Assembly (NCBI RefSeq): GCF_007744675.1
Contig: NZ_CP036269.1
Location: forward strand, 744,001 to 808,000
DNA length: 64,000 nt
From: Gimesia alba
GTDB taxonomy: Bacteria > Planctomycetota > Planctomycetia > Planctomycetales > Planctomycetaceae
Direction: 5' to 3'
Shown piece after piece: positions 1-64,000 of the stretch (its first letter is position 1; every line of letters starts with the position of its first letter). The translations under genes were made by a program, and so were the position numbers. The notes under the pieces are model-generated. The model had not been told where the DNA came from. It made no database searches and was given only the letters and a program-made list of their open reading frames with translations.

Positions 1-241
1 TAAGCAGACCATCGAACAATGTAAGCCGGAACTGGTGGCAGATCTGGCGGATAACGGAATGGTGCTCACGGGCGGCGGTGCTTTGCTGCGGGGGCTTGAT
101 TATTACATGACCGAGCAATTGGGAATTCCAGTGCGTGTGGATGAAGATCCGCTGCGGACTGTGGCGCGGGGAACTGCGATTTGCCTGGAACACTTGAGTC
201 AATGGCGACACGCTTTCGACAATGGTGAAGGCGATTTTTAA
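1..241 (+). CDS. mreB: MreB rod-shape actin, C-terminal fragment
   Basis: Partial gene that begins before the window; the reading frame is open from base 2 to the stop at 239-241. The visible 79 residues carry the phosphate-2/adenosine signature of MreB, MVLTGGGALLRGLD, followed by the family ending with VARGTAICLE. MreB is the actin-like filament that guides lateral wall synthesis at the inner membrane. It heads a four-gene run with mreC, mreD and a class B PBP, the usual elongasome operon order, with an 18-base gap to mreC. The motif and the context together make the call secure; the N-terminal two thirds cannot be judged. Confidence 0.93.
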   Translation, partial: KQTIEQCKPELVADLADNGMVLTGGGALLRGLDYYMTEQLGIPVRVDEDPLRTVARGTAICLEHLSQWRHAFDNGEGDF

Positions 242-259
242 AGGGACGGGCCGCAGTTT

Positions 260-1225
260 ATGAAACGTGAGATGCGCTCATCGGAGATCAAGCTGGTATT
301 ACTAGCGATGCTGACCGGTATCGGCCTGTATGCGGTGCCGTCTGCCTATTCGAGCCGCGTCTACAGTCTGGTACGTGATGCTGCGAAACCGGGGCTGGTA
401 CTGGTTCAGCAGATCAAAGACTGGGAGTTACCGGCCACCAAAGTAACAGAGGACACGTCGCTCGCTCAACAACTCGAATCGAAATTGTCGAAAGCAGAGC
501 AGGAAAATCGGCGGCTTGAGTTACAGACTCTGCAGTTATCCGAAGAACTGCAGCAGCTGAAGCAAACGGGGGCTCCCGACTACCAGACACAGGTGAGCGA
601 ACGTCTGCTGGTGCCGGATTTGATCTCTGCTCATATTTTGGGTGAGTCATCAATTGCCCTGTTAAGAGAAGGGCAACTACTGAATCAGGGGCAGGCGCAG
701 GGAGTGCATGAATCTTCGTTCGTGCTGCAGTCCGATTTGCCGTTGATTGATCAGGGCGCCGAACAAGGAGTGAAAGCCGGCTATTCACTATATGCCGGGA
801 AGGCGGTGATTGGAAAAATCAGCGAAGTCGGACGCTGGACGAGCAGTCTGATACCGATCACGTCGGTGAAGTATCGCGGATCGGCGCGGATTGCCCGCAA
901 GACGGACCAGGGATTGCAATGGGGCACCGATGGAATTCTGGTGGGACTGGGGGAAGGAAGATGCCAGTTAATGCAGATTCCACCGACCGAATCGATTCAG
1001 GTGGGACAGGAAGTGTATACGGGCGAAGTCGATCGGGAACTGCCGCTGAATATGCAATCGACTTTGGGGCAACCGATGTATTACGGTCGCGTGATCGAAG
1101 CCGAACTTCCCCGAGGCGCTCCTTACTGGAAAATCATTGTTGAGCCGGCGGTCACACTTTCGGATGTCAAACAGGTGAGTGTACTCCGGCAGATTATCAA
1201 TCCGCGGCGGATGCTGACGAACTGA
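260..1225 (+). CDS. mreC: Rod shape-determining protein MreC
   Basis: The 321-residue product has one N-terminal membrane segment (about residues 10-30), a coiled coil (about 70-105, rich in E, Q and L) and a C-terminal beta domain with the spaced Gly motifs of MreC, for example GAEQGVKAGYSLYAGKAVIG and a later VGLGEGRCQL. MreC links MreB filaments to PBP2 in the periplasm. The length is close to the usual 280-370 residues. The ATG at 260 follows a purine-rich AAAGGGACGG. The order mreB-mreC-mreD-PBP2 supports the call. Sequence identity to the Escherichia protein looks low, so the assignment rests on architecture and position as well as motifs. Confidence 0.88.
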   Translation: MKREMRSSEIKLVLLAMLTGIGLYAVPSAYSSRVYSLVRDAAKPGLVLVQQIKDWELPATKVTEDTSLAQQLESKLSKAEQENRRLELQTLQLSEELQQLKQTGAPDYQTQVSERLLVPDLISAHILGESSIALLREGQLLNQGQAQGVHESSFVLQSDLPLIDQGAEQGVKAGYSLYAGKAVIGKISEVGRWTSSLIPITSVKYRGSARIARKTDQGLQWGTDGILVGLGEGRCQLMQIPPTESIQVGQEVYTGEVDRELPLNMQSTLGQPMYYGRVIEAELPRGAPYWKIIVEPAVTLSDVKQVSVLRQIINPRRMLTN

Positions 1226-1240
1226 GGAAGGAACGAACTC

Positions 1241-1780
1241 GTGAAATTATTCAGTTTATTGATCTTCGGTTATCTTATGCTGATCGCTCAGATCAGCTTT
1301 GTGCCCAATGGGGACGTTGCGGGGAGTCATCCCAACTTGCTGCTGCTGGTATTGTGCTTTGCTTTGTTCTGGTACCGTGATCCGCGGGTTTTTCTGTGGG
1401 CGATCGTGACAGGGCTCATCTGTGAGACTTTCGATGCAGCGATTCCGGGCACGGGCATTGTATTACTGACGGGGCTGATCTGGCTGGCGTACCGCATCCA
1501 GATTCATTTTCAGATCCGTTCACTGATCAGTCGCTTTGTCCTGATGGCGGCATTCGCATTTATCTTTGACAGTCTGTTTCAAATCCTAAATCGACTGGAA
1601 ACGCAGGCCTTACCCGATCTGACTTTGTTGGCACAGCAGACAGTCGGAAATGCGCTCTATACTGCGGTGGCGGGACTTGCTCTTCTCATCTCGTTCAAAC
1701 TCGTTCTGAGGTTGGTGCCCCTTGATTTTGAGCAGAATCTGCATCAGGGAACCGGCTATGAAAGTCGCTACTCCCACTGA
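1241..1780 (+). CDS. mreD: Rod shape-determining membrane protein MreD
   Basis: A 179-residue, very hydrophobic protein with about five membrane segments and few charged residues, beginning at a GTG codon preceded by GAGGAAGGAACGAACTC, which provides a good ribosome binding site. MreD is the small integral-membrane partner of MreC and PBP2. There is no catalytic motif in this family, so the call depends on size, topology and its place between mreC and the PBP2 gene. The gap to mreC is 15 bases, which fits one transcript. The next gene starts 45 bases downstream. Confidence 0.8.
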   Translation: MKLFSLLIFGYLMLIAQISFVPNGDVAGSHPNLLLLVLCFALFWYRDPRVFLWAIVTGLICETFDAAIPGTGIVLLTGLIWLAYRIQIHFQIRSLISRFVLMAAFAFIFDSLFQILNRLETQALPDLTLLAQQTVGNALYTAVAGLALLISFKLVLRLVPLDFEQNLHQGTGYESRYSH

Positions 1781-1825
1781 TTGTGTTTCCCTTCCAGATC
1801 TCCTTCAGAGTAACCTTTTATTCCC

Positions 1826-4078
1826 ATGCGAAATCGGCCCGGCAATGATCATCTGAGTTCAGAAAACGATGCGAGAGGGCAGTCGTTTCAGGTGGATCGT
1901 CTGCCCGGCGTGCGGGTCTTTCTGCTGGGATTAATCCTGATTGCGCCGTTGTTGGCGGTGAGTGGGCGTCTGCTGTTTATCCAGATGATGAATGCAGAGC
2001 ATTTTTATTCTCAGTTTGGTCGGACGACCGAATCGTTTGAAACGATTCCCAGTCGCGACGGGCGGATCGTGTCCCTTGATGGCCGCGTGTTGGCGATGGA
2101 TGTCGAACGCTTCGATCTGCAGGCGCATTATCGCTGGCTCGAGGAACCGCCGAACAAACGCTGGCTAAAACAGCAGGCTTTGATGCTTCTGGAACCGGTT
2201 GATCGTCGCAAACAAGATCAGGTCGAAGCCGCCAAAGAACAGGTGTTAGCACGCCGTCAGCAATTGTGGGATGAGTTAGCACTGGTGATGCATTCGACCT
2301 CGGATGAGTTAGCAGAGTCTCGCCAGCAGATTCAACAACGGGTGGAAACGATCATTGAAAGTGTAAATCAGCGTGCGTTGAGCAAACAGACGGCATCGCA
2401 ATCTGTGAGCACGTCTAGGGAACCTGAAACGGTCGATGCACAAGATCATCTGACAGAGTTCTGGAACCTTTTGAAAGAGACACTGACGCGGCCTCCTCGT
2501 CGTCCGCAACGCGACCGGATTGTGGTGCGCGAGGAACTTGATTATCACACGATTACATCAGGCATCCCACGCGAAATTGCGTTGGCCATTTCGGCACATC
2601 CGGAGCGGTTCCCGGGAATTAATATTCAAATTGCGACGTTACGTGAGTATCCGCAGAAGACGATCGCGCCGCATGAAATCGGCATTCGTCATCGCATTGA
2701 TGAAAAGATGCTGGCTGCTCGTAAGCAACGGTTCCCGGAAGGAGATCCGCTCGATTACCGGGAGGGAGATCGGATCGGGAAGATGGGAGTCGAGCGAACA
2801 TACGACCGTTATTTGCGTGGGCTGCGTGGGTTGAAGCGGGTGGTCAAAAACCGGCAGGGAGAGATTATTCGCACCGAGGTGATTCGTGAACCCAAGTCGG
2901 GCGATGATGTTGTACTGACTTTGAATACCCAGATTCAGGGGCAGACTCAAAAGTTGCTGGATCAGACTTTATCCGATTTACAACAGCCTGCGGATGAGAA
3001 TACGGAGACTGCGCTCGATGTTTCCTCGGGCGGTTGTGTGGTGGTATTGGATGTGCGAACCGGTGCGATTGTTGCGACCGCGTCTGCGCCGCGCTACGAT
3101 TTGAACTTGTTATTGAGTCCCTCGCCTGAAGAGTGGCAGGCTGTGCTGAATGATCCCAAACGTCCCTTGTTTCCGCGGGCGACACAGATGATGCTGCCTC
3201 CCGGGTCGACGTTTAAAACACTAACTTCAATCGCGCTACTGGAAAGCGGCAAAATTGATCCGGATGAATCTTATGCCTGTCGCGGTTATCTGGATCGACC
3301 TGATCGGCACCGCGATTATATTTATCGCCATTATGGTGTCGGGCATAATGATATCAATCTGACGCAGGCGTTATGTCAGTCCTGCAATGTGTATTTCTTT
3401 CAGGCCGCCCGCACAATGGGACCGGAAATGATTTGCCATTGGGCCAGTCAACTGGGCTTTGGCAAACCGACGGGCATCGACATTCCCGGCGAACGAGGCG
3501 GGCACCTGCCTGATCCTTCCACAAAAAAGAAAAAAGGAAGCGCTCCCTGGTATCCCGGCGATACATTGGGGATCGCCATCGGTCAGTCGCGTTTGACGGT
3601 GACTCCGTTACAGATCGCCCGCTTGATGGCGGTGGTCGCCAATGACGGAGAACTGATTGTGCCACATCTGGGGCACAGTATCGTGCCTTCCGCAGAATCC
3701 TCTACGACCACGCGACAGATGATTTCACATCCTCGTCGTTATGTGAGTGGCATTCATCCTGGCACACTGGAGCGGGTCCGCGAGGGGTTGATCAATGTGG
3801 TCGCCCACCCTCGGGGAACGGGTTATAAAACGGTGCGGATGAAAGAAATTACCATTGCCGGTAAGACGGGAACGGCGGAGACCGGTGGCGGGAAAAATGA
3901 CCACGCCTGGTTTGCGGGTTTTGTACCTGCAGAGCGACCAAAGTATGCCTTTGCAGTTGTGATTGAACATGGCGGCTCGGGTAGCCGCGTAGCGGGGCCA
4001 GTGGCGCAAAAGCTGGTTCAGTTAATGCTGGATGCCGGCTTGCTGACTCCCACAGCCGGCAAACTGCAGGCAAACTGA
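1826..4078 (+). CDS. mrdA: Penicillin-binding protein 2 (class B transpeptidase)
   Basis: The 750-residue protein crosslinks peptidoglycan peptides during elongation. One membrane anchor lies at about residues 30-50. The PBP dimerisation domain follows, and the transpeptidase domain has the acyl-serine motif GSTFK (Ser461), the SCN motif (Ser519) and KTGT (Lys680), so all three catalytic boxes are intact. It is about 120 residues longer than the 630-residue enterobacterial PBP2; the excess is a charged stretch with long Gln/Glu-rich helices at about residues 110-235. It closes the mre operon, and its stop is 11 bases from that of the convergent phosphatase gene. No rodA gene follows, although rodA often does in other bacteria. 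Confidence 0.93.
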   Translation: MRNRPGNDHLSSENDARGQSFQVDRLPGVRVFLLGLILIAPLLAVSGRLLFIQMMNAEHFYSQFGRTTESFETIPSRDGRIVSLDGRVLAMDVERFDLQAHYRWLEEPPNKRWLKQQALMLLEPVDRRKQDQVEAAKEQVLARRQQLWDELALVMHSTSDELAESRQQIQQRVETIIESVNQRALSKQTASQSVSTSREPETVDAQDHLTEFWNLLKETLTRPPRRPQRDRIVVREELDYHTITSGIPREIALAISAHPERFPGINIQIATLREYPQKTIAPHEIGIRHRIDEKMLAARKQRFPEGDPLDYREGDRIGKMGVERTYDRYLRGLRGLKRVVKNRQGEIIRTEVIREPKSGDDVVLTLNTQIQGQTQKLLDQTLSDLQQPADENTETALDVSSGGCVVVLDVRTGAIVATASAPRYDLNLLLSPSPEEWQAVLNDPKRPLFPRATQMMLPPGSTFKTLTSIALLESGKIDPDESYACRGYLDRPDRHRDYIYRHYGVGHNDINLTQALCQSCNVYFFQAARTMGPEMICHWASQLGFGKPTGIDIPGERGGHLPDPSTKKKKGSAPWYPGDTLGIAIGQSRLTVTPLQIARLMAVVANDGELIVPHLGHSIVPSAESSTTTRQMISHPRRYVSGIHPGTLERVREGLINVVAHPRGTGYKTVRMKEITIAGKTGTAETGGGKNDHAWFAGFVPAERPKYAFAVVIEHGGSGSRVAGPVAQKLVQLMLDAGLLTPTAGKLQAN

Positions 4079-4089
4079 GCCTCTCAGAT

Positions 4090-5766
4090 CTATTGCTTTT
4101 CCTGTTTTGGAGGGATCAAGGCCTGAGGTTGATCGAGGTGCAGATAGTGGCCATGATCGGCGGTGAGAATGACGACGGTTTCGTCCCAGTTGCTGTTTTT
4201 CTCGACCCAGTCCGTAATCACCTTGAACGCGGCATCGCCACTTTTGACAGCTCCGATTGAGTTATCGAGATTGTTATCATGGTTAGCCCAGTCGACGTCG
4301 CCCGCTTCGACCAGCAGCCAGAAGCCTTGTTTATTTTGACTGAGCACTTGCAATGCGGAGTCGGTCATGTCTGCCAGTGTGGGGTTTTCCAGGCGATCTG
4401 CTGCGGAATAGACTTCCGCGCTGTTTTTTAACCCGACCGCGGGTTGGTAGTCACCGTTGGCGGTCTGGAACGGGAGATGGGCAGCATATTTTTCGACGCC
4501 ATATACACCCAGCAGCCGGGTATGATTCTTGACGGCATTTTCTGTGGCCTGTTTCAGTCCCTCGCTGCCTTTGACCTTGGGAGTCCGCACGGCGACCGAA
4601 TATTTGCCTCCATTTTTGACATCGGCTTTCTTCATCGTTTCTTCGGAAATGTATTTCCAGCCGGGTACGAAATTTTCCCCATGCGATTTTGCTCCCGATG
4701 GTTTTTCAATTGTGCCAAAGCCACCACCCAGAACGACGTCGAGACCTGGGAGCGGGTCTTCGGGATGCGAAATCGAAGTTTGCCCAACCAGATCGCGGGC
4801 CAGGTCCTGGTAGTCATTGCGGCTGACGTTATGAGCATAGGCGGCGGCCGGTGTGGCGTGCGTAATAGGAACGCTGGTGACAACGCCGACCGAATAGCCT
4901 TTTTGTTGTGCCTGATGGGCAATCGTCGTGACGGGGGCTCCCGTAGGGTCGACATTGATGGCATTGTTATAGGATTTGATTCCCGCTGTCATTGATGTGG
5001 CGGTATTCGCGGAATCGGGATAAGCGTGTTCGCCGTAATTGTTGCTCGCACTTCCAATCAGGTATTTTTTATCGTTACCGGGAGTCCAGGGGTTCGGGCC
5101 ACCTTTTTGGGCGTTGTAGCCGCCACGAATTTTGCCTCCGGGGTTGGTCACGCTTTGCTGATTGACGTCGACGTTCGATCCCGCATTATGCGGTGCCGTT
5201 ACCATAAAGCCAAACTGAGTTGTACCCGCGGCGGGATAATCCTGGAAATGGAATCCGGTGCCACGTCCGCCTTGGTAATTGTCTTTGCCGGTATAATACA
5301 GGGCGGCTGCTTTGGTGGTTTGCCAGTCCATCCCATCGAAGACAAACAGGATGATATTCTTCTTTCCTGCTTTGAGGGCTGCCTGCTGGATTTCATAGAG
5401 ATTGGTTTGATCCAGGTAGTCGGCCTTGGGATTCACACTGTTTTCAGGCAGGAAACCGTAAATGGTTTCCAAAGCTTTTGCACTGCGATAAGGGCTGTTC
5501 TTACCGGTATAGGAATTCAGATCGATTCCGTTCGGCTTCCCTTTGGTACCGAAGGTATAGACGGGAATCAGACGTAATGAATGGTTTGACCACTGGGTAT
5601 AGTTTTCAGGATCGAAGCCCCAATGTGCGACGGGGCTTTTCTTGTTCTGGATCGCGGCGGTCTGGATTTTGCGGATGTGGTCCTGGCTTGGTTTTTCTGC
5701 TGAAGCAGATGCAAGACTTGCCAGTATAATCAGCGCTAACAGGCTGGAAGAAACAGCGCAGTTCAT
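4090..5766 (-). CDS. Secreted alkaline phosphatase
   Basis: The 558-residue product starts with a Sec signal peptide (hydrophobic residues 5-22, cleavage near ASASA). It belongs to the PhoA-type alkaline phosphatases: the first metal site is in FVFDGMDW, the catalytic hydroxyl region reads DSANTATSMTAG, the second metal pair is in VEAGDVDWANHD and the third in TADHGH. The likely role is release of phosphate from organic esters in the periplasm. The protein ends about 16 residues after TADHGH, so the C-terminal His that completes zinc site 1 in Escherichia PhoA (His412 region) is not visible. It may be a subfamily that ends here or a shortened gene. It converges on the PBP2 gene. Confidence 0.85.
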   Translation of the reverse strand: MNCAVSSSLLALIILASLASASAEKPSQDHIRKIQTAAIQNKKSPVAHWGFDPENYTQWSNHSLRLIPVYTFGTKGKPNGIDLNSYTGKNSPYRSAKALETIYGFLPENSVNPKADYLDQTNLYEIQQAALKAGKKNIILFVFDGMDWQTTKAAALYYTGKDNYQGGRGTGFHFQDYPAAGTTQFGFMVTAPHNAGSNVDVNQQSVTNPGGKIRGGYNAQKGGPNPWTPGNDKKYLIGSASNNYGEHAYPDSANTATSMTAGIKSYNNAINVDPTGAPVTTIAHQAQQKGYSVGVVTSVPITHATPAAAYAHNVSRNDYQDLARDLVGQTSISHPEDPLPGLDVVLGGGFGTIEKPSGAKSHGENFVPGWKYISEETMKKADVKNGGKYSVAVRTPKVKGSEGLKQATENAVKNHTRLLGVYGVEKYAAHLPFQTANGDYQPAVGLKNSAEVYSAADRLENPTLADMTDSALQVLSQNKQGFWLLVEAGDVDWANHDNNLDNSIGAVKSGDAAFKVITDWVEKNSNWDETVVILTADHGHYLHLDQPQALIPPKQEKQ

Positions 5767-5966
5767 TTGATCCTCTGTGTATTTTGTAACCAGTAAGTAA
5801 CAGGAGGGAAACAGGAAGGTTAAACTCTATTATAGCCAGAGACGTCTGGGGTTTGTAAATAGCCCCGACGTGAAGCCTGCGTTAAGTTTTGAAGTTTAAA
5901 ACGCCGTTTTTCGCCTGAAAATGCAGAATAGTGCTGCTTGATGCCTGAGAAGGAGGCAGAGCTGGT

Positions 5967-6827
5967 TCAGACTTGTCGATAGTGGAAGGGGATACGTTCC
6001 AGTATTCCTTCCTGGAAGACACTGTAAAGCTCCAAGTCATCCATGTGTACATATCCAATGTGGCAGCCACAAGTCTGGTTGGTGCAGGGGCTTTCTTGTA
6101 AATGGGATTCAAAATCAGACTCGTAAATATTTCCGATTGGCTCTTTCATAAAATGACAGCGGAATATGGTGCCGGTGCCATCTACAGAAATCACACTCGA
6201 CCCGCAGCGACAACTGCGTCCCAGGCTCGAATGATATTGCGTGTTAAGTTGAAACAGGGGGTCAATGGTTTCGAATCGTTTCAATGTGTCATCGTTATAT
6301 TTCTTGCCGGAACTTTTATAGGCGTTGACCCATAAATAGATATCTGGTGGGAGCTCTCGGCGTAATTGCTCGATTTCTTCCAGGTCTTCCGGGAGTCCGA
6401 CTGTTCCGACGCTATGTGAGATTCCCCGTTGCGATAACTGTTGTGACTGAGACAGGAATTTTTTGCGTGTCGTCTGCGAGGGGTGATAAGTACACCAGAG
6501 GGCCAGCTTTTGTGCGTTTGCGTTTTCGATCCAATCCAGATTGTAAGACAGATTTGTTTGTGCCACGACTTTTTCAATCTGGTCCAGACTTGTTAAGTGA
6601 CAGATGGCCTCCTGGTACCAGCGTCTGGTTAACGCTTCGCCCCACGGCGTAAAGAAAATCGAGAGCCGGTCCTGTTTGCGGGTTGAGATCCAGTCGCCGA
6701 ACTTTTCGAGAGCCCGTCGATCGGTTTTCAACTCGGCTGCCGTTTCATGGACTTTGGCGAAGGGGCAGTAATGGCAATCGTAATTGCAACTGGATAAAGG
6801 CCCGCGATAGAGGATGCTGAGCTTCAT
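5967..6827 (-). CDS. STM4011 family radical SAM protein
   Basis: The 286-residue enzyme has the radical SAM cluster motif C14-x3-C18-x2-C21 in SSCNYDCHYCPF. A second Cys-rich block near the C-terminus (SCRCGS, then FRCHF, then CTNQTCGC) looks like a SPASM/twitch-type site for an auxiliary iron-sulfur cluster. The opening MKLSILYRGPLSSCNYDC matches what I know of the family named after Salmonella STM4011. The start is placed at the second Met (6827) because it overlaps the STM4012 stop as ATGA, the same coupling used at the two previous junctions; a Met two codons earlier (6833) is possible. Substrate is unknown; peptide or protein modification is a guess from the SPASM-like part. It is the last gene of the leftward operon. 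Confidence 0.87.
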   Translation of the reverse strand: MKLSILYRGPLSSCNYDCHYCPFAKVHETAAELKTDRRALEKFGDWISTRKQDRLSIFFTPWGEALTRRWYQEAICHLTSLDQIEKVVAQTNLSYNLDWIENANAQKLALWCTYHPSQTTRKKFLSQSQQLSQRGISHSVGTVGLPEDLEEIEQLRRELPPDIYLWVNAYKSSGKKYNDDTLKRFETIDPLFQLNTQYHSSLGRSCRCGSSVISVDGTGTIFRCHFMKEPIGNIYESDFESHLQESPCTNQTCGCHIGYVHMDDLELYSVFQEGILERIPFHYRQV

Positions 6828-8143
6828 AGACATTGAAAACTTTCGGTGCGTTGCTGAACGTTCTCAGAATAGAGCCAGGGACCAATTGTATCGGATCGTT
6901 CCATGCCCGCTGATGTCAAAGTGATGGAATCGGCGGTGATCGTCGCCAGATGGTGCCCGGGGAGTTCCTTCAGTTCCGGGAAGTGAATTAACACGTCTGC
7001 GCCGAATCGGTCTGAATAAAATTGCCGCGATAAGCCGTCAGTCTGCAATAGTGACAGAATGACGAAGCGTCTTTGTTGTTCCTCTCGATCCAGCTGGAAT
7101 CCATATTCGGCAAAACCAAACGACTGGGGTTCCTTGTCCAGAAAATCGGCGATGATCGCAGCCACACTGCTGCGGCCGACCGCGTATTCGTTCGAGTAGT
7201 GAAACTCCGTGGTATAGGATCTGGCACCACAGCCCAACCCGAGCATCCCGTCAGTCTGGCATTGATACTGCACGTCAGTTTGTGAGTTGGAATGTTTGGC
7301 ACGGAACATTCGCAAAGAAAGTTGTTCGTAACCTTGATTGAGTAAAAAGTCGCGACCTGCGCGGTAGAGTGTGAGCCGGTGGTCATCCCAGTCCTTTAAC
7401 TTTCTTCCCAAACCTGTCAGAGGACGCACATAAAGCGGATAGAGATATAACTCCTGTGGCTGATAGTCCAAGGCCTGTTGTAGCGAATCGAGCCAGGAAT
7501 CCACTGTCTGACCGTCGGCGCCGTAGATAAGATCGAGATTAAGCGTCGAGAATCCCGTGTTTTTGATGAGATCCAGTGCCTGATGGATTTCCTTCCGTTT
7601 TTGCGGGCGGCCCAGATTCCGCGTTTCCTGTTCGTAAAATGATTGAATCCCCATGCTCAATCGATCAATTCCAAAGTCCTTCAACAGTTGTACTTTTTCA
7701 GAGGTCAGTGTGGCGGGTGACGCTTCGATGCAAGCAGGGATGGCACCGGGTTGATAGTGCATTTCGCTGGTCAGAATCGCGAACAACTGATCCAGTTCAT
7801 GGCGATTCAGCCAGGTGGGCGTGCCTCCGCCGATCGCCAGTTGGGAAAAGCGCGCCTGGGGAAGTTGCTTGCGAATCTGCTCTGCCTGGATTTGAAGTTG
7901 TTGCAGATACTGGTCGGCAAGATCGCCTTGCGGGTTTGAGAGTGTAAACAGATTACAAAAGCCGCAGCGGTACTCGCAAAAGGGCAGATGCACATACAGG
8001 GAGAGGGCATTCTGGTTTTCTGTTTCCCAGATCGTGCGAATCGAACGTGCCGCATCAAAAGGGCGGTAGGCAGATTTATGTGGGTACGAATAGCTGTATG
8101 AGACAAAGGGAGTGTCCTGCAGCATGCTTTGAAGCTGGTTCAT
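6824..8143 (-). CDS. STM4012 family radical SAM protein (HemN-like)
   Basis: A 439-residue HemN/HemW-type radical SAM protein. The cluster motif is C56-x3-C60-x2-C63 in HLPFCEYRCGFCNL, followed by the GGGTPT SAM-binding loop at 105-110 and a C-terminal winged-helix-like region (LSLLQTDGLS). Coproporphyrinogen oxidases share this architecture, but genes in this cassette form a separate group named after Salmonella STM4012 with no assigned reaction. The start at 8143 overlaps the STM4013 stop as ATGA; a Met ten codons upstream (8173) would overlap much more and is less likely. It sits between STM4013 and STM4011 in a tightly coupled run, so the two radical SAM enzymes are probably made in similar amounts and act in one pathway. 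Confidence 0.88.
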   Translation of the reverse strand: MNQLQSMLQDTPFVSYSYSYPHKSAYRPFDAARSIRTIWETENQNALSLYVHLPFCEYRCGFCNLFTLSNPQGDLADQYLQQLQIQAEQIRKQLPQARFSQLAIGGGTPTWLNRHELDQLFAILTSEMHYQPGAIPACIEASPATLTSEKVQLLKDFGIDRLSMGIQSFYEQETRNLGRPQKRKEIHQALDLIKNTGFSTLNLDLIYGADGQTVDSWLDSLQQALDYQPQELYLYPLYVRPLTGLGRKLKDWDDHRLTLYRAGRDFLLNQGYEQLSLRMFRAKHSNSQTDVQYQCQTDGMLGLGCGARSYTTEFHYSNEYAVGRSSVAAIIADFLDKEPQSFGFAEYGFQLDREEQQRRFVILSLLQTDGLSRQFYSDRFGADVLIHFPELKELPGHHLATITADSITLTSAGMERSDTIGPWLYSENVQQRTESFQCL

Positions 8144-8955
8144 TTCCGGTCCCCTCTCTGCGGCAAGAGGCATTCAAGATAAGGGACTTCCCAGACAACC
8201 GGGTGTGAAATGCGGTGGCCCCAGTAGCCCTCTTCACCGAAGGCAGTGCCATGATCGGAACAGATAATACAGAGCAGGGGCGCCCGTTTCTGCATCGCGG
8301 CGAACAGGGGAGGGAGTTGCGAATCCGCATAAGCCAGCGCGGCGGCTTGCGTTTCGGTAGAATCTTCTGTCGCATCCTCGGTGAAAATACAGCTCGGTTG
8401 ATGTGTGGCGGAAATGTTCAGAAACAAGAACAGACGTTGTTCGGATGATTGCTGCTGCAGCGTGTCCAGAATACAGTCGATCTGGTGTTTTGTGGAAAAA
8501 CGATTGGTAACGCTAAACGTTTCATGCCAATGACTTTCCTGAAACAGATCTGGCAATGTGTTTCCTAAAGGGCTTTGCTGATTGAAAAAGCCGACACCGC
8601 CGATGCAGAGAGTGTGATAATTGTGTTGGGCAAACCCGGCGACGATATTGGGAGCCTGGAACAGACATGTTTCCTCTGTGGTTGTTTCACTGCCGGGGAA
8701 CTCGACACCAAACAGGCGTGGATGTCGCCCCGGCTCTATGGGAGTGGGCAGGAAGCCTGCAAAAAACGCCTGATGAGCGGCGTAAGTGAAGTTCCCGGGC
8801 GTGTGTCGTTTCTCCCAACCCGTTTTCGGGAGCAGGCTTTCCAGATGAGGCGTTAAGCCGTTCTGGAGTGCAGTCACCGCAACATCGTAGCGCAACGAAT
8901 CAAGCGTGATGAACAGGATATCGTGCGTTCCAAGGCAGGTGCGGGCATTAATCAT
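8140..8955 (-). CDS. STM4013/SEN3800 family hydrolase (alkaline phosphatase superfamily)
   Basis: A 271-residue cytoplasmic-looking protein (no signal peptide) of the sulfatase/alkaline phosphatase fold. It shows the N-terminal metal motif FITLDSLRYD (Asp19), a candidate nucleophile Thr57 in GNFTYAAHQAFFAGF, and the C-terminal metal motif CSDHG near residue 234 followed by GYWGHRISHP. The CxPSR signature of sulfatases is absent, so a phospho- or other ester hydrolase or transferase is more likely. Its start overlaps the HAD gene stop by ATGA (8952-8955) and its stop overlaps the STM4012 start in the same way. The family takes its name from Salmonella loci and has no established substrate. Confidence 0.87.
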   Translation of the reverse strand: MINARTCLGTHDILFITLDSLRYDVAVTALQNGLTPHLESLLPKTGWEKRHTPGNFTYAAHQAFFAGFLPTPIEPGRHPRLFGVEFPGSETTTEETCLFQAPNIVAGFAQHNYHTLCIGGVGFFNQQSPLGNTLPDLFQESHWHETFSVTNRFSTKHQIDCILDTLQQQSSEQRLFLFLNISATHQPSCIFTEDATEDSTETQAAALAYADSQLPPLFAAMQKRAPLLCIICSDHGTAFGEEGYWGHRISHPVVWEVPYLECLLPQRGDRK

Positions 8956-9620
8956 GGTAATAAAGATCGGAGGGAATGAACGGATGGAATCTGGTAATGT
9001 GGCTGCGGTAACTCAACGGGGAATTCTCGATTCAGGGAGATCCAACAGGCTTGCATACCGGAATCGATGGCACCGACTATATCTGCCTGAGGATGATCTC
9101 CAATATAGAGTGCCTGCTTGCTGGGAACTGAAAGAGATTGTAATGCCAGCTGGAATAATTGCGGGTCTGGTTTCTCAAATTCTGTCTCTCCCGAGATGAA
9201 AATATGATCGATGTGTTGATCGATGTGCGATGCCTTGAGCTTGGCGCGTTGAACTTTTACAGATCCGTTTGTGACGACCGCCAGGGCATACCGTTGTTGT
9301 AACTGGTTGAGTAGTGTAAGGCAATTCGGTTCGGGCTGAATATATTGCGGCATGTTTTCAGCAAAATCGTTCCAGAGTTCTTGCGAGGTCCAATGCGGGA
9401 AATGGTGATCGGCGAGCCACTGAAAAAAAACGAGGCGTTCAGAATAGCCAAGCTGATCATGTTCTTTGATTTCCTGAAGTGTCTGTTGGGAAGCGCGAGG
9501 GGAGAGGTGTGGTGCCGCACGCTGTAGAAGGCTGCAAAAGTAGCCGTGCACGGCGGTAGAACGATCGATGAGCGTGTTATCAAGATCGAACAGAATGGCA
9601 TTCAAATTTGCATTGATCAT
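8952..9620 (-). CDS. HAD-IA family hydrolase
   Basis: A 222-residue haloacid dehalogenase superfamily protein. Motif I is FDLDNTL (nucleophile Asp12, acid Asp14), motif II VVTNGS, motif III the Lys in EFEKPDP and motif IV GDHPQADI. A helical cap between motifs I and II makes it subclass IA, typical of small-molecule phosphatases. The start at 9620 gives MINANLNAILFDLDNT; the frame is open for 42 codons upstream, but these run into the preceding LRR gene and do not resemble HAD sequence. It is coupled to STM4013 through an ATGA overlap, which places it firmly in the radical SAM operon. I do not recall an HAD gene as a standard member of the Salmonella cassette. Confidence 0.88.
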   Translation of the reverse strand: MINANLNAILFDLDNTLIDRSTAVHGYFCSLLQRAAPHLSPRASQQTLQEIKEHDQLGYSERLVFFQWLADHHFPHWTSQELWNDFAENMPQYIQPEPNCLTLLNQLQQRYALAVVTNGSVKVQRAKLKASHIDQHIDHIFISGETEFEKPDPQLFQLALQSLSVPSKQALYIGDHPQADIVGAIDSGMQACWISLNREFPVELPQPHYQIPSVHSLRSLLP

Positions 9621-9675
9621 TTTGGCAGAGGTGCTGATAAGACTTATTGAAAGAGAGCCCCGGTTACCAGAGAGT

Positions 9676-10539
9676 TCAAGTCTCAACCAGCGGGTGATAG
9701 TCGTCCGGGTCATCAAAACCGGCCGTCCAGGCGATGGCTTGAGCACAGGTTTTCATATCGGGGGGGACACGTATGATATAGCGTCTGTCTGTGGAGGGAC
9801 AGTTCACAGAGACGCAGACAAGGTCTTCGTCTCCTTCTAATGGGACTTTCAATAATTCCCGTTTCCCACCCGGGTCCTGGTCGGTATCCAGAACCTCTGC
9901 TTCGACCGATTTAAAGAAGCGATCGAAGCCAACCCGTTCAAGCATGACTCGTCTAAGTTCAGAGTTGGGTTCGCTGAGAATTTCTTCGCTCATAATTTCT
10001 TCTGGATGAAAAGCAATGCGCTGATTGATGGGAACACCCCGCCAGCGTAGTTGTGATTCATCAATTGACTCTGGTAGTTCGGTAATCCCAGTGTGGGCGA
10101 TGTCAATCCAGGAGGAAATCTGCAATTGTTCCGGAAGCGATGTCAGAGACGTACAGCCGCTGATGTCCAATTGTGAAATGCGAGTCAACCAGTCGGGAAG
10201 CGCTTTCAGGTTTGTGCAATTTCGGGCGATGAGATTTCCAAAGCGGATTCTGCCTTGTTGAGGCCATGCTGTTAATTGAGGGCAATCGCTGATATTTAGA
10301 AAACAGACATCCAGATTTTCAGGAAGTTGTGTGAGTCCTGTGCAGCCGGCAAGGATGAGGGTTCCTGTTTTCAAACCATCGGGAAGTGTTTTCAGTTTTC
10401 GGCAGCCATCCAGGTTGATTCGATACTCCACTTGGATGTCATCCGGGAGATGAGTGACCTCACTACCAGGGATTTCAAGTTCGTAGCATTTCATACCTGC
10501 TGATAGTTGATCTTTGTTATTTAGCGTGGTTGAATTCAT
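9676..10539 (-). CDS. Leucine-rich repeat protein with C-terminal DUF6745-like domain
   Basis: A 287-residue protein without a signal peptide. Residues about 30-165 form short leucine-rich repeats of the plain L-L-P type (KLKTLPDGL, GLTQLPENL, LKALPDWL, SLTSLPEQL, GITELPESI). The C-terminal part, about 175-287, has features I associate with DUF6745: LERVGFDRFF, a glycine turn, CVSVNCPSTDRRYIIRVPP and a closing QAIAWTAGF. The function of that domain is not known. It lies 55 bases upstream of the HAD gene on the same strand, so it probably belongs to the leftward operon. Two LRR proteins (this and STM4015) in one locus suggest protein recognition, but this is inference. Confidence 0.72.
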   Translation of the reverse strand: MNSTTLNNKDQLSAGMKCYELEIPGSEVTHLPDDIQVEYRINLDGCRKLKTLPDGLKTGTLILAGCTGLTQLPENLDVCFLNISDCPQLTAWPQQGRIRFGNLIARNCTNLKALPDWLTRISQLDISGCTSLTSLPEQLQISSWIDIAHTGITELPESIDESQLRWRGVPINQRIAFHPEEIMSEEILSEPNSELRRVMLERVGFDRFFKSVEAEVLDTDQDPGGKRELLKVPLEGDEDLVCVSVNCPSTDRRYIIRVPPDMKTCAQAIAWTAGFDDPDDYHPLVET

Positions 10540-10639
10540 ATCACAGATGTCCGTTTTGAAGATTTGAATTGCAGGGCCCCCGGTAGAAACATTTTTGTGT
10601 GAAATGTCTCATGTGGTGTCATCAGCGATGGATGCTGAT

Positions 10640-10661
10640 AAAAACAGAATACGGGTATTCT
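10640..10661 (-). terminator. Possible intrinsic terminator after the TGHxHR gene
   Basis: On the minus strand a near-perfect inverted repeat (7-base arms AGAATAC and GTATTCT, two-base centre) is followed by G and five T. It lies 36 bases after the stop of the small gene at 10697-11062 and about 100 bases before the LRR gene start. The stem is AT-rich and short, so termination may be partial. Confidence 0.4.
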
Positions 10662-10696
10662 CCGTTTCGGTTTTCTGTATTGCTTTTGGTCGTGAG

Positions 10697-11062
10697 CTAA
10701 TCGATGACTCTGCGAATTGCTTCGGGAGAATATTCACGTTGAATCCAGACGCGATACTTGCCTTGAGGTAATTCGATGGCCGCGTGTTCCTGATGAATGA
10801 GCGTGGCACTTTCCGCGGTCACTTCCAGGTAGCGATCGCCGTCGTCTTGATCACTTTCGAATAACTCTGCCACATCGCGCTCTTGAATGCGATGCATGTG
10901 CCCGGTCAGTTCGCCTTCTGCCAGAATGCAGTGTGGGAGCTTTTTTAATTTTGGTGGAATCTTTGAGACGGCTGCGATCAAAACATCTCCATGTCGCCAC
11001 AGGGGAACATGCTTCCGGGGGAGTATCTTTTTGAGGCTGGAATTGAATTTCGTCATGATCAT
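10697..11062 (-). CDS. Small TGHxHR-motif protein of unknown function
   Basis: A 121-residue soluble protein. Visible conserved-looking elements are WRHGDVLIA near residue 23, ILAEGELTGHMHRI near 45-58, HQEHAAIELPQGKYRVW near 90-106 and a C-terminal REYSPEAIRRV. The His-rich pattern (TGHxHR, then HxEHxxI) suggests metal or nucleotide contact, but no reaction can be named. I have an impression that proteins of this type occur beside DUF6745 proteins, which fits the next gene; that would need a search. A Met two codons in (11056) is an alternative start. It is transcribed away from STM4015, and the two genes share a 110-base gap. Confidence 0.68.
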   Translation of the reverse strand: MIMTKFNSSLKKILPRKHVPLWRHGDVLIAAVSKIPPKLKKLPHCILAEGELTGHMHRIQERDVAELFESDQDDGDRYLEVTAESATLIHQEHAAIELPQGKYRVWIQREYSPEAIRRVID

Positions 11063-11094
11063 TCACTTTGTTAAGGTTCTCGATTCACGTTGGA

Positions 11095-11124
11095 TTGCAA
11101 AACGACACTGTTCTATTGTATAAG
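11095..11124 (+). promoter_or_regulatory. Sigma-70-type promoter for STM4015-STM4014
   Basis: TTGCAA (11095-11100), an 18-base spacer and TATAAG (11119-11124) would give a transcript starting near 11131. This lies upstream of the GTG at 11173 but downstream of the first in-frame ATG at 11068, so it also argues for the later start. Prediction by eye only. Confidence 0.45.
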
Positions 11125-11172
11125 GATGCGGGAGAAGGTCAATTCATAGTCAGCATTCAGGAGTATTTCATT

Positions 11173-12108
11173 GTGATCGGCGAACATGCGAACGAGTTTG
11201 GAGGGTTGCCTGTTGAAGAGTTTGATCTTAAAGCAGGCGTACAAAATGCCTCAGGAATTGCTTATCGACTGACATTGGGGTACGAGAGAGAAGAAGAGGG
11301 CGTCGAATTTTCTTCGTTGCTGGAGAAGTTCTTGAGCTCTCCACAGGTCGGCGAGGCCCGGGCACTCATTATTGGTTGCTGGGATTCTGCCTTTGAAGGG
11401 GGTGGTTCTGAAAGTTGTGTTGAGCAACTGGTGGCTGCCAGCGAAAAACTTTCCGGTTTGAGACATCTTTTTCTGGGTGATATAACTTATGAAGAGAGTG
11501 AAATCTCCTGGATTGTGCAAACGGATCTTTCTGCTTTGTTTGATGCCTTTCCGCAATTAGAGGAACTGCGGGTGCGTGGTGCCAATGGTCTGAGCTTGGG
11601 GCGTGCCGATCATCCGCATTTAAAAAAACTGATTATTGAATCCGGAGGTTTAGGAGCGGATGTGGTTCGTGAAGTGACTGCGGCACAATTTCCGGCACTG
11701 GAGCATCTGGAGCTTTGGCTGGGTACAGAGAACTATGGAGGGGATGCTTCGATTGCGGATGTCGAGCCCATACTGACTGGAGTGTTGTTTCCGAACTTAA
11801 AATATCTGGGATTGCGTGACAGCGAATTTGCAGACGAGATTGCCAAAGCGATCGCCGTTTCTCCCATTCTCGATCAACTCGAAGTTTTGGATCTTTCTCT
11901 GGGGACGCTCGGTGATGAGGGAGCACAAGCATTATTAAACAGTAAACGGCTGAATCATCTGAAAAAGCTGGATCTGCACTATCACTTCCTGAGTGAGGAA
12001 ATGTGTAAGCAGTTTAAGAGTCTGGGGATTGAAGTCGATCTCGATGATCAACAGGAGCCGGATGTGTACGATGGTGTTGAAGAACGTTATTGTGCCGTTA
12101 CGGAATAA
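11173..12108 (+). CDS. STM4015 family leucine-rich repeat protein
   Basis: A 311-residue protein with no signal peptide. After an N-terminal domain (GEHANEFGGLPVEEFD, then SLLEKFLSSPQVGEARALIIG) come leucine-rich repeats of ribonuclease-inhibitor-like length (LRHLFLGDI, LEELRVRGA, LKKLIIES, LEHLELWLG, LKYLGLRDS, LEVLDLSLG, LKKLDLHYH), and the protein ends ERYCAVTE. This matches the STM4015 family of the Salmonella cassette. The start is GTG 11173 because AGGAG lies nine bases before it and a promoter-like pair overlaps the earlier in-frame codons; the frame itself is open from ATG 11068. STM4014 follows after 19 bases. A scaffold or substrate-recognition role for the radical SAM enzymes is a guess. 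Confidence 0.85.
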   Translation: MIGEHANEFGGLPVEEFDLKAGVQNASGIAYRLTLGYEREEEGVEFSSLLEKFLSSPQVGEARALIIGCWDSAFEGGGSESCVEQLVAASEKLSGLRHLFLGDITYEESEISWIVQTDLSALFDAFPQLEELRVRGANGLSLGRADHPHLKKLIIESGGLGADVVREVTAAQFPALEHLELWLGTENYGGDASIADVEPILTGVLFPNLKYLGLRDSEFADEIAKAIAVSPILDQLEVLDLSLGTLGDEGAQALLNSKRLNHLKKLDLHYHFLSEEMCKQFKSLGIEVDLDDQQEPDVYDGVEERYCAVTE

Positions 12109-12127
12109 ACGAATTTGAGATACTCGC

Positions 12128-13312
12128 ATGGCAGATCGATTACCGCGCGTTTCCCTCGGTCAAGTTGTCCTGATTGGGAATCCTGAAAACCGGCGCGTTC
12201 AGTTCTTTCAAGAGGCGTTACAGCATTTTGGGCAATCACCGGCGACGGTGATTGCTTACTGCCGGCTACTACAGGACCCTTCCCAATTGGGTGATGTACT
12301 GAAGCCGGGCACGATTCTCAGAATTGAATCGCCGGGAGAGAACTTCGACGTTGAAAAACAAATATTGTGCCGGGGAGCAGCTGAAGCCGAAGAAGAAGGG
12401 GCTCCCTTTCTACCCGTTGAGCAAGTAGGACAACTTTTTTTTGATCGGGGGCTGATCATTCACCCACGGCAGTGGTATCTGGGATTTCGTTCTTTGATGC
12501 GTGAAGTCAAACAGCAGCTTGCTGCAGTCGACGATGTTTTCTGTATGAATTCTCCCGCGGATCTGATCGAGTTTTTCGATAAAACCGAATGTCATGCAAC
12601 ATGTGAGGCTGCAGGATATCCTGTCGCTGAATCATTCAATCCGATAAGCTCCTTTGAGGAATTGATGGAGACGATGCAGCAGCAGAACTGCCAGCGCGTC
12701 TTTCTCAAACTGGCTCACGGTTCTTCTGCTTCGGGTGTGGTTGCCTTTTCTCATCATTCAAACCGAACAGAAGTAGTTACGTCGGCAGAACTGGTGCGGG
12801 AGAAGGGGGGCGATCAGCTCTATAATTCTTTAAAACTTCGCCGGTATACTGATCTGGATGAAATCCAGGTGTTGATTGATTTACTCTGCCGAGAGCGTGT
12901 GCATGTTGAGAAATGGTTGCCGAAGGCTTCACTGAAACGGGGGACTACGTTTGATTTGCGCGTGGTGGTGATCAATGGTCGTGCGCGGCATTTTGTGGTC
13001 AGAGAAAGTCGCAGCCCGCTGACCAATCTCCATTTGGGAAACCGGCGCGGGGACGGCAACCAGTTGATTCAATCAATGGGTGAATCGAACTGGTCTGACA
13101 CGTTGAATCTCTGCGAACAGGTAGCGGGCCTTTATCCAGAGAGTTTTCAGATAGGCGTTGATTTACTGTTAACCCCCGGGTTTCGACAACGTTTTATTCT
13201 GGAACTGAATGCGTTTGGTGATTTGTTACCTGAAGTCCGTTTTGAAGGCCGGGATACCTATCAGTCTGAAGTCTGGTCATTACTGCGCAATGCGAGCCAA
13301 TACATTCCATAA
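12128..13312 (+). CDS. STM4014 family ATP-grasp protein
   Basis: A 394-residue soluble protein of ATP-grasp type. An N-terminal pre-grasp part (VVLIGNPENRRVQFF) is followed by FLKLAHGSSASGVVAF (nucleotide-binding Lys and glycine loop), HVEKWLPKA (adenine-contacting Glu), FDLRVVVINGRARHFVVRES and the metal-binding end GVDLLLTPGFRQRFILELNAFGDLLP (Asp, Glu, Asn). ATP-grasp enzymes join a carboxylate to an amine or thiol through an acyl phosphate. It is the partner of STM4015 in the rightward arm of the locus, and in Salmonella the same families cluster. Substrate unknown; a peptide ligase role would fit beside two radical SAM enzymes but is inference. Confidence 0.86.
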   Translation: MADRLPRVSLGQVVLIGNPENRRVQFFQEALQHFGQSPATVIAYCRLLQDPSQLGDVLKPGTILRIESPGENFDVEKQILCRGAAEAEEEGAPFLPVEQVGQLFFDRGLIIHPRQWYLGFRSLMREVKQQLAAVDDVFCMNSPADLIEFFDKTECHATCEAAGYPVAESFNPISSFEELMETMQQQNCQRVFLKLAHGSSASGVVAFSHHSNRTEVVTSAELVREKGGDQLYNSLKLRRYTDLDEIQVLIDLLCRERVHVEKWLPKASLKRGTTFDLRVVVINGRARHFVVRESRSPLTNLHLGNRRGDGNQLIQSMGESNWSDTLNLCEQVAGLYPESFQIGVDLLLTPGFRQRFILELNAFGDLLPEVRFEGRDTYQSEVWSLLRNASQYIP

Positions 13313-13380
13313 AAAAATCCCGACTCAACGACATACGTTGGTCAGGATTGATACAAGCGGAAAATGAGAAAATAGCAGAC

Positions 13381-13800
13381 TTAATTCAGTTTGAAGTCGA
13401 TGACATTTTCTCCCGAGTCCTGGACTTCTGCAGAGAGTCCCGATTTCTTGGGATCCCCATAACTGGCAGGGATCATTGGTTTTGCCTGCTCAGCTTTTGC
13501 TTCTTCCGTTCCCGGCATGGGAATTTCGCCCCCTGACGTAATCGTCACGGTGTGCGATCCCGGGATGGCTCCTGTTGCTTTCCCTGTTTTGAGCGAGTAT
13601 TTTCCTGAAGCATCTGTTGAGCCAACCGCTGACGGACCTGATTTCGGAATGAACACGACGTTGGCGTCAGAGACAGGATTGCCTTTCATTGTCACGGTTC
13701 CGGTCACTACAACCGTCTGGGGAGCGTCGTCAGGCCCCCCTCCACAACCGGAAATGAGTACCGTGATCAGAGGTAGCAGTAACAAACTATAATTTCGCAT
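13381..13800 (-). CDS. Small lipoprotein with carboxypeptidase-regulatory-like domain
   Basis: A 139-residue lipoprotein. The signal peptide ends in the lipobox LISGC (Cys19), followed by GGG. The mature part is one beta-sandwich of the transthyretin/carboxypeptidase-regulatory type: VTGTVTMKGNPVSDANVVFIP, then STDASGKYSL, then IPGSHTVTI, closing with NVIDFKL. Planctomycetes carry many such genes beside DUF1559 genes; this one follows a DUF1559 gene (13894-14811) with a terminator-like hairpin in the 93-base gap. A surface or periplasmic structural role is likely, but no function is known. Two further copies of the fold in the window, at 15531 and 59355, share the arrangement. Confidence 0.82.
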   Translation of the reverse strand: MRNYSLLLLPLITVLISGCGGGPDDAPQTVVVTGTVTMKGNPVSDANVVFIPKSGPSAVGSTDASGKYSLKTGKATGAIPGSHTVTITSGGEIPMPGTEEAKAEQAKPMIPASYGDPKKSGLSAEVQDSGENVIDFKLN

Positions 13801-13814
13801 GTCAGACCCTTATG

Positions 13815-13854
13815 AAAAATGCAGCCTGCTTCAATTGAACCAAACAGGCTGCAT
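13815..13854 (-). terminator. Hairpin plus T-run between a DUF1559 gene and its lipoprotein gene
   Basis: On the minus strand a perfect 10-base stem (ATGCAGCCTG and CAGGCTGCAT, 16-base loop) runs directly into five T. It lies 39 bases after the DUF1559 stop and 15 bases before the lipoprotein ATG, so it could end the first message or let only part of the transcription through. Confidence 0.7.
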
Positions 13855-13893
13855 CGAATTAAAAATCATATCAAATCGTAATCTGTGATGAGA

Positions 13894-14811
13894 CTAAAAT
13901 TCGCCAATCGTTTCCCCACCTTGGATAGAAGCTAGGGCACGATAGGTTCCCAAGTCGATATTTTCACTCACGAAGCGAACGGCTCCGTCACCCATTAAGA
14001 AGTGGGCTCCCCCTTCGTGCTGACTGGCGAACGAATAATTTTGTGGCCAGTCTCCGGCAGAATAGGTGTTGTTAATATAGTGATTCAGAGGGACCGCACA
14101 GTTGGCAGTTGAACCATTGAACCACCACCACCAGTTGTGCGTACACTCTCTGGGAAGTGCTTCTCCTGCAGCGAACGTCGTACTCAGTCCATCGGTCACA
14201 TCACGAATCCTGGTCACGTTGACTTTGCTTGAACCATTGCGGCACATAAAGCCATTTCCCCAGTCAAGGCCATTGGTATTACCAGCGTTACGGCCTTTCG
14301 AATCTGAATGGATAAATGATCCCCAGGCCCAGTTATTTCCTGAGACCAGTTTGTAACTGGTGACCGCTCTTTCATCCCCCACATTTGCACGGCCTCCTAA
14401 GATACCGCTATCCGTACCAGGATCAGACGGGCAGAGCATGACTGTGAGGATGTTTCTGGAAACTGTGGTATTGGCAGGGTCAGATAGACGTTGTCCCTGG
14501 TTAATCTGGTTATAGAGGTTTGCCTGATCGATAAAGGGTAAGATGTAGCAAATCCAGCTCATGCCACGTTGTGTGTTGTTATAGCCGCCATCCAGCGTGT
14601 GCTTGTAGCTCATCGGGAACATTTTGTGAGTTTCATGGTAATTGTGGAGGGCCAGCCCGATCTGTTTCATGTTGTTTTTACAGGTACTTCGGCGGGCTGC
14701 CTCACGGGCCTGTTGTACTGCGGGTAGGAGCAGGGCGATTAATATTGCGATGATGGCGATCACCACAAGTAGTTCAATTAACGTAAAAGCGCGTCTCGAA
14801 AATTGACTCAT
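13894..14811 (-). CDS. DUF1559 domain protein with prepilin-type leader
   Basis: A 305-residue protein beginning [17 protein letters not shown], a type IV prepilin class III leader (cleavage expected before Phe) and a hydrophobic helix, followed by the planctomycete signature [18 protein letters not shown] and ALHNYHE. The DUF1559 body ends with a [19 protein letters not shown] block and the family close TIGEF. These proteins are thought to form pseudopilin-like surface or periplasmic assemblies; the role is not proven. The start at 14811 has GAGGAGAG about ten bases upstream; the frame is open for 33 codons further, without support. It precedes the lipoprotein gene at 13381. Confidence 0.88.
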
Positions 14812-15530
14812 TGGCACGTTTCTCTCCTCGGTCATGAAAATTAAATTAAGGACAAAAAGCGACGAAAGCTCATCATTGAAATGACAAACAGTCTGCTGAT
14901 AGGCAAGCAATCTGAATTAGAAAATGAAAGGATTTATCTTCGGATACGGAGCAAAAACTCCTTTAGATCAGAATATTTAATTATGTGCATTTATTGATGT
15001 TTTATTCAAGTCTACAGTGGTTTGAATTGTTCCGCTATCAAATTTAGTTGATAAATAAAGAGTTTGGGGAATTCATTATTTTTCTCTGTGCTCAGTTGAC
15101 TTTCATCATTTGTCTGTTCATTCAAGAGATCAATACCAAGTGAGCAAGTTCTGGGTGCGACCAGTCTGAAACCTCCCGGTTATGACAGGGGGCAGAAAGC
15201 TGTCAGGCGCATCTTGATAGAAGAATGAGTCGCGGTCAGGCTTACAACAGTTGGTGGACTCGACAGGTGATCCGGGCCATGAGCGCATGAAGTCTGCAGC
15301 GAGAATCGGATTTCGAAAATTATTCGAAAGAGAGGAAAGCTGTAAAGACTATTTAGATGATTTGTGAGAAAGAGCAGGAGTTGCTTCAGTTCAATTACCA
15401 GGAATGGGATCGAGATGAGATAAATGAGCCGCCTCACTTCGTTTAAGCGAGTTGCTACGTAAGTAGCAGGGATGGTTTATCTTCTTCTGCCGAATCCCTT
15501 CCTGGTGATTGAGGTTGGAACAGGGGGAGT
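14812..15530. other. Gene-poor region upstream of a DUF1559 gene
   Basis: This 719-base gap lies between two leftward gene pairs. It must hold the promoter of the DUF1559 gene and the 3' end of the upstream lipoprotein transcript. An 85-codon frame at 15180-15437 on the minus strand has no ribosome site or recognisable composition and is not called. The only clear structure is the inverted repeat at 15392-15511, listed separately. Confidence 0.5.
15392..15511. repeat. Large imperfect inverted repeat, possible structured RNA end
   Basis: Arms 15392-15412 and 15491-15511 are complementary over 17 of 21 positions without gaps and more with one shift. An inner match (AGATAAA at 15418-15424 with TTTATCT at 15476-15482) extends the stem. 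Two small hairpins lie in the loop (CTCACTT against AAGCGAG, and TGCTAC against GTAGCA). It starts 20 bases past the stop of the leftward lipoprotein gene, so it may be a stabilising or terminating 3' structure. Confidence 0.45.
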
Positions 15531-16001
15531 TTATTTCATATCCAGGTCGAACGTGTTTTCGCCTGCATTGACTGTGAAGAGCACACCGCTCGATTCAGGA
15601 TTCCGGTATTTTTTGGGAATTTCGGGCCATTCTTTTTCGGGAAGCTCTTTGCCTTCATTGACTGCTTGTGCCTCTTCTGGTGTCAATTCAACAGTCGGCG
15701 GCGTAATGCCAATTTGATATTTGCCAGTCAGAACTGCAGGCTCACGGCGCATCCGAAGTGCGTATGATCCATCAGCGGCGATTGCACTTGAGGCAGTGAT
15801 TCCTTTGTCTTTGTGCAGGAAGACAATGGATGTGCCTTCAGGGACAGGTTTTCCATTGAACGTGACTTTTCCGGTTACCGTTCCCGTTTCTCCCTTGGGT
15901 AGATTGCTTCCACCACCACAGCCAACAAGACAAATGACTGCTACGATCAGGCCACTCATGAAAACCTGTTTTGGTTGATTCATCATGAATAAATTGTGCA
16001 T
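15531..16001 (-). CDS. Small lipoprotein with carboxypeptidase-regulatory-like domain
   Basis: A 156-residue lipoprotein. The start at 16001 (MHNLFMMNQPKQ) has AGGGA five bases upstream, while the open frame reaches 40 codons further with no support. The lipobox is CLVGC followed by GGG. The mature part has the regulatory-like beta-sandwich pattern GTVTGKVTFNGKPVPEGT, then SAIAADGSYALRM, then VLTGKYQIGI, with a Glu/Pro-rich loop and a closing ENTFDLDM. It follows the DUF1559 gene at 16124-17101, from which a strong hairpin separates it. Same family as the genes at 13381, 59355 and 60202. Confidence 0.82.
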   Translation of the reverse strand: MHNLFMMNQPKQVFMSGLIVAVICLVGCGGGSNLPKGETGTVTGKVTFNGKPVPEGTSIVFLHKDKGITASSAIAADGSYALRMRREPAVLTGKYQIGITPPTVELTPEEAQAVNEGKELPEKEWPEIPKKYRNPESSGVLFTVNAGENTFDLDMK

Positions 16002-16078
16002 TTCTTCCCTTATCTTTTCGGTGTATGTAGACCATTGCGGTTTGAATGAGAAATCAAAGAAGTGAATCATTACGCATG

Positions 16079-16115
16079 AAAAAATTGCAGGCGGACATCG
16101 ACTGCCCGCCTGCAA
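16079..16115 (-). terminator. Strong hairpin plus T-run between DUF1559 and lipoprotein genes
   Basis: On the minus strand a perfect 10-base GC-rich stem (TTGCAGGCGG and CCGCCTGCAA, 11-base loop) is followed at once by six T. It lies nine bases after the DUF1559 stop codon and 78 bases before the lipoprotein start. Confidence 0.82.
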
Positions 16116-16123
16116 GCTCAAGA

Positions 16124-17101
16124 TTAGAATTCGCCGAGTGGCTGTCCGTCGTCACGCGTTGCTAAACGTCGTAACGTCTGCATATCGATATTTTCACTGA
16201 GGAATCGGACAGAGCCATCACCCAGCAATGCATGCACGCCGCCGACATGCGGAGAATAGATGCCGTTGTTGGGGCCATCGTTATTTCCGGTCCCTGGCAG
16301 ACTGTTATCAAGGGTGTTGGGGGGATAACGAATTGTTGTCAGATTGAAGGTTCGGTTTTGTCCGGTCTCACCGCCATCGGCTGTACCCATCATCCAGCCA
16401 TGGTTACTGTTGACCTGCACTGGGTTATCAGAAGCATCGCGGAAGAAATTAGAGCATTCACTAACCACGATGACGTTTGTGGTTCCATCAATAATATCTT
16501 TGATCGAAATACATTTATTTTGGAGCAAGACCCCGCCGCGTGCTTTAATGCCCCCTGCCGTCACGGAAGTGCAACATCCGGTATAAGCGTATTCGTTGTG
16601 AATCGATGCATTGGTGAATCCGTTACCGTTTGTAGCGCCTGAAATTCCCACATAATGTGGACGGAGTGTCCAGCCGCCGCCTGTGCTGTGTGTGAACGTT
16701 GTCATGGGACTGGAAGGACAGACCATCAGAGGAACTGTAACGCGGTTTGCAACGGCTCCATTGCCAACATATCCGGAGTGGTTCACTTCCAGATTTAATT
16801 TGTTATAGAGTGGTGCCTGGTCCATGTAAGGCAAAATGCCAACCCACCAGGATGGCCCCCAGCCGCCCGGCTGATCTCGTCTTGCACCAAGAGGAAAGCA
16901 CTTAAAGTTATCGTGATAGTTGTGATGTGCGAGACCGATTTGCTTGAGGTTATTCTTACAATTCGATCGTCGAGCCGCTTCGCGTGCCTGTTGAACGGCG
17001 GGTAGAAGTAGAGCAATCAAGATCGCGATGATCGCGATCACTACGAGTAACTCAATCAGAGTAAAACCGCTTTTTCGTACCGAGCGCTGGAATGATTTCA
17101 T
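16124..17101 (-). CDS. DUF1559 domain protein with prepilin-type leader
   Basis: A 325-residue protein starting [21 protein letters not shown]: a basic leader, the Gly-Phe prepilin cleavage point and a hydrophobic helix, then [20 protein letters not shown] and the [12 protein letters not shown] block. The C-terminal region has the [20 protein letters not shown] signature and ends PLGEF. It is paired with the lipoprotein gene downstream and diverges from glnA across a 400-base AT-rich gap. The start ATG has AGGAGAAGG just upstream on the minus strand. Function is presumed pseudopilin-like and unproven. Confidence 0.88.
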
Positions 17102-17333
17102 GAACCTTCTCCTAAAGAATTATATATTATATATCGCCTGATTTTGGATTAGAACACCTTTCAGGAAACTTAAACTTCGCTTTATGTAGTGGAGAAATTG
17201 TAAGAATATTGCTTAGTTGAATTAGCATTAGAGATGACTGCTGAACTGTCTCTACCTAACACGCTATCATAAAATGCGCGTAAAAAGCAAATATAAACAA
17301 CCTTCATGATGAGTTATTTTATTTAACTATTCC

Positions 17334-17348
17334 AGGTGACATTCACCT
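17334..17348. promoter_or_regulatory. Palindrome upstream of glnA, possible activator site
   Basis: AGGTGA-CAT-TCACCT is a perfect 6-3-6 inverted repeat centred about 95 bases upstream of the sigma-54-like element, a distance usual for NtrC-type enhancer sites. The sequence differs from the enterobacterial NtrC consensus, so the binding protein is not known. Confidence 0.35.
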
Positions 17349-17426
17349 TCTTGTGTCTTTCTTCTTTTATTTACGACATCTGGACGCATGGATAATAATG
17401 CCTGGTTTTTAAGCAATTTTCTGGAA

Positions 17427-17442
17427 TGGTATATGTTTTGCA
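17427..17442 (+). promoter_or_regulatory. Sigma-54-type -24/-12 promoter of glnA
   Basis: TGGTATATGTTTTGCA aligns to the consensus TGGCACGN4TTGCA with the invariant GG and GC exactly 12 bases apart and the whole TTGCA box matched. Transcription would start near 17454, giving a leader of about 55 bases to the glnA ATG at 17509. Sigma-54 control of glnA is classic in other bacteria. Confidence 0.55.
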
Positions 17443-17508
17443 TTATTAAGATATTCTGTATTCAGATAGAATCTTCGATGAATGACATCCTCAAATCAGG
17501 AAAATAAG

Positions 17509-18921
17509 ATGACCCCTCGGGAAGTGCTCGCCCTCTGTCGTGAACGTGAAATCCAAGCCATCGACCTACGGTTTATGGATTTTCCCGGTACGCAAAAACA
17601 TTTCACAATTCCTGCTAAGATATTGGTAGAGAAGAGTTTCGAAGATGGTTTCGGTTTCGATGGCTCTTCAATGCGCGGCTGGAAGGCAATTAACGAAAGT
17701 GATATGCTGGTCGTACCCCAGCCAGAGACAGCATTTGTCGACCCCTTTATGTCGAATACTCTGGTGATGACCTGTAACATTCAGGACCCCATTACGCGGG
17801 AGGACTATGCCAAAGATCCGCGCAATGTTGCCCGAAAAGCAGAAAGCTATATGCGGTCCACAAAAATCGCTGATGTCGCCAATTTTGGACCAGAGGCGGA
17901 GTTCTTTATTTTTGATGACGTTCGTTTCGATCAGAACGAGCACGAATGTTACTATCATGTGGACAGTATTGAAGGGCAGTGGAATCGGGGGAAGCCAGGC
18001 AGCGGCCCGAATGCGGGATATAAAATTCGTTACAAGGAAGGTTATTTTCCTGTTCCACCAGCAGATACGTTACAGGATGTACGGACCGAAATGATGCTGG
18101 CATTGATGGATTGTGGCGTCGATGTCGAAGCCCAGCACCACGAAGTGGCGACGGGGGGGCAGTGTGAAATCGACATGAAATATGCGCCGCTGTTAAAGAC
18201 GGCTGACAACCTGTTACGTTACAAGTACATTGTCAAGAACGTCGCCGCCAAGCATGGTAAAACAGCGACATTCATGCCCAAGCCTCTCTGGAATGATAAC
18301 GGCTCTGGCTTGCATTTACACATGTCTCTCTGGAAAGATGACAAACCTCTGTTCGCCGGCTCCCGGTATGGCGGACTCAGTGAAATGGGCATGTATGCCA
18401 TGGGCGGAATTCTTAAACATGCCGCTGCATTGTTTGCTTTTTGCTGCCCCACAACGAACAGTTATAAACGTTTGATTGCCGGCTATGAAGCGCCGATCAA
18501 TCTGACTTACAGCTATCGAAATCGTTCAGCGGCGATTCGGATTCCCGTTCACAGTCCGCATCCCGAAAATAAACGGTTTGAATTCCGTTGCCCTGATTCT
18601 TCTTCGAATCCTTATCTGGCCATGTCGGCTGTATTGATGGCGATGCTGGATGGGATTCAAAATAAAATCGATCCCGGTCATCCTCTGGAAAAAGACATCT
18701 ATGATCTGAAGCCGGATGAACTGGCTGAATTGCCTGCCGTGCCGGGCTCGTTAGAGGATGCGTTGCAGGCATTGCGAGACGATCATAAGTTTCTGCTGGT
18801 CGGCGATGTGTTTACCGAAGATGTGATCGATACCTGGATCTGGTACAAGACCAGTCAGGAAGTCGCCGCCTTGCGCGAGCGCCCCCATCCTTATGAATTC
18901 GCCATGTACTACGATATTTAA
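17509..18921 (+). CDS. glnA: Glutamine synthetase type I
   Basis: The 470-residue enzyme makes glutamine from glutamate, ammonia and ATP as a dodecamer in the cytoplasm. Motifs present: FDGSSMRGW, FGPEAEFFIFD (metal ligands), GGQCEIDMKY, the ATP region NGSGLHLHMSLW, the flap/glutamate loop AGYEAPINLTYSYRNRSAAIRIP and RFEFRCPDSSSNPYLAMSA. KDIYDLKPDE keeps the Tyr (398 here) that is adenylylated in the beta subgroup. The start at 17509 has AGGA upstream and gives an N-terminus that aligns with enterobacterial GlnA in length (470 against 469); an ATG nine codons earlier lacks a ribosome site. A sigma-54-like element precedes it. No glnK or amt gene is adjacent. Confidence 0.96.
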   Translation: MTPREVLALCREREIQAIDLRFMDFPGTQKHFTIPAKILVEKSFEDGFGFDGSSMRGWKAINESDMLVVPQPETAFVDPFMSNTLVMTCNIQDPITREDYAKDPRNVARKAESYMRSTKIADVANFGPEAEFFIFDDVRFDQNEHECYYHVDSIEGQWNRGKPGSGPNAGYKIRYKEGYFPVPPADTLQDVRTEMMLALMDCGVDVEAQHHEVATGGQCEIDMKYAPLLKTADNLLRYKYIVKNVAAKHGKTATFMPKPLWNDNGSGLHLHMSLWKDDKPLFAGSRYGGLSEMGMYAMGGILKHAAALFAFCCPTTNSYKRLIAGYEAPINLTYSYRNRSAAIRIPVHSPHPENKRFEFRCPDSSSNPYLAMSAVLMAMLDGIQNKIDPGHPLEKDIYDLKPDELAELPAVPGSLEDALQALRDDHKFLLVGDVFTEDVIDTWIWYKTSQEVAALRERPHPYEFAMYYDI

Positions 18922-19236
18922 TTCGTGGATGCAGGCAGCTGGAGTTTGCGCTGAGGCTATGACTGCGCAGATGCATTCGATTCAAAAGGCCATTTTTCCG
19001 GAATAGGTTGTTTAAATATAACCAATGCTCTGAAACATGGGGGTTTCATTGATAGACAGGTGATTTGATAGGGAGTTTCTGGCCAGTTAAGAAGACGATA
19101 ATTTGCTCCAAATGTATTTAATCTCCCCGGATATTAATGTATTTCCCTCCCCATTAAACCGATAAGCAATGATAGATGAATTGGGTTTTACAGGTTCCTG
19201 TCCTTCTATCGCATTGGTTTCGCTGGTCCAGACAAT
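18922..19236. other. Intergenic region, no gene recognised
   Basis: The 315 bases between glnA and the BLUF gene are AT-rich and hold no convincing reading frame or strong terminator. The promoter of the BLUF gene is presumably in the last 100 bases, but I cannot place it. Confidence 0.4.
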
Positions 19237-19701
19237 ATGAAGCTTTATCAACTTATCTATGTCAGTAAGAGTATTGCTCCGATGTCAGAGGTTGGGTTGA
19301 AACAGATTTTGAAGTCGGCCTGTCGGAACAATCCCCAGCAGGGGATCACCGGGATTCTGGTCTATGATCGCGGGCATTTTTGCCAGGTTCTGGAGGGGGG
19401 CTACAATGATGTAGAGGCCGTGTTTGCCCGGATTCAAAAAGACAAGCGGCACTGTCGCGTCAACCGCATCATCTCCTATCCAATTCAGGAACGCCTTTTT
19501 CCGAATTGGAAGATGGGCCTCTATAATCTGGATGATTCAACGGAGTTCGATTTCTATAAACTGAAGAAGTGCATGAAGTCGCTGCACGAGTTAACTTCAG
19601 TGAGCGAGAAGCGAACTTTGGCGAAATACGCTTTGAAAATCTTTATCGAACTCAAAGAGAAGTCTACAGAACAGCCAGAAGACTTGATTGAGATTGTTTA
19701 A
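19237..19701 (+). CDS. BLUF-domain blue-light sensor protein
   Basis: A 154-residue protein with a complete BLUF flavin domain at residues 2-95. The photoactive Tyr8, Asn32 and Gln50 keep exactly the spacing of AppA (Tyr21, Asn45, Gln63), and Trp91 and Met93 match AppA Trp104 and Met106. The strings LIYVSKS, QQGITGILVYDRGHFCQVLEG and RIQKDKRHCRV are typical. The remaining 55 residues form a charged helical tail without a known output domain, so it is a short BLUF protein that probably signals by protein contact. FAD binding and light response are inferred from the residues. No output gene such as a cyclase or EAL protein is adjacent. Confidence 0.92.
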   Translation: MKLYQLIYVSKSIAPMSEVGLKQILKSACRNNPQQGITGILVYDRGHFCQVLEGGYNDVEAVFARIQKDKRHCRVNRIISYPIQERLFPNWKMGLYNLDDSTEFDFYKLKKCMKSLHELTSVSEKRTLAKYALKIFIELKEKSTEQPEDLIEIV

Positions 19702-19954
19702 GCAGAGGTCCATCATCGCCTGCTTAATCGCGCGATGGAGATATGGCGGCTGTTTGTTAACGCTTGGTTTTTTGCCTGGCCCTCTCTGCAGATCTGCCGT
19801 TGATGGCGTTTGCGTGCTTCTGACGAATCTGTACCAAAATTGAGTTTTCAGATGCCTTGTCATGCCTGCGATGTTACAATAATTGCTTGCCGGTTATTGT
19901 TCCGTTAGTTGATAACCGCTTCAGAAACTCGTATCGGTTCCCGGAGACCTCCTC

Positions 19955-21307
19955 ATGAAAAATGCAACTGGCATTTTATATTTTCTTGCGATACTGCTTT
20001 CCTCTCAACTGAGTCACGCAGGTGATCCCGGATTACACGATGGATGGCAGGCGATGACGCCTCGTGAAGAACTGCGGCCAAAAATATCCTGGAATGCCGA
20101 CGCGGGGCCGAATCAACAGGGCGCCTTTCTCATTCAGGCAGATGGGCGAGAAGGCTTGATGGGACACATTCAAAAGACGTTCCCCGTCGAAGGAGGGAAG
20201 ACTTACGAGTTCACCGCGCTACGCAAAACTGAGGGCATTGATCTGGTTCGCCGGGCCGGGGCAGCCCGATTGATCTGGCTTGACCAAAACGGAAAACGTG
20301 TGACGCGCGATAAACCCTCGTTCGCCTCTTATCGACCCGGTGAACGACCGCGGGCAGAACCGGAATTTCCCGGCGATCAGGAAACCAAATCTGACTGGAC
20401 GAAGGTCGCGGGCGTCTACCGCGCTCCTTCAGAGGCGGCACAGGTTCAGATTGAATTACATTTTCGCTGGGGGCCGCCGCATTCACAAATCCAGTGGAGC
20501 AATATCAGCTTCAAGCAGACCGACGACATCAAGCCGCGGATTGTGAGACTGGCGACGATTCATCATCGACCCCGGGAAGGGAAAAAGCCGAGCGACAAGC
20601 CGGCCCAGTTTGCGAAGTTGATTGAGCAGGCAGCCGAGCAGAAAGCTGACCTGGTGGTTCTGCCCGAGTCCATCACGGTCTACGGAACCGGACTCTCTTA
20701 TGCTGAGTCTGCTGAGCCGATTCCCGGACCTTCCACAAAGTACTTTGGTCAACTGGCCAAAAAACATAACCTTTACATTGTGGTTGGACTTTACGAACGG
20801 GCTAAGCATCTGATTTATAATGTGGCGGTGTTGATCGGACCAGACGGAGACATTGTCGGCAAGTATCGCAAAGTGACACTGCCGCGGGGTGAGATTGAAG
20901 GGGGGGTGACGCCGGGGAGCGAGTATCCAGTGTTTGATACCCGTTTCGGAAAAGTCGGCATGATGATCTGCTACGACGGCTTCTTTCCGGAAGTCGCCCG
21001 GGAACTGAGTAAAAACGGGGCCGAAGTGATTGCCTGGCCGGTCTGGGGATGTAACCCGATGCTGGGTGCGGCGCGTGCCTGTGAGAACCATGTTTATGTT
21101 ATCAGCAGCACTTATACAGACACGTCTGCGAACTGGATGATCTCTGCCATTTTTGGTCAGGATGGCAAGCCATTGGCGCAGGCCAAAGACTGGGGCACCG
21201 TTGCCATTACCGAAGTCGACTTGAATCAACCCTTCTATTGGCAAAGCCTGGGCGATTTCAAATCCCAAATCGAGCGGCATCGCCCCGAAGTGGACGTGAA
21301 GCCTTAG
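19955..21307 (+). CDS. Secreted carbon-nitrogen hydrolase (nitrilase superfamily)
   Basis: A 450-residue protein with a Sec signal peptide (cleavage near SHAGD). Residues about 25-190 form a beta-rich domain that looks like a carbohydrate-binding or jelly-roll module (PVEGGKTYEFTALRKTEG, WSNISFKQ). Residues 195-445 are a nitrilase-fold hydrolase with the triad Glu238 (VVLPESI), Lys306 (GKYRKVTLP) and Cys339 (MMICYDGFFPEVAR). Such enzymes cleave amides or nitriles. Secretion and the N-terminal domain suggest action on an extracellular or periplasmic amide, which cannot be named. ATG 19955 follows CCCGGAGACCTCCTC, a good ribosome site. It converges on the autotransporter-like gene. Confidence 0.88.
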   Translation: MKNATGILYFLAILLSSQLSHAGDPGLHDGWQAMTPREELRPKISWNADAGPNQQGAFLIQADGREGLMGHIQKTFPVEGGKTYEFTALRKTEGIDLVRRAGAARLIWLDQNGKRVTRDKPSFASYRPGERPRAEPEFPGDQETKSDWTKVAGVYRAPSEAAQVQIELHFRWGPPHSQIQWSNISFKQTDDIKPRIVRLATIHHRPREGKKPSDKPAQFAKLIEQAAEQKADLVVLPESITVYGTGLSYAESAEPIPGPSTKYFGQLAKKHNLYIVVGLYERAKHLIYNVAVLIGPDGDIVGKYRKVTLPRGEIEGGVTPGSEYPVFDTRFGKVGMMICYDGFFPEVARELSKNGAEVIAWPVWGCNPMLGAARACENHVYVISSTYTDTSANWMISAIFGQDGKPLAQAKDWGTVAITEVDLNQPFYWQSLGDFKSQIERHRPEVDVKP

Positions 21308-21498
21308 GTCGTCTTTATTTCATCGAGTTGACGGTGAATCTCAGGAAAGTCAGCTTTACCGAGATGGGTATCCATGCCGTGTGGCTGATATTGCTTTCAG
21401 TATTTTGTCAGGCAGCGTTTGCCCCGGTTTCTTCCCGGTCCACTTTTGACAGCGCAGTTTGATCTTGAATCTTTGGCGATGACCAATTCGAAAGTGGA

Positions 21499-24327
21499 TT
21501 ACGGATTATTTTGAATGGTTCCCGGTCCAAGCAGATTAATGGTGGCACCGTTGTTGTTAACAGAGAGGTTGGGCAGATCGTCGATGTTGATGGTTCCGCC
21601 GACACCGGCAAAGAAGTCGAGTGCGGTGTCGGTGTTGTTGTTCATGACATCCATGAAGATCTGATCCGGTGAGAAGACAGCAACATCGAGCCCACGACCC
21701 CCGATTCCGGCGCTGCCGTTGAGGGTGTTATCATGGACCTGCACGTTGGCGACCGCACCGAGACCAAAGGCCATCAGGACTTCAATGCCATCGTCTAAGA
21801 TGCCTCCATTCTGAGCGACCTGGTTATTGTTGATAAAGGCGTTATGACTGGTGCCGCGATCAATTTCCAGATTGATCCCGTCGCTGAACAGGGCCGCGTT
21901 GGTATCATCCGAGATGATGTTCTGCGTAATGTAAGAGGTCGTGGCCCCCAGTGTATTCAGTCGCAGAAAGATGCCGTTACCGAAGAGGTTGACGAGATCG
22001 TCGGAATCGATCGTGTTCTGTGTGATGGTGGTTGTGGCAGAGCCGTTATGGTATCTGACGCTGATACCGTTATTGAAGCCGCCCAGCGTATTTTGGATTG
22101 TGTTGCCGGAGATGGTCGTGTTCATCACGCCAGTCGTATTTCCGGTATAATTAATCGCAGCGCCGAAACCATTGGCGATACTGGTGATCTGGTTATCGCG
22201 GATATTGACCGTAGCATTGCCTGCGCTGGTTGTGACATCGATCCCATTTCCGCCGATGGTGAGAAGACTGTCGATGATGTTGTTGTCGATATTGAGTGTG
22301 GTGTCGGCATTGGTTGTGACGTTGATGGCATTGTCAAAGGCGGTCAGGATGCTGTGAATTTTGTTGTCGCTGATGGTAATGTTGCCGGAACTGCTTAAGA
22401 CAGAGATTCCATCAAAGTCCGCGTTGTTGATCGTGTTATTCGAGATCGTGAAGTTGGACGAGTTTGAAATTCTCAACCCGTGACCTCCCGGCGAATTAAA
22501 CGTGACATTGCGAACGGTTACGTTTTGCGAATTGTCGATCTGTCCGCCGCTGCTGGCGCTGTTCGCGATAGTACCACCGTTGATGGTAAAGCTGCCTGTG
22601 TTGCCCTGGGCCGTGAAAGGCAGACTGGTTGCGCCGGTGCTGTTGAGTTCATCGATAGTGATTGCAGCCGTGTTATTCGTAGCAAAGACGTCAAACGTGT
22701 TTCCGGTACCATTCATCTGGCCGAGATGGACTGAACCACCGGCATTCTGAATCCGGGCTCCATACGTGGCGGAATTGGTCGTGATTGGACTGTTGGTAAA
22801 AGCGATGTCAGCATCACCTCCGACAATCAACAGGCCGGCTCCGTTTGTTCTCGAAATCGTCGTTTCGTCAAATGTGACAGAACCGGTGACGTTTAACAGA
22901 TCGATGCCAGCAGAGATACCCGCAGTCGTATTATTGATGGTATTGTTCGCCACGCGGATATTGCCGACGCCATTGGCAATGATCGAACTTCCGGTCGTGG
23001 TCGTAATATCAAAGCCGGAAAGCACGCTACCATTATTCAGTGTGAAGCTACCTGTGATCTGTGGGTTCACACCTGAATTCGAGTCAGGCAGTAAAAGCGA
23101 TCCGAACTGCGTATTGATGAATTGAGCCGGTCCTTCTGAAAGCACCTGCGTATTGTTTGCCAGGGTGAAGTTACCCGTTTCCATGGCATTGCGGTGATCA
23201 TAGACGATGACATCACCTGCTTGTGTGCGCGGATCAGCAAAGGCGGCGGCGAGAGTGGCATACGGGTCTTCGTAAGAACCGTCACTGTTGCCTCCGGTGG
23301 CAACATGCATGAAGTAATACGGTAATCCCGTGGTTGGATCGATGACGGGACCACCATTCGGATCCTGGATTTCCTGATTGTCGACGACAATGGTGCGGAG
23401 CCGTTCGGGGCTTTCACCGAGCCGATCCCAGGCTTTGAGGTCTGCACGAGGACCTCCTCGCAAACCGGTAATACTGGGCCACTGGATACCGACGGCAAAG
23501 TTGACGGTGGTGTCGAACACGCGGTCATTCTGGACACTGAGATTCAGTGATACGACATCGGAGATCCGGCTTTCAATGCGGCTTTTCCAGCCCCAGGCCT
23601 GTTTACTGCCTTTGGCCTGAAAATGATACCAGCCTGCATACGCGCGGAGGTCCATAAAATCGTTGGTGTAGAATTTGGCGCCCGCTTCCATATCGAGGCC
23701 TTTCATCGCGGCCTGATAGTAACGGGTAAACGTACCACCAACCAGATAGTGGCCGATAAACTGGTAGCTATTCCCGCCGCTGGTATGAGTGGTGGCATAC
23801 TCGTTTCTCGTCTGACCAGTGGGGACATACCAGTTGAGCCGCGCGTCCCAGATATCCCCCAGGGTTTCAATCCCCCCGGAGACCTGATCGAAGGTCGCAT
23901 ATCCTGCATCGCGGGTGTCGTAGTAAATGTAGGCCCCGATGGTACGCTGAATTTCGGGAATAAACTGGCGGGCACCGACACCAAGATTCGAACCCAGATT
24001 ATGGTTGTCGTCTCCCAGTAATAACCGGGCATCGATGAAGGTCAGCCAGTCGCTGTCTTCCCCTTCCAACAGTGGGAAGAAGGCATCAAATGAAGACAGC
24101 CCGCCGACGCGGCCGATTGTATCCCCCGCTTCGTAGCGGTAACCGAAATGAGGTCGATAGCGACCGAACCAGGCAGAATCTCCAAACAGTTCTGAGACAT
24201 CGCCGCCATAGTTTTCATTTTCAAAACCAGGCTCTTCATAGGCTGGGTCAACAGGCTGGGCGAGGAGCGTACCGGGCACGCAAAAGGCAAGCAGTAAAGC
24301 AAGGTATACGCGATTCATGGACTCCAT
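21499..24327 (-). CDS. Inverse-autotransporter-like barrel with beta-helix passenger
   Basis: A 942-residue secreted protein. After a signal peptide (cleavage near LLAQP) residues about 45-290 look like an inverse autotransporter beta-domain: FGRYRPHFGYRYEAGDTIGR, LLLGDDNHNLGSNLGVGARQF, YYDTRDAGY, LNWYVPTG and the final strand FAVGIQWPS. A linker with YEDPYATLAAAFADP leads into a long right-handed parallel beta-helix (residues about 380-930) made of repeats such as NNTINN, VNIRDNQITSI, TISGNTIQNT and FINNNQVAQN. In intimin and invasin an N-terminal barrel exports a C-terminal passenger; the same order here suggests an outer-membrane protein displaying a beta-helix. A Met three codons in (24318) is another possible start. 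The ligand is unknown. Confidence 0.75.
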   Translation of the reverse strand: MESMNRVYLALLLAFCVPGTLLAQPVDPAYEEPGFENENYGGDVSELFGDSAWFGRYRPHFGYRYEAGDTIGRVGGLSSFDAFFPLLEGEDSDWLTFIDARLLLGDDNHNLGSNLGVGARQFIPEIQRTIGAYIYYDTRDAGYATFDQVSGGIETLGDIWDARLNWYVPTGQTRNEYATTHTSGGNSYQFIGHYLVGGTFTRYYQAAMKGLDMEAGAKFYTNDFMDLRAYAGWYHFQAKGSKQAWGWKSRIESRISDVVSLNLSVQNDRVFDTTVNFAVGIQWPSITGLRGGPRADLKAWDRLGESPERLRTIVVDNQEIQDPNGGPVIDPTTGLPYYFMHVATGGNSDGSYEDPYATLAAAFADPRTQAGDVIVYDHRNAMETGNFTLANNTQVLSEGPAQFINTQFGSLLLPDSNSGVNPQITGSFTLNNGSVLSGFDITTTTGSSIIANGVGNIRVANNTINNTTAGISAGIDLLNVTGSVTFDETTISRTNGAGLLIVGGDADIAFTNSPITTNSATYGARIQNAGGSVHLGQMNGTGNTFDVFATNNTAAITIDELNSTGATSLPFTAQGNTGSFTINGGTIANSASSGGQIDNSQNVTVRNVTFNSPGGHGLRISNSSNFTISNNTINNADFDGISVLSSSGNITISDNKIHSILTAFDNAINVTTNADTTLNIDNNIIDSLLTIGGNGIDVTTSAGNATVNIRDNQITSIANGFGAAINYTGNTTGVMNTTISGNTIQNTLGGFNNGISVRYHNGSATTTITQNTIDSDDLVNLFGNGIFLRLNTLGATTSYITQNIISDDTNAALFSDGINLEIDRGTSHNAFINNNQVAQNGGILDDGIEVLMAFGLGAVANVQVHDNTLNGSAGIGGRGLDVAVFSPDQIFMDVMNNNTDTALDFFAGVGGTINIDDLPNLSVNNNGATINLLGPGTIQNNP

Positions 24328-24472
24328 TCCGATGTAGACGTAAAGTTATAAGATCTTTCGTCAGAACGGAATGTAGGGCTAAAGCAGTTCTTACGGTAAG
24401 GGACGGTAACTTTGATTACTCGTCTGTTCAGTTCCGATTGCAGGAAATAGGTTGAGGTTACCGAGGAGGCTC

Positions 24473-24510
24473 CTCAGGGCTGACCGCACTTCGACAGGCG
24501 GTGCCCTGAG
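24473..24510. terminator. Hairpin between the cytochrome-assembly and autotransporter genes
   Basis: CTCAGGGC (24473-24480) pairs with GCCCTGAG (24503-24510), with CCGC and GCGG adding four inner pairs. The T-rich tail is on the plus strand, whereas both neighbouring genes read leftward, so it may only mark the 3' end of the transcript from 28125. Confidence 0.35.
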
Positions 24511-24537
24511 TATTATTTTTCTATTTTCCCTAATTGA

Positions 24538-27500
24538 TTAAGCGTCGCGGTTTTTGAAACTCCACCAGCGGTCTTGCGGTATCAAGGCGACCGCCATCAC
24601 GGCCAACTGTGAAAGCATAAACAGGCCGAGCGCCATCAGGACCCCTTCCGTGAATCCATAGGAGTGCAGACCTACGCCGAGTTCATTCACCCCAAACCAG
24701 GACCAACTGGTGACGATGTTACCGCCGATCGCCAGGATCGCCAGTCCTCGATCTTTAATCATGCCTCCCCAGCGAGCGTGCAGAACCAGTGCGTTCCAGA
24801 GTACGATAATCAGCGCCCCATTTTCTTTCGGGTCCCAACCCCAGAAACGGCCCCAGGAATCGTCGGCCCAGAGACCGCCGAGTACAGTTCCAAAAAAGCT
24901 GAGGAAAATGGCAAAGCAGAGTACGCCGTAGAGCATGCGAATGATTTCTTTGCCGGCATTCGCGGTCATCCGCGGGGTACACGTACCCCACAGAATATAA
25001 AACAGACCGAGCAGTCCGGCGACAAAGGTGGCGGCGTAACCGAGGGTAATACAGACCACGTGCGTGGCGAGCCAGAACTGGGTATCGAGAACTGCCTGCA
25101 GCACGGCCATCGTATCACCGTCACCGGCCAGCATGTGTGCGATGAGCAAGGTTGCAAAACCGGAAACCGAAGCGAGCAGGTTTCCGATGCCCAGACGATT
25201 CATGCGCTCGATGACGATTCCCGCCAGTACGGCGCCCCAGCCAATAAAGACAGCAGAGGAGTAAAGGTTGGTGACCGGAGGGCGTCCCGAGATATAGATC
25301 CGGGAAATCAGAGCAAACGTATGTACGACAAATGTCAGGACGATCAGCCAGAAGGAGGCGCTCCCTAACGTTTTCTCTCCGATCAGGAATGAAATACAGA
25401 CGAGAACGAAGGCAATCAGGTAGAGGACCGAGCAATAGTAAAACGGCTCAAAGTGATTGAAGAATGCTTCGTAATCAATTTTGGATAGACTCACATCTGT
25501 CAGATCGGCCTGATGTTTTTTCAACCAGGTTTGATAGTTGCGGACTTCTTTATTGAACTCTTCGGTATTGCCTTGCGAATAGGCGACCAGAATTTTAGTC
25601 CAGGCCTGGGTGGCTTCGTTTTCTTTGTCCTTGGAAAAACTGGCTTTGACCAGATCGCGGGTCCAGGCATAGGAATAGGTTTGCCATTCGGCTTCTTCTT
25701 CGGCTGCACCTCCCGGCGGAATGACGCGGGGAGGGTTGCGGCGGTCGAGCATGCCATGACGGCGGATGGCTTCAATTAAATCTTCGCGTGCCGATTCCGC
25801 GCGAATATTGGGAGGAGTGAATGACTGGATCAGTAAATCGACGATGCCGATTTTCTTTTCCAGATCCAGGACCCGTGATTGATACAAGCTGGCTTTTCCC
25901 TGACCCGCCTGGCGTGCCAGTTCTGCCTGTTTCGTGAGCTCCGGAAGCTTTTCGATAAAGTCTTCCAGGGAGTAGCGGAAGCCCGGTCGTTTTTTGAGTC
26001 CGAGTGTATGGAGCAGATCGGGATTTTCAATCCGAAACACATTGTATGAATAAGCTTCTTGCGGTTTGGCAATCGTATCCAGTAGCCATTTGATCGCAGG
26101 TTGTTTGTTTCCATCTGGATCCGTGAAGTCTTGCCGACCCGAGATGATTCGCAGGCTGTTACGGGCCAGAGTATCAATGGGCTTGGCGCGTCCCTGGTAC
26201 AGAATCGGAAGTTCACCGAATTGATACAGGCTCATTTGATTCGACGGTGTTTTGGGGATGCGGGCTTTACTCATCAGATAGCCGCCAAAGATGACCAGAA
26301 TCAGCGCAGGTATCAGATAGGTATTCAGACTTTTCATAAAGTGTTGCTTGTCTTTAATGTCCTCGTGTTTTGCATCATCGGGTGGTAAGAACTCAGAAAC
26401 CGCGGATGGCTCAATTCTCTGTTTTTCACGCCGTCCCAGAAATCGGAGCAGGGTAATCATGAAATGGTACAACATGCCGACGGCGACAATCATGCAGGAG
26501 ACGTAAGGGATCATCCAGCCCATGTTCGTGACAACCGACAGGGTCGTCAATTCTTTGCCGGTACGCGGGTCGGCGTGGTAGCCGCTTTGATAAAATGTTT
26601 CGCCGCTGTAACGGAGTGGGTTGTTCATCCAGATTTTGATGTCCCGGTCGACGTTGGTCGTCGGATCGACCAGATGAATATCGGACGAATAATTCATGAC
26701 CGTACTCGTGCCGGCGTAGTCGTCTTTGCGAACATCGATGAGTTTAACACTATAGGGTTTATAGGTGCGTTTGAATCGCAGGTAGAGCTGGTATGGTGTT
26801 CCATCGACAACGACCTGCTCGCCGATTTCCTGTAATGCCATCTCGAGACTGACGAGATAGACGCCCAGAGAGTCGTCTGTTTTTTTATCAATGATTTTAA
26901 TGTAAGCAGCCGGGGTATCGACGGCGCCGCCGGTGTCGGTGCCCGTTGCACTTCGGGCGGGTAAGGCGATCCAGTCTTTTCCGATGCCGCCAGTTGCAGG
27001 GTTCTCGGCGAGTTTTTTTTCCTCGGGCGTTAACGAGGAAATCTTGCGGATCGAAGAATTCGGATAATATTTGACTAATTCATAGTTAAAGGGGAGCTTC
27101 GGATCAGAAACGACTTCTTTCCGTTTTGCGAGTAGAATCGACTTGGGAATGACGGTGACCTGATCCTGTTTCGGATCGGTCTGGTCGATAATTGCCAGTT
27201 CAATGGTGCGAATGTCGTGGACGTAGTTGGTTGTTTCCCCTTCGGAGATGGTCATCTGGGTTTCGACGGCCATGGTGCCGACCATCAGTTCGCTGAGCAT
27301 CATCAAACCGACACCGCCGTGCAGCAGTACGATACCGGCCCGTTTTTTGAAGAGAGGAATGCATCCCACCAGTAATACAACGCCGGCAAAGGTGGCCTTG
27401 ATTAATTGCCAGAGAATCCGCATGGAAGAATCACTGAAGCGGGCGGCGTCTCCTTGTGCCAGAAACCAGGCCATCAGGCAGGCAAACAGAATTGCAGCTC

Positions 27501-28125
27501 CGAGCGTCAGGCCACGTTCGGCTCTACGATATTTCTCAATCTTGAAATAAAGAACGAGGCTCGCGATAGCAAGGATCCCAATACCTGCTTCAAATAACCA
27601 CCATAAGACAAGCCAGCTCAGAACAGAATATTCCTGGAAGCCATCTTTGTTTGATCCACTGGCGATGACACCCCAGGTAATGAGTAAACCCAGAGTGACG
27701 ATGACCCAGCCGATTGTGCGTTGTTTGCCTTTGGCCTGCACTTTAAAACGGATGAAGTGCGCCGCCAGCAGGTTGATGCCCATCATAAAGCCGATGAGCC
27801 AGCCGCCGGGGAAGTAAATGAAGCCGGGGATATTCTGCTGGTCGAGGTTGGGGAAAAAAGAGGGGGGAAAGAAGATTTTGAATTCTATCTTCGCGATTCC
27901 GGTACGAAAGTATTCGTCGATCACGACCCAGATATCTTTATTCACCTGTGCCAGTGTGCCGGCCAGAATAATGAAGATAGCCATCGCGAACAGCACGACG
28001 GTCAGCTTCAGTGACGCAAAAGGCTGTAAAATTTTCAGGAACCGTTCATTCGAATTTGCAGACCCCGAATTGGAGTCGGTGGTAGCAAATTCGCTGGATG
28101 TGTCTGAGAGTGTATTTGTTGACAT
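24538..28125 (-). CDS. ResB-CcsA fusion, cytochrome c biogenesis protein
   Basis: An 1195-residue integral membrane protein joining both System II assembly factors in one chain. The N-terminal half (about 25-600) is ResB/Ccs1-like, with four membrane segments and a large periplasmic domain (IWMNNPLRYSGETFYQSGYH). A linker domain of about 200 residues follows. The C-terminal part (about 890-1195) is CcsA with the tryptophan-rich haem-handling signature WGWDPKENGALIIVLWNALV. It should carry haem out and attach it to apocytochrome c, which fits the c-type cytochrome gene at 46634. It lies 62 bases after a lipoprotein gene on the same strand. Fused forms occur in several phyla. No thioredoxin-like ResA gene is adjacent. 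Confidence 0.9.
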   Translation of the reverse strand: MSTNTLSDTSSEFATTDSNSGSANSNERFLKILQPFASLKLTVVLFAMAIFIILAGTLAQVNKDIWVVIDEYFRTGIAKIEFKIFFPPSFFPNLDQQNIPGFIYFPGGWLIGFMMGINLLAAHFIRFKVQAKGKQRTIGWVIVTLGLLITWGVIASGSNKDGFQEYSVLSWLVLWWLFEAGIGILAIASLVLYFKIEKYRRAERGLTLGAAILFACLMAWFLAQGDAARFSDSSMRILWQLIKATFAGVVLLVGCIPLFKKRAGIVLLHGGVGLMMLSELMVGTMAVETQMTISEGETTNYVHDIRTIELAIIDQTDPKQDQVTVIPKSILLAKRKEVVSDPKLPFNYELVKYYPNSSIRKISSLTPEEKKLAENPATGGIGKDWIALPARSATGTDTGGAVDTPAAYIKIIDKKTDDSLGVYLVSLEMALQEIGEQVVVDGTPYQLYLRFKRTYKPYSVKLIDVRKDDYAGTSTVMNYSSDIHLVDPTTNVDRDIKIWMNNPLRYSGETFYQSGYHADPRTGKELTTLSVVTNMGWMIPYVSCMIVAVGMLYHFMITLLRFLGRREKQRIEPSAVSEFLPPDDAKHEDIKDKQHFMKSLNTYLIPALILVIFGGYLMSKARIPKTPSNQMSLYQFGELPILYQGRAKPIDTLARNSLRIISGRQDFTDPDGNKQPAIKWLLDTIAKPQEAYSYNVFRIENPDLLHTLGLKKRPGFRYSLEDFIEKLPELTKQAELARQAGQGKASLYQSRVLDLEKKIGIVDLLIQSFTPPNIRAESAREDLIEAIRRHGMLDRRNPPRVIPPGGAAEEEAEWQTYSYAWTRDLVKASFSKDKENEATQAWTKILVAYSQGNTEEFNKEVRNYQTWLKKHQADLTDVSLSKIDYEAFFNHFEPFYYCSVLYLIAFVLVCISFLIGEKTLGSASFWLIVLTFVVHTFALISRIYISGRPPVTNLYSSAVFIGWGAVLAGIVIERMNRLGIGNLLASVSGFATLLIAHMLAGDGDTMAVLQAVLDTQFWLATHVVCITLGYAATFVAGLLGLFYILWGTCTPRMTANAGKEIIRMLYGVLCFAIFLSFFGTVLGGLWADDSWGRFWGWDPKENGALIIVLWNALVLHARWGGMIKDRGLAILAIGGNIVTSWSWFGVNELGVGLHSYGFTEGVLMALGLFMLSQLAVMAVALIPQDRWWSFKNRDA

Positions 28126-28187
28126 GATGATTTCCTGAAAGTCAGACTCAATAATTTAATGATCGTTTCGTATGGGCTGGAATTGGG

Positions 28188-29285
28188 CTATTCAAATCGG
28201 ATCGACTGCACTAACTGTTTAAATCGTGCTTCTTCCTGTTCAGCCAGTTTTGTAGAGCCTTTATATTTCACAAACCAGGCCAGATTACCTCGATAGATGA
28301 TCGCACCTAAAATGGCTTCTTTGGGGCCAATCAGTTTCACATAGGTGGCTTCCAGATCGCCGGCTTTTAACTGCTCGGATTGTTTGGTGAGTTCGGCTTC
28401 TGTGATGTCTTTCAGGCCGACCTGTCCCCGCCAGCGGTTGATATTCGGGAGCAGGGGAGAGGCGTCTTTGGCCAGATCAATGATCGTGACTTCACCGGTT
28501 TCGTCTCCCTCAGTGATATTAAAGGCGGCTTTTCGCATTCCACCACTGCGACCCGGTTTCCAGCCTGTGGGCGTTTCAAATTTGATAGGTGATGCTGCGG
28601 CTGCGGGGGGATTTACGGGACCGGGAGCAGGCCGACCTCCGCCACCCATCATGCCGGATGCGAAGGGGGCACGGCTCATGGGGTTGCCTGCCATCTTGCC
28701 TTTCAGGCTGACGACCGTCATGCTTTGATCGCCGGCTTTCAGGGTGAATAGTTCGGTATCGAGTGCGGGGGTATCTGAAGCGTCTTTCAACTGCGCCTCG
28801 GTAATATTGCCGAGCCCCACCTGATCGCGCCAGCGGTTGATATTGGAGAGTAAGTCCACGCTCAGATTACTGCTGGCGGGAAGCGGAATTACCGAGAGTT
28901 CAACTGGCGGGTCGCTGTCTTTGACTTTCAGTGTGGCAAATCGCATGGAACTGCCCGGCTCCTGCGTCCAGTTTTCGGGAAGTTTCCATTCCGGCTTCCC
29001 ATCCTTCAGGGAAACGGATTTGAGAAATTGCACGAACGGATCGAACTCAGCTTTCACCTGTTCGGGAGAGCCGGTCATTTTGAAAAACCAGTTCTGAGGG
29101 CTGTCGGGTAAAATCGCTGCCAGCATGCGGACCTCTTTGGCGGGCGCCATGGCACTGTCTGATCCGGCAGGACCAAGTCCCGAAGACGTTTTGGGAACGG
29201 TGTATGAGGTAATCTCTTCCTGTTTACTGCAGCCGACAGAGAGTAACAGCAGGAGCGTCATTAGAACGGGGAATATCAGTTTCAT
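28188..29285 (-). CDS. Putative lipoprotein upstream of the ResB-CcsA gene
   Basis: A 365-residue protein with a signal peptide ending in the lipobox LLSVGC. The mature part contains two similar halves: each has INRWRxQVGLxxITEAxL (near residues 160 and 290) followed by a beta-rich stretch ending TVVSLKGKM or ATYVKLIGP, separated by a Gly/Pro-rich linker (MMGGGGRPAPGPVNPPAAA). This duplication suggests two copies of one domain. Residues 70-100 also contain NWFFKMTGSPEQV, repeated loosely near the end. I do not know a function; its place before the cytochrome assembly gene hints at a shared transcript. The start could also be 29294. Confidence 0.72.
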   Translation of the reverse strand: MKLIFPVLMTLLLLLSVGCSKQEEITSYTVPKTSSGLGPAGSDSAMAPAKEVRMLAAILPDSPQNWFFKMTGSPEQVKAEFDPFVQFLKSVSLKDGKPEWKLPENWTQEPGSSMRFATLKVKDSDPPVELSVIPLPASSNLSVDLLSNINRWRDQVGLGNITEAQLKDASDTPALDTELFTLKAGDQSMTVVSLKGKMAGNPMSRAPFASGMMGGGGRPAPGPVNPPAAAASPIKFETPTGWKPGRSGGMRKAAFNITEGDETGEVTIIDLAKDASPLLPNINRWRGQVGLKDITEAELTKQSEQLKAGDLEATYVKLIGPKEAILGAIIYRGNLAWFVKYKGSTKLAEQEEARFKQLVQSIRFE

Positions 29286-30350
29286 GTGTTTCATTCGGAA
29301 AAATGTGGGATACATAACTGGGGCAAATTCTTCAAAGCGATCTGTGGAATATAAGGATTTCGCGAATTGAAATCGTGTCTGGTGCGGGATCGCCTTTCAG
29401 TTTCGAAATATCGGGAAAACAGAAAACGGTTCTGTAATTATGTTCAAGGTGGGGCAGTGCGAAGAAAGACGGCGTCATTCTTCAGGTGGTGTAAGTGATT
29501 CAATAACAGTTGCTTAAGAAAAAGGTTCCAAGCTCGGACCACTTGGGGCCAACCTCAGAATTGTTACTGTTTTATTATAGTTCTTCCAAAGCAGAAAAGT
29601 ACACAACCAGTTTGGGGCTCCTGTCAAAAACCCGCTGATTGGCGCTGCGATATCACCACAACCGGCCCTCATTGGTACCAGTTAAAAAAACTGCGGAAAA
29701 TAGCGTAAAAATTACAATGTCTTGCAAAAAAGACAGCAAAATGATTTCTGAGAGAGTTGATTGTAAAAGGTTCCAGAGAAAATCCTATTTACAAAGAATA
29801 CTCTTTAATGTATTTACGCGTTCTGGCGAAGATTTCGCAAAATAATTTGTTTTTCTGGTACGCAAGGTGCGTCCTTATTCGATGACCCGTCACAAATGGG
29901 ATTTTGAATTCCATTTCTCATTCATACTTGTACACAGGTACGGAACCGACAATTCACTTGAATCAAAACAGAAGGTCAGGAAGACCGACTCGATTCGCCA
30001 TTTAACAAATCTTCATTTCCAACGCTGCGTTGGAACTAACTAAGAGGCATGGAAGCCGCATCGTGAAGCTATTTTCACAGAATTCGCCCGTTGATTCATT
30101 CAACAGGGCTGTGAACTTTCGAACTGTCGACTCTCTTCGGATTAAGAGGGGGCTCCAGCAGTTTTTCGCTCACGCAGAGATTCTCAATCAATCTCGCTGC
30201 ACTGCTTCTCTGCAAATGACAGCCCGTTCGGTTGTCTGCTCTGTCCTGAGAAACATTCCCATTTCTCGACAGGAGTCTGGAGACTATACCCCTTTATCTG
30301 AATCAGTAACGCTTCGTGCGTTCAAACCAACCTTTTTGAGGAGTTGGTAG
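29286..30350. other. Long intergenic region without a recognised gene
   Basis: About 1.06 kb between divergent genes, AT-rich in its first two thirds. Two short plus-strand frames (68 codons at 29639, 106 codons at 30030) lack convincing ribosome sites and have unlikely composition, so neither is called. The last 150 bases contain small hairpins (for instance ACGC-TTCGT-GCGT near 30307-30320). A ribosome site GAGGAG lies just before the gene at 30351. A long leader or a small RNA is possible but unproven. Confidence 0.4.
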
Positions 30351-32135
30351 ATGAAGTTTTTGACGACAGTTATTTTATCATTTGTAGTTCTTTCCGGTTC
30401 AGCCAGTGCGGCGGCTCCCAACGGGGTGTTGTTGGATTTCACCGCGACCTGGTGTGGTCCGTGTCAAAAAATGAGCCCGTTGATTTCGCGTTTGAAGCGT
30501 GAAGGTTTTCCGATTAAAAAGGTTGACGTCGATCAGCAGCCGGAATTGGCGCGTCGGTTTAACGTCTCCAGTATTCCCGCATTCGTGCTGGTGGTCGAAG
30601 GTCGGGAAGTTGCCCGTTCCGTTGGCGCGACGACGGAAAGCAACCTGAGACGGATGCTGGCCCGGATTCCTGCTCAAGAAGCTCAACCACCTGCGAGTTC
30701 AAACAAAGAGGACTCGGTGATTTTTGCCGCTAATGAAAGAAAAGCCGGCCAGTCGTCAGAGGCGCCGATTCAACTGACACAAAACGAGACCAAACCAAAA
30801 AAGAAATCGCGTGGGTTCAACATTCCCTTTTTTGGTAAATCGAAAGAAGAAGAATCGGTGCCTGTCGAAGAGCCTGTGATCCGGGCTCAGTTCGGCGATG
30901 CTGCCGGCGATCACCTGGTAGAATCACCACAGGCTCCGGTCGTGAATGACTGGCGTGCGAGCACGGTACGGATTCGCGTCAAAGATCGAAAAGGGATGGA
31001 TCTCGGTTCGGGAACGATCATTCACAGTGCCGTGGGTCGCACTCTGATTATGACCTGCAGTCACATCTTCAGCGAATTAAAGAACGATTCGGTGATCGAA
31101 GTCGATGTTTTTCAAGGCGAGAAATTCGAAACTTACGTAGGCACCCTGGTGCGATACAATATGGAAGGTGATGTGGGACTGATCTCGATTCCCACGTCGG
31201 GTGTGGTTGCTGCAGCAAAAGTCGCTTCCATCGAACATGAAGTCAAAGCCGGCGATACCGTCGCCAGTATCGGGTGTAACGGCGGTGAACTGCCGACACT
31301 GGAAAAAATCAAGGTGACCGAACTGAATCGATTTTTAGGACCGGACAATATTGAATGTACGGGGATGCCCGTGCAGGGACGTTCCGGCGGCGGTTTGTTC
31401 GATCGATCGGGCCGACTGGTGGGCGTTTGTTTTGCAGTAGAAAAAGATGATCAACGCGGATTATATGTCGGTCTGCCTGTGATTCACAAATTACTGGATG
31501 ACTCGAAATTGACGGCGTTGTACAAGCAGCAGCCTGAAATCGAGCAGCCTGCTCCCGAAGTCAAACTGGCGATGGCGGAATCACGAGAGGAAATGCGGGC
31601 CGAACCCAATCAGGCCTTGCTGGATGAGTTTCTGGATCGGGCGATGCCCAGTCAATCTGTCACATCAGCGACAACTGGAAATCCGGATCTGTCTCAATTG
31701 CAGGCGGCTTTAGATCAGGCGGGAGAAGCAGAAGTGGTCTGCATTATTCGTCCGTTGAACAAACCGCAATCAGCCAGTCGTGTGGTGATTATCAACAAAG
31801 CCAGTTCCAAGTTTGTTTCGTATCTGTCAGGCGAAGTCAGCAATCAGCCACAGCCGACCTCGGCTCGCTTCCAGCCGGATGCAGTACTGACTCGCAAGCC
31901 ACAATCACAGCAACGCATGCGAGACGAACGCATCAGCCGCAGTCTGCCTCGTGTTGCCAGCGTTCAGCGTCAGAGTCGTTCTCAGCAACCAGAAGAGCCG
32001 ACCTTTCGACCTCCGTCTTCATTCCGGGGAACGGCTGGCAAAACGACTGTTTCGAATCAGCAGCAGAGGGAGAAAATCGAGCAGGTCAAACAACGGCTCG
32101 AACGCTATCGCCGTTCGGCCGCATCGCGTCGTTAA
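30351..32135 (+). CDS. Secreted thioredoxin-trypsin-like protease fusion
   Basis: A 594-residue protein with a signal peptide (cleavage near SASAA). Residues 25-108 form a thioredoxin fold with the active site WCGPC (Cys35, Cys38) and cis-Pro76 in SSIPAF. A charged linker (110-200) leads to a trypsin-like domain (about 205-400) with a plausible triad His238 (MTCSHIF), Asp274 (EGDVGLISI) and Ser345 (GRSGGGLFD). The last 190 residues are Gln/Arg/Ser-rich and probably disordered. It may couple disulfide chemistry with proteolysis in the cell envelope. GAGGAG precedes the ATG by seven bases. A strong terminator follows, so it is likely a single-gene unit. The fusion is seen directly; the activity is inferred. 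Confidence 0.85.
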   Translation: MKFLTTVILSFVVLSGSASAAAPNGVLLDFTATWCGPCQKMSPLISRLKREGFPIKKVDVDQQPELARRFNVSSIPAFVLVVEGREVARSVGATTESNLRRMLARIPAQEAQPPASSNKEDSVIFAANERKAGQSSEAPIQLTQNETKPKKKSRGFNIPFFGKSKEEESVPVEEPVIRAQFGDAAGDHLVESPQAPVVNDWRASTVRIRVKDRKGMDLGSGTIIHSAVGRTLIMTCSHIFSELKNDSVIEVDVFQGEKFETYVGTLVRYNMEGDVGLISIPTSGVVAAAKVASIEHEVKAGDTVASIGCNGGELPTLEKIKVTELNRFLGPDNIECTGMPVQGRSGGGLFDRSGRLVGVCFAVEKDDQRGLYVGLPVIHKLLDDSKLTALYKQQPEIEQPAPEVKLAMAESREEMRAEPNQALLDEFLDRAMPSQSVTSATTGNPDLSQLQAALDQAGEAEVVCIIRPLNKPQSASRVVIINKASSKFVSYLSGEVSNQPQPTSARFQPDAVLTRKPQSQQRMRDERISRSLPRVASVQRQSRSQQPEEPTFRPPSSFRGTAGKTTVSNQQQREKIEQVKQRLERYRRSAASRR

Positions 32136-32179
32136 GGACTTTCGCTCTCGAATATCCTGAAACAGAGTCAAATTACTGA

Positions 32180-32226
32180 TCCAGCCTGAGAAGTCATTTA
32201 CTTTTCAGGCTGGATTTTTTTGTTTT
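32180..32226 (+). terminator. Intrinsic terminator after the thioredoxin-protease gene
   Basis: A perfect 10-base stem, TCCAGCCTGA (32180-32189) with TCAGGCTGGA (32205-32214), is followed by a run of seven T and further T. It begins 45 bases after the stop. Confidence 0.88.
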
Positions 32227-32342
32227 TTGCTTTCAGACTTTTGTTCTGGTGTGATCTCGCTTTAGAATGAAGAGACTGTTGATGCCTTCAGCAGAATGTG
32301 TTCGACCGTTCCTTCCCGTTGCCTGCCACCAGGAGACATCAC

Positions 32343-34403
32343 GTGAATACTTTATGCAAGCTGGCTGCCTGCCTGAGTCTGGTTTTGATGACGACAACTG
32401 GATTGTCGGCTGAGGATCTCAAATTACAACTCCGCTATCAGCAGGAAACGAGCAAAGACTCGGGACGCTATCATCGTTTGCAACGTTCAGAAAACTGGAA
32501 GCCGGAGCAAACGGCGATCATTGTCTGCGATGTCTGGGATTATCATCACTGTCTGAACGCTGTCAAACGTCTGGAACAGTTTGCACCGCGGTTAGACAAC
32601 CTGCTGAAGAAAGCGCGGTCACAGGGCGTGACGATTATTCATGCTCCCAGTGACTGCATGCCCGCCTACCAGGGGCACCCGGCCCGCATGCGGGCGATGC
32701 AGGTGAAGCACAAGGGGCCGATTCCCGAAGGAATTGAGAACTGGTGTTCGAAGATTCCCAGCGAAGAACGGGCCGTCTATCCCCTCGATCAATCGGATGG
32801 AGGAGAAGACGACGATCCGGAAGAACATGCGGCCTGGGCGAAAAAATTGAAATCACTGGGACGCAATCCAGCGCTGCCTTGGAATAGCCAGTCTCCTTTG
32901 ATCACCATCAACGGCGACAAAGATTATATCAGCGATAAAGGGGATGAGGTCTGGCGGATTCTGGAAAGTCGCGGCATCAAGAATGTGATTCTGACCGGCG
33001 TGCATACCAACATGTGTGTGCTGGGGCGGCCCTTTGGTCTGCGCCAACTGGCGAAAAACGGGAAGAATGTTGTGCTGGTTCGCGATATGACCGACACGAT
33101 GTATAACCCGAAACGCTGGCCTTACGTCAGTCATTTTACCGGCAACGATTTGATTGTGTCGCACATCGAAAAGTATGTCTGTCCAACTATTACCAGCGAT
33201 CAGATTCTGGGCGGCCAGGAATTTACCTTCAAACGCGATCAGCGTCCCCATCTGCTGATCGTGATGGCCGAAGCCGAGTATGAGACTAATCAAAGTCTGC
33301 CCGAATTTGCCGCTAAAAATCTCGGCAAACATTTTCGCGTGAGCATGGTGTTTGCTGATGACAAGGACCGCAATTCGATTCCCGGCATCGAAGCCATTAA
33401 GGATGCAGACGTCGTCCTGTTCAGCGTTCGTCGACGCGTGTTGCCGAAAAAAGCGATGCAGGCGATTCGCGATTACGTCAAAGCGGGAAAGCCGGTCGTG
33501 GGGATTCGGACTGCCAGTCATGCATTTTCTCTCAGAGGCAAGCAGCCTCCCGAAGGATTGCAGGACTGGCCTGAGTTTGATGCGGAAGTCTTCGGCGGCA
33601 ATTATCACGGGCATTACGCCAATGATTTGAAATCGATTGTTTCGATCAACGAAGCACAAAAGCGAAACCCGATTCTGACGGGAATCCCTGACAAACCCTT
33701 CCCGCAAGCTTACTCGTTATATGAAGTCTTGCCGCTGGCGAAAGGGACGACCGTGTTGATGACCGCGAAAGCGGAAGGGAAACCGGCCGAGCCGGTCGCC
33801 TGGACGTTCAAACGGAAAGACGGCGGCAAATCGTTTTATACTTCGCTCGGGCATCCGGGAGATTTCAAACAGCCGGAGTATGTACGACTGCTGGCGAACG
33901 GCATCTACTGGGCCGCCGGCCTCGACCCGGCCAACGTGAGTCTTTCCGAAAAAGTCACACTGCACTCTGCACCTCATTGGTCCGTCGTGCAGATTCCCGG
34001 AGTAGAGCAAGCACAGAAAACAAAACAGAGTCGTTGGTATCGTTGCGTGGTTCGGGTTCCGGAAAAATGGATGGCGGGTCAGCCGCTGCTGCTGAAAGTC
34101 GCTGGCGCGGAAGGGACCGAAGTCAACGCCTGGTTGAATGGAACGTCTCTCCAGAAAACGGACGCCGGTTTTCAAATCGACTGTCAACCGGTGGCGAAAA
34201 ACGACGCCAACCTGATTGTGTTGCAGGTGAAAGGGATGAATCAAGGGTCTGATTTCGCTTCAGTACCTCAATTGATCTCAGCAACCAGCGCACTCCCTTT
34301 AGCGGGACGCTGGCAGTATCGAGTGGGCAATCAGGAGCAGTTTGCGAACATGCCTTTGCCCGCGAAGTTCGGCACCGTGACCGATATTGTGTTCAAGCCG
34401 TGA
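32343..34403 (+). CDS. Secreted isochorismatase-like and ThuA-like fusion protein
   Basis: A 686-residue protein starting at GTG 32343 with AGGAG seven bases upstream; the open frame begins 15 codons earlier without a ribosome site. A signal peptide (TTTGLSAED) is followed by an isochorismatase-like cysteine hydrolase domain (about 45-285) with the acidic residue in AIIVCDVWD and the nucleophile Cys in GVHTNMCVLGRPFG. Residues about 300-530 are a ThuA-like (trehalose utilisation, glutamine-amidotransferase-like) domain with VVGIRTASHAF and EVFGGNYHGHY. The C-terminal 140 residues resemble a galactose-binding beta-sandwich (RWYRCVVRVPEKW, VNAWLNGTSL). It may act on amides or sugar derivatives outside the cytoplasm; the substrate is unknown. 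Confidence 0.85.
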   Translation: MNTLCKLAACLSLVLMTTTGLSAEDLKLQLRYQQETSKDSGRYHRLQRSENWKPEQTAIIVCDVWDYHHCLNAVKRLEQFAPRLDNLLKKARSQGVTIIHAPSDCMPAYQGHPARMRAMQVKHKGPIPEGIENWCSKIPSEERAVYPLDQSDGGEDDDPEEHAAWAKKLKSLGRNPALPWNSQSPLITINGDKDYISDKGDEVWRILESRGIKNVILTGVHTNMCVLGRPFGLRQLAKNGKNVVLVRDMTDTMYNPKRWPYVSHFTGNDLIVSHIEKYVCPTITSDQILGGQEFTFKRDQRPHLLIVMAEAEYETNQSLPEFAAKNLGKHFRVSMVFADDKDRNSIPGIEAIKDADVVLFSVRRRVLPKKAMQAIRDYVKAGKPVVGIRTASHAFSLRGKQPPEGLQDWPEFDAEVFGGNYHGHYANDLKSIVSINEAQKRNPILTGIPDKPFPQAYSLYEVLPLAKGTTVLMTAKAEGKPAEPVAWTFKRKDGGKSFYTSLGHPGDFKQPEYVRLLANGIYWAAGLDPANVSLSEKVTLHSAPHWSVVQIPGVEQAQKTKQSRWYRCVVRVPEKWMAGQPLLLKVAGAEGTEVNAWLNGTSLQKTDAGFQIDCQPVAKNDANLIVLQVKGMNQGSDFASVPQLISATSALPLAGRWQYRVGNQEQFANMPLPAKFGTVTDIVFKP

Positions 34404-34683
34404 GAGGTGCTGGTACGATTTTGAATATCGTGTCAAATACCAGATAACACTCCCGTGTGCCACCGCTCGGCTTGTCCGACGGTGCTCGTTCGATTCCAGA
34501 TCAACTGCCCAACGTGTGTAGTGGTAGGGGCGGCCCCTTGTGTACCGCTCCTACGAGTTTAATAGTCACGCAGGCTTCCCTCATCACTGTTGGCAAGCCA
34601 ACAGTGCCACCCCATCGAGTGCTAGTTAGCCTGCTTTCCTACATTTTCCTGCTCGCTGCGTTCAGCCTTAGCCGTGTACTCTC
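34404..34683. repeat. Intergenic repeat cluster between convergent genes
   Basis: The gap holds a perfect palindrome at 34585-34606 (CACTGTTGGC-AA-GCCAACAGTG), which with the next four bases is repeated exactly at 37535-37560. A degenerate relative lies near 34458-34484 (CACCGCTCGG against TCCGACGGTG). CCTGCTCGCT at 34649 recurs in the gap near 61870. No gene is seen. Confidence 0.65.
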
Positions 34684-35781
34684 TTAGTGCTGTTCTTTAA
34701 ATTGGCGACCGTTTTCCTCGAAGAATTTCAGCCAGCCGGCCATGATGGCATCGCGGATGGTTTTGCCCTTTTCGTATTCTTCGCGTGTTTGGCCCCAGTA
34801 GAAACCGATCCAGCCGTCGGCGTGTTTTTTTGATTTCAAGAGAAACTCCTCGAATTCCTGAGGCGAACTCTTGAGTGGGAACGTTTCTTCAATCACCAGT
34901 GGTTTGCCGACGTCGAATCCTTTCAATGTTTCGAGGGCCTCTTTCACTTTCCCTTTTTCGGGATAGAGATGCACGCAGATAAAATCCAGATGTTGGCTGA
35001 TTTTGTCGGGAACGAACCCGGATTGCAGGCCGGGACGCTCCAGACTCCAGGGGACGAGACCGACGGTAATTAGATGTCGCTGGTCCTGTTTGCGAATTGC
35101 ATCGACCAGCATTTTAATCCAGGCGGCTGCAATCTCGGGTCGCGGGCGTTCATCGGGGCTGAGTGTGATTCGTTGCACAAAATGCTTGCCGGCAAACCCG
35201 GGGCCGAGCCAGTCGGTCCCTTTTTTCTTACCTCCGTGGACCACCGGTTCGTTCATTAAATCATAGCAGAAGATGGCAGGGCTGTTGGCACACTGTTTTG
35301 CGACGGCGGACCAGAAATTTGCCTGAGCCTGCCAGCGCTCTGCATCACTCAACTGATCGTACCAGCCGGGAACATCTTGCTTGTGATAACAGCCCAGACC
35401 GGTCAGATCGAGATACAGGCCCGTGTGTTCGGCCAGTTTCAACAGTTCTCCCAGTTTCTTTAACGCAGCTGCTCGCGGCTGATCGGGAGCAGCCATGAAT
35501 TTGCCGAACTGAATATGAATCCGCACGACATTCGCGCCGAGCTGCTTCATTTCGGCGAAGTCCTGCTCGATCGTTTTCCAGTCTGTGTTCCAGTAATCTT
35601 CGAGGAGCTGTCCCTCTCGGTCGTGATCGTAGTTGAATCCCCAGGGAACAAACGGCGTCTGCTCTTTTGCCGTCACGAATGACTTTCCGTCTTGGCTGAC
35701 CTGAATCCAATCCAACTCAGCGGCTGTCAGATTAATAATCGATATGAAGTAGAAGATCGCGATCAGAGCGCATGTTCGCAT
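34684..35781 (-). CDS. Secreted glycoside hydrolase, family 5-like
   Basis: A 365-residue protein with a Sec signal peptide (cleavage near LTAAE). The fold is a TIM barrel of clan GH-A type: an N-terminal VPWGFNYDHD, NVVRIHIQFG at strand 2, the acid/base Glu178 in CYDLMNEPV, HLITVGLVPW, the strand 6 to 7 region ICVHLYPEKG and the nucleophile Glu298 or Glu299 in LVIEETF. These features match cellulase/mannanase-like family 5 enzymes, and the protein ends with WIGFYWGQT. It probably cleaves a beta-linked polysaccharide outside the cytoplasm; the exact sugar cannot be read. It converges on the isochorismatase-ThuA gene. Confidence 0.82.
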   Translation of the reverse strand: MRTCALIAIFYFISIINLTAAELDWIQVSQDGKSFVTAKEQTPFVPWGFNYDHDREGQLLEDYWNTDWKTIEQDFAEMKQLGANVVRIHIQFGKFMAAPDQPRAAALKKLGELLKLAEHTGLYLDLTGLGCYHKQDVPGWYDQLSDAERWQAQANFWSAVAKQCANSPAIFCYDLMNEPVVHGGKKKGTDWLGPGFAGKHFVQRITLSPDERPRPEIAAAWIKMLVDAIRKQDQRHLITVGLVPWSLERPGLQSGFVPDKISQHLDFICVHLYPEKGKVKEALETLKGFDVGKPLVIEETFPLKSSPQEFEEFLLKSKKHADGWIGFYWGQTREEYEKGKTIRDAIMAGWLKFFEENGRQFKEQH

Positions 35782-35963
35782 TTGTCTGTTCCTGAAAAAG
35801 ATAAGAGAGGCTGACGCAGATTCATTTTAAAGTCGGTTTCACGCGGAATGCAAACTTATTCAGCGGGATCTCTTTTTGACATTATTTGCTCTGGTATTGA
35901 GACCGGTGCTGAATCTGCTTATCGTAAAGAGATATTCTCTTCTCATTGAAAATAGAGGCTCTC

Positions 35964-37169
35964 ATGAAAAAAATCATTCCCACTTGTATTGTACTTGGTT
36001 TACTGATTATCGGAATCGGTGCCTCAGCTGCCGAGGATTCGCAGCCGTTGACGTATGAGGTTGATCTGCGCACGGTCACGGAAGGCTTTGACGGCAAAAC
36101 CTGCTGGGTGCAGGCCCGTGCCGGTGCGATTCCCCAAACGGGGCCGTTTCCCGCGACCGTGGTGCTGACAACTCAAAAGTTATTACTCACCGGTTCCGAT
36201 GTGTTTTATGCCTTGAATGAATTTCGAACCAGTGATGGCGAGCATTGGGAAGGGCCGATCAAGCATGACACACTCGCGCGCCGTCGTTTGTCAGACACGC
36301 GAGAAATTGCGATCTGCGATTTTACACCCGGCTGGCACGCGAAGACGAAAAAACTGCTGGGGACCGGGCATTCGGTGCGTTACGAAAATAACAAGGTGAT
36401 GCACGTTCGCAAACGGAGCGTGGCGTATTCGGTTTACAATCAGAAAGATCATACCTGGTCAGATTGGACAACGATGCCGATGCCGGATCGGCCAGAATTC
36501 GAAAACTGCGGCGCCGGTTCGGCCCAGCGCGTGGATCTGGAAGACGGCACGATTCTATTGCCCGTGTACTTCAAAACAAAAACGGCAATACAATACAGTT
36601 CTGCAGTGGTGCTCTGTGACTTCGATGGTGAAAAACTGACGTACAAAAAACATGGCAGCGCGCACACGATTCCCGTGAAACGGGGCCTGTATGAGCCTTC
36701 AATTACGAAGTTTCAGAACAGGTATTATCTGACGATGCGGAATGATGAAAAGGGTTATGTCTCTGTTAGTGAAGATGGCTTGAACTTTTCCGAGCCGATC
36801 GTCTGGAAATTTGACGATGGTCAGGAACTGGGCAACTATAACACGCAGCAGCACTGGGTGACGCACAGCGAGAAGCTGTACCTGGTTTATACGCGTCGTG
36901 GTGCGAATAACGATCATGTATTCCGTCATCGGGCGCCGCTGTTCATGGCGGAAGTTGATCCGAAAACCATGCGAGTGATTCGTAAGACCGAACGAATTAT
37001 CGTCCCGGAAAAAGGGGCGCGGATGGGGAACTTCGCGGTGGTCGACATCAGCCCCTTTGAAACGTGGGTTGTGGTGGCCGAGTGGATGCAGCCGATCGGC
37101 ATTGAGAAATACGGGAGTAACAACCGGATTTATACCTCCCGGATCAAGTGGTCGAGACCTTCGAAGTAG
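35964..37169 (+). CDS. Secreted sialidase-like (BNR-type) protein
   Basis: A 401-residue protein with a signal peptide (cleavage near GASAAED). The start at ATG 35964 is preferred to a TTG six codons earlier because AGAGG precedes it. The body has the blade pattern of six-bladed sialidase-like propellers: FRTSDGEHWEGP, YNQKDHTWSDWT, MRNDEKGYVSVSEDGLNFSEP. Planctomycetes carry many such proteins, often annotated as exo-alpha-sialidases although few are proven to cleave sialic acid. It forms, with the GH5-like and ceramidase-like genes, a stretch of secreted hydrolase genes. Catalytic Asp, Glu and Tyr were not traced with certainty. Confidence 0.72.
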   Translation: MKKIIPTCIVLGLLIIGIGASAAEDSQPLTYEVDLRTVTEGFDGKTCWVQARAGAIPQTGPFPATVVLTTQKLLLTGSDVFYALNEFRTSDGEHWEGPIKHDTLARRRLSDTREIAICDFTPGWHAKTKKLLGTGHSVRYENNKVMHVRKRSVAYSVYNQKDHTWSDWTTMPMPDRPEFENCGAGSAQRVDLEDGTILLPVYFKTKTAIQYSSAVVLCDFDGEKLTYKKHGSAHTIPVKRGLYEPSITKFQNRYYLTMRNDEKGYVSVSEDGLNFSEPIVWKFDDGQELGNYNTQQHWVTHSEKLYLVYTRRGANNDHVFRHRAPLFMAEVDPKTMRVIRKTERIIVPEKGARMGNFAVVDISPFETWVVVAEWMQPIGIEKYGSNNRIYTSRIKWSRPSK

Positions 37170-37584
37170 GAGTAGAAGGAACGATTGATCTTTTCCGGAA
37201 GCTGGGTTCGTGCACACGATTTTTTTGCTACCACGAAAAAGTTTTGAATGGGTGGTCTCGGATGTAATCCGAGATTGCCGCAGGCAACAGGAAACGGTCA
37301 GAGCATGCATACAATGAAGAGTGGGTGTTCGTTGCTAAGTAAGAGCTATAATAGAATTGGACCTCGCTCTTAGTTGGTTCTATTTCACTGTCAATTTCCT
37401 GCTCGGTGGGGTGGCACCGTTGGCTTGCCCAACGGTGAAGGCTCAAATTCGGATCTACAGTTCCAATTCATGTTGTGGAACGCGACTAAAGAGCATCTCC
37501 TCTCTAAGCTTGTAGTTAGTTATGCAAATCTTCTCACTGTTGGCAAGCCAACAGTGCCACACCGCGTCTCAAATAGCGGCTTTA
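37170..37584. repeat. Intergenic repeat cluster between convergent genes
   Basis: The gap contains several dispersed repeat pieces: GCTACCACGAAAAAGTTTTG at 37227-37246 and TTGCCGCAGGCAACAGGA at 37275-37292, both with counterparts near 61723-61775; a near-palindrome at about 37416-37438 (CACCGTTGGC against CCCAACGGTG); and the perfect palindrome at 37535-37556 that is also at 34585. No credible gene is present. Confidence 0.65.
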
Positions 37585-38997
37585 TTAATAGTTGTTGGTT
37601 ACCAGTTCCTTAAGTGTCTGCATTAAGACAGTTTCGACTTCGGGAGCGGTGCGGGAGACGCGGCTGGTTTCGTAGCCTCCCTGGGCGTAGGCGATGGTTG
37701 TGCCGATGTAGCCGGGGCCCTGATCGCCGTAGGCGGCCATGCAGACAAAATCATGGGGCGCCATTTTCTGTGCGGCGAGCTGGTATTCCACAAACAATTC
37801 ACCCGGCATGTGCACAACCTGAGCCGGGCCTAGTTTGAGTCGGGTAATGTCGATTGTGGTTCCGGCCTGCGTCCGTTTGAGATAATCCAGGTCACGGGCG
37901 GCACGGATGCGATCGGTTAAGCGGGCTTTCGGATTTTCGAGAATGCCCGTCAGTTTTGTTTCATCCAGCGTGTCACGCAGGGGGAGCAGGACCGGTTTTG
38001 ATTTCCAGTTCACGTCTCCGGAAGAGATCGGTGTTTTTTCGGTGGTGTCCCAGGCCTGTTTCATGCCGTCTGCCAGACGTTGTGCCAGTAGAGGACGATT
38101 CTCAGGATCGCCGTTATTGAATTTTCCCGCGCCGATATTGCCGCCGGCCCCATTGAAGTGCACGTGCAGCACGCCGGGTGTCTGTTTTTCATGTAGAGCA
38201 CGGGCCAGACCGACGGTGTCACAACTGATGCCGCCTTTACCGTAATAACTTTGCGGGTGTGTGGCATAATAACTGAGAATGACGATGGGCTGGTCCTTAT
38301 TCCAGAGACTCAGCAACCGCACGAACGGATCGATGGTGCCGACGGGAGCTGCGATGGCGGCGGGATTGCGCGAAGAACTATAGCGGACGATTTTCACTTT
38401 CCCGTCCGGTCCTAAAATGCGGCGGTTAGAAGCGAACTGTTTGACTGTGCCTTTGCCGGTGCCGACGTGTGTGACCGGTTGTGCTGTTTTGAGGCTTGCT
38501 CTTGCAGCCTGAATCGTGCGCTGCATGACATCATTCAGATAGTCTTCGTTGTACATGATGCCGTTGAGGTTTTGCTGTTTCAAACGAGCGTTCGCGGAAA
38601 TATCGACACCGGGGGCATCGTGCTGATGCAGGCAGTGGACGGCGCAACGGTCGGTTGTAGTATCGAGTGCCTCGGCTAGTTTCTTTTTCCAGACATCCTG
38701 TGCACCGTTGTTGGCGCCGACCCAGTCGAGCGCCAGCATGACGATCGGTTTTTCGGAACCGAGAATGACGATGCCGCGCGCACTGAGCGGGTCAACCACT
38801 TTTTTGGCGGGGGCCACATGTCCATAACAGAGGGGGCTGCCGATCGGGGGTGTGATGTCGCATTCAAACGTAGCGACTTGCAGGGGAGCCGACTCGGACG
38901 TTCCCGCGGCCTGACTGAGACGAGAAGGAACGCAGATGATGAGCGCTAGAACTGAAATACTGAGAAATACAACGGAGCATTTTCTAAGCTGTGACAT
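37585..38997 (-). CDS. Secreted neutral-ceramidase-like protein
   Basis: A 470-residue protein; the start at 38997 gives MSQLRKCSVVFLSISVLALI, a clean signal peptide, whereas the frame is open 30 codons further upstream without support. The mature part begins ATFECDITPPIGSPLCYG and continues with RCAVHCLHQHDAPGVD and YYATHPQSYYG, the Asp-Ile-Thr-Pro start and His-rich metal pattern of the neutral/alkaline ceramidase N-terminal family. Planctomycete members are numerous and mostly untested; amide hydrolysis of a lipid or sugar derivative is the family-level expectation. It converges on the sialidase-like gene across the repeat cluster and diverges from the ATP-grasp-like gene. Confidence 0.78.
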   Translation of the reverse strand: MSQLRKCSVVFLSISVLALIICVPSRLSQAAGTSESAPLQVATFECDITPPIGSPLCYGHVAPAKKVVDPLSARGIVILGSEKPIVMLALDWVGANNGAQDVWKKKLAEALDTTTDRCAVHCLHQHDAPGVDISANARLKQQNLNGIMYNEDYLNDVMQRTIQAARASLKTAQPVTHVGTGKGTVKQFASNRRILGPDGKVKIVRYSSSRNPAAIAAPVGTIDPFVRLLSLWNKDQPIVILSYYATHPQSYYGKGGISCDTVGLARALHEKQTPGVLHVHFNGAGGNIGAGKFNNGDPENRPLLAQRLADGMKQAWDTTEKTPISSGDVNWKSKPVLLPLRDTLDETKLTGILENPKARLTDRIRAARDLDYLKRTQAGTTIDITRLKLGPAQVVHMPGELFVEYQLAAQKMAPHDFVCMAAYGDQGPGYIGTTIAYAQGGYETSRVSRTAPEVETVLMQTLKELVTNNY

Positions 38998-39139
38998 CGG
39001 TCTGACTTTCGTGAGAAAAAGCGTGTGAGGATAGTTCTGGCAGGAGTGACATAGTATAACAGATTTCCCCGTTCCGATTTCAACCATAATCTGAAACTTA
39101 CAATGGAAAATCCGATTCTTGAAAAAGTTGACCTGATCA

Positions 39140-40360
39140 ATGCGACGTTTCTTTCTGGGTAATTTTGATTTCGAACATCAACTGGCAAGCGAAGTGTATG
39201 CGGCGTCGGGGGGCGCGACGCCAGCCCTGAATGCGATCTTTGCCAGTTGCTGGATCGGTCTGGCGGAAGAGGACGATTTGCTTTTTCTTCCCGGCAGTGT
39301 TGCTCCTGATTTTGTGTCTCAACTCAGCGAGGCCGGCTTGCCGCGCGTGGAATTGACGAATCAATGGCCGACCCGAGAACAGGCTGCGGAGCTGGAGTTC
39401 GTTCCCTGGGGCTGGTCGGGTGCAGTGAAGCGGATCGCGGCTGACAACGGGTTTCAATTTGAATCGCCCGATCTCAGTGCCGTCCAAGCTGTGAATGCGC
39501 GCACATTTTCTTTTGCATGCGAGCAGGAGTGGGGCCTGGCCTTGCCGGGGAGTTGTCAGGTGCATGATCTGGCTGAGCTGGAGACGGCGGTGCGTCAGCT
39601 GCAGCAACAGGAAGCGGATCCGGAGAACACGTGGGTGGTTAAAGCCAACTTCAGTATGTCAGCCCGCGAACGAATGCTTGGGCGAGGAATGCAGATCACC
39701 GAACAGATGCGCGGCTGGGTGGCGAAGCGATTTGCACAGGGGCAGCCTCTGTTTGTAGAACCCTGGGTCAAGCGGACGGCGGAAGTGGGTTTACAGTTTT
39801 TCATTCCGAAAGAGGATGAGCCGCAATGGATGGGGCTGGCTTTGTTGCTGTCTGATGAGCGGGGACAATATCGGGGGAGCCGGATTACGGTTGACGTGGA
39901 AACACTACGGGAGTGGCAACCCGCGATTGAAGTGGGGCAGCGCGTGGCGTTGCGGGCACAAGCGGCGGGCTACTTTGGTCCGCTGGGCATTGATGCAATG
40001 CAATTTTCGGATGAGCACGGCGAACAGCGTTGGCGCCCGATTCAGGATGTGAACGCCCGGTATACGATGGGGCGGCTGGCGCGGGGGTTTTCGCGTTTTT
40101 TACAGCCGCATCAGGCAGCAAGCTGGCTGCATTTCCCCTGGAAAGAGTCGTATGGTATCTGCTTTTCAAACTGGTTAAGATGTGTTTCAGAGCAAGGGGG
40201 ATCGGGCACGCGATTGATAGCGACGTCTCCCGATCAGATCGACGGACAAACCGTGCGGCTGGTGACTGTGTTATTGATTTCCGAAACGGCTGATCAATTG
40301 TGTCAGGCAGAAACCGAACTGATGCGAGCAGTTTCTGAACTGGCCGAGACCACTGGTTGA
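39140..40360 (+). CDS. ATP-grasp-like protein beside a flippase gene
   Basis: A 406-residue soluble protein. ATP-grasp features are visible: VVKANFSMSARERMLGRG (nucleotide Lys and loop), LFVEPWVKRTAEVGLQFF (adenine-contacting Glu), and the metal-binding end FGPLGIDAM then RPIQDVNARYTMGRLARG (Asp and Asn). It is distinct from the STM4014 protein in the window. The membrane protein at 40401 follows 41 bases downstream on the same strand, suggesting a pair that makes and exports a peptide- or sugar-linked product. The substrate is not known. No ribosome site is evident before ATG 39140. Confidence 0.7.
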   Translation: MRRFFLGNFDFEHQLASEVYAASGGATPALNAIFASCWIGLAEEDDLLFLPGSVAPDFVSQLSEAGLPRVELTNQWPTREQAAELEFVPWGWSGAVKRIAADNGFQFESPDLSAVQAVNARTFSFACEQEWGLALPGSCQVHDLAELETAVRQLQQQEADPENTWVVKANFSMSARERMLGRGMQITEQMRGWVAKRFAQGQPLFVEPWVKRTAEVGLQFFIPKEDEPQWMGLALLLSDERGQYRGSRITVDVETLREWQPAIEVGQRVALRAQAAGYFGPLGIDAMQFSDEHGEQRWRPIQDVNARYTMGRLARGFSRFLQPHQAASWLHFPWKESYGICFSNWLRCVSEQGGSGTRLIATSPDQIDGQTVRLVTVLLISETADQLCQAETELMRAVSELAETTG

Positions 40361-40400
40361 GAATGACATCGAATTCGATTAGAGAGCAGATCAAGGCAGC

Positions 40401-41843
40401 ATGACCGAACAGCGGGAACCTCAACCACCCAGACGCAGTTGGCCCCGTCGCATGCTGAACCGCATGGAAGTCAACCGGGCCGTCTTTTATGCGCTGGTGA
40501 ATCGGGGCTGGCAGTTTCTCTCCGGCCCGGTGACGCTGTTATTGATCGTCGCTTTTTTTTCCAGTGAGACGCAAGGTTACTATTACAACTTTGGTGCGCT
40601 GATTGCGCTGCAGACGTTTGTTGAAATGGGGATGCAGGTAGTAACACTGTATCTGGCCAGTCACGAATGGGCTCAATTGGAAATTGATGAGCGGGGCTAT
40701 TTAACCGGCGACGTGTCGGCATTGTCACGTTTGCGCAGTCTGGCGGCGCTGGTAGTGAAATGGTACTCAATCGCAGGGACGCTGTTTGTGGCGGCCATTG
40801 GAACGGCCGGCTATTTTTTCCTGGCGTCTCAGCCGGCGTCCGATGTGATCTGGCGTGCTCCCTGGTTTTGTGTCGTGGCATTGACGGCGCTCAGTTTGAT
40901 GGCGGCGCCCTGTGTTGCACTCCTGGAAGGCTGCAATCAGGTCTCGGTGACGAATCGGTATCGGGCACTGCAGGGGATCATGGGGACGCTGGTCGTCTGG
41001 CTTTGTATTTCCAGTGGCGCCGGCTTATGGACGTGCGTAGCAATTTCTGCGGTGCGTCTGTTTTGGGAACTGTGGTTGATTCTCGTTCATTATCGACGTT
41101 TTTTCGCGTCATTGTGGAAGCCTGTGTCGGGACCCCAGGTGAGCTGGTCGGAAGAGGTCTGGCCTCTCCATTGGAAACTGGCAATTCAGGCGATGGCCGC
41201 TTACTTCACCAGTTCTTTTGTGATTCCCCTGATGTTCAACTATCAGGGCGCTGAAGTCTCCGGGCAACTGGGAATGACGTGGACTTCCTTGATGACGCTG
41301 CAAATGGCCGCCTATGCGTGGATGCTGACGCGGGCGCCATTATTCGGCACACTGGTTTCACAAAACGACATCAAAGAATTAAATCGTGTCTTTCGTCGAC
41401 TGTTTCAGGTTTCGACGACGGTTCTGCTGACGGGGGGCGCCATTTTTTGTCTGGTCGTCTGGATGCTGCAGGCGATACAGGGGGTAGAAATGCCTGCGGC
41501 GTGGAAGGCGTTGGAACCGGTCTGGAATCTGATTCAGAAAGTACAAGGTCGAATTCTGCCGCTCTATCCGACCGTGCTGCTGACACTGGCCATTTTTCCG
41601 ATTCATATCGCCCAGTGTGTGATGGCGTATATCCGTCCGTTTAAACAGGAGCCGTTCCTGATATTGAATACTGCGTGCCAACTGATGACCGGGCTGCTGG
41701 TCTGGTATTTGGGGAAGACTTATGGCCCGGTGGGTGCGGGTTGGGGGTTTTTGCTGGTGGGTTATTTCCTGAGCGTGCCCGGGTTTTTATGGATTCTCAA
41801 ACGGTTTGTGACGCAGCGAAAATCGTTGGTCGTACGTGATTGA
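40401..41843 (+). CDS. Polysaccharide flippase-like membrane protein (MOP superfamily)
   Basis: A 480-residue integral membrane protein with about 12 hydrophobic segments and a basic N-terminus (PRRSWPRRMLNRME). The pattern of paired helices, with Gly-rich and aromatic segments such as FFSSETQGYYYNFGALIALQ near the start and GPVGAGWGFLLVGYFLSVPG near the end, resembles oligosaccharide flippases of the MATE/Wzx type. It is probably cotranscribed with the ATP-grasp-like gene. A flippase would move a lipid-linked or peptide product across the inner membrane; the cargo is unknown. Transporters of this fold diverge fast, so the call rests on topology and segment pattern. Confidence 0.7.
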   Translation: MTEQREPQPPRRSWPRRMLNRMEVNRAVFYALVNRGWQFLSGPVTLLLIVAFFSSETQGYYYNFGALIALQTFVEMGMQVVTLYLASHEWAQLEIDERGYLTGDVSALSRLRSLAALVVKWYSIAGTLFVAAIGTAGYFFLASQPASDVIWRAPWFCVVALTALSLMAAPCVALLEGCNQVSVTNRYRALQGIMGTLVVWLCISSGAGLWTCVAISAVRLFWELWLILVHYRRFFASLWKPVSGPQVSWSEEVWPLHWKLAIQAMAAYFTSSFVIPLMFNYQGAEVSGQLGMTWTSLMTLQMAAYAWMLTRAPLFGTLVSQNDIKELNRVFRRLFQVSTTVLLTGGAIFCLVVWMLQAIQGVEMPAAWKALEPVWNLIQKVQGRILPLYPTVLLTLAIFPIHIAQCVMAYIRPFKQEPFLILNTACQLMTGLLVWYLGKTYGPVGAGWGFLLVGYFLSVPGFLWILKRFVTQRKSLVVRD

Positions 41844-41888
41844 CAGGTGGTTTCCTATCAATGAACTTACATTCATTTAAGAAAAAAG

Positions 41889-41917
41889 TTGACACATTGA
41901 AGTGAACTTTTTACCAT
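41889..41917 (+). promoter_or_regulatory. Sigma-70-type promoter upstream of the tandem paralogue array
   Basis: TTGACA (41889-41894), a 17-base spacer and TACCAT (41912-41917). The first gene of the array starts 299 bases further on, so the transcript would have a long leader. Found by eye. Confidence 0.4.
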
Positions 41918-42029
41918 CGAGAGATATTCATCATTTCATGCTTTTATCTTGCTGATGTTCTCAAACATATTTTCTGTTTCATTTCGCTCCCATTTTGATT
42001 GAGCCCATTCTTTCTTTAGGAAGAGACCG

Positions 42030-42098
42030 ATGCGTTCTCATTTTATGAGAAGCCATTTTTTGTTTTCGAGAACATTCATTCCTTTTCTGCTTTCGTGA
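42030..42098 (+). CDS. Possible 22-residue leader peptide
   Basis: ATG 42030 is preceded by AGGAAGAGACCG and opens a 22-codon frame, MRSHFMRSHFLFSRTFIPFL plus two residues, ending at TGA 42096-42098. Its first codons include a 7-base palindrome (TTCTCAT-TTT-ATGAGAA without overlap of the arms beyond one base, 42035-42051) followed by GCCA and six T, which resembles a weak terminator inside a leader. It sits between the candidate promoter at 41889 and the first gene of the array at 42216. It could be an attenuation leader or chance; no repeated regulatory codons are evident. Confidence 0.25.
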   Translation: MRSHFMRSHFLFSRTFIPFLLS

Positions 42099-42215
42099 TG
42101 ATATCAGTGTAAAAGACAAACGCTTTCTGAAACGTGATTCATTTTCATTTCAGAGTGTACTGATTGGATGCTTTGTGGCGTCATTGCGAATTTTCCTTAT
42201 GGACAGGGTTCGATC

Positions 42216-43079
42216 ATGAGTGGGATACTGCGACACAAAACGATAGTAATCGGCTGCATTGTATTGACTACAAGCTGGTTGGTGATGTCGGCGAACGCGG
42301 AGAATAAGCAGGGCCAAAATCGCCAAAAGAAACTGACTACTGTTTCCCAGGTCGAGTCACTGGCGGTAAAACCTACAGTCAAGCGATCTGTCAAAGAACC
42401 AAAGCCGATTTTCTATCCTGAATTAACGAAACGCGAATTGAAAATTCAAGCGGCACTCAATGCCGATTCAGGGTGCGATTTTTCGAAAACTCCTCTCTCT
42501 GAGGTAATCAAGTCATTGGCTGATCGACATGGCATCACGATGCTTCTCCTGGAAGATAAGCTGAAGGAAGAAGGTATCTCAATTGATGAACCAGTCAGTC
42601 TCAGTGTCAAAGGAATTGCTCTCAAGAATGTGTTGAAACTGATTTTGAAGCCGATCGATTTGACTTATATGGTCGATCGAGAGCGACTCAAAATTACCAG
42701 CAGATTACATGAAGAAGAGATCTATCAAACGCGCGTTTATCCTGTGGGTGATTTTGGTAATACTATTGAAGTCTATCTTGAACTGGGATCAACGATTTCT
42801 AAGCATGTGAGTCTGGGGTACTATCGCGTAGCTTTCGCGTACACTCCATTTTACACTCCGTTTCAAGGTGGGGGCGGGGGCTCTGGCTTCTTTCAAGTGA
42901 TCAGTGAACCGAATCCTCCAGAGTTAAGTCTCCGTCCATACGTTTATGATGAAAAAAATGGTGGTACCATCGTAGCGGTTCGACTCAGTGAGTCTCTGGT
43001 GATCAGTCAGACCTATCATGCACACAATGAAATCGTCGAATTACTAACACAGCTTCGGCGTGCACGCGCTTTGGATTGA
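42216..43079 (+). CDS. Secreted STN-like domain protein, array copy 1
   Basis: A 287-residue protein starting at ATG 42216 (MSGILRHKT, signal peptide ending SANAEN). After a low-complexity segment, residues about 68-160 form the conserved core: CDFSKTPLSEVIKSLADRHG, ISIDEPVSLSVKGIALKNVL and LTYMVDRERLKITSR, which resembles the short secretin/TonB N-terminal (STN) domain. Then come YPVGDF, a Gly-rich loop (GGGGGSGFF) and a conserved end SLVISQTYHAHNEIVELLTQ. It is the first of five adjacent paralogues on the same strand. The frame opens 16 codons upstream, but the MSG start is shared with copies 3 and 4. The function is unknown; a periplasmic or envelope role is likely. Confidence 0.75.
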   Translation: MSGILRHKTIVIGCIVLTTSWLVMSANAENKQGQNRQKKLTTVSQVESLAVKPTVKRSVKEPKPIFYPELTKRELKIQAALNADSGCDFSKTPLSEVIKSLADRHGITMLLLEDKLKEEGISIDEPVSLSVKGIALKNVLKLILKPIDLTYMVDRERLKITSRLHEEEIYQTRVYPVGDFGNTIEVYLELGSTISKHVSLGYYRVAFAYTPFYTPFQGGGGGSGFFQVISEPNPPELSLRPYVYDEKNGGTIVAVRLSESLVISQTYHAHNEIVELLTQLRRARALD

Positions 43080-43155
43080 TTACATTTTTTGACCCTCATT
43101 CAATATTGGTTTGCATAAAATCGATATTCATAAAATACGGTAGCAGGAGTCGACG

Positions 43156-43929
43156 ATGGAAACTCAAACGAGAATCATGTTTTGGCATCGCAAAAAATTG
43201 ATCCTTGCCGTTTGTGGATTGACTTCTGTTTGGCTGGTGATGGTGGTCAATGCAGAGGATAAGCACCGCAAAAAAAAGCAAAACGTTCAAGCCCCATCGG
43301 CGGTAGCACCTTCGATTAAACGATCTGCGAAAGTAATCAAGACGATTTCTTTTCCTGCATTAACGAAACACGAATTAAAAATTCAAGAGGCACTCAATAC
43401 AGAAACAGAGTGTGAGTTTTCGGAGACTCCCCTTTCTAAGGCAATGGAATTACTGGCGGAACGACATGGCATCCAGATTCTCATCATGTCGCATTCTCTG
43501 GGGGAAGAAGGTTTGACAGTGGATGAACCAGTCAGTCTTAAAGTCAAAGGGATCTCTCTCAAGAATGCGCTGGGTCTGATGCTGGAACCGAATGAGTTAA
43601 CTTATGTGGTCGATCAAGATGTCCTTAAAATTACCACGCGCATCTATGCAGAGGATGAGCTTGAATATCAGCTGCGCGTTTATCCTGTCGGTGATTTTGA
43701 CAACACTCTCAAAGATAAATGTGATAATGCTCTCCGAGGCTATGCCGAACTGACCGATGCAATCCAGACAACTATTTTGGAGTATGACGACAGTATCTCT
43801 CTGGTGAGTTCCAGCCAATCATTAGTGATTAACGCGTCCTATCATAACCACATTAAAATTGTCGAATTTCTGACTCAACTTCGGCTGGCACGACAGGGGC
43901 AAGAGGCGTTGTCTGAAGATAAGAAGTAG
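43156..43929 (+). CDS. Secreted STN-like domain protein, array copy 2
   Basis: A 257-residue paralogue of the preceding gene. ATG 43156 has AGGAG six bases upstream. The signal peptide ends VVNAED. The core is CEFSETPLSKAMELLAERHG, LTVDEPVSLKVKGISLKNAL and LTYVVDQDVLKITTR, then YPVGDF, and the end is SLVINASYHNHIKIVEFLTQ, followed by a short charged tail. The Gly-rich loop found in copies 1, 4 and 5 is missing and is replaced by an acidic stretch (DKCDNALRGYAELTDA). It lies 76 bases after copy 1 and 73 bases before copy 3. Divergence between copies is high outside the core, so the array is not recent. Confidence 0.75.
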   Translation: METQTRIMFWHRKKLILAVCGLTSVWLVMVVNAEDKHRKKKQNVQAPSAVAPSIKRSAKVIKTISFPALTKHELKIQEALNTETECEFSETPLSKAMELLAERHGIQILIMSHSLGEEGLTVDEPVSLKVKGISLKNALGLMLEPNELTYVVDQDVLKITTRIYAEDELEYQLRVYPVGDFDNTLKDKCDNALRGYAELTDAIQTTILEYDDSISLVSSSQSLVINASYHNHIKIVEFLTQLRLARQGQEALSEDKK

Positions 43930-44002
43930 ATCGATCTTCCGCGTTGCGGGAATTGCTTTGGTTGTCGACTTCGAAATTTTATTAAGCAGGGAAGGAAGAA
44001 TC

Positions 44003-44842
44003 ATGAGTGGGATACTGAGGCAGAAATTGGTTGTTGTACTGATGTGTTATTTGACTGCAGGCTGGCTGGTGGTGGCGAATGCGGAAGACCAGCCGGGCAA
44101 GGTGGTGACCAAAACTCACAATTGGCCGGTAAAATTTACGGTCCAAGAGAAGGTCCCGGCTGTGACTCAGAAAAAAATTGAGATCAAGCAGCCCTTCTAT
44201 CCGGCGTTGACGGAAGCTGAGCAGCAAATTCAAACGGCCCTCAATACCGCTACGGAGTGCGATTTTCCGGGCGTCCCTTTGTCGAAAGCGCTGAGTTCAC
44301 TTCAGAAACAGCATAGCATCAATGTTTTTCTTGATGGACTTGCTCTGAAAGAACAAGGTCTCACTACCGATGAGCCGATCAACGTTTCTTTGTCTGGTGT
44401 GCCTTTCAAATCAACTCTGGATATTATTTTGAATCCTATTGGGCTGGATTATGTTGTTGATGGTGAAGTTCTTAAGATTACCACGCAGGAAGAGGCGGCT
44501 CGTACTTTGAAGGTGCGCATTTATCCGGTGGGAGATATGTGCAAGACGCCCGATGACTATGATGCATTAGAAAGCGTGATCCAAAAGACCTGTGTTTTAA
44601 CCAGCCGGTCTCGATCAAAGTATTATCCGGTTGGTGATCTGGTGCTGGGAGCGCCGGGCAAGAAGACCGTTCCCACGGTCTCCGTCGAGGCAAGTATCTC
44701 CGTCGTTCCCCAGTGCAAAGCACTTGTTGTGAACGATACGGATCGGGTCCACACGAAAATTGTTGATTTATTGACTCAGCTCAGACAGGTGCGCAAAGAT
44801 CAGGAAGAGGCACCCGTTAAAAAAGAAGGGAATGCTTACTGA
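44003..44842 (+). CDS. Secreted STN-like domain protein, array copy 3
   Basis: A 279-residue paralogue. The start at 44003 (MSGILRQKLVVV) follows AGGGAAGGAAGAATC; the frame is open for 15 codons upstream. The signal peptide ends VANAED. The core is CDFPGVPLSKALSSLQKQHS, LTTDEPINVSLSGVPFKSTL and LDYVVDGEVLKITTQ. It has the YPVGD motif twice (IYPVGDMC and YYPVGDLV, about 40 residues apart), which suggests internal duplication of that strand. The Gly-rich loop is absent. It ends with ALVVNDTDRVHTKIVDLLTQ and a charged tail. Copy 4 begins 49 bases after its stop. Confidence 0.75.
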   Translation: MSGILRQKLVVVLMCYLTAGWLVVANAEDQPGKVVTKTHNWPVKFTVQEKVPAVTQKKIEIKQPFYPALTEAEQQIQTALNTATECDFPGVPLSKALSSLQKQHSINVFLDGLALKEQGLTTDEPINVSLSGVPFKSTLDIILNPIGLDYVVDGEVLKITTQEEAARTLKVRIYPVGDMCKTPDDYDALESVIQKTCVLTSRSRSKYYPVGDLVLGAPGKKTVPTVSVEASISVVPQCKALVVNDTDRVHTKIVDLLTQLRQVRKDQEEAPVKKEGNAY

Positions 44843-44891
44843 GCGGCGTCTGCTGTCAATCTCAATGTACTATTAAGCATAGGGGACTATC

Positions 44892-45794
44892 ATGAGTGGG
44901 TTGTTCAAACAAAAATTTGTTGTCGCGTCCATGTTCTGTCTGGCAGCAGCAGGCTTTCTGCTTGTGGCCAATGCGGAAGAAAAGCAGAAGGTCAAGAGTG
45001 CTCAAGCGAAAAAACCGTCTGTTCCAGCTGCCTTGCCTGTTTTGGATGTTTCCGTTGCAGAACCATTGCAGCCGACTACACCGCTGTTTTTTCCGGAATT
45101 GACGAAGTTCGAGAAGCAGTTTCAGGAGCAGTTGAAGGAAAATGTGGAAGCAGAATTTGTGGATGCTCCTTTGTCGGATGTCATGAAATTCTATGAAGAT
45201 TCGACCGGGGCCAATATTGTGATATTTGCGAATGACCTGGGAGAAGAAGGTCTGACAGTGGATGAGCCCGTTGCCATTTCTCTTGAGAAGGTTTCGTTGA
45301 AGACGGCGTTGGAGCTGATCTTGGAGCCGATCGGTCTGACTTACGTGGTCGACCGGGATGTTGTGAAGATCACAACGAAGTATAAAGCCGCTGAAATGCT
45401 GAAAACTCGCGTTTATCCAGTGGGAGATTTTGGAAATTCTCCACAAGACTATGTCGCACTGGAAGTCGCAATTCGCAATGCCGGCCTGGGTCAATGGCGT
45501 GAACGGAAGACGTCTGCGACTCCTCCTCAACCCGCTCAGGCAGGGGGCTTTGGTGGAGGCGGTGGAGGCCTTGGTGGTGGTGGCGGCGGTTTCTTTCAAC
45601 TTGGTGGTGGTGGAGGTTTTGGTGGCGGCGTTCCGGGGATGGGACAAAGTTCCGCCGTTTATGAAGAAGGAGAAGGCGGTACTATTTCTGTGGTGCCTCA
45701 AAGTAAGTCACTGGTCATCAGCCAGACCTATCGGGCTCACAATGCGATTGTGGACCTGCTGACTCAGCTTCGTCAGGCACGCGCTATTGAATAA
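44892..45794 (+). CDS. Secreted STN-like domain protein, array copy 4, with Gly-rich loop
   Basis: A 300-residue paralogue. ATG 44892 follows AGGGGACTATC. The signal peptide ends VANAEE. The core is AEFVDAPLSDVMKFYEDSTG, LTVDEPVAISLEKVSLKTAL and LTYVVDRDVVKITTK, then YPVGDFGNSPQDYVALEVAI. Between about residues 215 and 255 there is a very glycine-rich loop with GGGGG and FGGG runs (bases about 45543-45650), and it closes with SLVISQTYRAHNAIVDLLTQ. The glycine loop is an expanded form of the one in copies 1 and 5 and may be flexible or surface-exposed. It is in the middle of the array and is probably read with its neighbours. Confidence 0.75.
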   Translation: MSGLFKQKFVVASMFCLAAAGFLLVANAEEKQKVKSAQAKKPSVPAALPVLDVSVAEPLQPTTPLFFPELTKFEKQFQEQLKENVEAEFVDAPLSDVMKFYEDSTGANIVIFANDLGEEGLTVDEPVAISLEKVSLKTALELILEPIGLTYVVDRDVVKITTKYKAAEMLKTRVYPVGDFGNSPQDYVALEVAIRNAGLGQWRERKTSATPPQPAQAGGFGGGGGGLGGGGGGFFQLGGGGGFGGGVPGMGQSSAVYEEGEGGTISVVPQSKSLVISQTYRAHNAIVDLLTQLRQARAIE

Positions 45795-45830
45795 TCACAT
45801 TTGAAACAGGAAACAGCAAAGGAGGATTTT

Positions 45831-46580
45831 ATGCGATACAAGAACAGACGAACCACAGCGTTGATGGTTACTGCGTGCCTGTTGAGTGCGGGCTGGTTGG
45901 CGATGTCCGTGCATGCGGAAGAGAAGCAGGCGAAACAAGCTTTTTACCCGGCGTTGACGGAACGCGAAGAGAAGTTAGAAGCAGCGTTACGAGCAGATAC
46001 AGAATGTGAATTTCCAGAGATCCCACTCGAGGAAGTGATAACTTTTTTTAGTGAACTGCACAACGTACCTATTGTGATTCAACGTACAGATTTGAAAGAC
46101 ATTAATCTTACTGTTGATGAGCCGATCGATGTTAAGCTCACGGATCTTTCTCTCAAAAATGCCTTGATTCAAATTCTGGATCCGATTGAGCTGACGTATG
46201 TGGTCGATCGGGATCTGATCCTGATTACCTCTAAAGATAAAGCGGCGCAAATGCTGAAACCCCGCGTTTATCCCGTGGGAGATTTATGCCGTTCCGGACC
46301 TGATGACTATCAGATTCTGGCAGAGGCGATCCGGAATTCGAATTTGGGGGATTGGAAGTGGGAAGAGCTGCCTTCTGCTCCTGGGGGATTCGGTGGAGGT
46401 GTGGGGCCGCAACCTCGTCGTGTTGTCAATCACGCAGGGGGGACGATCTCAGAGGTACCAGAGAGCCATTCGTTGGTGATCAGCCAGACGTACCACGCCC
46501 ACAATGCGATTGTGGAACTGTTAACCCAGCTTCGGCAGGCACGTGCTGCTCAACTGAAGAGTCCTGATCCAGCTCTGTAA
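45831..46580 (+). CDS. Secreted STN-like domain protein, array copy 5
   Basis: A 249-residue paralogue, the last of the array. ATG 45831 is preceded by AAAGGAGGATTTT, the best ribosome site of the five; the frame is open ten codons upstream. The signal peptide ends SVHAEE. The core is CEFPEIPLEEVITFFSELHN, LTVDEPIDVKLTDLSLKNAL and LTYVVDRDLILITSK, then YPVGDLCRSGPDDYQILAEA, a short GGFGGG loop and the end SLVISQTYHAHNAIVELLTQ. It is the shortest copy because the segment between signal peptide and core is reduced. It converges on the large cytochrome gene with a terminator between them. Confidence 0.75.
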   Translation: MRYKNRRTTALMVTACLLSAGWLAMSVHAEEKQAKQAFYPALTEREEKLEAALRADTECEFPEIPLEEVITFFSELHNVPIVIQRTDLKDINLTVDEPIDVKLTDLSLKNALIQILDPIELTYVVDRDLILITSKDKAAQMLKPRVYPVGDLCRSGPDDYQILAEAIRNSNLGDWKWEELPSAPGGFGGGVGPQPRRVVNHAGGTISEVPESHSLVISQTYHAHNAIVELLTQLRQARAAQLKSPDPAL

Positions 46581-46590
46581 AACCGAGTGA

Positions 46591-46625
46591 AAAACGAAGC
46601 GGGCCGAGGGGAGCAGCCCGCTTCG
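46591..46625 (-). terminator. Terminator of the PVC cytochrome gene
   Basis: CGAAGCGGGC and GCCCGCTTCG form a perfect 10-base stem with an 11-base loop. On the minus strand it is followed by TTTTTC, giving a good intrinsic terminator nine bases after the stop of the 46634 gene. On the plus strand there is no T-run. Confidence 0.75.
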
Positions 46626-46633
46626 CAGGCGGC

Positions 46634-49600
46634 TTATTTACCGCCGTTGGGGGTACGACTCATAATATAGGAGAACAGGTCTTTGACTTCCTGATCGCTC
46701 AGGTTTTTGGTCAGACCGTCGGGCATCAGAGAAAGGTCAAGCGCTTTGAGGATATCGATCTCATCTTTGTTAATGAGTACCGTCTGACCTTTGATGTCTC
46801 TGAGTGTGATGGTTTTCGTGGTCTGTTCATCAATCAGACCGGTGACGGTTTTCCCGTCTTCGGTGACGATCAGGAAGTTTGTGAACTCTTCGCGGATGGC
46901 GGCACTCGGATCGACGACCGCCAGCAGCATGAAGTTCAGGTTGTCCCGTTCATAGCCAGTCAGTTTCGGGCCGGCTTTGCCTCCCTCGCCATACAGAGTA
47001 TGGCAGGCGGCGCAGGTTTTGTTGAACAGAACTTTCCCGGCAGAGAATTGGCCTCCCCCCGCTTTGACCAGACTGGCGACGCGTTTCATCTCCTGTTTTT
47101 TTTCCTCGTTGGTGCTGCCGCGCACTTTACCCCAGTGTTTTTTGATGCTGGCTTTGATTTCCGGATCATCGTGCAGAGCCATCTGTTGCACGACATCCAG
47201 CGGAATCGTGTTGGCTTTGATTCGCCAGGCATCGACTTCACCCAGGAACTGTTTGCTCCAGGCTTTACGGCTGGCCAGAACCCGTTGTGCAGTGCCGCGA
47301 ACATCATGTTCGTCGAGCAGGGTACTGTGATAGCGGGCCAGGATATTTTTGCCGATACTCGGATTGTCGAAATTCATCAACGCCTGTAACGCAACCCGTT
47401 TGAGCGAATGCGTGTCGGCACCGCTTGAGGAAAGGATCGCGGTCAGAGGGCCGACGGCAGCTTTGGTCTTGAGCTGTCCCAGAATTTCAATGTAGGTGAG
47501 ACGCGTTGGTCGATCGGCGTTTTTATCGGCGATGATTTTCAAGGCGCGGCTGGTGGCTTCCTTATCACCCAGACGCAGCGCCAGAGCGAGATCAGATTCG
47601 CCCAGGCTCTTCTGATATTCGGCCAGACCTTTGCTGAGTTCTTCCGGTAGATTATCAATTTTCTGACCACGGAACGCTTCGAGCATGCCGACCATCAGCT
47701 TTTCTTTATGCTGATCGGAGGGAGCCAGCTTGAGCAGTTCGGCACACATCGCATAATTTTCTTCACCACCCGCCATCGCGTAACGCTGCATGATGCGTTC
47801 GAGGATATAGTCCTCTACCATTTTCACCTGCCAGAATTCCGGCTTGGAGAACAGCTTCAACACGGCTTCCCGGTCGGACGTCGCTTTGCTTTCAATCGCC
47901 CACCACAAGAGCAGCGGAATATGCAGGTCTTCGAGGTCCTCTTCTCGCTGCAGCAGGACTTCGGTCATTGCGAGACCGGTTTCCGCCGGGAGGCGTTTTG
48001 CAGAGGAAGCGAGCTGTGAACGGACCTCGGCGTAGGGTTCTGTTTTCGCAAGTTCGACGAGTGACTCCTTTAAATGCTTCGATGTCCGGTGTTGATCGCC
48101 GAGTAGACGAATGGTCCAGCGGCGGACATGTTGATCACGGTGTCCCAGCAGTTCCAGTGCGAGTTGTTCATCGAAGGCGCCCAATTGATTCAGTGCCCAG
48201 AGGGCTTCTAGAGCGCGGTCATCGTTGTCACTTTTTGCGATTTTCAGCAATTCCGGAATCATTGACTGATCGCCGCGTTCGCCGATGACCTGGACTGCTT
48301 TCTGGCGGAACCATTTGTTGGAATGGCCCAGCGTTTCGATCAGCTCGGCGTTGGTTTGTTTGCTGAGGTCGAACGGTTTGATGGGTTGGAAGTTGGTTGG
48401 TTTCAAACGATAAATCCGTCCGCTGGTTTTGTGCCAGTTGTCGCGAGGGTCGACGTGCGTCAGGCGGCTGTCGTACCAGTCAGCGAGATAGACGCAGCCG
48501 TCGGGGCCGACTTTGATATCTACCGGGCGGAACCAGCGATCTTGTGTGAGCACGATCGGCGGCATGTCTTCGGTGCGGTAAGTCGAGGTATCGGGAATCA
48601 GATGACTGGCCATCACGCGGTTGTGCAGCGAGTTGGCCGCGAAGACCGCGCCATTGTATTTGGCGGGAAAGATGCCCCCTTCGTAAATCGAGAAGGTCTG
48701 GCTGAATCGTTCCTGATAACCTTTGTGGCGCATATGTTCGTAATAGCCGAAGGCGTAAGAATTGGTCAGTGGGCCATGTTTGCCCCAGTTCTTTTTGGCA
48801 TAGCCGCCCTGGGCGTAATGCATGCCGCGGGTGCCGCCGTTGTTGGTGCCTGAAAAGACGCGGCCTTTGGAATCGATCTCCACGCTGAACGTGTTGCCGC
48901 CCCCCTCTGCATAGATTTCGAAAATTTTACTGTCGGGGTGATAACGCCAGATCATCTGGCCTTTGAAGTGCACGCCTTTGGTCGCTTTGGAACTGACGGT
49001 GCCGGTGGTGGTACTGCCGTTCGCGCCGTAGAGCCAGCCATCAGGACCCCACTTGATGCTGTTGGCAACCGAGTGTGTATCTTCCAGACCGAAGCCGGAG
49101 AGATGGACTTCGGGATCGCCGTCGGGAATATCATCGCCGTTGGCGTCAGGATAAAACATCAGGTAAGGGGGATTGAGGACCCAGATACCTCCCTTGCCGA
49201 CGGTGACCGCGGAGACAATGTTCAAACCGGTGATGACGTCTTTGATTTTATCAAAGGTGCCGTCGCCGTCGGTGTCTTCGAGAACCGAAATTTTGTCGGC
49301 TCCCTTCACGTGGTTGGGCGGGGCCTGGGGGACTTTATCGAAGACAGCTCGCAAGTACTGATCGTATTTGACGACTTTCAGACCGGCGGGGAAGGGATAC
49401 TGCAGATATTGCACGACCCACATCCGGCCGCGATGGTCGAAGCTCATGTAGAGGGGTTGCATGACTTCGGGTTCGGCGGCAATGCTTTCCATTTCGAAGT
49501 CTTTATGGACCTGAAACAGTTTAACGGCTTCTTCCGGGGGGGTCGGATCAGATTCATCGCCGACTTCGCCTTTGCCTTTGAAGGCTTTCATGACCTTGTC

Positions 49601-50497
49601 GACCTGTTCGTTACCAGCGAGGTCGGTTTTGAAACGGTCGCGTGTGATCTTACCGGCGACATCAACCTGAGGGGATTCTTTTTTCAGGCACCAGTAGATG
49701 GCGTTGACCAGCGTGTGGGTGAACGTGTTGATTTTGAAATCGCCGGGATGACCGAGCGAAGTGTAGAACACGCGTGATTTATTGTAGGTGTTCGTCCAGG
49801 CGACGGGCATCTGAACTGGTTGCCCTTCGACGTTGGAGAGGCCACGCAACAGCGTTTTAGTAGAACGTTTGAGATTGATGCTCTTATACATCGAACCTTC
49901 GCTGCGGAAATATTTATTGCGGACCGTCGCCATGATCGGGTCTTGTTCGGCGCGCAGTTGAGTGGTCACGTCGGTTGGTGTTTTGTTACCGAAGTCGCCC
50001 GCGTATTCGCCGCCGAGGACTTCTGTGTCGAAGTCTTTCCATTCGACATAGCCGTCGGCGGGTTTACCTTTACTGAGAGCGAAGCCGTGACTGGAGGTGC
50101 GGAGCGCGACCAGCGGTTTGCCGGCGGCGAGGTAATTGCGGATCAGTTTCAGCTGCGCGGCGGGCAGCGTTTTACGACGGACACTGAGGAACAGCAGGTC
50201 GGCATCCTTGAGGGCGTCCAGGCCGGGGAAGGAGTTCGGATCGTCTTTGTCGGGGAAAATGAACTGAGTGCGGAAGCCGAGCGGCTGCAGATGTGCTTTG
50301 GCAAACGCGGGCAGGCTATCGGCGGTTTTATAACCTTCTTCACCGATCATAAACAGGATCAACGGGTGGTCGGCGGGAGTGGCCGCTTTGGATGTTGCCT
50401 GTTTTTCTGCACCTGAGAGAGAGAAACAGGCGAGGCTACAGAACCCGAAAAATACAAACAGGGAGAGTGTGTGCTTCAGAAAAACTCTGTTCAGCAT
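46634..50497 (-). CDS. PVC-type heme-binding CxxCH protein with ThuA domain
   Basis: A 1287-residue secreted protein (signal peptide ending LSGAEK). Domains in order: ThuA-like (about 45-270, with VALRTSSHGFALSKGK and GGEYAGDFGN), a membrane-bound-dehydrogenase or glucose/sorbosone-dehydrogenase-like propeller (about 315-700, with VLEDTDGDGTFDK, KWGPDGWLYGANG and VGPDGCVYLADWYD), HEAT-like repeats (about 710-1120) and a C-terminal cytochrome c domain with the haem site CAACH at Cys1162 to His1166. This architecture is a hallmark of Planctomycetes. It probably oxidises a sugar or related compound in the periplasm and passes electrons to its haem; the substrate is unknown. Haem attachment would need the ResB-CcsA protein of this window. 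It appears to be a single gene with its own terminator. Confidence 0.92.
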   Translation of the reverse strand: MLNRVFLKHTLSLFVFFGFCSLACFSLSGAEKQATSKAATPADHPLILFMIGEEGYKTADSLPAFAKAHLQPLGFRTQFIFPDKDDPNSFPGLDALKDADLLFLSVRRKTLPAAQLKLIRNYLAAGKPLVALRTSSHGFALSKGKPADGYVEWKDFDTEVLGGEYAGDFGNKTPTDVTTQLRAEQDPIMATVRNKYFRSEGSMYKSINLKRSTKTLLRGLSNVEGQPVQMPVAWTNTYNKSRVFYTSLGHPGDFKINTFTHTLVNAIYWCLKKESPQVDVAGKITRDRFKTDLAGNEQVDKVMKAFKGKGEVGDESDPTPPEEAVKLFQVHKDFEMESIAAEPEVMQPLYMSFDHRGRMWVVQYLQYPFPAGLKVVKYDQYLRAVFDKVPQAPPNHVKGADKISVLEDTDGDGTFDKIKDVITGLNIVSAVTVGKGGIWVLNPPYLMFYPDANGDDIPDGDPEVHLSGFGLEDTHSVANSIKWGPDGWLYGANGSTTTGTVSSKATKGVHFKGQMIWRYHPDSKIFEIYAEGGGNTFSVEIDSKGRVFSGTNNGGTRGMHYAQGGYAKKNWGKHGPLTNSYAFGYYEHMRHKGYQERFSQTFSIYEGGIFPAKYNGAVFAANSLHNRVMASHLIPDTSTYRTEDMPPIVLTQDRWFRPVDIKVGPDGCVYLADWYDSRLTHVDPRDNWHKTSGRIYRLKPTNFQPIKPFDLSKQTNAELIETLGHSNKWFRQKAVQVIGERGDQSMIPELLKIAKSDNDDRALEALWALNQLGAFDEQLALELLGHRDQHVRRWTIRLLGDQHRTSKHLKESLVELAKTEPYAEVRSQLASSAKRLPAETGLAMTEVLLQREEDLEDLHIPLLLWWAIESKATSDREAVLKLFSKPEFWQVKMVEDYILERIMQRYAMAGGEENYAMCAELLKLAPSDQHKEKLMVGMLEAFRGQKIDNLPEELSKGLAEYQKSLGESDLALALRLGDKEATSRALKIIADKNADRPTRLTYIEILGQLKTKAAVGPLTAILSSSGADTHSLKRVALQALMNFDNPSIGKNILARYHSTLLDEHDVRGTAQRVLASRKAWSKQFLGEVDAWRIKANTIPLDVVQQMALHDDPEIKASIKKHWGKVRGSTNEEKKQEMKRVASLVKAGGGQFSAGKVLFNKTCAACHTLYGEGGKAGPKLTGYERDNLNFMLLAVVDPSAAIREEFTNFLIVTEDGKTVTGLIDEQTTKTITLRDIKGQTVLINKDEIDILKALDLSLMPDGLTKNLSDQEVKDLFSYIMSRTPNGGK

Positions 50498-50711
50498 GGT
50501 GAATCACTTCTTGATCTATAAAATAAAGGAAACTAATTAAAGGTTGGGTTTTCATAATAACAGCCCGCTTCGGGCTCTGTCACCCGACATTTGACGACTT
50601 TTCTGAAGAATATCGCGAGTGAGACCATTCCTGTTTCTTTATTCGATGCTCGATTTTAAGTGGTTATCAAGTCATTGTTTATGGTCTAATCGTTGTGCTG
50701 ATTTGTCATCA

Positions 50712-51341
50712 ATGACAGTCGAAACGAATGTTGGATTTCGTTCTTCCCATTCTTGGAGGAGAGACAGGATTATCAAATCGCGATGGATTCAGATTCTGTT
50801 TGGAATTTCGCTGCTTGTCGGTTGCTGGCTGGCGATGATGGGCGTGCATGAACTGGGCCATGTGATTGGCGGTCTGGTGACCGGGGGAGAGATCGCCCGG
50901 GTGGTGCTGCATCCATTGGCGATTTCCCGCACGGATTTTTCTGTAAATCCTCATCCGGCGGTGGTGGTTTGGGCTGGCCCTCTGTGGGGCGTTTTGTTCC
51001 CACTGGGATTGTTCCTGGTTGCGAACCGGCTGCGCTGGTCGGTGGTATCATGGGCGCAGTTCTTTGCGGGTTTCTGCCTGATTGCCAACGGTGCTTACAT
51101 TGCCGGTGGTGCGCTGGAAGGGATCGGTGATTGCGGCGTGATGCGGCAAACGGGGACGCCGCTGTGGGTGATGTGGGGGTTTGGGCTGCTGACAGTGCCC
51201 GCCGGTTTCTGGCTCTGGCATCGGCTCGGTTCATTCCGGGACTGGTGGCGGAATCCGGAACGCGTTTCAGAACAGAGCGCGTGGGGCCTGTTTCTAGCGG
51301 TGATGGTGCTAGTCGTGCTGATGGTCTATTTTTCTGCCTGA
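50712..51341 (+). CDS. Membrane protein with HExxH motif (M50-like)
   Basis: A 209-residue membrane protein with about five hydrophobic segments. The first helix contains MGVHELGHVIGG (His46, Glu47, His50), the zinc-binding pattern of site-2-protease-like M50 peptidases, and a Gly-rich NPHPAVVVWAGPLWGVLFPL segment in the place of the family's NPDG-type region, although the DG pair is not seen. It may therefore be an active intramembrane peptidase or a degenerate relative. The start at ATG 50712 is uncertain; the frame is open 31 codons upstream. No anti-sigma or other likely substrate gene is adjacent. Confidence 0.6.
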   Translation: MTVETNVGFRSSHSWRRDRIIKSRWIQILFGISLLVGCWLAMMGVHELGHVIGGLVTGGEIARVVLHPLAISRTDFSVNPHPAVVVWAGPLWGVLFPLGLFLVANRLRWSVVSWAQFFAGFCLIANGAYIAGGALEGIGDCGVMRQTGTPLWVMWGFGLLTVPAGFWLWHRLGSFRDWWRNPERVSEQSAWGLFLAVMVLVVLMVYFSA

Positions 51342-51423
51342 TCCCTGTTTCCGGTTTGCTCGCGGTATCTTGTTTCTGCTATCGTGGAAGCAGACCAGAA
51401 TCATTTTTCCAGGAGAACCATTC

Positions 51424-52404
51424 ATGTCCGCTATGAAGAATCGTCGTGAAATGTTGGGAATCAGTGCCGCGAGTGCGGCTGCGTTGTGTCTACCTGCGAT
51501 CAGCAGTGCAAAACAACCGAAAACGAAAATGAAAACCTTTACGTATAAAACGGTCGGTGATCTCCAGATCAAAGCCGACGTGCATCGGGCCGACGATAAC
51601 AAGACGCGGCCTGTGCTGGTCTGGTTTCATGGCGGCGCATTGATCGTGGGACATCGGGGTGGCGTGAGTGGTCGCGTGCTGAAGGATATGCTGGGCGCCG
51701 GTTATACCGTCGTGTCGTTTGATTATCGGCTGGCTCCCGAAACCAAACTGCCGGAGATCATTGCCGACCTGGAAGACGGCTTTACCTGGTTGCACGAAAA
51801 AGGGCCCGATTTGTTTAATGTCGATACGAGCAAGGTTGCGGTCTCGGGCGGATCGGCGGGGGGCTGTCTGACGCTGGTCTCTGGCTTTAGAGCAAAACCG
51901 CGACCGACGGTGCTGGTGCCCTTTTGGGGATACGGGGATTTGATTGGTGACTGGATCGGCAAGCCGAGCCCGCATGAACGTCATCAGACGAAATTCACCA
52001 AAGAAGAAGCCTACGCGCAGGTGGGCGACGGCCCGATTGCCGATTCGCGGGAGAGCAAAAAAGAGCGGGGGGCTTTTTATCAGTATTGTCGTCAGCAGGG
52101 AATCTGGCCGAAAGAGGTCGCCGGCTGGGACCATCACCGCGAACCAGAAAAGTTTTATCCGTATATGACAATCAAGAACGTGACGAAAGAGTATCCACCG
52201 ACGCTGATGGTGCATGGCACGAAAGACACGGATGTGCCTTATGAGCAGTCGACGATGCTGGCCGAACAGTTCCAGCAGCATGGCGTCGAACACAAGCTGG
52301 TAACGATCCCGAATGGCGAACACGGACTGGCGGGCGGTGATCCGAAACTGATCGATGATGCCTATCAGCAGGCGTTTGCATTTATCCACGATCGGATGCG
52401 TTGA
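51424..52404 (+). CDS. Exported alpha/beta hydrolase (esterase/lipase-like)
   Basis: A 326-residue protein. The start at 51424 has CAGGAGAA upstream. The N-terminus SAMKNRREMLGISAASAAAL has twin Arg followed by a hydrophobic stretch, so Tat export is possible. The fold is alpha/beta hydrolase of the hormone-sensitive-lipase-like group: oxyanion motif WFHGGALIVGH, nucleophile Ser in AVSGGSAGGCL, Asp in GTKDTDVPYEQ and His in NGEHGLAGG. It should cleave carboxyl esters; the natural substrate is unknown. It is followed at 37 bases by a small membrane protein gene. Confidence 0.85.
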   Translation: MSAMKNRREMLGISAASAAALCLPAISSAKQPKTKMKTFTYKTVGDLQIKADVHRADDNKTRPVLVWFHGGALIVGHRGGVSGRVLKDMLGAGYTVVSFDYRLAPETKLPEIIADLEDGFTWLHEKGPDLFNVDTSKVAVSGGSAGGCLTLVSGFRAKPRPTVLVPFWGYGDLIGDWIGKPSPHERHQTKFTKEEAYAQVGDGPIADSRESKKERGAFYQYCRQQGIWPKEVAGWDHHREPEKFYPYMTIKNVTKEYPPTLMVHGTKDTDVPYEQSTMLAEQFQQHGVEHKLVTIPNGEHGLAGGDPKLIDDAYQQAFAFIHDRMR

Positions 52405-52441
52405 AAAGATCTCCCGCAGGTCGAAGAGCGGAGGACCGAGC

Positions 52442-53074
52442 ATGTCACAGTCAGAAGTCTATATTGCACCGGTATCACTGCAGGCCATTGTGTCCTCTGC
52501 TTTGGGAGTGTTTTGTATTTGTGCCATGCTATTTCCCTGGCTGGCGTTGTTAGCGGTTCCCGGTGTTGTTCTGGGTTACCTGGCACTGAAGTCGATTCGT
52601 CGCTACGAACTCAGTGGTCGGAAACTGGCGAAAGTGGGGATCTGCCTTTCACTGATTTTTGGCATTCTCGCACCGGTCTGGTACGAGATCCAGTTTCGAT
52701 CTGAAACGTTGCCTGGATACCAACGTTTCAATTTTGCCGCCATCATGCAGGACAGGCAGCACTCCGAGGAGAAGCTGGCGGCGCTGGTGGGAGAGCATGT
52801 CTGTCTGAAAGGATACGCGCTGCCCCGCAGGGAAATTCAGTTGAACGAATTTCAGATGGGTTACGAGCGGCCAGACGCATCGTTCGGATGGAAGCCTGAT
52901 CCGGAGAAAACACTCATGGTCCAACTGCCTGACGGGAAATCCTGGAAGTGGCATTATGAGCCAATTGCTGTTTCAGGAACATTGGTTCGAAATCCGAATG
53001 CAGAATCCAATTCGGATGCCCCCGGATTTAAACTGGTTCAAAGTGAAGTAGCGAAGGCGTTCGTTTTTCCCTGA
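52442..53074 (+). CDS. DUF4190-like membrane protein of unknown function
   Basis: A 210-residue protein. ATG 52442 is preceded by GCGGAGGACCGAGC. Residues about 15-80 form two membrane helices with LGVFCICAMLFPWLALLAVPGVVLGYLALKSIRR and KLAKVGICLSLIFGILAP between them, the pattern of DUF4190 proteins (not a continuous motif). The remaining 130 residues are soluble and contain VCLKGYALPRREIQLNEF and KTLMVQLPDGKSWKWH; this part resembles proteins annotated as DUF3299-like in bacteria, but I am not certain. It overlaps no other real gene. No function can be assigned. Confidence 0.6.
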   Translation: MSQSEVYIAPVSLQAIVSSALGVFCICAMLFPWLALLAVPGVVLGYLALKSIRRYELSGRKLAKVGICLSLIFGILAPVWYEIQFRSETLPGYQRFNFAAIMQDRQHSEEKLAALVGEHVCLKGYALPRREIQLNEFQMGYERPDASFGWKPDPEKTLMVQLPDGKSWKWHYEPIAVSGTLVRNPNAESNSDAPGFKLVQSEVAKAFVFP

Positions 53075-53185
53075 TTTTAAAAGACAAGAATCCCCTTGAG
53101 GCGTATCTATCAGTTGTGTCTCTTGGCGTAAGATCATCACTGGCACGCAGATAAACTTTCAGAAAACAATCAGGAGAAATGCAGT

Positions 53186-53947
53186 ATGTCTAAGTCTCTG
53201 GTGATTTTGATTCTCTTGTGCATACCAATGGTTTGGATTCGATCAGCGTCTACTGAGGAACCGGCAGAGAAGGCATTTCAGGAGCCGAAAACGTATGAGG
53301 ATGCTCGCCGTCTGTCGCATCAAACAGCCGGGTTTAAGAATCTGCAGAAAATCGGGCTGGCGTTGCACAACTATCACGATCTGTTTGGTCAGTTTCCGCC
53401 AGCGGTTCTCTATGCTGCAGATGGGAAAACGCAGCACAGCTGGCGGGTGGAGCTGCTGCCCTTGTTGGGACAGTACGTGGATGGCGCGGAGCCTGTCAGA
53501 CTCAAGTATATGGATCGAGAATTGTATCATGCGGCGATCAAAGCCTGCGGCTATGATATTAACGAATCCTGGGACAGTCCGATGAACCGGAATGTGCTTA
53601 AAACCATGCCGTCCGTCTATCGCCATCCCCGTGACAAACCTGATTCGACTGAGAGTGCTTATTATGCCGTGGTAGGGAAAGGCACTGTCTTTGATCCGGG
53701 TGAGGTGGCTCAATACAATGCCATCAAAGACTGGCCGGCTTCAACATTAATGCTGGCCGAGTCGCGGAGTCGAGCCCCCTGGACGAAACCCGTTGATATT
53801 GCGTACTCAAAAGCTGCGACCGTTCCCCGTTTGGGGGGATTCACGGCGCACGGATATCTGGTTCTGACTGGCGATGGCGGCGTGCATTTTATTTCCGACT
53901 CTGTTTCTCCGAAAGACCTGCGCCTTTATCAGCAAGGACCCGGCTGA
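53186..53947 (+). CDS. DUF1559-like protein with Sec signal instead of prepilin leader
   Basis: A 253-residue protein; ATG 53186 has AGGAGAAATGCAGT upstream. The N-terminus MSKSLVILILLCIPMVWIRS is an ordinary signal peptide, with no FTLIE prepilin motif. The mature part nevertheless has DUF1559 hallmarks: [44 protein letters not shown] and the near-C-terminal LTGDGGVHFISDSVSPKDLR. It is about 60 residues shorter than the four prepilin-type members in this window. It may be a soluble relative that no longer assembles as a pseudopilin. The neighbours give no hint of function. Confidence 0.78.
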   Translation: MSKSLVILILLCIPMVWIRSASTEEPAEKAFQEPKTYEDARRLSHQTAGFKNLQKIGLALHNYHDLFGQFPPAVLYAADGKTQHSWRVELLPLLGQYVDGAEPVRLKYMDRELYHAAIKACGYDINESWDSPMNRNVLKTMPSVYRHPRDKPDSTESAYYAVVGKGTVFDPGEVAQYNAIKDWPASTLMLAESRSRAPWTKPVDIAYSKAATVPRLGGFTAHGYLVLTGDGGVHFISDSVSPKDLRLYQQGPG

Positions 53948-54020
53948 TACCTTTGACATTGTGGGTGTTCCTTTTCGATATTAAATGCAGCAAGCTACTT
54001 CATTACAAAGTGAATCCCGT

Positions 54021-54953
54021 ATGGATACGAAGCATCGCATTGTGATTGCCGGGGGGACCGGGTTTCTGGGGTTGAACCTGGCGCGTTATCTGACTGAGTT
54101 GGATTTTGACGTGGTGTTGTTAGGGCGGCATGCTCCCAAAGCGTCAGGTGCGTGGCGGCATGTCGCCTGGAATGCGCGTTCGGTCGGTTCATGGGTGAAT
54201 GAGCTGGAAAATGCAACAGTGGTTGTGAATCTGGCGGGGCGGACGGTCGACTGTATTAAAACGCCCGATCATTGTGATGAAATTCTGCGGTCGCGCGTGG
54301 AAGCGACGAATGTTTTGGGATTGGCGGTGCGCGAAGTGGAATCGCCGCCACCCGTCTGGGTGCAGATGTCAACAGCACACCGGTATGGTGATCCGCCCGA
54401 GTGCATCTGTGATGAACACTCTGCCTTTGGGTATGGGTTGGCTCCCTTTGTCGCTCAAGAATGGGAGGCGGCATTTGCCCGTGCGGTGCTGCCAGAGATG
54501 CGGCAAGTCATTCTACGGACCAGTTTTGTCATTGGCCGTGACGGCGGTGCCTTGCAGCGATTGGCGAAACTGGTGCGCTGGGGACTGGGAGGCACGGTCG
54601 GCAGTGGCAAACAGGGAATGAGCTGGATTCATGCGCAGGATATGAACCGTCTGTTCTACCGCGCGATCACAGACGAAACAATGCAGGGGGCGTATCTGGC
54701 GACGGCTCCCGAACCGGTTTCGAATGCGGAATTCATGCGTGAATTACGACACGCACTCAAGATGCCGATCGGGCTGCCGGCCGCTGGTTGGATGGTACGG
54801 ATCGGGGCGCCGCTGTTGATGCGAACGGACCCGGAACTGGCGCTGTATGGTCGCTATTGTGTCTCAAGCCGTTTGCGAGACGAGGAGTTTGAATTTTCGT
54901 TTCCCGATCTGACATCGGCGCTGCAGGATCTTTACGGGCCCAAAACGGCGTAG
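54021..54953 (+). CDS. TIGR01777 family epimerase/NAD-binding protein
   Basis: A 310-residue extended short-chain dehydrogenase/reductase-like protein. The Rossmann motif is [16 protein letters not shown], followed by [45 protein letters not shown] and [11 protein letters not shown], all typical of the SDR39U1/TIGR01777 group; the C-terminal 50 residues fit DUF1731. The catalytic Tyr is in the AHRYGD position rather than a clear YxxxK. The start at 54021 places the glycine motif near the N-terminus as usual; 53985 is the next choice. Epimerase-like genes are among the known neighbours of ECF41 sigma factors, and one lies 2.1 kb downstream. Confidence 0.85.
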
Positions 54954-55160
54954 ACGGATTCTGGCTTGTCTGACGCTTCTTCCCATAAAAAACTCAGTCT
55001 GTTTCATTACTGTTGCCCTGTCGAATTACAGGGAATTGCCAAATTCCGGCAGACAGCGGCTTTTTTTTATGTATACTAAGAAAGTCCAGGTTATCTCAAG
55101 TCGACTTGGGCTTTTTAGGAAGCACGTTGATGGATGGAAGCGCTTAAGGAGGGAACCAAT

Positions 55161-55517
55161 ATGTCGATCTGTACTTCGAATCGAGTTTACCTGAAACTAC
55201 CTTTTGATGAATCAGACGCGGCTGAGATGGAGCGTCTGATGGAAGATCTGGGTGACGAATACTTCGGGTCGGAGGATGGCCGCGAGTGGCGGCTGAGGAA
55301 AAGCCATCTGATTTTGACGGTCGTGATTCAGCCTCTGGAACAGGATCAGGCAGAATGTCAGGCCGATCTTGCGGCGTTGGGAGTGGCTCCGACAGAGATT
55401 TTCGATGTCGTTACCGTGAAGGGGTTGAAAGAGTCGGCCGAGTTCTGTCGCCAGGTTGCCGAGCGAATTGCCGCTAATCTGGAGGGGCTCATACAGTTGA
55501 GCATACACACTCGTTGA
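55161..55517 (+). CDS. Conserved-looking small protein, unknown function
   Basis: A 118-residue soluble, acidic protein. ATG 55161 has AAGGAGGGAACCAAT upstream, a strong ribosome site, which rules out the earlier in-frame ATG at 55134. It contains LKLPFDESDAAEMERLMEDL, WRLRKSHLILTVVIQ and AEFCRQVAERIAANLEG. I do not recognise the family. Codon use and ribosome site suggest a real gene. It ends about 30 bases before the ECF41-type promoter of the next gene. Confidence 0.65.
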   Translation: MSICTSNRVYLKLPFDESDAAEMERLMEDLGDEYFGSEDGREWRLRKSHLILTVVIQPLEQDQAECQADLAALGVAPTEIFDVVTVKGLKESAEFCRQVAERIAANLEGLIQLSIHTR

Positions 55518-55546
55518 GTTGTGCGTTGACGGTTTTTTTTGAATCT

Positions 55547-55573
55547 GGTCACATTTTGATCTACTCGCTCGTC
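55547..55573 (+). promoter_or_regulatory. ECF41-type promoter of the decarboxylase-like gene
   Basis: GGTCACA (55547-55553), exactly 16 bases, then CGTC (55570-55573). The published ECF41 target consensus as I recall it is TGTCACA-N16-CGTC, so six of seven and four of four positions match with the right spacing. Transcription would start near 55580, about 35 bases before ATG 55614. Confidence 0.65.
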
Positions 55574-55613
55574 ATACCTGTGAACACACTTTATTTCTCA
55601 CAGGAGTAGACAC

Positions 55614-56126
55614 ATGAGTGAAGTAGACGATCTCAAAGAAATCGACGAGTTTGAAACGCATTATCAGTACGATGGTACCTATTTGAGGGAATTGCTGGCG
55701 CTTTCGCCCGATGGGTATGCGAAATTTGCCGCGTTCCGACCGCTGGCCTATTATCAGGGGAGTCTGGATAAGGAGACCTTCTGGATCGCAAAGCTGGCAA
55801 CGATGCAAGTGGAAGACTGTGGCGAGTGCCTGCAGTTGAATGTGCGGTTTGCGTTAGAAAACGGTATCGCGCGCGAGATCATTGAGGCGGTTTTACAAGG
55901 GGGAGACGGACTTTCGGAGGAACTGCGTGATCTGTATGATTTTGCGGTTCAGGTAGCCAGTTCGCGTGATCTTGATCCGGCGTTGGAAGAACGAATTCAA
56001 TCCCGCCTGAGTCGAACTGCATTGCTGGATTTGGGTGTCTGTATCGCGAGTGCGAAAGTCTTTCCCACGATCAAGCGTGCCGCCGGTTATGCGAACAGCT
56101 GCCGTCTGATCGAAATACAGGTCTGA
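55614..56126 (+). CDS. Carboxymuconolactone decarboxylase/AhpD-like protein
   Basis: A 170-residue all-helical protein of the AhpD-like fold. Cys69 and Cys72 form the redox CxxC in VEDCGECLQLNVRFALENGI, followed by the family pattern EIIEAVLQGG. ATG 55614 has CAGGAG upstream. This family is the commonest neighbour of ECF41 sigma factors, and its gene is the usual target of that sigma factor; here an ECF41-like promoter lies in front and the sigma gene follows. The natural order is interrupted only by the IS element 34 bases after its stop. A redox or detoxifying role is plausible; the substrate is unknown. Confidence 0.82.
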   Translation: MSEVDDLKEIDEFETHYQYDGTYLRELLALSPDGYAKFAAFRPLAYYQGSLDKETFWIAKLATMQVEDCGECLQLNVRFALENGIAREIIEAVLQGGDGLSEELRDLYDFAVQVASSRDLDPALEERIQSRLSRTALLDLGVCIASAKVFPTIKRAAGYANSCRLIEIQV

Positions 56127-56168
56127 CCAATTCCAAGTCTTATAGAAAAAGAATGTCTAGAGGGCATC

Positions 56169-56618
56169 TCAAAACCTTTTTAATAGTGTAAATAAACACC
56201 CAAGAATTACAAAGCTTTCGTAGAGGTAATCGTGATATTCCCAGCGCGTGACAATGCGACGATAGTTGTGGAGCCAGGCAATACTGCGTTCCACAATCCA
56301 ACGTCGTTTGAAGCGTGGAAGCTTTCGACCATCTTGCGTCGGCGGTTTGACTCTCGATTTTCGATGCGGGCAGATCAGATCGATATTCTTTTCCATCAGC
56401 CGTTTGCGCAACGAGTCCGAATCGGCGGCTTTGTCATAAACAAGTCGCTCGGGTTGTCGATTTTGCAATGTGATTTTTTCAAGCAGCGGTTCGATCAGCT
56501 TGACTTCGCTACGACGGGCCGATTCTGTGTCGATCGCCACAGGTGTCCCGTGACGATCGACAAAAATCATGACCTTTGTGCCTTTGCCACGACGAGTCGG
56601 GCCAACTCTTCTACCCCT
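56169..56618 (-). CDS. IS5-family transposase, second frame (ORFB)
   Basis: Read in the -1 frame from the slippery run at 56618, this gives RGRRVGPTRRGKGTKVMIFV followed by DRHGTPVAID, the usual IS427-group sequence across the junction. It carries the second catalytic Asp in LVYDKAADSD and the Glu in RWIVERSIAWLHNYRR, so the DDE triad is complete when joined to ORFA. An ATG at 56570 could start a separate 133-residue product, but that would lack the residues before MIFVD. The frame ends close to the left end of the element. Confidence 0.85.
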   Translation of the reverse strand, partial: RGRRVGPTRRGKGTKVMIFVDRHGTPVAIDTESARRSEVKLIEPLLEKITLQNRQPERLVYDKAADSDSLRKRLMEKNIDLICPHRKSRVKPPTQDGRKLPRFKRRWIVERSIAWLHNYRRIVTRWEYHDYLYESFVILGCLFTLLKRF

Positions 56619-57013
56619 TTTTTTGCCGAGGCAAAAGTGCCATCAGCAAAGGTTTCCGAGAAATCAATCTGGCCAGCATCATCCATTCGTTCCAAGATGA
56701 TTTGCCAGGCAGATAAGAGCCGCCCTTCGATCGTCCATTGCTGGAAACGTCGATGGCACGTCGCTTTTGAGGGATACTCTCTTGGTAAATCTTTCCATCG
56801 TGCTCCTGTCACCAAAATCCAGAGAATGCCTTCCAGGCAATCTCGTGGATGGGCTTTTGGACGTCCTCCCTTTTTGGAAGGGGGAGTCCAGGGAAACAGT
56901 TTTGCGACTAAAGACCATTGTTTATCGGTCAAAACGACCGGGCGTTCCGTCCTGGACGCTGTTTTTGTGGAAACCCGTTTTCGTTTGGGCCACCAGACCA
57001 GCGTCATATACAT
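56567..57013 (-). CDS. IS5-family transposase, first frame (ORFA)
   Basis: This 148-codon frame encodes the N-terminal half: TDKQWSLVAKLFPWTPPSKK, then GGRPKAHPRDCLEGILWILV, ARWKDLPREYPSKATCHRRF and the first catalytic Asp in FADGTFASAKK. It ends at a stop overlapping the start of the second frame by four bases, but the useful junction is earlier. A run of seven A followed by four G on the minus strand (56624-56614) is a -1 slippery site: after GCA AAA AAA the ribosome can step back and continue AGG GGT AGA, giving a fused product of about 281 residues. Without the shift the product has an unrelated 16-residue tail. Confidence 0.88.
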   Translation of the reverse strand: MYMTLVWWPKRKRVSTKTASRTERPVVLTDKQWSLVAKLFPWTPPSKKGGRPKAHPRDCLEGILWILVTGARWKDLPREYPSKATCHRRFQQWTIEGRLLSAWQIILERMDDAGQIDFSETFADGTFASAKKGVEELARLVVAKAQRS

Positions 57014-57100
57014 AAGAAATTCTCCTTTCAGGAGAACACTTCATGCAAAAGACGCGCCAAACCGTTCACTTTTTTTGACGTTATGAGACAACCTCTAGTT

Positions 57101-57988
57101 GTGAATTCTTCCATTGCGTTAGAGACGTTTGAAACGTATCGCGAATCGATGCTGGGTCTGGCGTATCGGATGACCGGTTCGCGGGTCGAAGCGGAAGACA
57201 TCGTGCAGGAAGCGTGTCTGAAATGGCTGGATGTTGATCACGCGGCGATTCAAGTGCCGCGGGCCTGGCTGATGAAAGTGACCACGCGGCTGGCGCTGGA
57301 TTATCTGAAAAGCGCCCGGGTACAGCGGATGTCGTATGTGGGGCCCTGGTTGCCAGAGCCTTATCTGGCAGATGAGAATACGCCGGCAGAGGAACTGGAG
57401 CTGGACGAATCGATTTCGATGGCGCTATTGGTATTGCTGGATCAGCTCTCGCCGGCCGAGCGGGCCAGTTATATTTTGCACGATCTGTTTCAGTATCGTT
57501 TTAACGAGATTGGAGAGATTCTGGAGCGGAGTGAAAGTTCCTGTCGCAAACTGGCGAGTCGGGCTCGCGCGAAGTTGGGGTCAAAACATCTGAAATCTGA
57601 ACAGAGTCGCGACGAGCATCTGCAATTGCTGGCAGCATTTTCGGAGGCAGTGAAACGGGGCGAGACGGAAGAACTGGTATCACTGTTAAAAGAAGATGCG
57701 ACATTCATTTCCGACGGGGGCGGCAAAGCGATTGCCGCGCGCAAGGTGGTTTGCGGGGCCGCTCTGATTACCCGGTTCTTTATGAAAGCGGTACGTCCCG
57801 CATTCATCGCAGGGGCAGAAGAGGACGTCCGAGTGGAGATGTCCTGGTTCAACGGCGCTCCCGGATTGATCATCTATCAGGCGGGTGTGCCGGTTTCAGC
57901 CTATCAGTTTGAAGTGGAACAGAACAAAATCTGCGGTATTTACGCCCTGCGAAATCCGGACAAATTAACGTTTTTTGTGGGCCGTTGA
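57101..57988 (+). CDS. ECF41-type sigma factor with fused SnoaL-like domain
   Basis: A 295-residue sigma factor. Region 2 contains AYRMTGSRVEAEDIVQEACL; the linker has WLPEPYL; region 4 has SPAERASYILHDLFQYRFNEI and SRARAKL; the C-terminal SnoaL-like domain has DGGGK and the protein closes NPDKLTFFVGR. WLPEP, DGGGK and NPDKL are the diagnostic ECF41 motifs, and the C-terminal domain controls activity in place of an anti-sigma factor. GTG 57101 is chosen as the ancestral start because ATG 57083 lies inside the terminal repeat of the IS element; either may be used now, and neither has a clear ribosome site. Removing the IS would put this gene 36 bases after the decarboxylase-like gene. Confidence 0.9.
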   Translation: MNSSIALETFETYRESMLGLAYRMTGSRVEAEDIVQEACLKWLDVDHAAIQVPRAWLMKVTTRLALDYLKSARVQRMSYVGPWLPEPYLADENTPAEELELDESISMALLVLLDQLSPAERASYILHDLFQYRFNEIGEILERSESSCRKLASRARAKLGSKHLKSEQSRDEHLQLLAAFSEAVKRGETEELVSLLKEDATFISDGGGKAIAARKVVCGAALITRFFMKAVRPAFIAGAEEDVRVEMSWFNGAPGLIIYQAGVPVSAYQFEVEQNKICGIYALRNPDKLTFFVGR

Positions 57989-58252
57989 TGTTTCGGAAAG
58001 CCCTTATTTCTTCAGGGGAAAAGCCGTCCAGTGGGGATTGATAAATCAAAGAATGTACATGTGTAAATACACATTGATCTTTTGTTCTGAATATACATTT
58101 TTTTATATGTCTTTTTTATTAAATAAAGGTAAAAATTATAGGCGTTGCTATACGGAGCGTGTTAAAATTAGACATGATGGGGTTTTACTCTATTAACGAA
58201 GAAATTTCCTGCCTGATTTCCTTCCTATTTTATTCACTCCGGAGCGTGTCTT

Positions 58253-59239
58253 ATGTTGAAATTATTAAGTAAGCGACGAGGGTTTACCCTCATTGAATTG
58301 CTTGTTGTGATTGCGATTATTGCGATTCTGATTGCACTGTTGTTGCCCGCTGTCCAGCAGGCACGCGAAGCAGCTCGGCGTTCGACCTGTAAAAACAATA
58401 TGAAGCAGATCGGGCTGGCACTGCATAATTACCACGATACGTTTCGCGCTTTTCCTATTGGTTCTCAAACGTCTTATTATCGGGCCAACTGGCGATCTTC
58501 GATTTTGCCTTATCTTGACCAGGCCCCCGCTTACAATCAGTTGACTCAAAAAGCGCATTCTCAGCACGGCTTTGCTTCCGGGAATGGGAATTCGGCCTCT
58601 GGTTACAATACCGAAAACGCTGTACTGAATAATTTCTATGTGCCCGTTTATAAATGTCCTTCGAGTACTGCTGACGCATTTTATACAGGTGGCAGCCCGG
58701 TTTCGAATAATGGAAAAACGTCGCCGAATGCCGCACTGGGTACAGAGACCGGGATGACGATGGACTATGTAGGCATCAGCGGTTCTTATTCTGGCGTTGC
58801 TCCATTCAACACAAAATGTGGCAGTACCGTCTATGGCGGAAACTGGTGTAACAGCGGTCTGATGATGATCGCAGATTCTGCCCGGATGCGTGATTGTAAA
58901 GACGGGACTTCGAATACCATGATCATCGGCGAAGATTCCGGTCTGGTCGATAACAAAGATTATCGGAGTAATTATTATGGTGGCTGGGCCGGTCATCTGG
59001 GGCTCTCAGGCTGGGGAACTGGTGTGAATACCATTCGCTACAACCCTAATCCGCCGACAGCACCTACCGGGGGAAATCAAACCTACACGCCGAATAACCC
59101 GCTAACTTCAGAGCACGTGGGAGGCATTCATGGCTTACTGGCAGACGGAGCCGTTCGATTCATTTCGAATAATGTCGATATCGAAACACTCCGCCGGTTA
59201 GGTATGAAAAATGATAATCTGGTCCTCGGCGAATTCTAA
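58253..59239 (+). CDS. DUF1559 domain protein with prepilin-type leader
   Basis: A 328-residue protein starting [19 protein letters not shown] with the prepilin cleavage point Gly-Phe, then [20 protein letters not shown] and [13 protein letters not shown]. The C-terminal part has [20 protein letters not shown] and ends VLGEF. GGAG lies 12 bases before the ATG. It opens a rightward block with two lipoprotein genes and a second DUF1559 gene, an arrangement like that at 13381-17101. The AT-rich 260 bases before it should hold the promoter, which I cannot place. A pseudopilin-like role is presumed. Confidence 0.88.
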
Positions 59240-59288
59240 TTCACGGCACCGATCAGCATTGTAATGAGCATTCAAATTGTAAACGATG

Positions 59289-59326
59289 GCCGATGTGTTT
59301 TTCTGAATGCATCGGCTGTTTGTTTT
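59289..59326 (+). terminator. Hairpin and T-rich tail between DUF1559 and lipoprotein genes
   Basis: GCCGATG (59289-59295) pairs with CATCGGC (59310-59316) and is followed by TGTTTGTTTT. It lies 49 bases after the DUF1559 stop and about 30 before the next ATG, the same position as the hairpins at 13815 and 16079. Confidence 0.6.
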
Positions 59327-59354
59327 AGAGAATTCAATGTAGGGAGAAGACGGA

Positions 59355-59837
59355 ATGTCGTTTTATTTTAGCAGTTCTCAAGGGACTCGAATTTCAAATT
59401 CTGCGATAGAACAGAAGCACCTGCGTGCATTGATATTCCCAATGGTATGTGTGTTCTTCGTCTGTATCTTCAGTGGCTGCGGAGGTGGTGCGGAGACGGT
59501 TCCTTCAGGGACGGCCAGTGGAACGGTCAAACTGGATGGCAAACCACTTTCCCAGGCGCGGATCAATTTCGTGTCCTCGACGACCGGGGCCGGGGTTTAT
59601 GCTGACTTGCAGTCAGATGGTTCGTATGAATTGCCGAACGCGATTCCTGAAGGCGACTACCGCGTCTTTTTCACATCTGCGGGACTGGGTGATGCACCGC
59701 CTTCGGAATCAGGGAATCCGGAACAGAAAGACGCACTCAAGGATGTGCCCAAGAAATATCAGAGTGAACAGTCGACCGACTTGCAGGCACTGATCAAAGA
59801 GGGCGAAAATACATTCGACTTTGATCTGAAACCATAA
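59355..59837 (+). CDS. Small lipoprotein with carboxypeptidase-regulatory-like domain
   Basis: A 160-residue protein with a long N-terminal signal region (hydrophobic FPMVCVFFVCIFSG, lipobox FSGC followed by GGG). ATG 59355 has GGGAGAAGACGGA upstream. The mature part has the beta-sandwich pattern ASGTVKLDGKPLSQARINFV, then DLQSDGSYELPNAIPEGDYR and a closing ENTFDFDL. The N-terminal 28 residues before the hydrophobic stretch are unusual for a lipoprotein, so a start at a later Met is possible (MVCVFF), though no ribosome site is seen there. It is paired with the DUF1559 gene before it. Confidence 0.8.
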   Translation: MSFYFSSSQGTRISNSAIEQKHLRALIFPMVCVFFVCIFSGCGGGAETVPSGTASGTVKLDGKPLSQARINFVSSTTGAGVYADLQSDGSYELPNAIPEGDYRVFFTSAGLGDAPPSESGNPEQKDALKDVPKKYQSEQSTDLQALIKEGENTFDFDLKP

Positions 59838-60201
59838 ACAGTTTATGAGCCGTTTTTTGAATCGCTTTCACTTCTGCTGGTGTATTGCATGTGCTAATGC
59901 TTAAGGTCTTCAACGACTTAGAATCACGTTGTCGTTATGTGCTAATCTACAGTTGACACAGGGGTGGTTGGCTAATTACGTTTAAAGTGCGGCAGGAAAA
60001 TTTGTATCGATTTTCCTGCCTGATTGATTTTCAAGCGATACTAAATCGCTTATTCTATGTTAAATGAATAAGACAAAAGTGTGGTAAAGATACTGAGAGT
60101 TTGATTCCCTCCTATTCCTACCTCTACTCCGTCCCGAGTTTGTTGGGTGAGCCTACGCGAACCTGCCCCTAACCTTCCCGATTGTTTTTTGCAGGCACAA
60201 T
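59838..60201 (+). other. Intergenic region with one terminator-like hairpin
   Basis: A 364-base gap between two lipoprotein genes. It holds a perfect 11-base stem, GGCAGGAAAAT (59991-60001) with ATTTTCCTGCC (60010-60020), followed by TGATTGATTTTC, which probably ends the preceding transcript. A TTGACA at 59953 has no good partner. The second half is pyrimidine-rich and shows nothing I recognise. Confidence 0.55.
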
Positions 60202-60645
60202 ATGTTTCTTTCTTTGCGCTCGACTCATTTTGCGCTCGTTTTCTGTACGTTGACCCTTTGCGGCTGTTTTGGCGGCTCGGCGGAACAGATTGAACGAGCT
60301 ACGGTTTCAGGAACTGTCACATTGGATGGGAAGCCGCTTCCCGAGGGGAGTATTCAATTTATCCCTGACGTGGATGCCTCCGGCAAGCCGCTGCGTGGCA
60401 AAGCCGTGCAGGCTCAGATTACCGAAGGGGCTTATCGCCTGGAAGCTGGCCAGGGCCCCACAGTGGGCATGAATCAGGTTCTGATCAATGCATCAAAGAA
60501 AACGGGGAAATTCCAGGAATCTGACGGTCAGAAAACAGAGATCCTGAAGCAGTATCTTCCCGCGAAATACAATACGAACTCCACGCTGAAGTATGACATC
60601 AAAACCGGCGAAAACACCGCCGACTTCGCGCTGGAATCGAAATAA
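60202..60645 (+). CDS. Small lipoprotein with carboxypeptidase-regulatory-like domain
   Basis: A 147-residue lipoprotein. The signal peptide ends LTLCGC (lipobox), followed by FGGS. The mature part is VSGTVTLDGKPLPEGSIQFI, then QAQITEGAYRLEAGQGPTVG and a closing ENTADFAL, the same fold as the genes at 13381, 15531 and 59355. It lies 67 bases before a DUF1559 gene with no hairpin between, unlike the other pairs, where the DUF1559 gene comes first. No function is known; association with DUF1559 genes suggests a shared envelope structure. Confidence 0.82.
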   Translation: MFLSLRSTHFALVFCTLTLCGCFGGSAEQIERATVSGTVTLDGKPLPEGSIQFIPDVDASGKPLRGKAVQAQITEGAYRLEAGQGPTVGMNQVLINASKKTGKFQESDGQKTEILKQYLPAKYNTNSTLKYDIKTGENTADFALESK

Positions 60646-60712
60646 CGTGTTGCTTGAGTCGTTTATCGATCTCAGTAAGTCTTCTTTTTCTCTATATGGA
60701 TAAATCAAAACT

Positions 60713-61648
60713 ATGAAAGCATTATTTCTGAAGCGTCGTCAGGGATTTACGTTGATTGAATTGCTGGTGGTGATTGCCATCATCGCGATTCTGATCGCTC
60801 TGCTGTTACCGGCAGTGCAGCAGGCACGGGAAGCAGCCCGTCGTTCGACCTGCAAGAATAATCTGAAGCAGATCGGTCTGGCACTACATAATTATCACGA
60901 TACATTTCGGACGTTTCCTCCCGCTACCGTGCGTCGTCAGGGAGCCACCACCGAATGGGAAACCAGCATGATCAGCTGGCAAGCCCGGATTTTACCTTAC
61001 ATGGACCAGGCGCCCCTGTTCAATCAGATTGACTGGAGCGTTGAGCCGGGACGATCGGGAACCCCCAATACCGATGCCCGGAAAGTGGAATTGCCCGCTT
61101 ATCGCTGTCCCAGCGATCCGGGTGACCGTGGTAAGACGGGACAGTCTGATTACGGTCCGACGAACTATGTCACGAGTACTGCTGACACGGGAAGTTATGC
61201 GGCCGGAGGGAGCACCTATCAGAACAATGGTCGTTCTGTGATGTTCCTGAACAGTAAGACGCAACTCAAGGATATCGAAGACGGCAGCTCGAACACGATG
61301 CTGGTGGCAGAGTGTGTCGTGGGCCATCCTCATTCCAACGTCAACGCCACTTCCGGAACAGTCTGTACGGGAACCGCCGACCAGAAACGCCGCGGTTATT
61401 CCTGGTTCTACGGACGTGAGATGTGGTCGTGGAGCTATACGACTCTGATCGGTCCCAACTCCGATTTACAGGAGTGTGCTTCAAGCACCGGTGGAACATC
61501 ACTGCTGGGAGCCCGCAGTAAACACGTGGGTGGCGTTCACACGCTGCTGGGTGATGGTCGTGTTCGCTTTGTCTCTGAAAACATTCACCTCGGAACCTGG
61601 CAGGATCTGGGGAATAAAGCGGATGGTAACGTGATCGGAGAGTTCTAA
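60713..61648 (+). CDS. DUF1559 domain protein with prepilin-type leader
   Basis: A 311-residue protein starting [20 protein letters not shown], with the Gly-Phe prepilin cleavage point, then [20 protein letters not shown] and [14 protein letters not shown]. The C-terminal block is [20 protein letters not shown] and it ends VIGEF. It is the last gene of the block and is followed by a strong terminator. It is most like the copy at 58253 in the leader region, but the middle differs, as usual for the family. No ribosome site is obvious before ATG 60713. Confidence 0.88.
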
Positions 61649-61679
61649 TCGCAGACTGATTTGAATTCAGAACAAATAG

Positions 61680-61713
61680 AAACGGCCAGCGAACTGGTAT
61701 TCGCTGGCCGTTT
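61680..61713 (+). terminator. Strong intrinsic terminator after the DUF1559 block
   Basis: AACGGCCAGCGA (61681-61692) and TCGCTGGCCGTT (61701-61712) form a perfect 12-base stem with an 8-base loop; T continues as TTCTTTTA. It starts 32 bases after the stop of the 60713 gene. Confidence 0.92.
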
Positions 61714-61929
61714 TCTTTTAGGCTACCACGAAAAACACGAAAGCACACGAAAAAGTTTTGCCGCAGGCAACAGGATGTGGCAGGGAAAGTGACCGGTTTT
61801 GAAAGCATTGATCGCCGTGTTTCTCGCGTAGGGGCGCAAGAAGAATATCCCAGGTGTTCTCTGTCTATTTCCTGCTCGCTTCGCTCGGAACGAATTTCAT
61901 TCGGTCCCACCCAGTCTTTAATCAGAGAA
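61714..61929. repeat. Intergenic repeat pieces between convergent genes
   Basis: GGCTACCACGAAAAACACGA (61721-61740) and TTGCCGCAGGCAACAGGA (61758-61775) correspond to pieces at 37227-37292, here with an extra short internal repeat of ACACGAAA. TTTCCTGCTCGCTTCGCTCG near 61867 resembles a stretch at 34646. No gene is seen. Confidence 0.6.
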
Positions 61930-63033
61930 TTACTCTACCGAGCTGTTGACGAGGTAGCGTTTCAGCATGGCTTCGTCGATCTCGACGCCTAAACCGGGTT
62001 TGGTGGGTACGGCGATGGTGCCCTCTTTAATTTCAAACCGGTCGGTGATGATGTCGTTTTCGAGGCTATAGTAGGTGCAGTCGTTGGCGAGTGGGAAATT
62101 CGGTGATGAGGCGGCCATGTGCAGCATGGTGGCGGTGCGGAGGCCGAGGTCGTGGGCGCAGTGGAAGATACAGGGGACGCCCGCTGAGGCGGCGACTTCG
62201 CCCACCAGTTTGACGGCCCAGATGCCGCCGCACTGGTAAGTGTCGGGGAGCAGGTACTGCGCTGCATCGAGTTCCAGAATCTTGCGGACATTGGCCATCG
62301 TGGTGACGGATTCATTGAGCGCGAGCGGAGTGCTTGTCTGCTTGCGGATGTCGGCCGATTCCTGCAGCAGGTCTTTGTGCATCGGCTGTTCGAAGTATTG
62401 CAGCTCGTAGGGTTCCAGATCTTTGGCCAGTTGCAGGGCGACTTCGGGAGTGTAGCCCATGTTAGGATCGATGCGGAGATTCAAACGGTCGCCGACGGAT
62501 TCGCGAATGGCGCGAACCATTGCCAGGTCTTCTTCGGGATCACGCCCGGCTTTGGTTTTAAGGGTCGAGAAGCCGAGGTCGACATAATGTCTGGCGATGG
62601 CGGCGGCTTCTTCCGGGCCGCGGATGCCCATGCAGCAGGTAACTTCGACGCGGTCGCGATACAGGCCGCCCAGCAGACGATGCAGGGGGAGTTCGGCCTG
62701 CTTGCCGAGGATATCCCAGCAGGCCATTTCGACCACTGACTGCAGGTACGGTTCTTCCATGCCCCAGTCGGCATACAGGGCAGCGATGTCGGTCGGGTCT
62801 TTGCCGAGCAGAATCGGGCGGAAGTAGTCGGCTTCGTCGCCGGTGAAGCTGACAGCGTTCTGAAAGGAGAGCCGTTGTGGTGTTTCTCCCCAGCCGATGA
62901 TGCCGGCGTCGGTTTCAAGGCGGATCAACAGGGCGCCGGTGGATGTAGAGAAAATATAGCGGGATTGATACGGGGAGACCGGGACTTGCAAAGGAACATC
63001 AACGAGAAACGTTTCGACGCCTGTGATTTTCAT
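61930..63033 (-). CDS. Enolase-superfamily sugar-acid dehydratase/racemase
   Basis: A 367-residue protein of the mandelate racemase/muconate lactonising type. The start at 63033 (MKITGVETFLVDVPL) has GGAG six bases upstream; earlier in-frame Met codons give no family sequence. The catalytic barrel has Lys in STLKTKAGRD, metal ligands in LRIDPNMGY (Asp), LQYFEQPM (Glu) and LALNESVTT (Glu), and a His in IFHCAHDLG. The reaction is likely proton abstraction from a carboxylate-bearing sugar, such as acid-sugar dehydration. A 2-keto-3-deoxy sugar-acid aldolase-like gene and a cupin gene diverge from it across 190 bases, which fits one catabolic module. Confidence 0.85.
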   Translation of the reverse strand: MKITGVETFLVDVPLQVPVSPYQSRYIFSTSTGALLIRLETDAGIIGWGETPQRLSFQNAVSFTGDEADYFRPILLGKDPTDIAALYADWGMEEPYLQSVVEMACWDILGKQAELPLHRLLGGLYRDRVEVTCCMGIRGPEEAAAIARHYVDLGFSTLKTKAGRDPEEDLAMVRAIRESVGDRLNLRIDPNMGYTPEVALQLAKDLEPYELQYFEQPMHKDLLQESADIRKQTSTPLALNESVTTMANVRKILELDAAQYLLPDTYQCGGIWAVKLVGEVAASAGVPCIFHCAHDLGLRTATMLHMAASSPNFPLANDCTYYSLENDIITDRFEIKEGTIAVPTKPGLGVEIDEAMLKRYLVNSSVE

Positions 63034-63223
63034 AGGAGGCTCCATCGGCAGGGAGGAATCAGTTGTCGGCGAGAAATTCATGCTACCAGTTCCCTGAAGT
63101 AGCGGCAAGCAGGTTTGCAGTTGTTAATGGATGGGGAACGGTTGTTGTGTGGTGCTTGTGCGCTTACAGTACACGCTGATCTGCTTACTCCCTAAATCAC
63201 CTGACAATTGCGAGGCAGCGACG

Positions 63224-63577
63224 ATGGTTCCTGAAATCAAGAATCTACTGACTCCCTTTTCGACACTGCCCGATGCGGAAGTGTTTGATGAGCTATTTCG
63301 GGGCCAGACTTTCCGGGTGGAGCGGATTGTTTCGACGGGGCAGGCGACGCGGGAGGGGCAGTGGTATGATCAACAGCATGCAGAATGGGTGGTTTTGCTC
63401 TCGGGCGCGGCGGTCCTGCGATTTGAGGGGGAAACCGAGGGGCGAACGCTGGTTCCCGGCGATGCGGTGAACATTCCCGCTCATTGTCGGCACCGGGTTG
63501 AGGCGACCGCCGCCGATCGGGAAAGCGTTTGGCTTGCAATCCACTATGAGCCTGTCGAGAATGGAGAAACCGCATAG
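63224..63577 (+). CDS. Single-domain cupin protein
   Basis: A 117-residue protein. The start at ATG 63224 has GAGGCAGCGACG upstream; the frame is open 31 codons before that without support. It is one cupin barrel: QWYDQQHAEWVVLLSGAAVL (first motif, with His and Glu ligands) and LVPGDAVNIPAHCRHRVEAT (second motif, with His). It may bind a metal and act as a small dioxygenase, isomerase or sensor. It lies 55 bases before the aldolase gene on the same strand and probably shares its transcript. Confidence 0.82.
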   Translation: MVPEIKNLLTPFSTLPDAEVFDELFRGQTFRVERIVSTGQATREGQWYDQQHAEWVVLLSGAAVLRFEGETEGRTLVPGDAVNIPAHCRHRVEATAADRESVWLAIHYEPVENGETA

Positions 63578-63631
63578 CGGTACAGACAGACTATTTATTT
63601 CAAATCGATTACAGGAAAGAATTTCAGACTG

Positions 63632-64000
63632 ATGAAAAAGAACCCGGTCAAGGCGGCGTTAAGTGAAGGAAAACCTCAAGTAGGAACATGGCTCTCGTCG
63701 GGGGATGTGATGATGACCCGTCTGATGGCCCGCGTGGGATTTCCGTGGCTGACAGTAGATATGGAGCATTCGCCGATCGACTGGTCACAGGCAGGGCTGC
63801 TGTTCGGTGCGATTGCCGACGCGGGCTGCGTTCCTCTGTGCCGGGTTCCCCTGGGAAAATATGAATTGATCAAGCGGGCGCTGGACGCCGGCGCACACGG
63901 CATTGTTGCACCCATGATCAACACGGTCGAACAGGCCAAAGAAGTCATCGACGCGGTCAAGTATCCGCCGCTCGGGAACCGCTCTGTGGGTGGTGTGTTG
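63632..64000 (+). CDS. HpcH/HpaI-type 2-keto-3-deoxy acid aldolase, N-terminal part
   Basis: The gene runs off the window after 123 codons. It starts [20 protein letters not shown] and continues [40 protein letters not shown] and [20 protein letters not shown], the TIM-barrel HpcH/HpaI family pattern with the substrate-binding Arg and the later metal region not yet reached. These class II aldolases cut 2-keto-3-deoxy sugar acids into pyruvate and an aldehyde. With the enolase-superfamily gene at 61930 it suggests use of a sugar acid such as rhamnonate or a similar compound; which one is inference. Confidence 0.85.

Follow-up and report, generated by a model that had tools for sequence, protein, structure and literature searches.

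A conserved C-terminal tail ending in glutamate was identified on the STM4015-family LRR protein of Gimesia alba, which is encoded next to an ATP-grasp protein in a cluster that also holds two radical SAM enzymes; this tail is the new observation of the present analysis. In the 64,000-nucleotide stretch of DNA that was analyzed (the window), the tail reads RYCAVTE (12085 to 12105, forward strand), with the terminal Glu directly before the stop codon, and the family pattern is R-[YF]-x-A-V-x-E. The last residue is Glu in 101 of 104 STM4015 copies, Arg stands at position -7 in 99, Tyr or Phe at -6 in 98, and the complete R-[YF]-x4-E ending occurs in 95. Once near-copies had been removed, the final Glu was present in 49/50 sequences, and each of the 74 loci having a complete STM4015 end carries at least one Glu-ending copy. 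The three exceptions (in loci L058, L090, and L092) each adjoin other copies that end in Glu. With all six-frame ORFs as background, conservation amounts to 0.3 to 2.2 bits per position from -30 to -8, a weakly conserved acidic linker, and then to 2.6 bits at -7, 5.2 at -6, and 4.6 at -1. In Salmonella (YMNAMYTE) and Bacteroides (YYPMITE), the final Glu is kept while the remainder of the tail differs. Some extra STM4015 copies are without the tail, with endings such as YRD or QPAP, or run on beyond it.

Membership of the five families to which the earlier note had assigned these genes was established by hmmscan with the NCBIfam STM4011 to STM4015 models (NF038073, NF006067, NF038075, NF038074, and NF038076), each of which scored over its curated cut-off at 5967 to 13312. 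Three of the genes lie on the reverse strand and encode an STM4011-family radical SAM protein (5967 to 6833; 288 aa; 405 bits, cut-off 200), a HemN/HemW-like radical SAM protein of the STM4012 family (6824 to 8173; 449 aa; 579 bits, cut-off 380), and an STM4013/SEN3800-family hydrolase of the alkaline-phosphatase/sulfatase superfamily (8140 to 8955; 271 aa; 401 bits, cut-off 250). The forward strand carries the genes for the STM4015-family LRR protein (11173 to 12108; 311 aa; 359 bits, cut-off 275) and the STM4014-family ATP-grasp protein (12128 to 13312; 394 aa; 389 bits, cut-off 175). The earlier description of one compact locus of five families was right about the families and omitted three genes that sit between the two divergent blocks made by the STM genes, all on the reverse strand: those for a HAD-type phosphatase (8952 to 9620; Pfam HAD_2, 96 bits), an accessory LRR protein with a C-terminal DUF6745 (9676 to 10539; 287 aa; PF20530, 79 bits, cut-off 27), and an accessory small protein (10697 to 11062; 121 aa) with the motifs GExTGHxH and HxEH. 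The true start of STM4015 is likely GTG 11173, which has AGGAG ahead of it, within a listed ORF of 11068 to 12108. For the HAD gene, ATG 9620 is a likelier start than the listed GTG 9746, since the strongest profile matches start only at residue 49.

The five genes are annotated in the order 4015-4014-4013-4012-4011 on a Salmonella Senftenberg plasmid record, in agreement with the grouping previously claimed for Salmonella, and likewise in Streptomyces, Deinococcus, Methylobacterium, and Paenibacillus records. The Salmonella record holds the same five families as the window, with a Cof-type HAD and without the DUF6745 pair, whereas the window block is split and divergent and includes the HAD, DUF6745, and small-protein genes. 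Gene-neighborhood comparison across many phyla established that the five genes co-occur: all were found in 54 of 64 well-flanked loci, a grouping far from chance. Record labels with these families comprise Planctomycetota, Actinomycetota, Cyanobacteriota, Myxococcota, Chloroflexota, Deinococcota, Bacillota, Bacteroidota, and Pseudomonadota (the last including Salmonella). Ten genomes have a locus that is seemingly incomplete or divergent; STM4014 was over its cut-off in all ten, and STM4015 reached at least 200 bits in eight and its cut-off in four. Six genomes retain a Glu-ending STM4015 apart from STM4011. Among 294 Planctomycetota genomes, STM4011 and STM4015 reached at least 100 bits in 10 genomes each (both in 9), and exceeded their cut-offs in 8 and 7, respectively (both in 6). 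In Gemmata-type loci, the LRR proteins occupying the place of STM4015 (ends GDYE, GDIE, and GDWE) score 47 to 68 bits versus a cut-off of 275, and were rejected as support for the Glu tail on account of this weak membership. Out of 15 relatives found among viral contigs, the cluster is present on L119 only. The Salmonella genes had no megablast match in E. coli, a search that more distant relatives could escape. In an STM4011 phylogeny (52 of 90 rows kept once near-copies were removed), Actinomycetota form one clade, unlike Planctomycetota, Myxococcota, Cyanobacteriota, and Chloroflexota; the window row has no firm neighbors in this tree, which thus hints at transfer.

The fold class of STM4014 was established from a predicted model (pLDDT 94.6), for which the best Foldseek matches in the PDB are ArgX with LysW, and LysX (E 1.3e-12). 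Their lead is small: PsnB (a graspetide ligase) and DdlB follow at about 1e-11, RimK is near, and inositol-phosphate kinases come next; at about 14% identity to ArgX/LysX and TM 0.5 to 0.7, the modeled similarity is superfamily-level. Sequence profile searches, matching short stretches, rank RimK (E 2.5e-5) and LysX (E 3.2e-5) first. STM4011 combines a CX3CX2C motif (C16, C20, and C23) with a SPASM-like second set (C208-x12-G221-x4-C226, C250, C255, and C257), and all eight cysteines are present in 31/31 aligned members; Pfam SPASM matched below its cut-off only. STM4012 has C66, C70, and C73 in all 28 aligned members, its nearest PDB sequences being HemN (1olt, E 2.6e-55) and the methyltransferase NocN (9p2u, E 3.7e-35). 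STM4013 matches Pfam Sulfatase (41 bits, cut-off 25) and, weakly, an arylsulfatase, a phosphodiesterase, and a phosphonate monoester hydrolase in the PDB; D18, T56, D233, H234, and H246 occur in 24/24 aligned members, and T56 is likely the Thr nucleophile. HAD-type genes of other kinds recur at STM loci, either fused to STM4011, as in Bacteroides (Pfam Hydrolase_3, 77 bits), or following it, as with the Cof-type HAD of Salmonella. Of 90 loci, 37 have the LRR-DUF6745 gene, and all 37 also have the small-protein gene, which in turn occurs only with it. The small protein has no Pfam match and no PDB match with E below 1, and His 55, 57, 90, and 93 are invariant in an alignment of 11 members.

The earlier note had proposed a modification or natural-product pathway directed at a protein or peptide recognized by the LRR protein. 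Modification of a protein or peptide is still the best reading for the cluster, but the role of the LRR protein as recognizer of some other peptide is not supported in detail. The strongest signal lies in the LRR protein itself, with its nearly invariant Glu tail, encoded beside an ATP-grasp enzyme whose nearest folds ligate onto a carrier's terminal Glu. It is tentatively proposed, as plausible though short of probable, that STM4015 is a carrier or substrate, that its terminal Glu is the reaction site of STM4014, and that the group tethered there is altered by the radical SAM enzymes. The target protein of the cluster would then be STM4015, with the terminal Glu of the conserved heptapeptide after the LRR body as acceptor; STM4014, as a LysX/RimK-type ATP-grasp ligase, would activate this Glu and join an amino compound to it; STM4011 (SPASM-like) and STM4012 (HemN-like) would subsequently remodel the tethered group or residues of the tail; and STM4013, plus the HAD phosphatase where present, may strip off a group of the phosphate or sulfate type. 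The finished product could be freed, as from LysW, or remain part of the LRR protein as a built-in group. The version in which a LysX-like ligase charges the free C-terminal Glu of the LRR protein, and two radical SAM enzymes then remodel it into an enzymatically built group permanently attached to a recognition protein, is distinctly doubtful; in this version, several STM4015 copies with differing LRR bodies in one locus would bring the same group to different partners.

RimK, the ribosomal protein S6 glutamate ligase that is the top sequence match of STM4014, works on a protein C-terminus that ends in Glu; it has another protein substrate than STM4015 and is not known to have radical SAM partners. 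According to an excerpt of the carrier-protein paper PMC10433800, the carrier LysW has Zn-binding Cys and ends in EDWGE, and its C-terminal Glu is where LysX attaches the substrate. The likeness to LysW/LysX (ArgX) consists of a dedicated Glu-ending protein and a putative ligase whose nearest folds, narrowly ahead of PsnB and DdlB, are LysX/ArgX. However, the LysW carrier binds Zn and carries EDWGE, whereas STM4015, with its LRR body and RYxAVxE tail, does not conform to that carrier type, and the kinase, reductase, and aminotransferase of the LysW system are replaced in the STM cluster by radical SAM enzymes. Among the eight window proteins, NCBIfam and Pfam searches found no LysK-like release peptidase and no LysZ-, LysY-, or LysJ-type kinase, reductase, or aminotransferase. 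In pearlin pathways, according to an excerpt of PMC9303977, the product is built onto the C-terminal end of a ribosomal carrier, and one of the described cases involves a radical SAM enzyme; neither a PEARL nor a short carrier peptide nor a metalloprotease turned up in the same searches of the eight proteins. In weighing the proposal, the Glu tail, its conservation, the same-locus copies, the STM4014 folds, gene linkage, and the lack of a fusion were counted for it, and the predicted order of the tail, the conserved C-terminus of STM4012, the lack of a release peptidase in the locus, a tail unlike EDWGE, the superfamily-level STM4014 likeness, the tail-less extra copies, and the Gemmata-type LRR proteins against it.

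A doubtful alternative, which keeps the idea of the earlier note in modified form, is that the tail serves for docking or recognition and is not where the reaction takes place: it would pack on the LRR or bind the enzymes, with STM4015 positioning some other substrate. The AlphaFold2 model of STM4015 (mean pLDDT 96.4) predicts an ordered tail (mean 96 for residues 301 to 310 and 87 for E311), and from this confidence the tail probably lies docked against the LRR instead of projecting freely. The nearest solved structure, at 40% identity, is 2ra8, a structural-genomics entry named uncharacterized for the Bacteroides fragilis STM4015 homologue Q64V53, in which the chain shows SYPMITE and then eight more residues, taken as a tag. 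Same-locus STM4015 copies have bodies about 56% identical and last seven residues 65% identical (40 pairs, the exceptional copies included); differing LRR bodies with a tail pattern mostly kept would also fit adaptors sharing one docking signal. By sequence comparison, a conserved C-terminal end is not unique to STM4015, because STM4012, the DUF6745 protein, and the small protein have one too (summed bits over the last seven positions of 20.1 for STM4015, and 18.3, 22.6, and 18.8, respectively), although these three ends come after conserved sequence, unlike the STM4015 tail. On the other hand, a docking role requires neither a chain end exactly at Glu, which is nearly always seen, nor the persistence of this Glu in Salmonella and Bacteroides despite a differing tail, and the adjoining ligase is similar to enzymes working on a C-terminal Glu. 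When stop-ended ORFs of at least 25 aa in 104 sources (the window and L031 to L133) were scanned for the tail, the outcome also spoke against docking, with no strict match outside STM4015 and seven loose ones, namely four short cyanobacterial ORFs and three longer ORFs. Three of these cyanobacterial ORFs (one in L044 and two in L067), located beside STM4015, are probably remnants. In the Gimesia genome, a degenerate tail pattern occurs in five places, one of which is STM4015, compared to one for a reversed-pattern control. No ORF in 134 records scored above 40 bits with two of eight profiles, and therefore no STM4015-STM4014 fusion burying the tail was seen, in a search whose one-sequence HAD profile failed to detect the Bacteroides STM4011-HAD fusion.

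RiPP-like chemistry is unlikely; in this reading, the conserved Tyr/Phe, Ala, or Val of the tail would be modified directly by the radical SAM enzymes, with the ATP-grasp protein forming a graspetide-like internal ester or amide. This would suit the cysteine set of STM4011, as SPASM-like sets are common in peptide maturases, and the STM4014 model, which is matched nearly as well by PsnB, by a Chryseobacterium RiPP ligase, and by MdnC as by LysX. However, graspetides derive from short precursors with conserved Thr/Ser/Lys donors and Asp/Glu acceptors in the core, and their links require Ser/Thr or Lys partners. STM4015 departs from this, being a folded protein of 311 aa rather than a short peptide, with Ser/Thr at position -2 in just 45/104 copies (Gly in 37/104) and Lys in the last seven residues of none of the 104. 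A classic RiPP with a separate short precursor was rejected on the ORF scan.

A small-molecule pathway with STM4015 as a merely structural or regulatory subunit appears quite improbable: the phosphatase-type enzymes (STM4013 and HAD) and HemN-like STM4012 are compatible with it, yet it would leave both the terminal Glu and the Glu-ending STM4015 kept apart from STM4011 in six genomes without a reason. An anti-phage defense system, suggested by sporadic distribution, plasmid copies, and weak PADLOC matches, is highly implausible and was rejected, as these matches are confined to the radical SAM proteins (viperin-like, 17 to 18 bits for STM4011 and STM4012; PDC-M51A, 27 bits for STM4012), with none for the other six locus proteins. 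RNA regulation was likewise rejected: Rfam had no match in window positions 4000 to 18000, and its four matches in seven related loci were all different, one being a tRNA in L063 that lies immediately upstream of STM4015.

In the library of open-licence papers that was searched, no function was found for the STM4011 to STM4015 families, consistent with the earlier statement that they carry locus-tag names only, and neither a paper naming 2RA8/Q64V53 nor one on DUF6745 was found; in excerpts of a sigma54 study and a positive-selection study, STM4013 and STM4015, respectively, appear as table rows only. For families with such names only, a testable idea of function follows from the STM4015 tail together with the class of the ligase. 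If the C-terminal peptide of STM4015 is indeed modified in the presence of its partners, the cluster would be a carrier or protein-tail modification system in which a repeat protein undergoes both LysX-type ligation and radical SAM chemistry.

The stretch at 5967-13312 of the window was identified in the earlier note as an STM4011-STM4015 locus, and family-model searches bear this out: the set is complete, with all five proteins scoring above the curated NCBIfam cut-offs. The genes for the radical SAM proteins STM4011 and STM4012 and the hydrolase STM4013 overlap slightly on the minus strand, and those for the LRR protein STM4015 and the ATP-grasp protein STM4014 lie on the plus strand. The two blocks are separated by genes for a HAD hydrolase, an LRR protein with a DUF6745 domain (Pfam PF20530) and a 121-aa protein for which a Pfam search gave no match. 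The likely start of STM4015 is the GTG at 11173, preceded by AGGAG, giving 311 aa. An adjoining alkaline-phosphatase-family gene (4090-5766; Pfam PF00245) is probably unrelated to the locus. On the other side lie genes for two DUF1559 proteins whose N-termini bear pilin-like methylation motifs (13894-14910 and 16124-17101) and, about 4 kb past the locus, a glutamine synthetase gene (17482-18921; Pfam Gln-synt_C, 432 bits). The Salmonella locus L036 likewise has glnA nearby; this proximity may be coincidence.

The five genes occur together well beyond the window. Using the authors' own profiles, 90 STM4011 loci were compared, namely eight from plasmids, 80 from genomes (the best 80 of at least 583 confirmed relatives in a genome scan), the contig L119 and the window; in this sample all five genes are present in 70 of 90 loci, and in 54 of the 64 that are flanked by 7 kb or more on each side. 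The matches listed include Planctomycetota, Cyanobacteriota, Myxococcota, Chloroflexota, Actinomycetota, one Acidobacteriota bin and one Lentisphaerota bin, and tblastn of STM4011 matched 13 plasmid records from eight genera, including Salmonella. The STM4011 of one record titled Comamonas joins Corallococcus in the tree with full support, reflecting either mislabelling or transfer. In the Acidobacteriota bin (L063), a tRNA (Rfam RF00005; 5633-5722) directly upstream of STM4015 is a possible insertion point. L119, filed as viral in IMG/VR, carries a complete Bacteroides-type set at 1318-6513; in the related Bacteroides finegoldii plasmid locus L035 (5513-9530), STM4013 and STM4012 are reduced to fragments between STM4014 and STM4011, and STM4015 bears an N-terminal WGR domain.

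Among 294 Planctomycetota genomes, STM4011 and STM4015 were each found in 10 at 100 bits or more, nine having both; above the curated cut-offs, the counts were 8, 7 and six, respectively. The unpartnered STM4011 (genome G048) is a remnant next to STM4014 and STM4015 remnants, all three genes surviving as fragments only, and the unpartnered STM4015 (G044) lacks the conserved C-terminal tail described below and resembles a general LRR protein. In G181, the 5′ parts of the STM4015 and HAD genes are gone. These decaying copies of the cluster (loci L009, L013 and L143) belong to same-genus genomes. The cluster seems dispensable.

Accessory genes vary. HAD-type phosphatases recur beside STM4013 in the window, fused to STM4011 in Bacteroides (L035) and following STM4011 in Salmonella. 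DUF6745 and the small 121-aa protein are present together in 37 of the 90 loci (genome loci being the best 80 of at least 583) and neither occurs alone; they constitute an optional module, because both are missing from the same-genus locus L002, where the HAD gene adjoins STM4015, and PF20530 was found in 0 of 20 other relatives searched. The small protein (10697-11062), seen at these loci only alongside DUF6745, has invariant GE-x-TGH-x-H and H-x-EH residues in 11 members compared, and may bind metal.

STM4011 keeps cysteines C16, C20 and C23, together with C208, C226, C250, C255 and C257, in 31 of 31 sequences; its C-x12-G-x4-C spacing agrees with the N-terminal half of the SPASM motif, and a PDB sequence search gave no match at E 0.01. 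The HemN-like STM4012 has invariant C66, C70 and C73 (28/28). STM4013 retains D18, T56, D233, H234 and H246 in all 24 sequences, a pattern that would suit an alkaline-phosphatase-superfamily enzyme with a Thr nucleophile.

STM4015 is distinguished by a conserved end that follows a weakly conserved acidic linker. Of 104 C-termini compared, 101 end in Glu (49 of 50 with near-copies removed). Arg occupies position -7 in 99 of them, Tyr or Phe position -6 in 98, Ala position -4 in 73 and Val position -3 in 80, and the full R-[YF]-x4-E motif is found in 95; the Salmonella protein ends in YTE and that of Bacteroides in ITE. Over these seven positions, STM4015 carries 20.1 bits, versus 1.9 for STM4011, 5.2 for STM4013 and 3.2 for STM4014; STM4012 (18.3), DUF6745 (22.6) and the small protein (18.8) also have conserved ends. 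Up to four STM4015 copies occur per locus (in Herpetosiphon, Nostoc and Pyxidicoccus), and the three non-Glu endings belong to extra copies. In each of the 74 listed loci whose STM4015 end is complete, one copy or more ends in Glu. Same-locus pairs average 56% identity in the body versus 65% in the last seven residues (40 pairs, exceptional copies counted). Short cyanobacterial ORFs beside STM4015 (L044, 5937-6053; L067, 2885-3007 and 5136-5249) carry similar tails (SRYYALYE, DRYYSVWE and DRYSALHE); these are probably remnants or, less likely, genes for short tail-bearing peptides.

Ten genomes with a seemingly incomplete or divergent locus were searched whole: STM4014 exceeds its cut-off in all ten, and STM4015 reaches at least 200 bits in eight and its cut-off in four. 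Six of them (G309-G314) encode STM4015 elsewhere than beside STM4011, each with one or more Glu-ending copies; extra copies in two of these lack the Glu end, one finishing in YRD and one extending beyond the tail. The two genomes below 200 bits are Gemmata-type. The Gemmata-type loci L040 (10797-12308) and L042 (9392-12069) have a divergent STM4014 and, instead of STM4015, other LRR proteins (47-68 bits against the STM4015 model; two with WGR and TIGR02996 domains) ending in GDYE, GDIE and GDWE. Among the matches listed, the R-[YF]-x4-E motif was missing from the lower-scoring LRR proteins.

The predicted STM4015 model (mean pLDDT 96.4, 59 sequences) is an LRR fold in which the tail is confident as well, arguing against a floppy arm. 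Its closest solved structure, 2ra8, is that of an STM4015 homologue from Bacteroides fragilis (E 8e-24, 40% identity) and has a deposited sequence extending to the Glu end. The predicted STM4014 model (mean pLDDT 94.6, 27 sequences) matches, by first appearance, ArgX with LysW, LysX, the graspetide ligase PsnB, DdlB, the inositol-phosphate kinase PPIP5K2, a Chryseobacterium RiPP ligase, RimK and MdnC; this order is suggestive only, because the E-values (1.3e-12 to about 3e-10) lie close. Independently, a sequence profile placed RimK and LysX at the top, over short stretches. According to PMC10433800, LysX attaches an amino acid to LysW, at the gamma-carboxyl of that protein's C-terminal Glu, and the E54A change in haloarchaeal ArgW produces an arginine auxotroph.

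STM4015 and STM4014 are proposed to work similarly to the LysW/LysX pair; however, the EDWGE end and the Zn-binding type of carrier are missing, and none of the later enzymes of that pathway was found among the eight proteins of the locus, which therefore falls outside the LysW/LysX system. In a tentative reading, put at somewhat under an even chance, STM4015 is itself a protein substrate or carrier: STM4014 would work on its terminal Glu, and STM4011 and STM4012 on a group tethered to it. The analysis establishes the co-occurrence, the tail and the fold class of STM4014, and from these we infer the reaction, the order of the steps and the product. The open-licence papers searched yielded no function for the system. 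The earlier note was right about the identity and interest of the locus, and its view of the LRR protein as a recognizer of another protein or peptide is probably wrong, STM4015 being the proposed substrate or carrier. The STM4011-STM4015 system is real and widespread.
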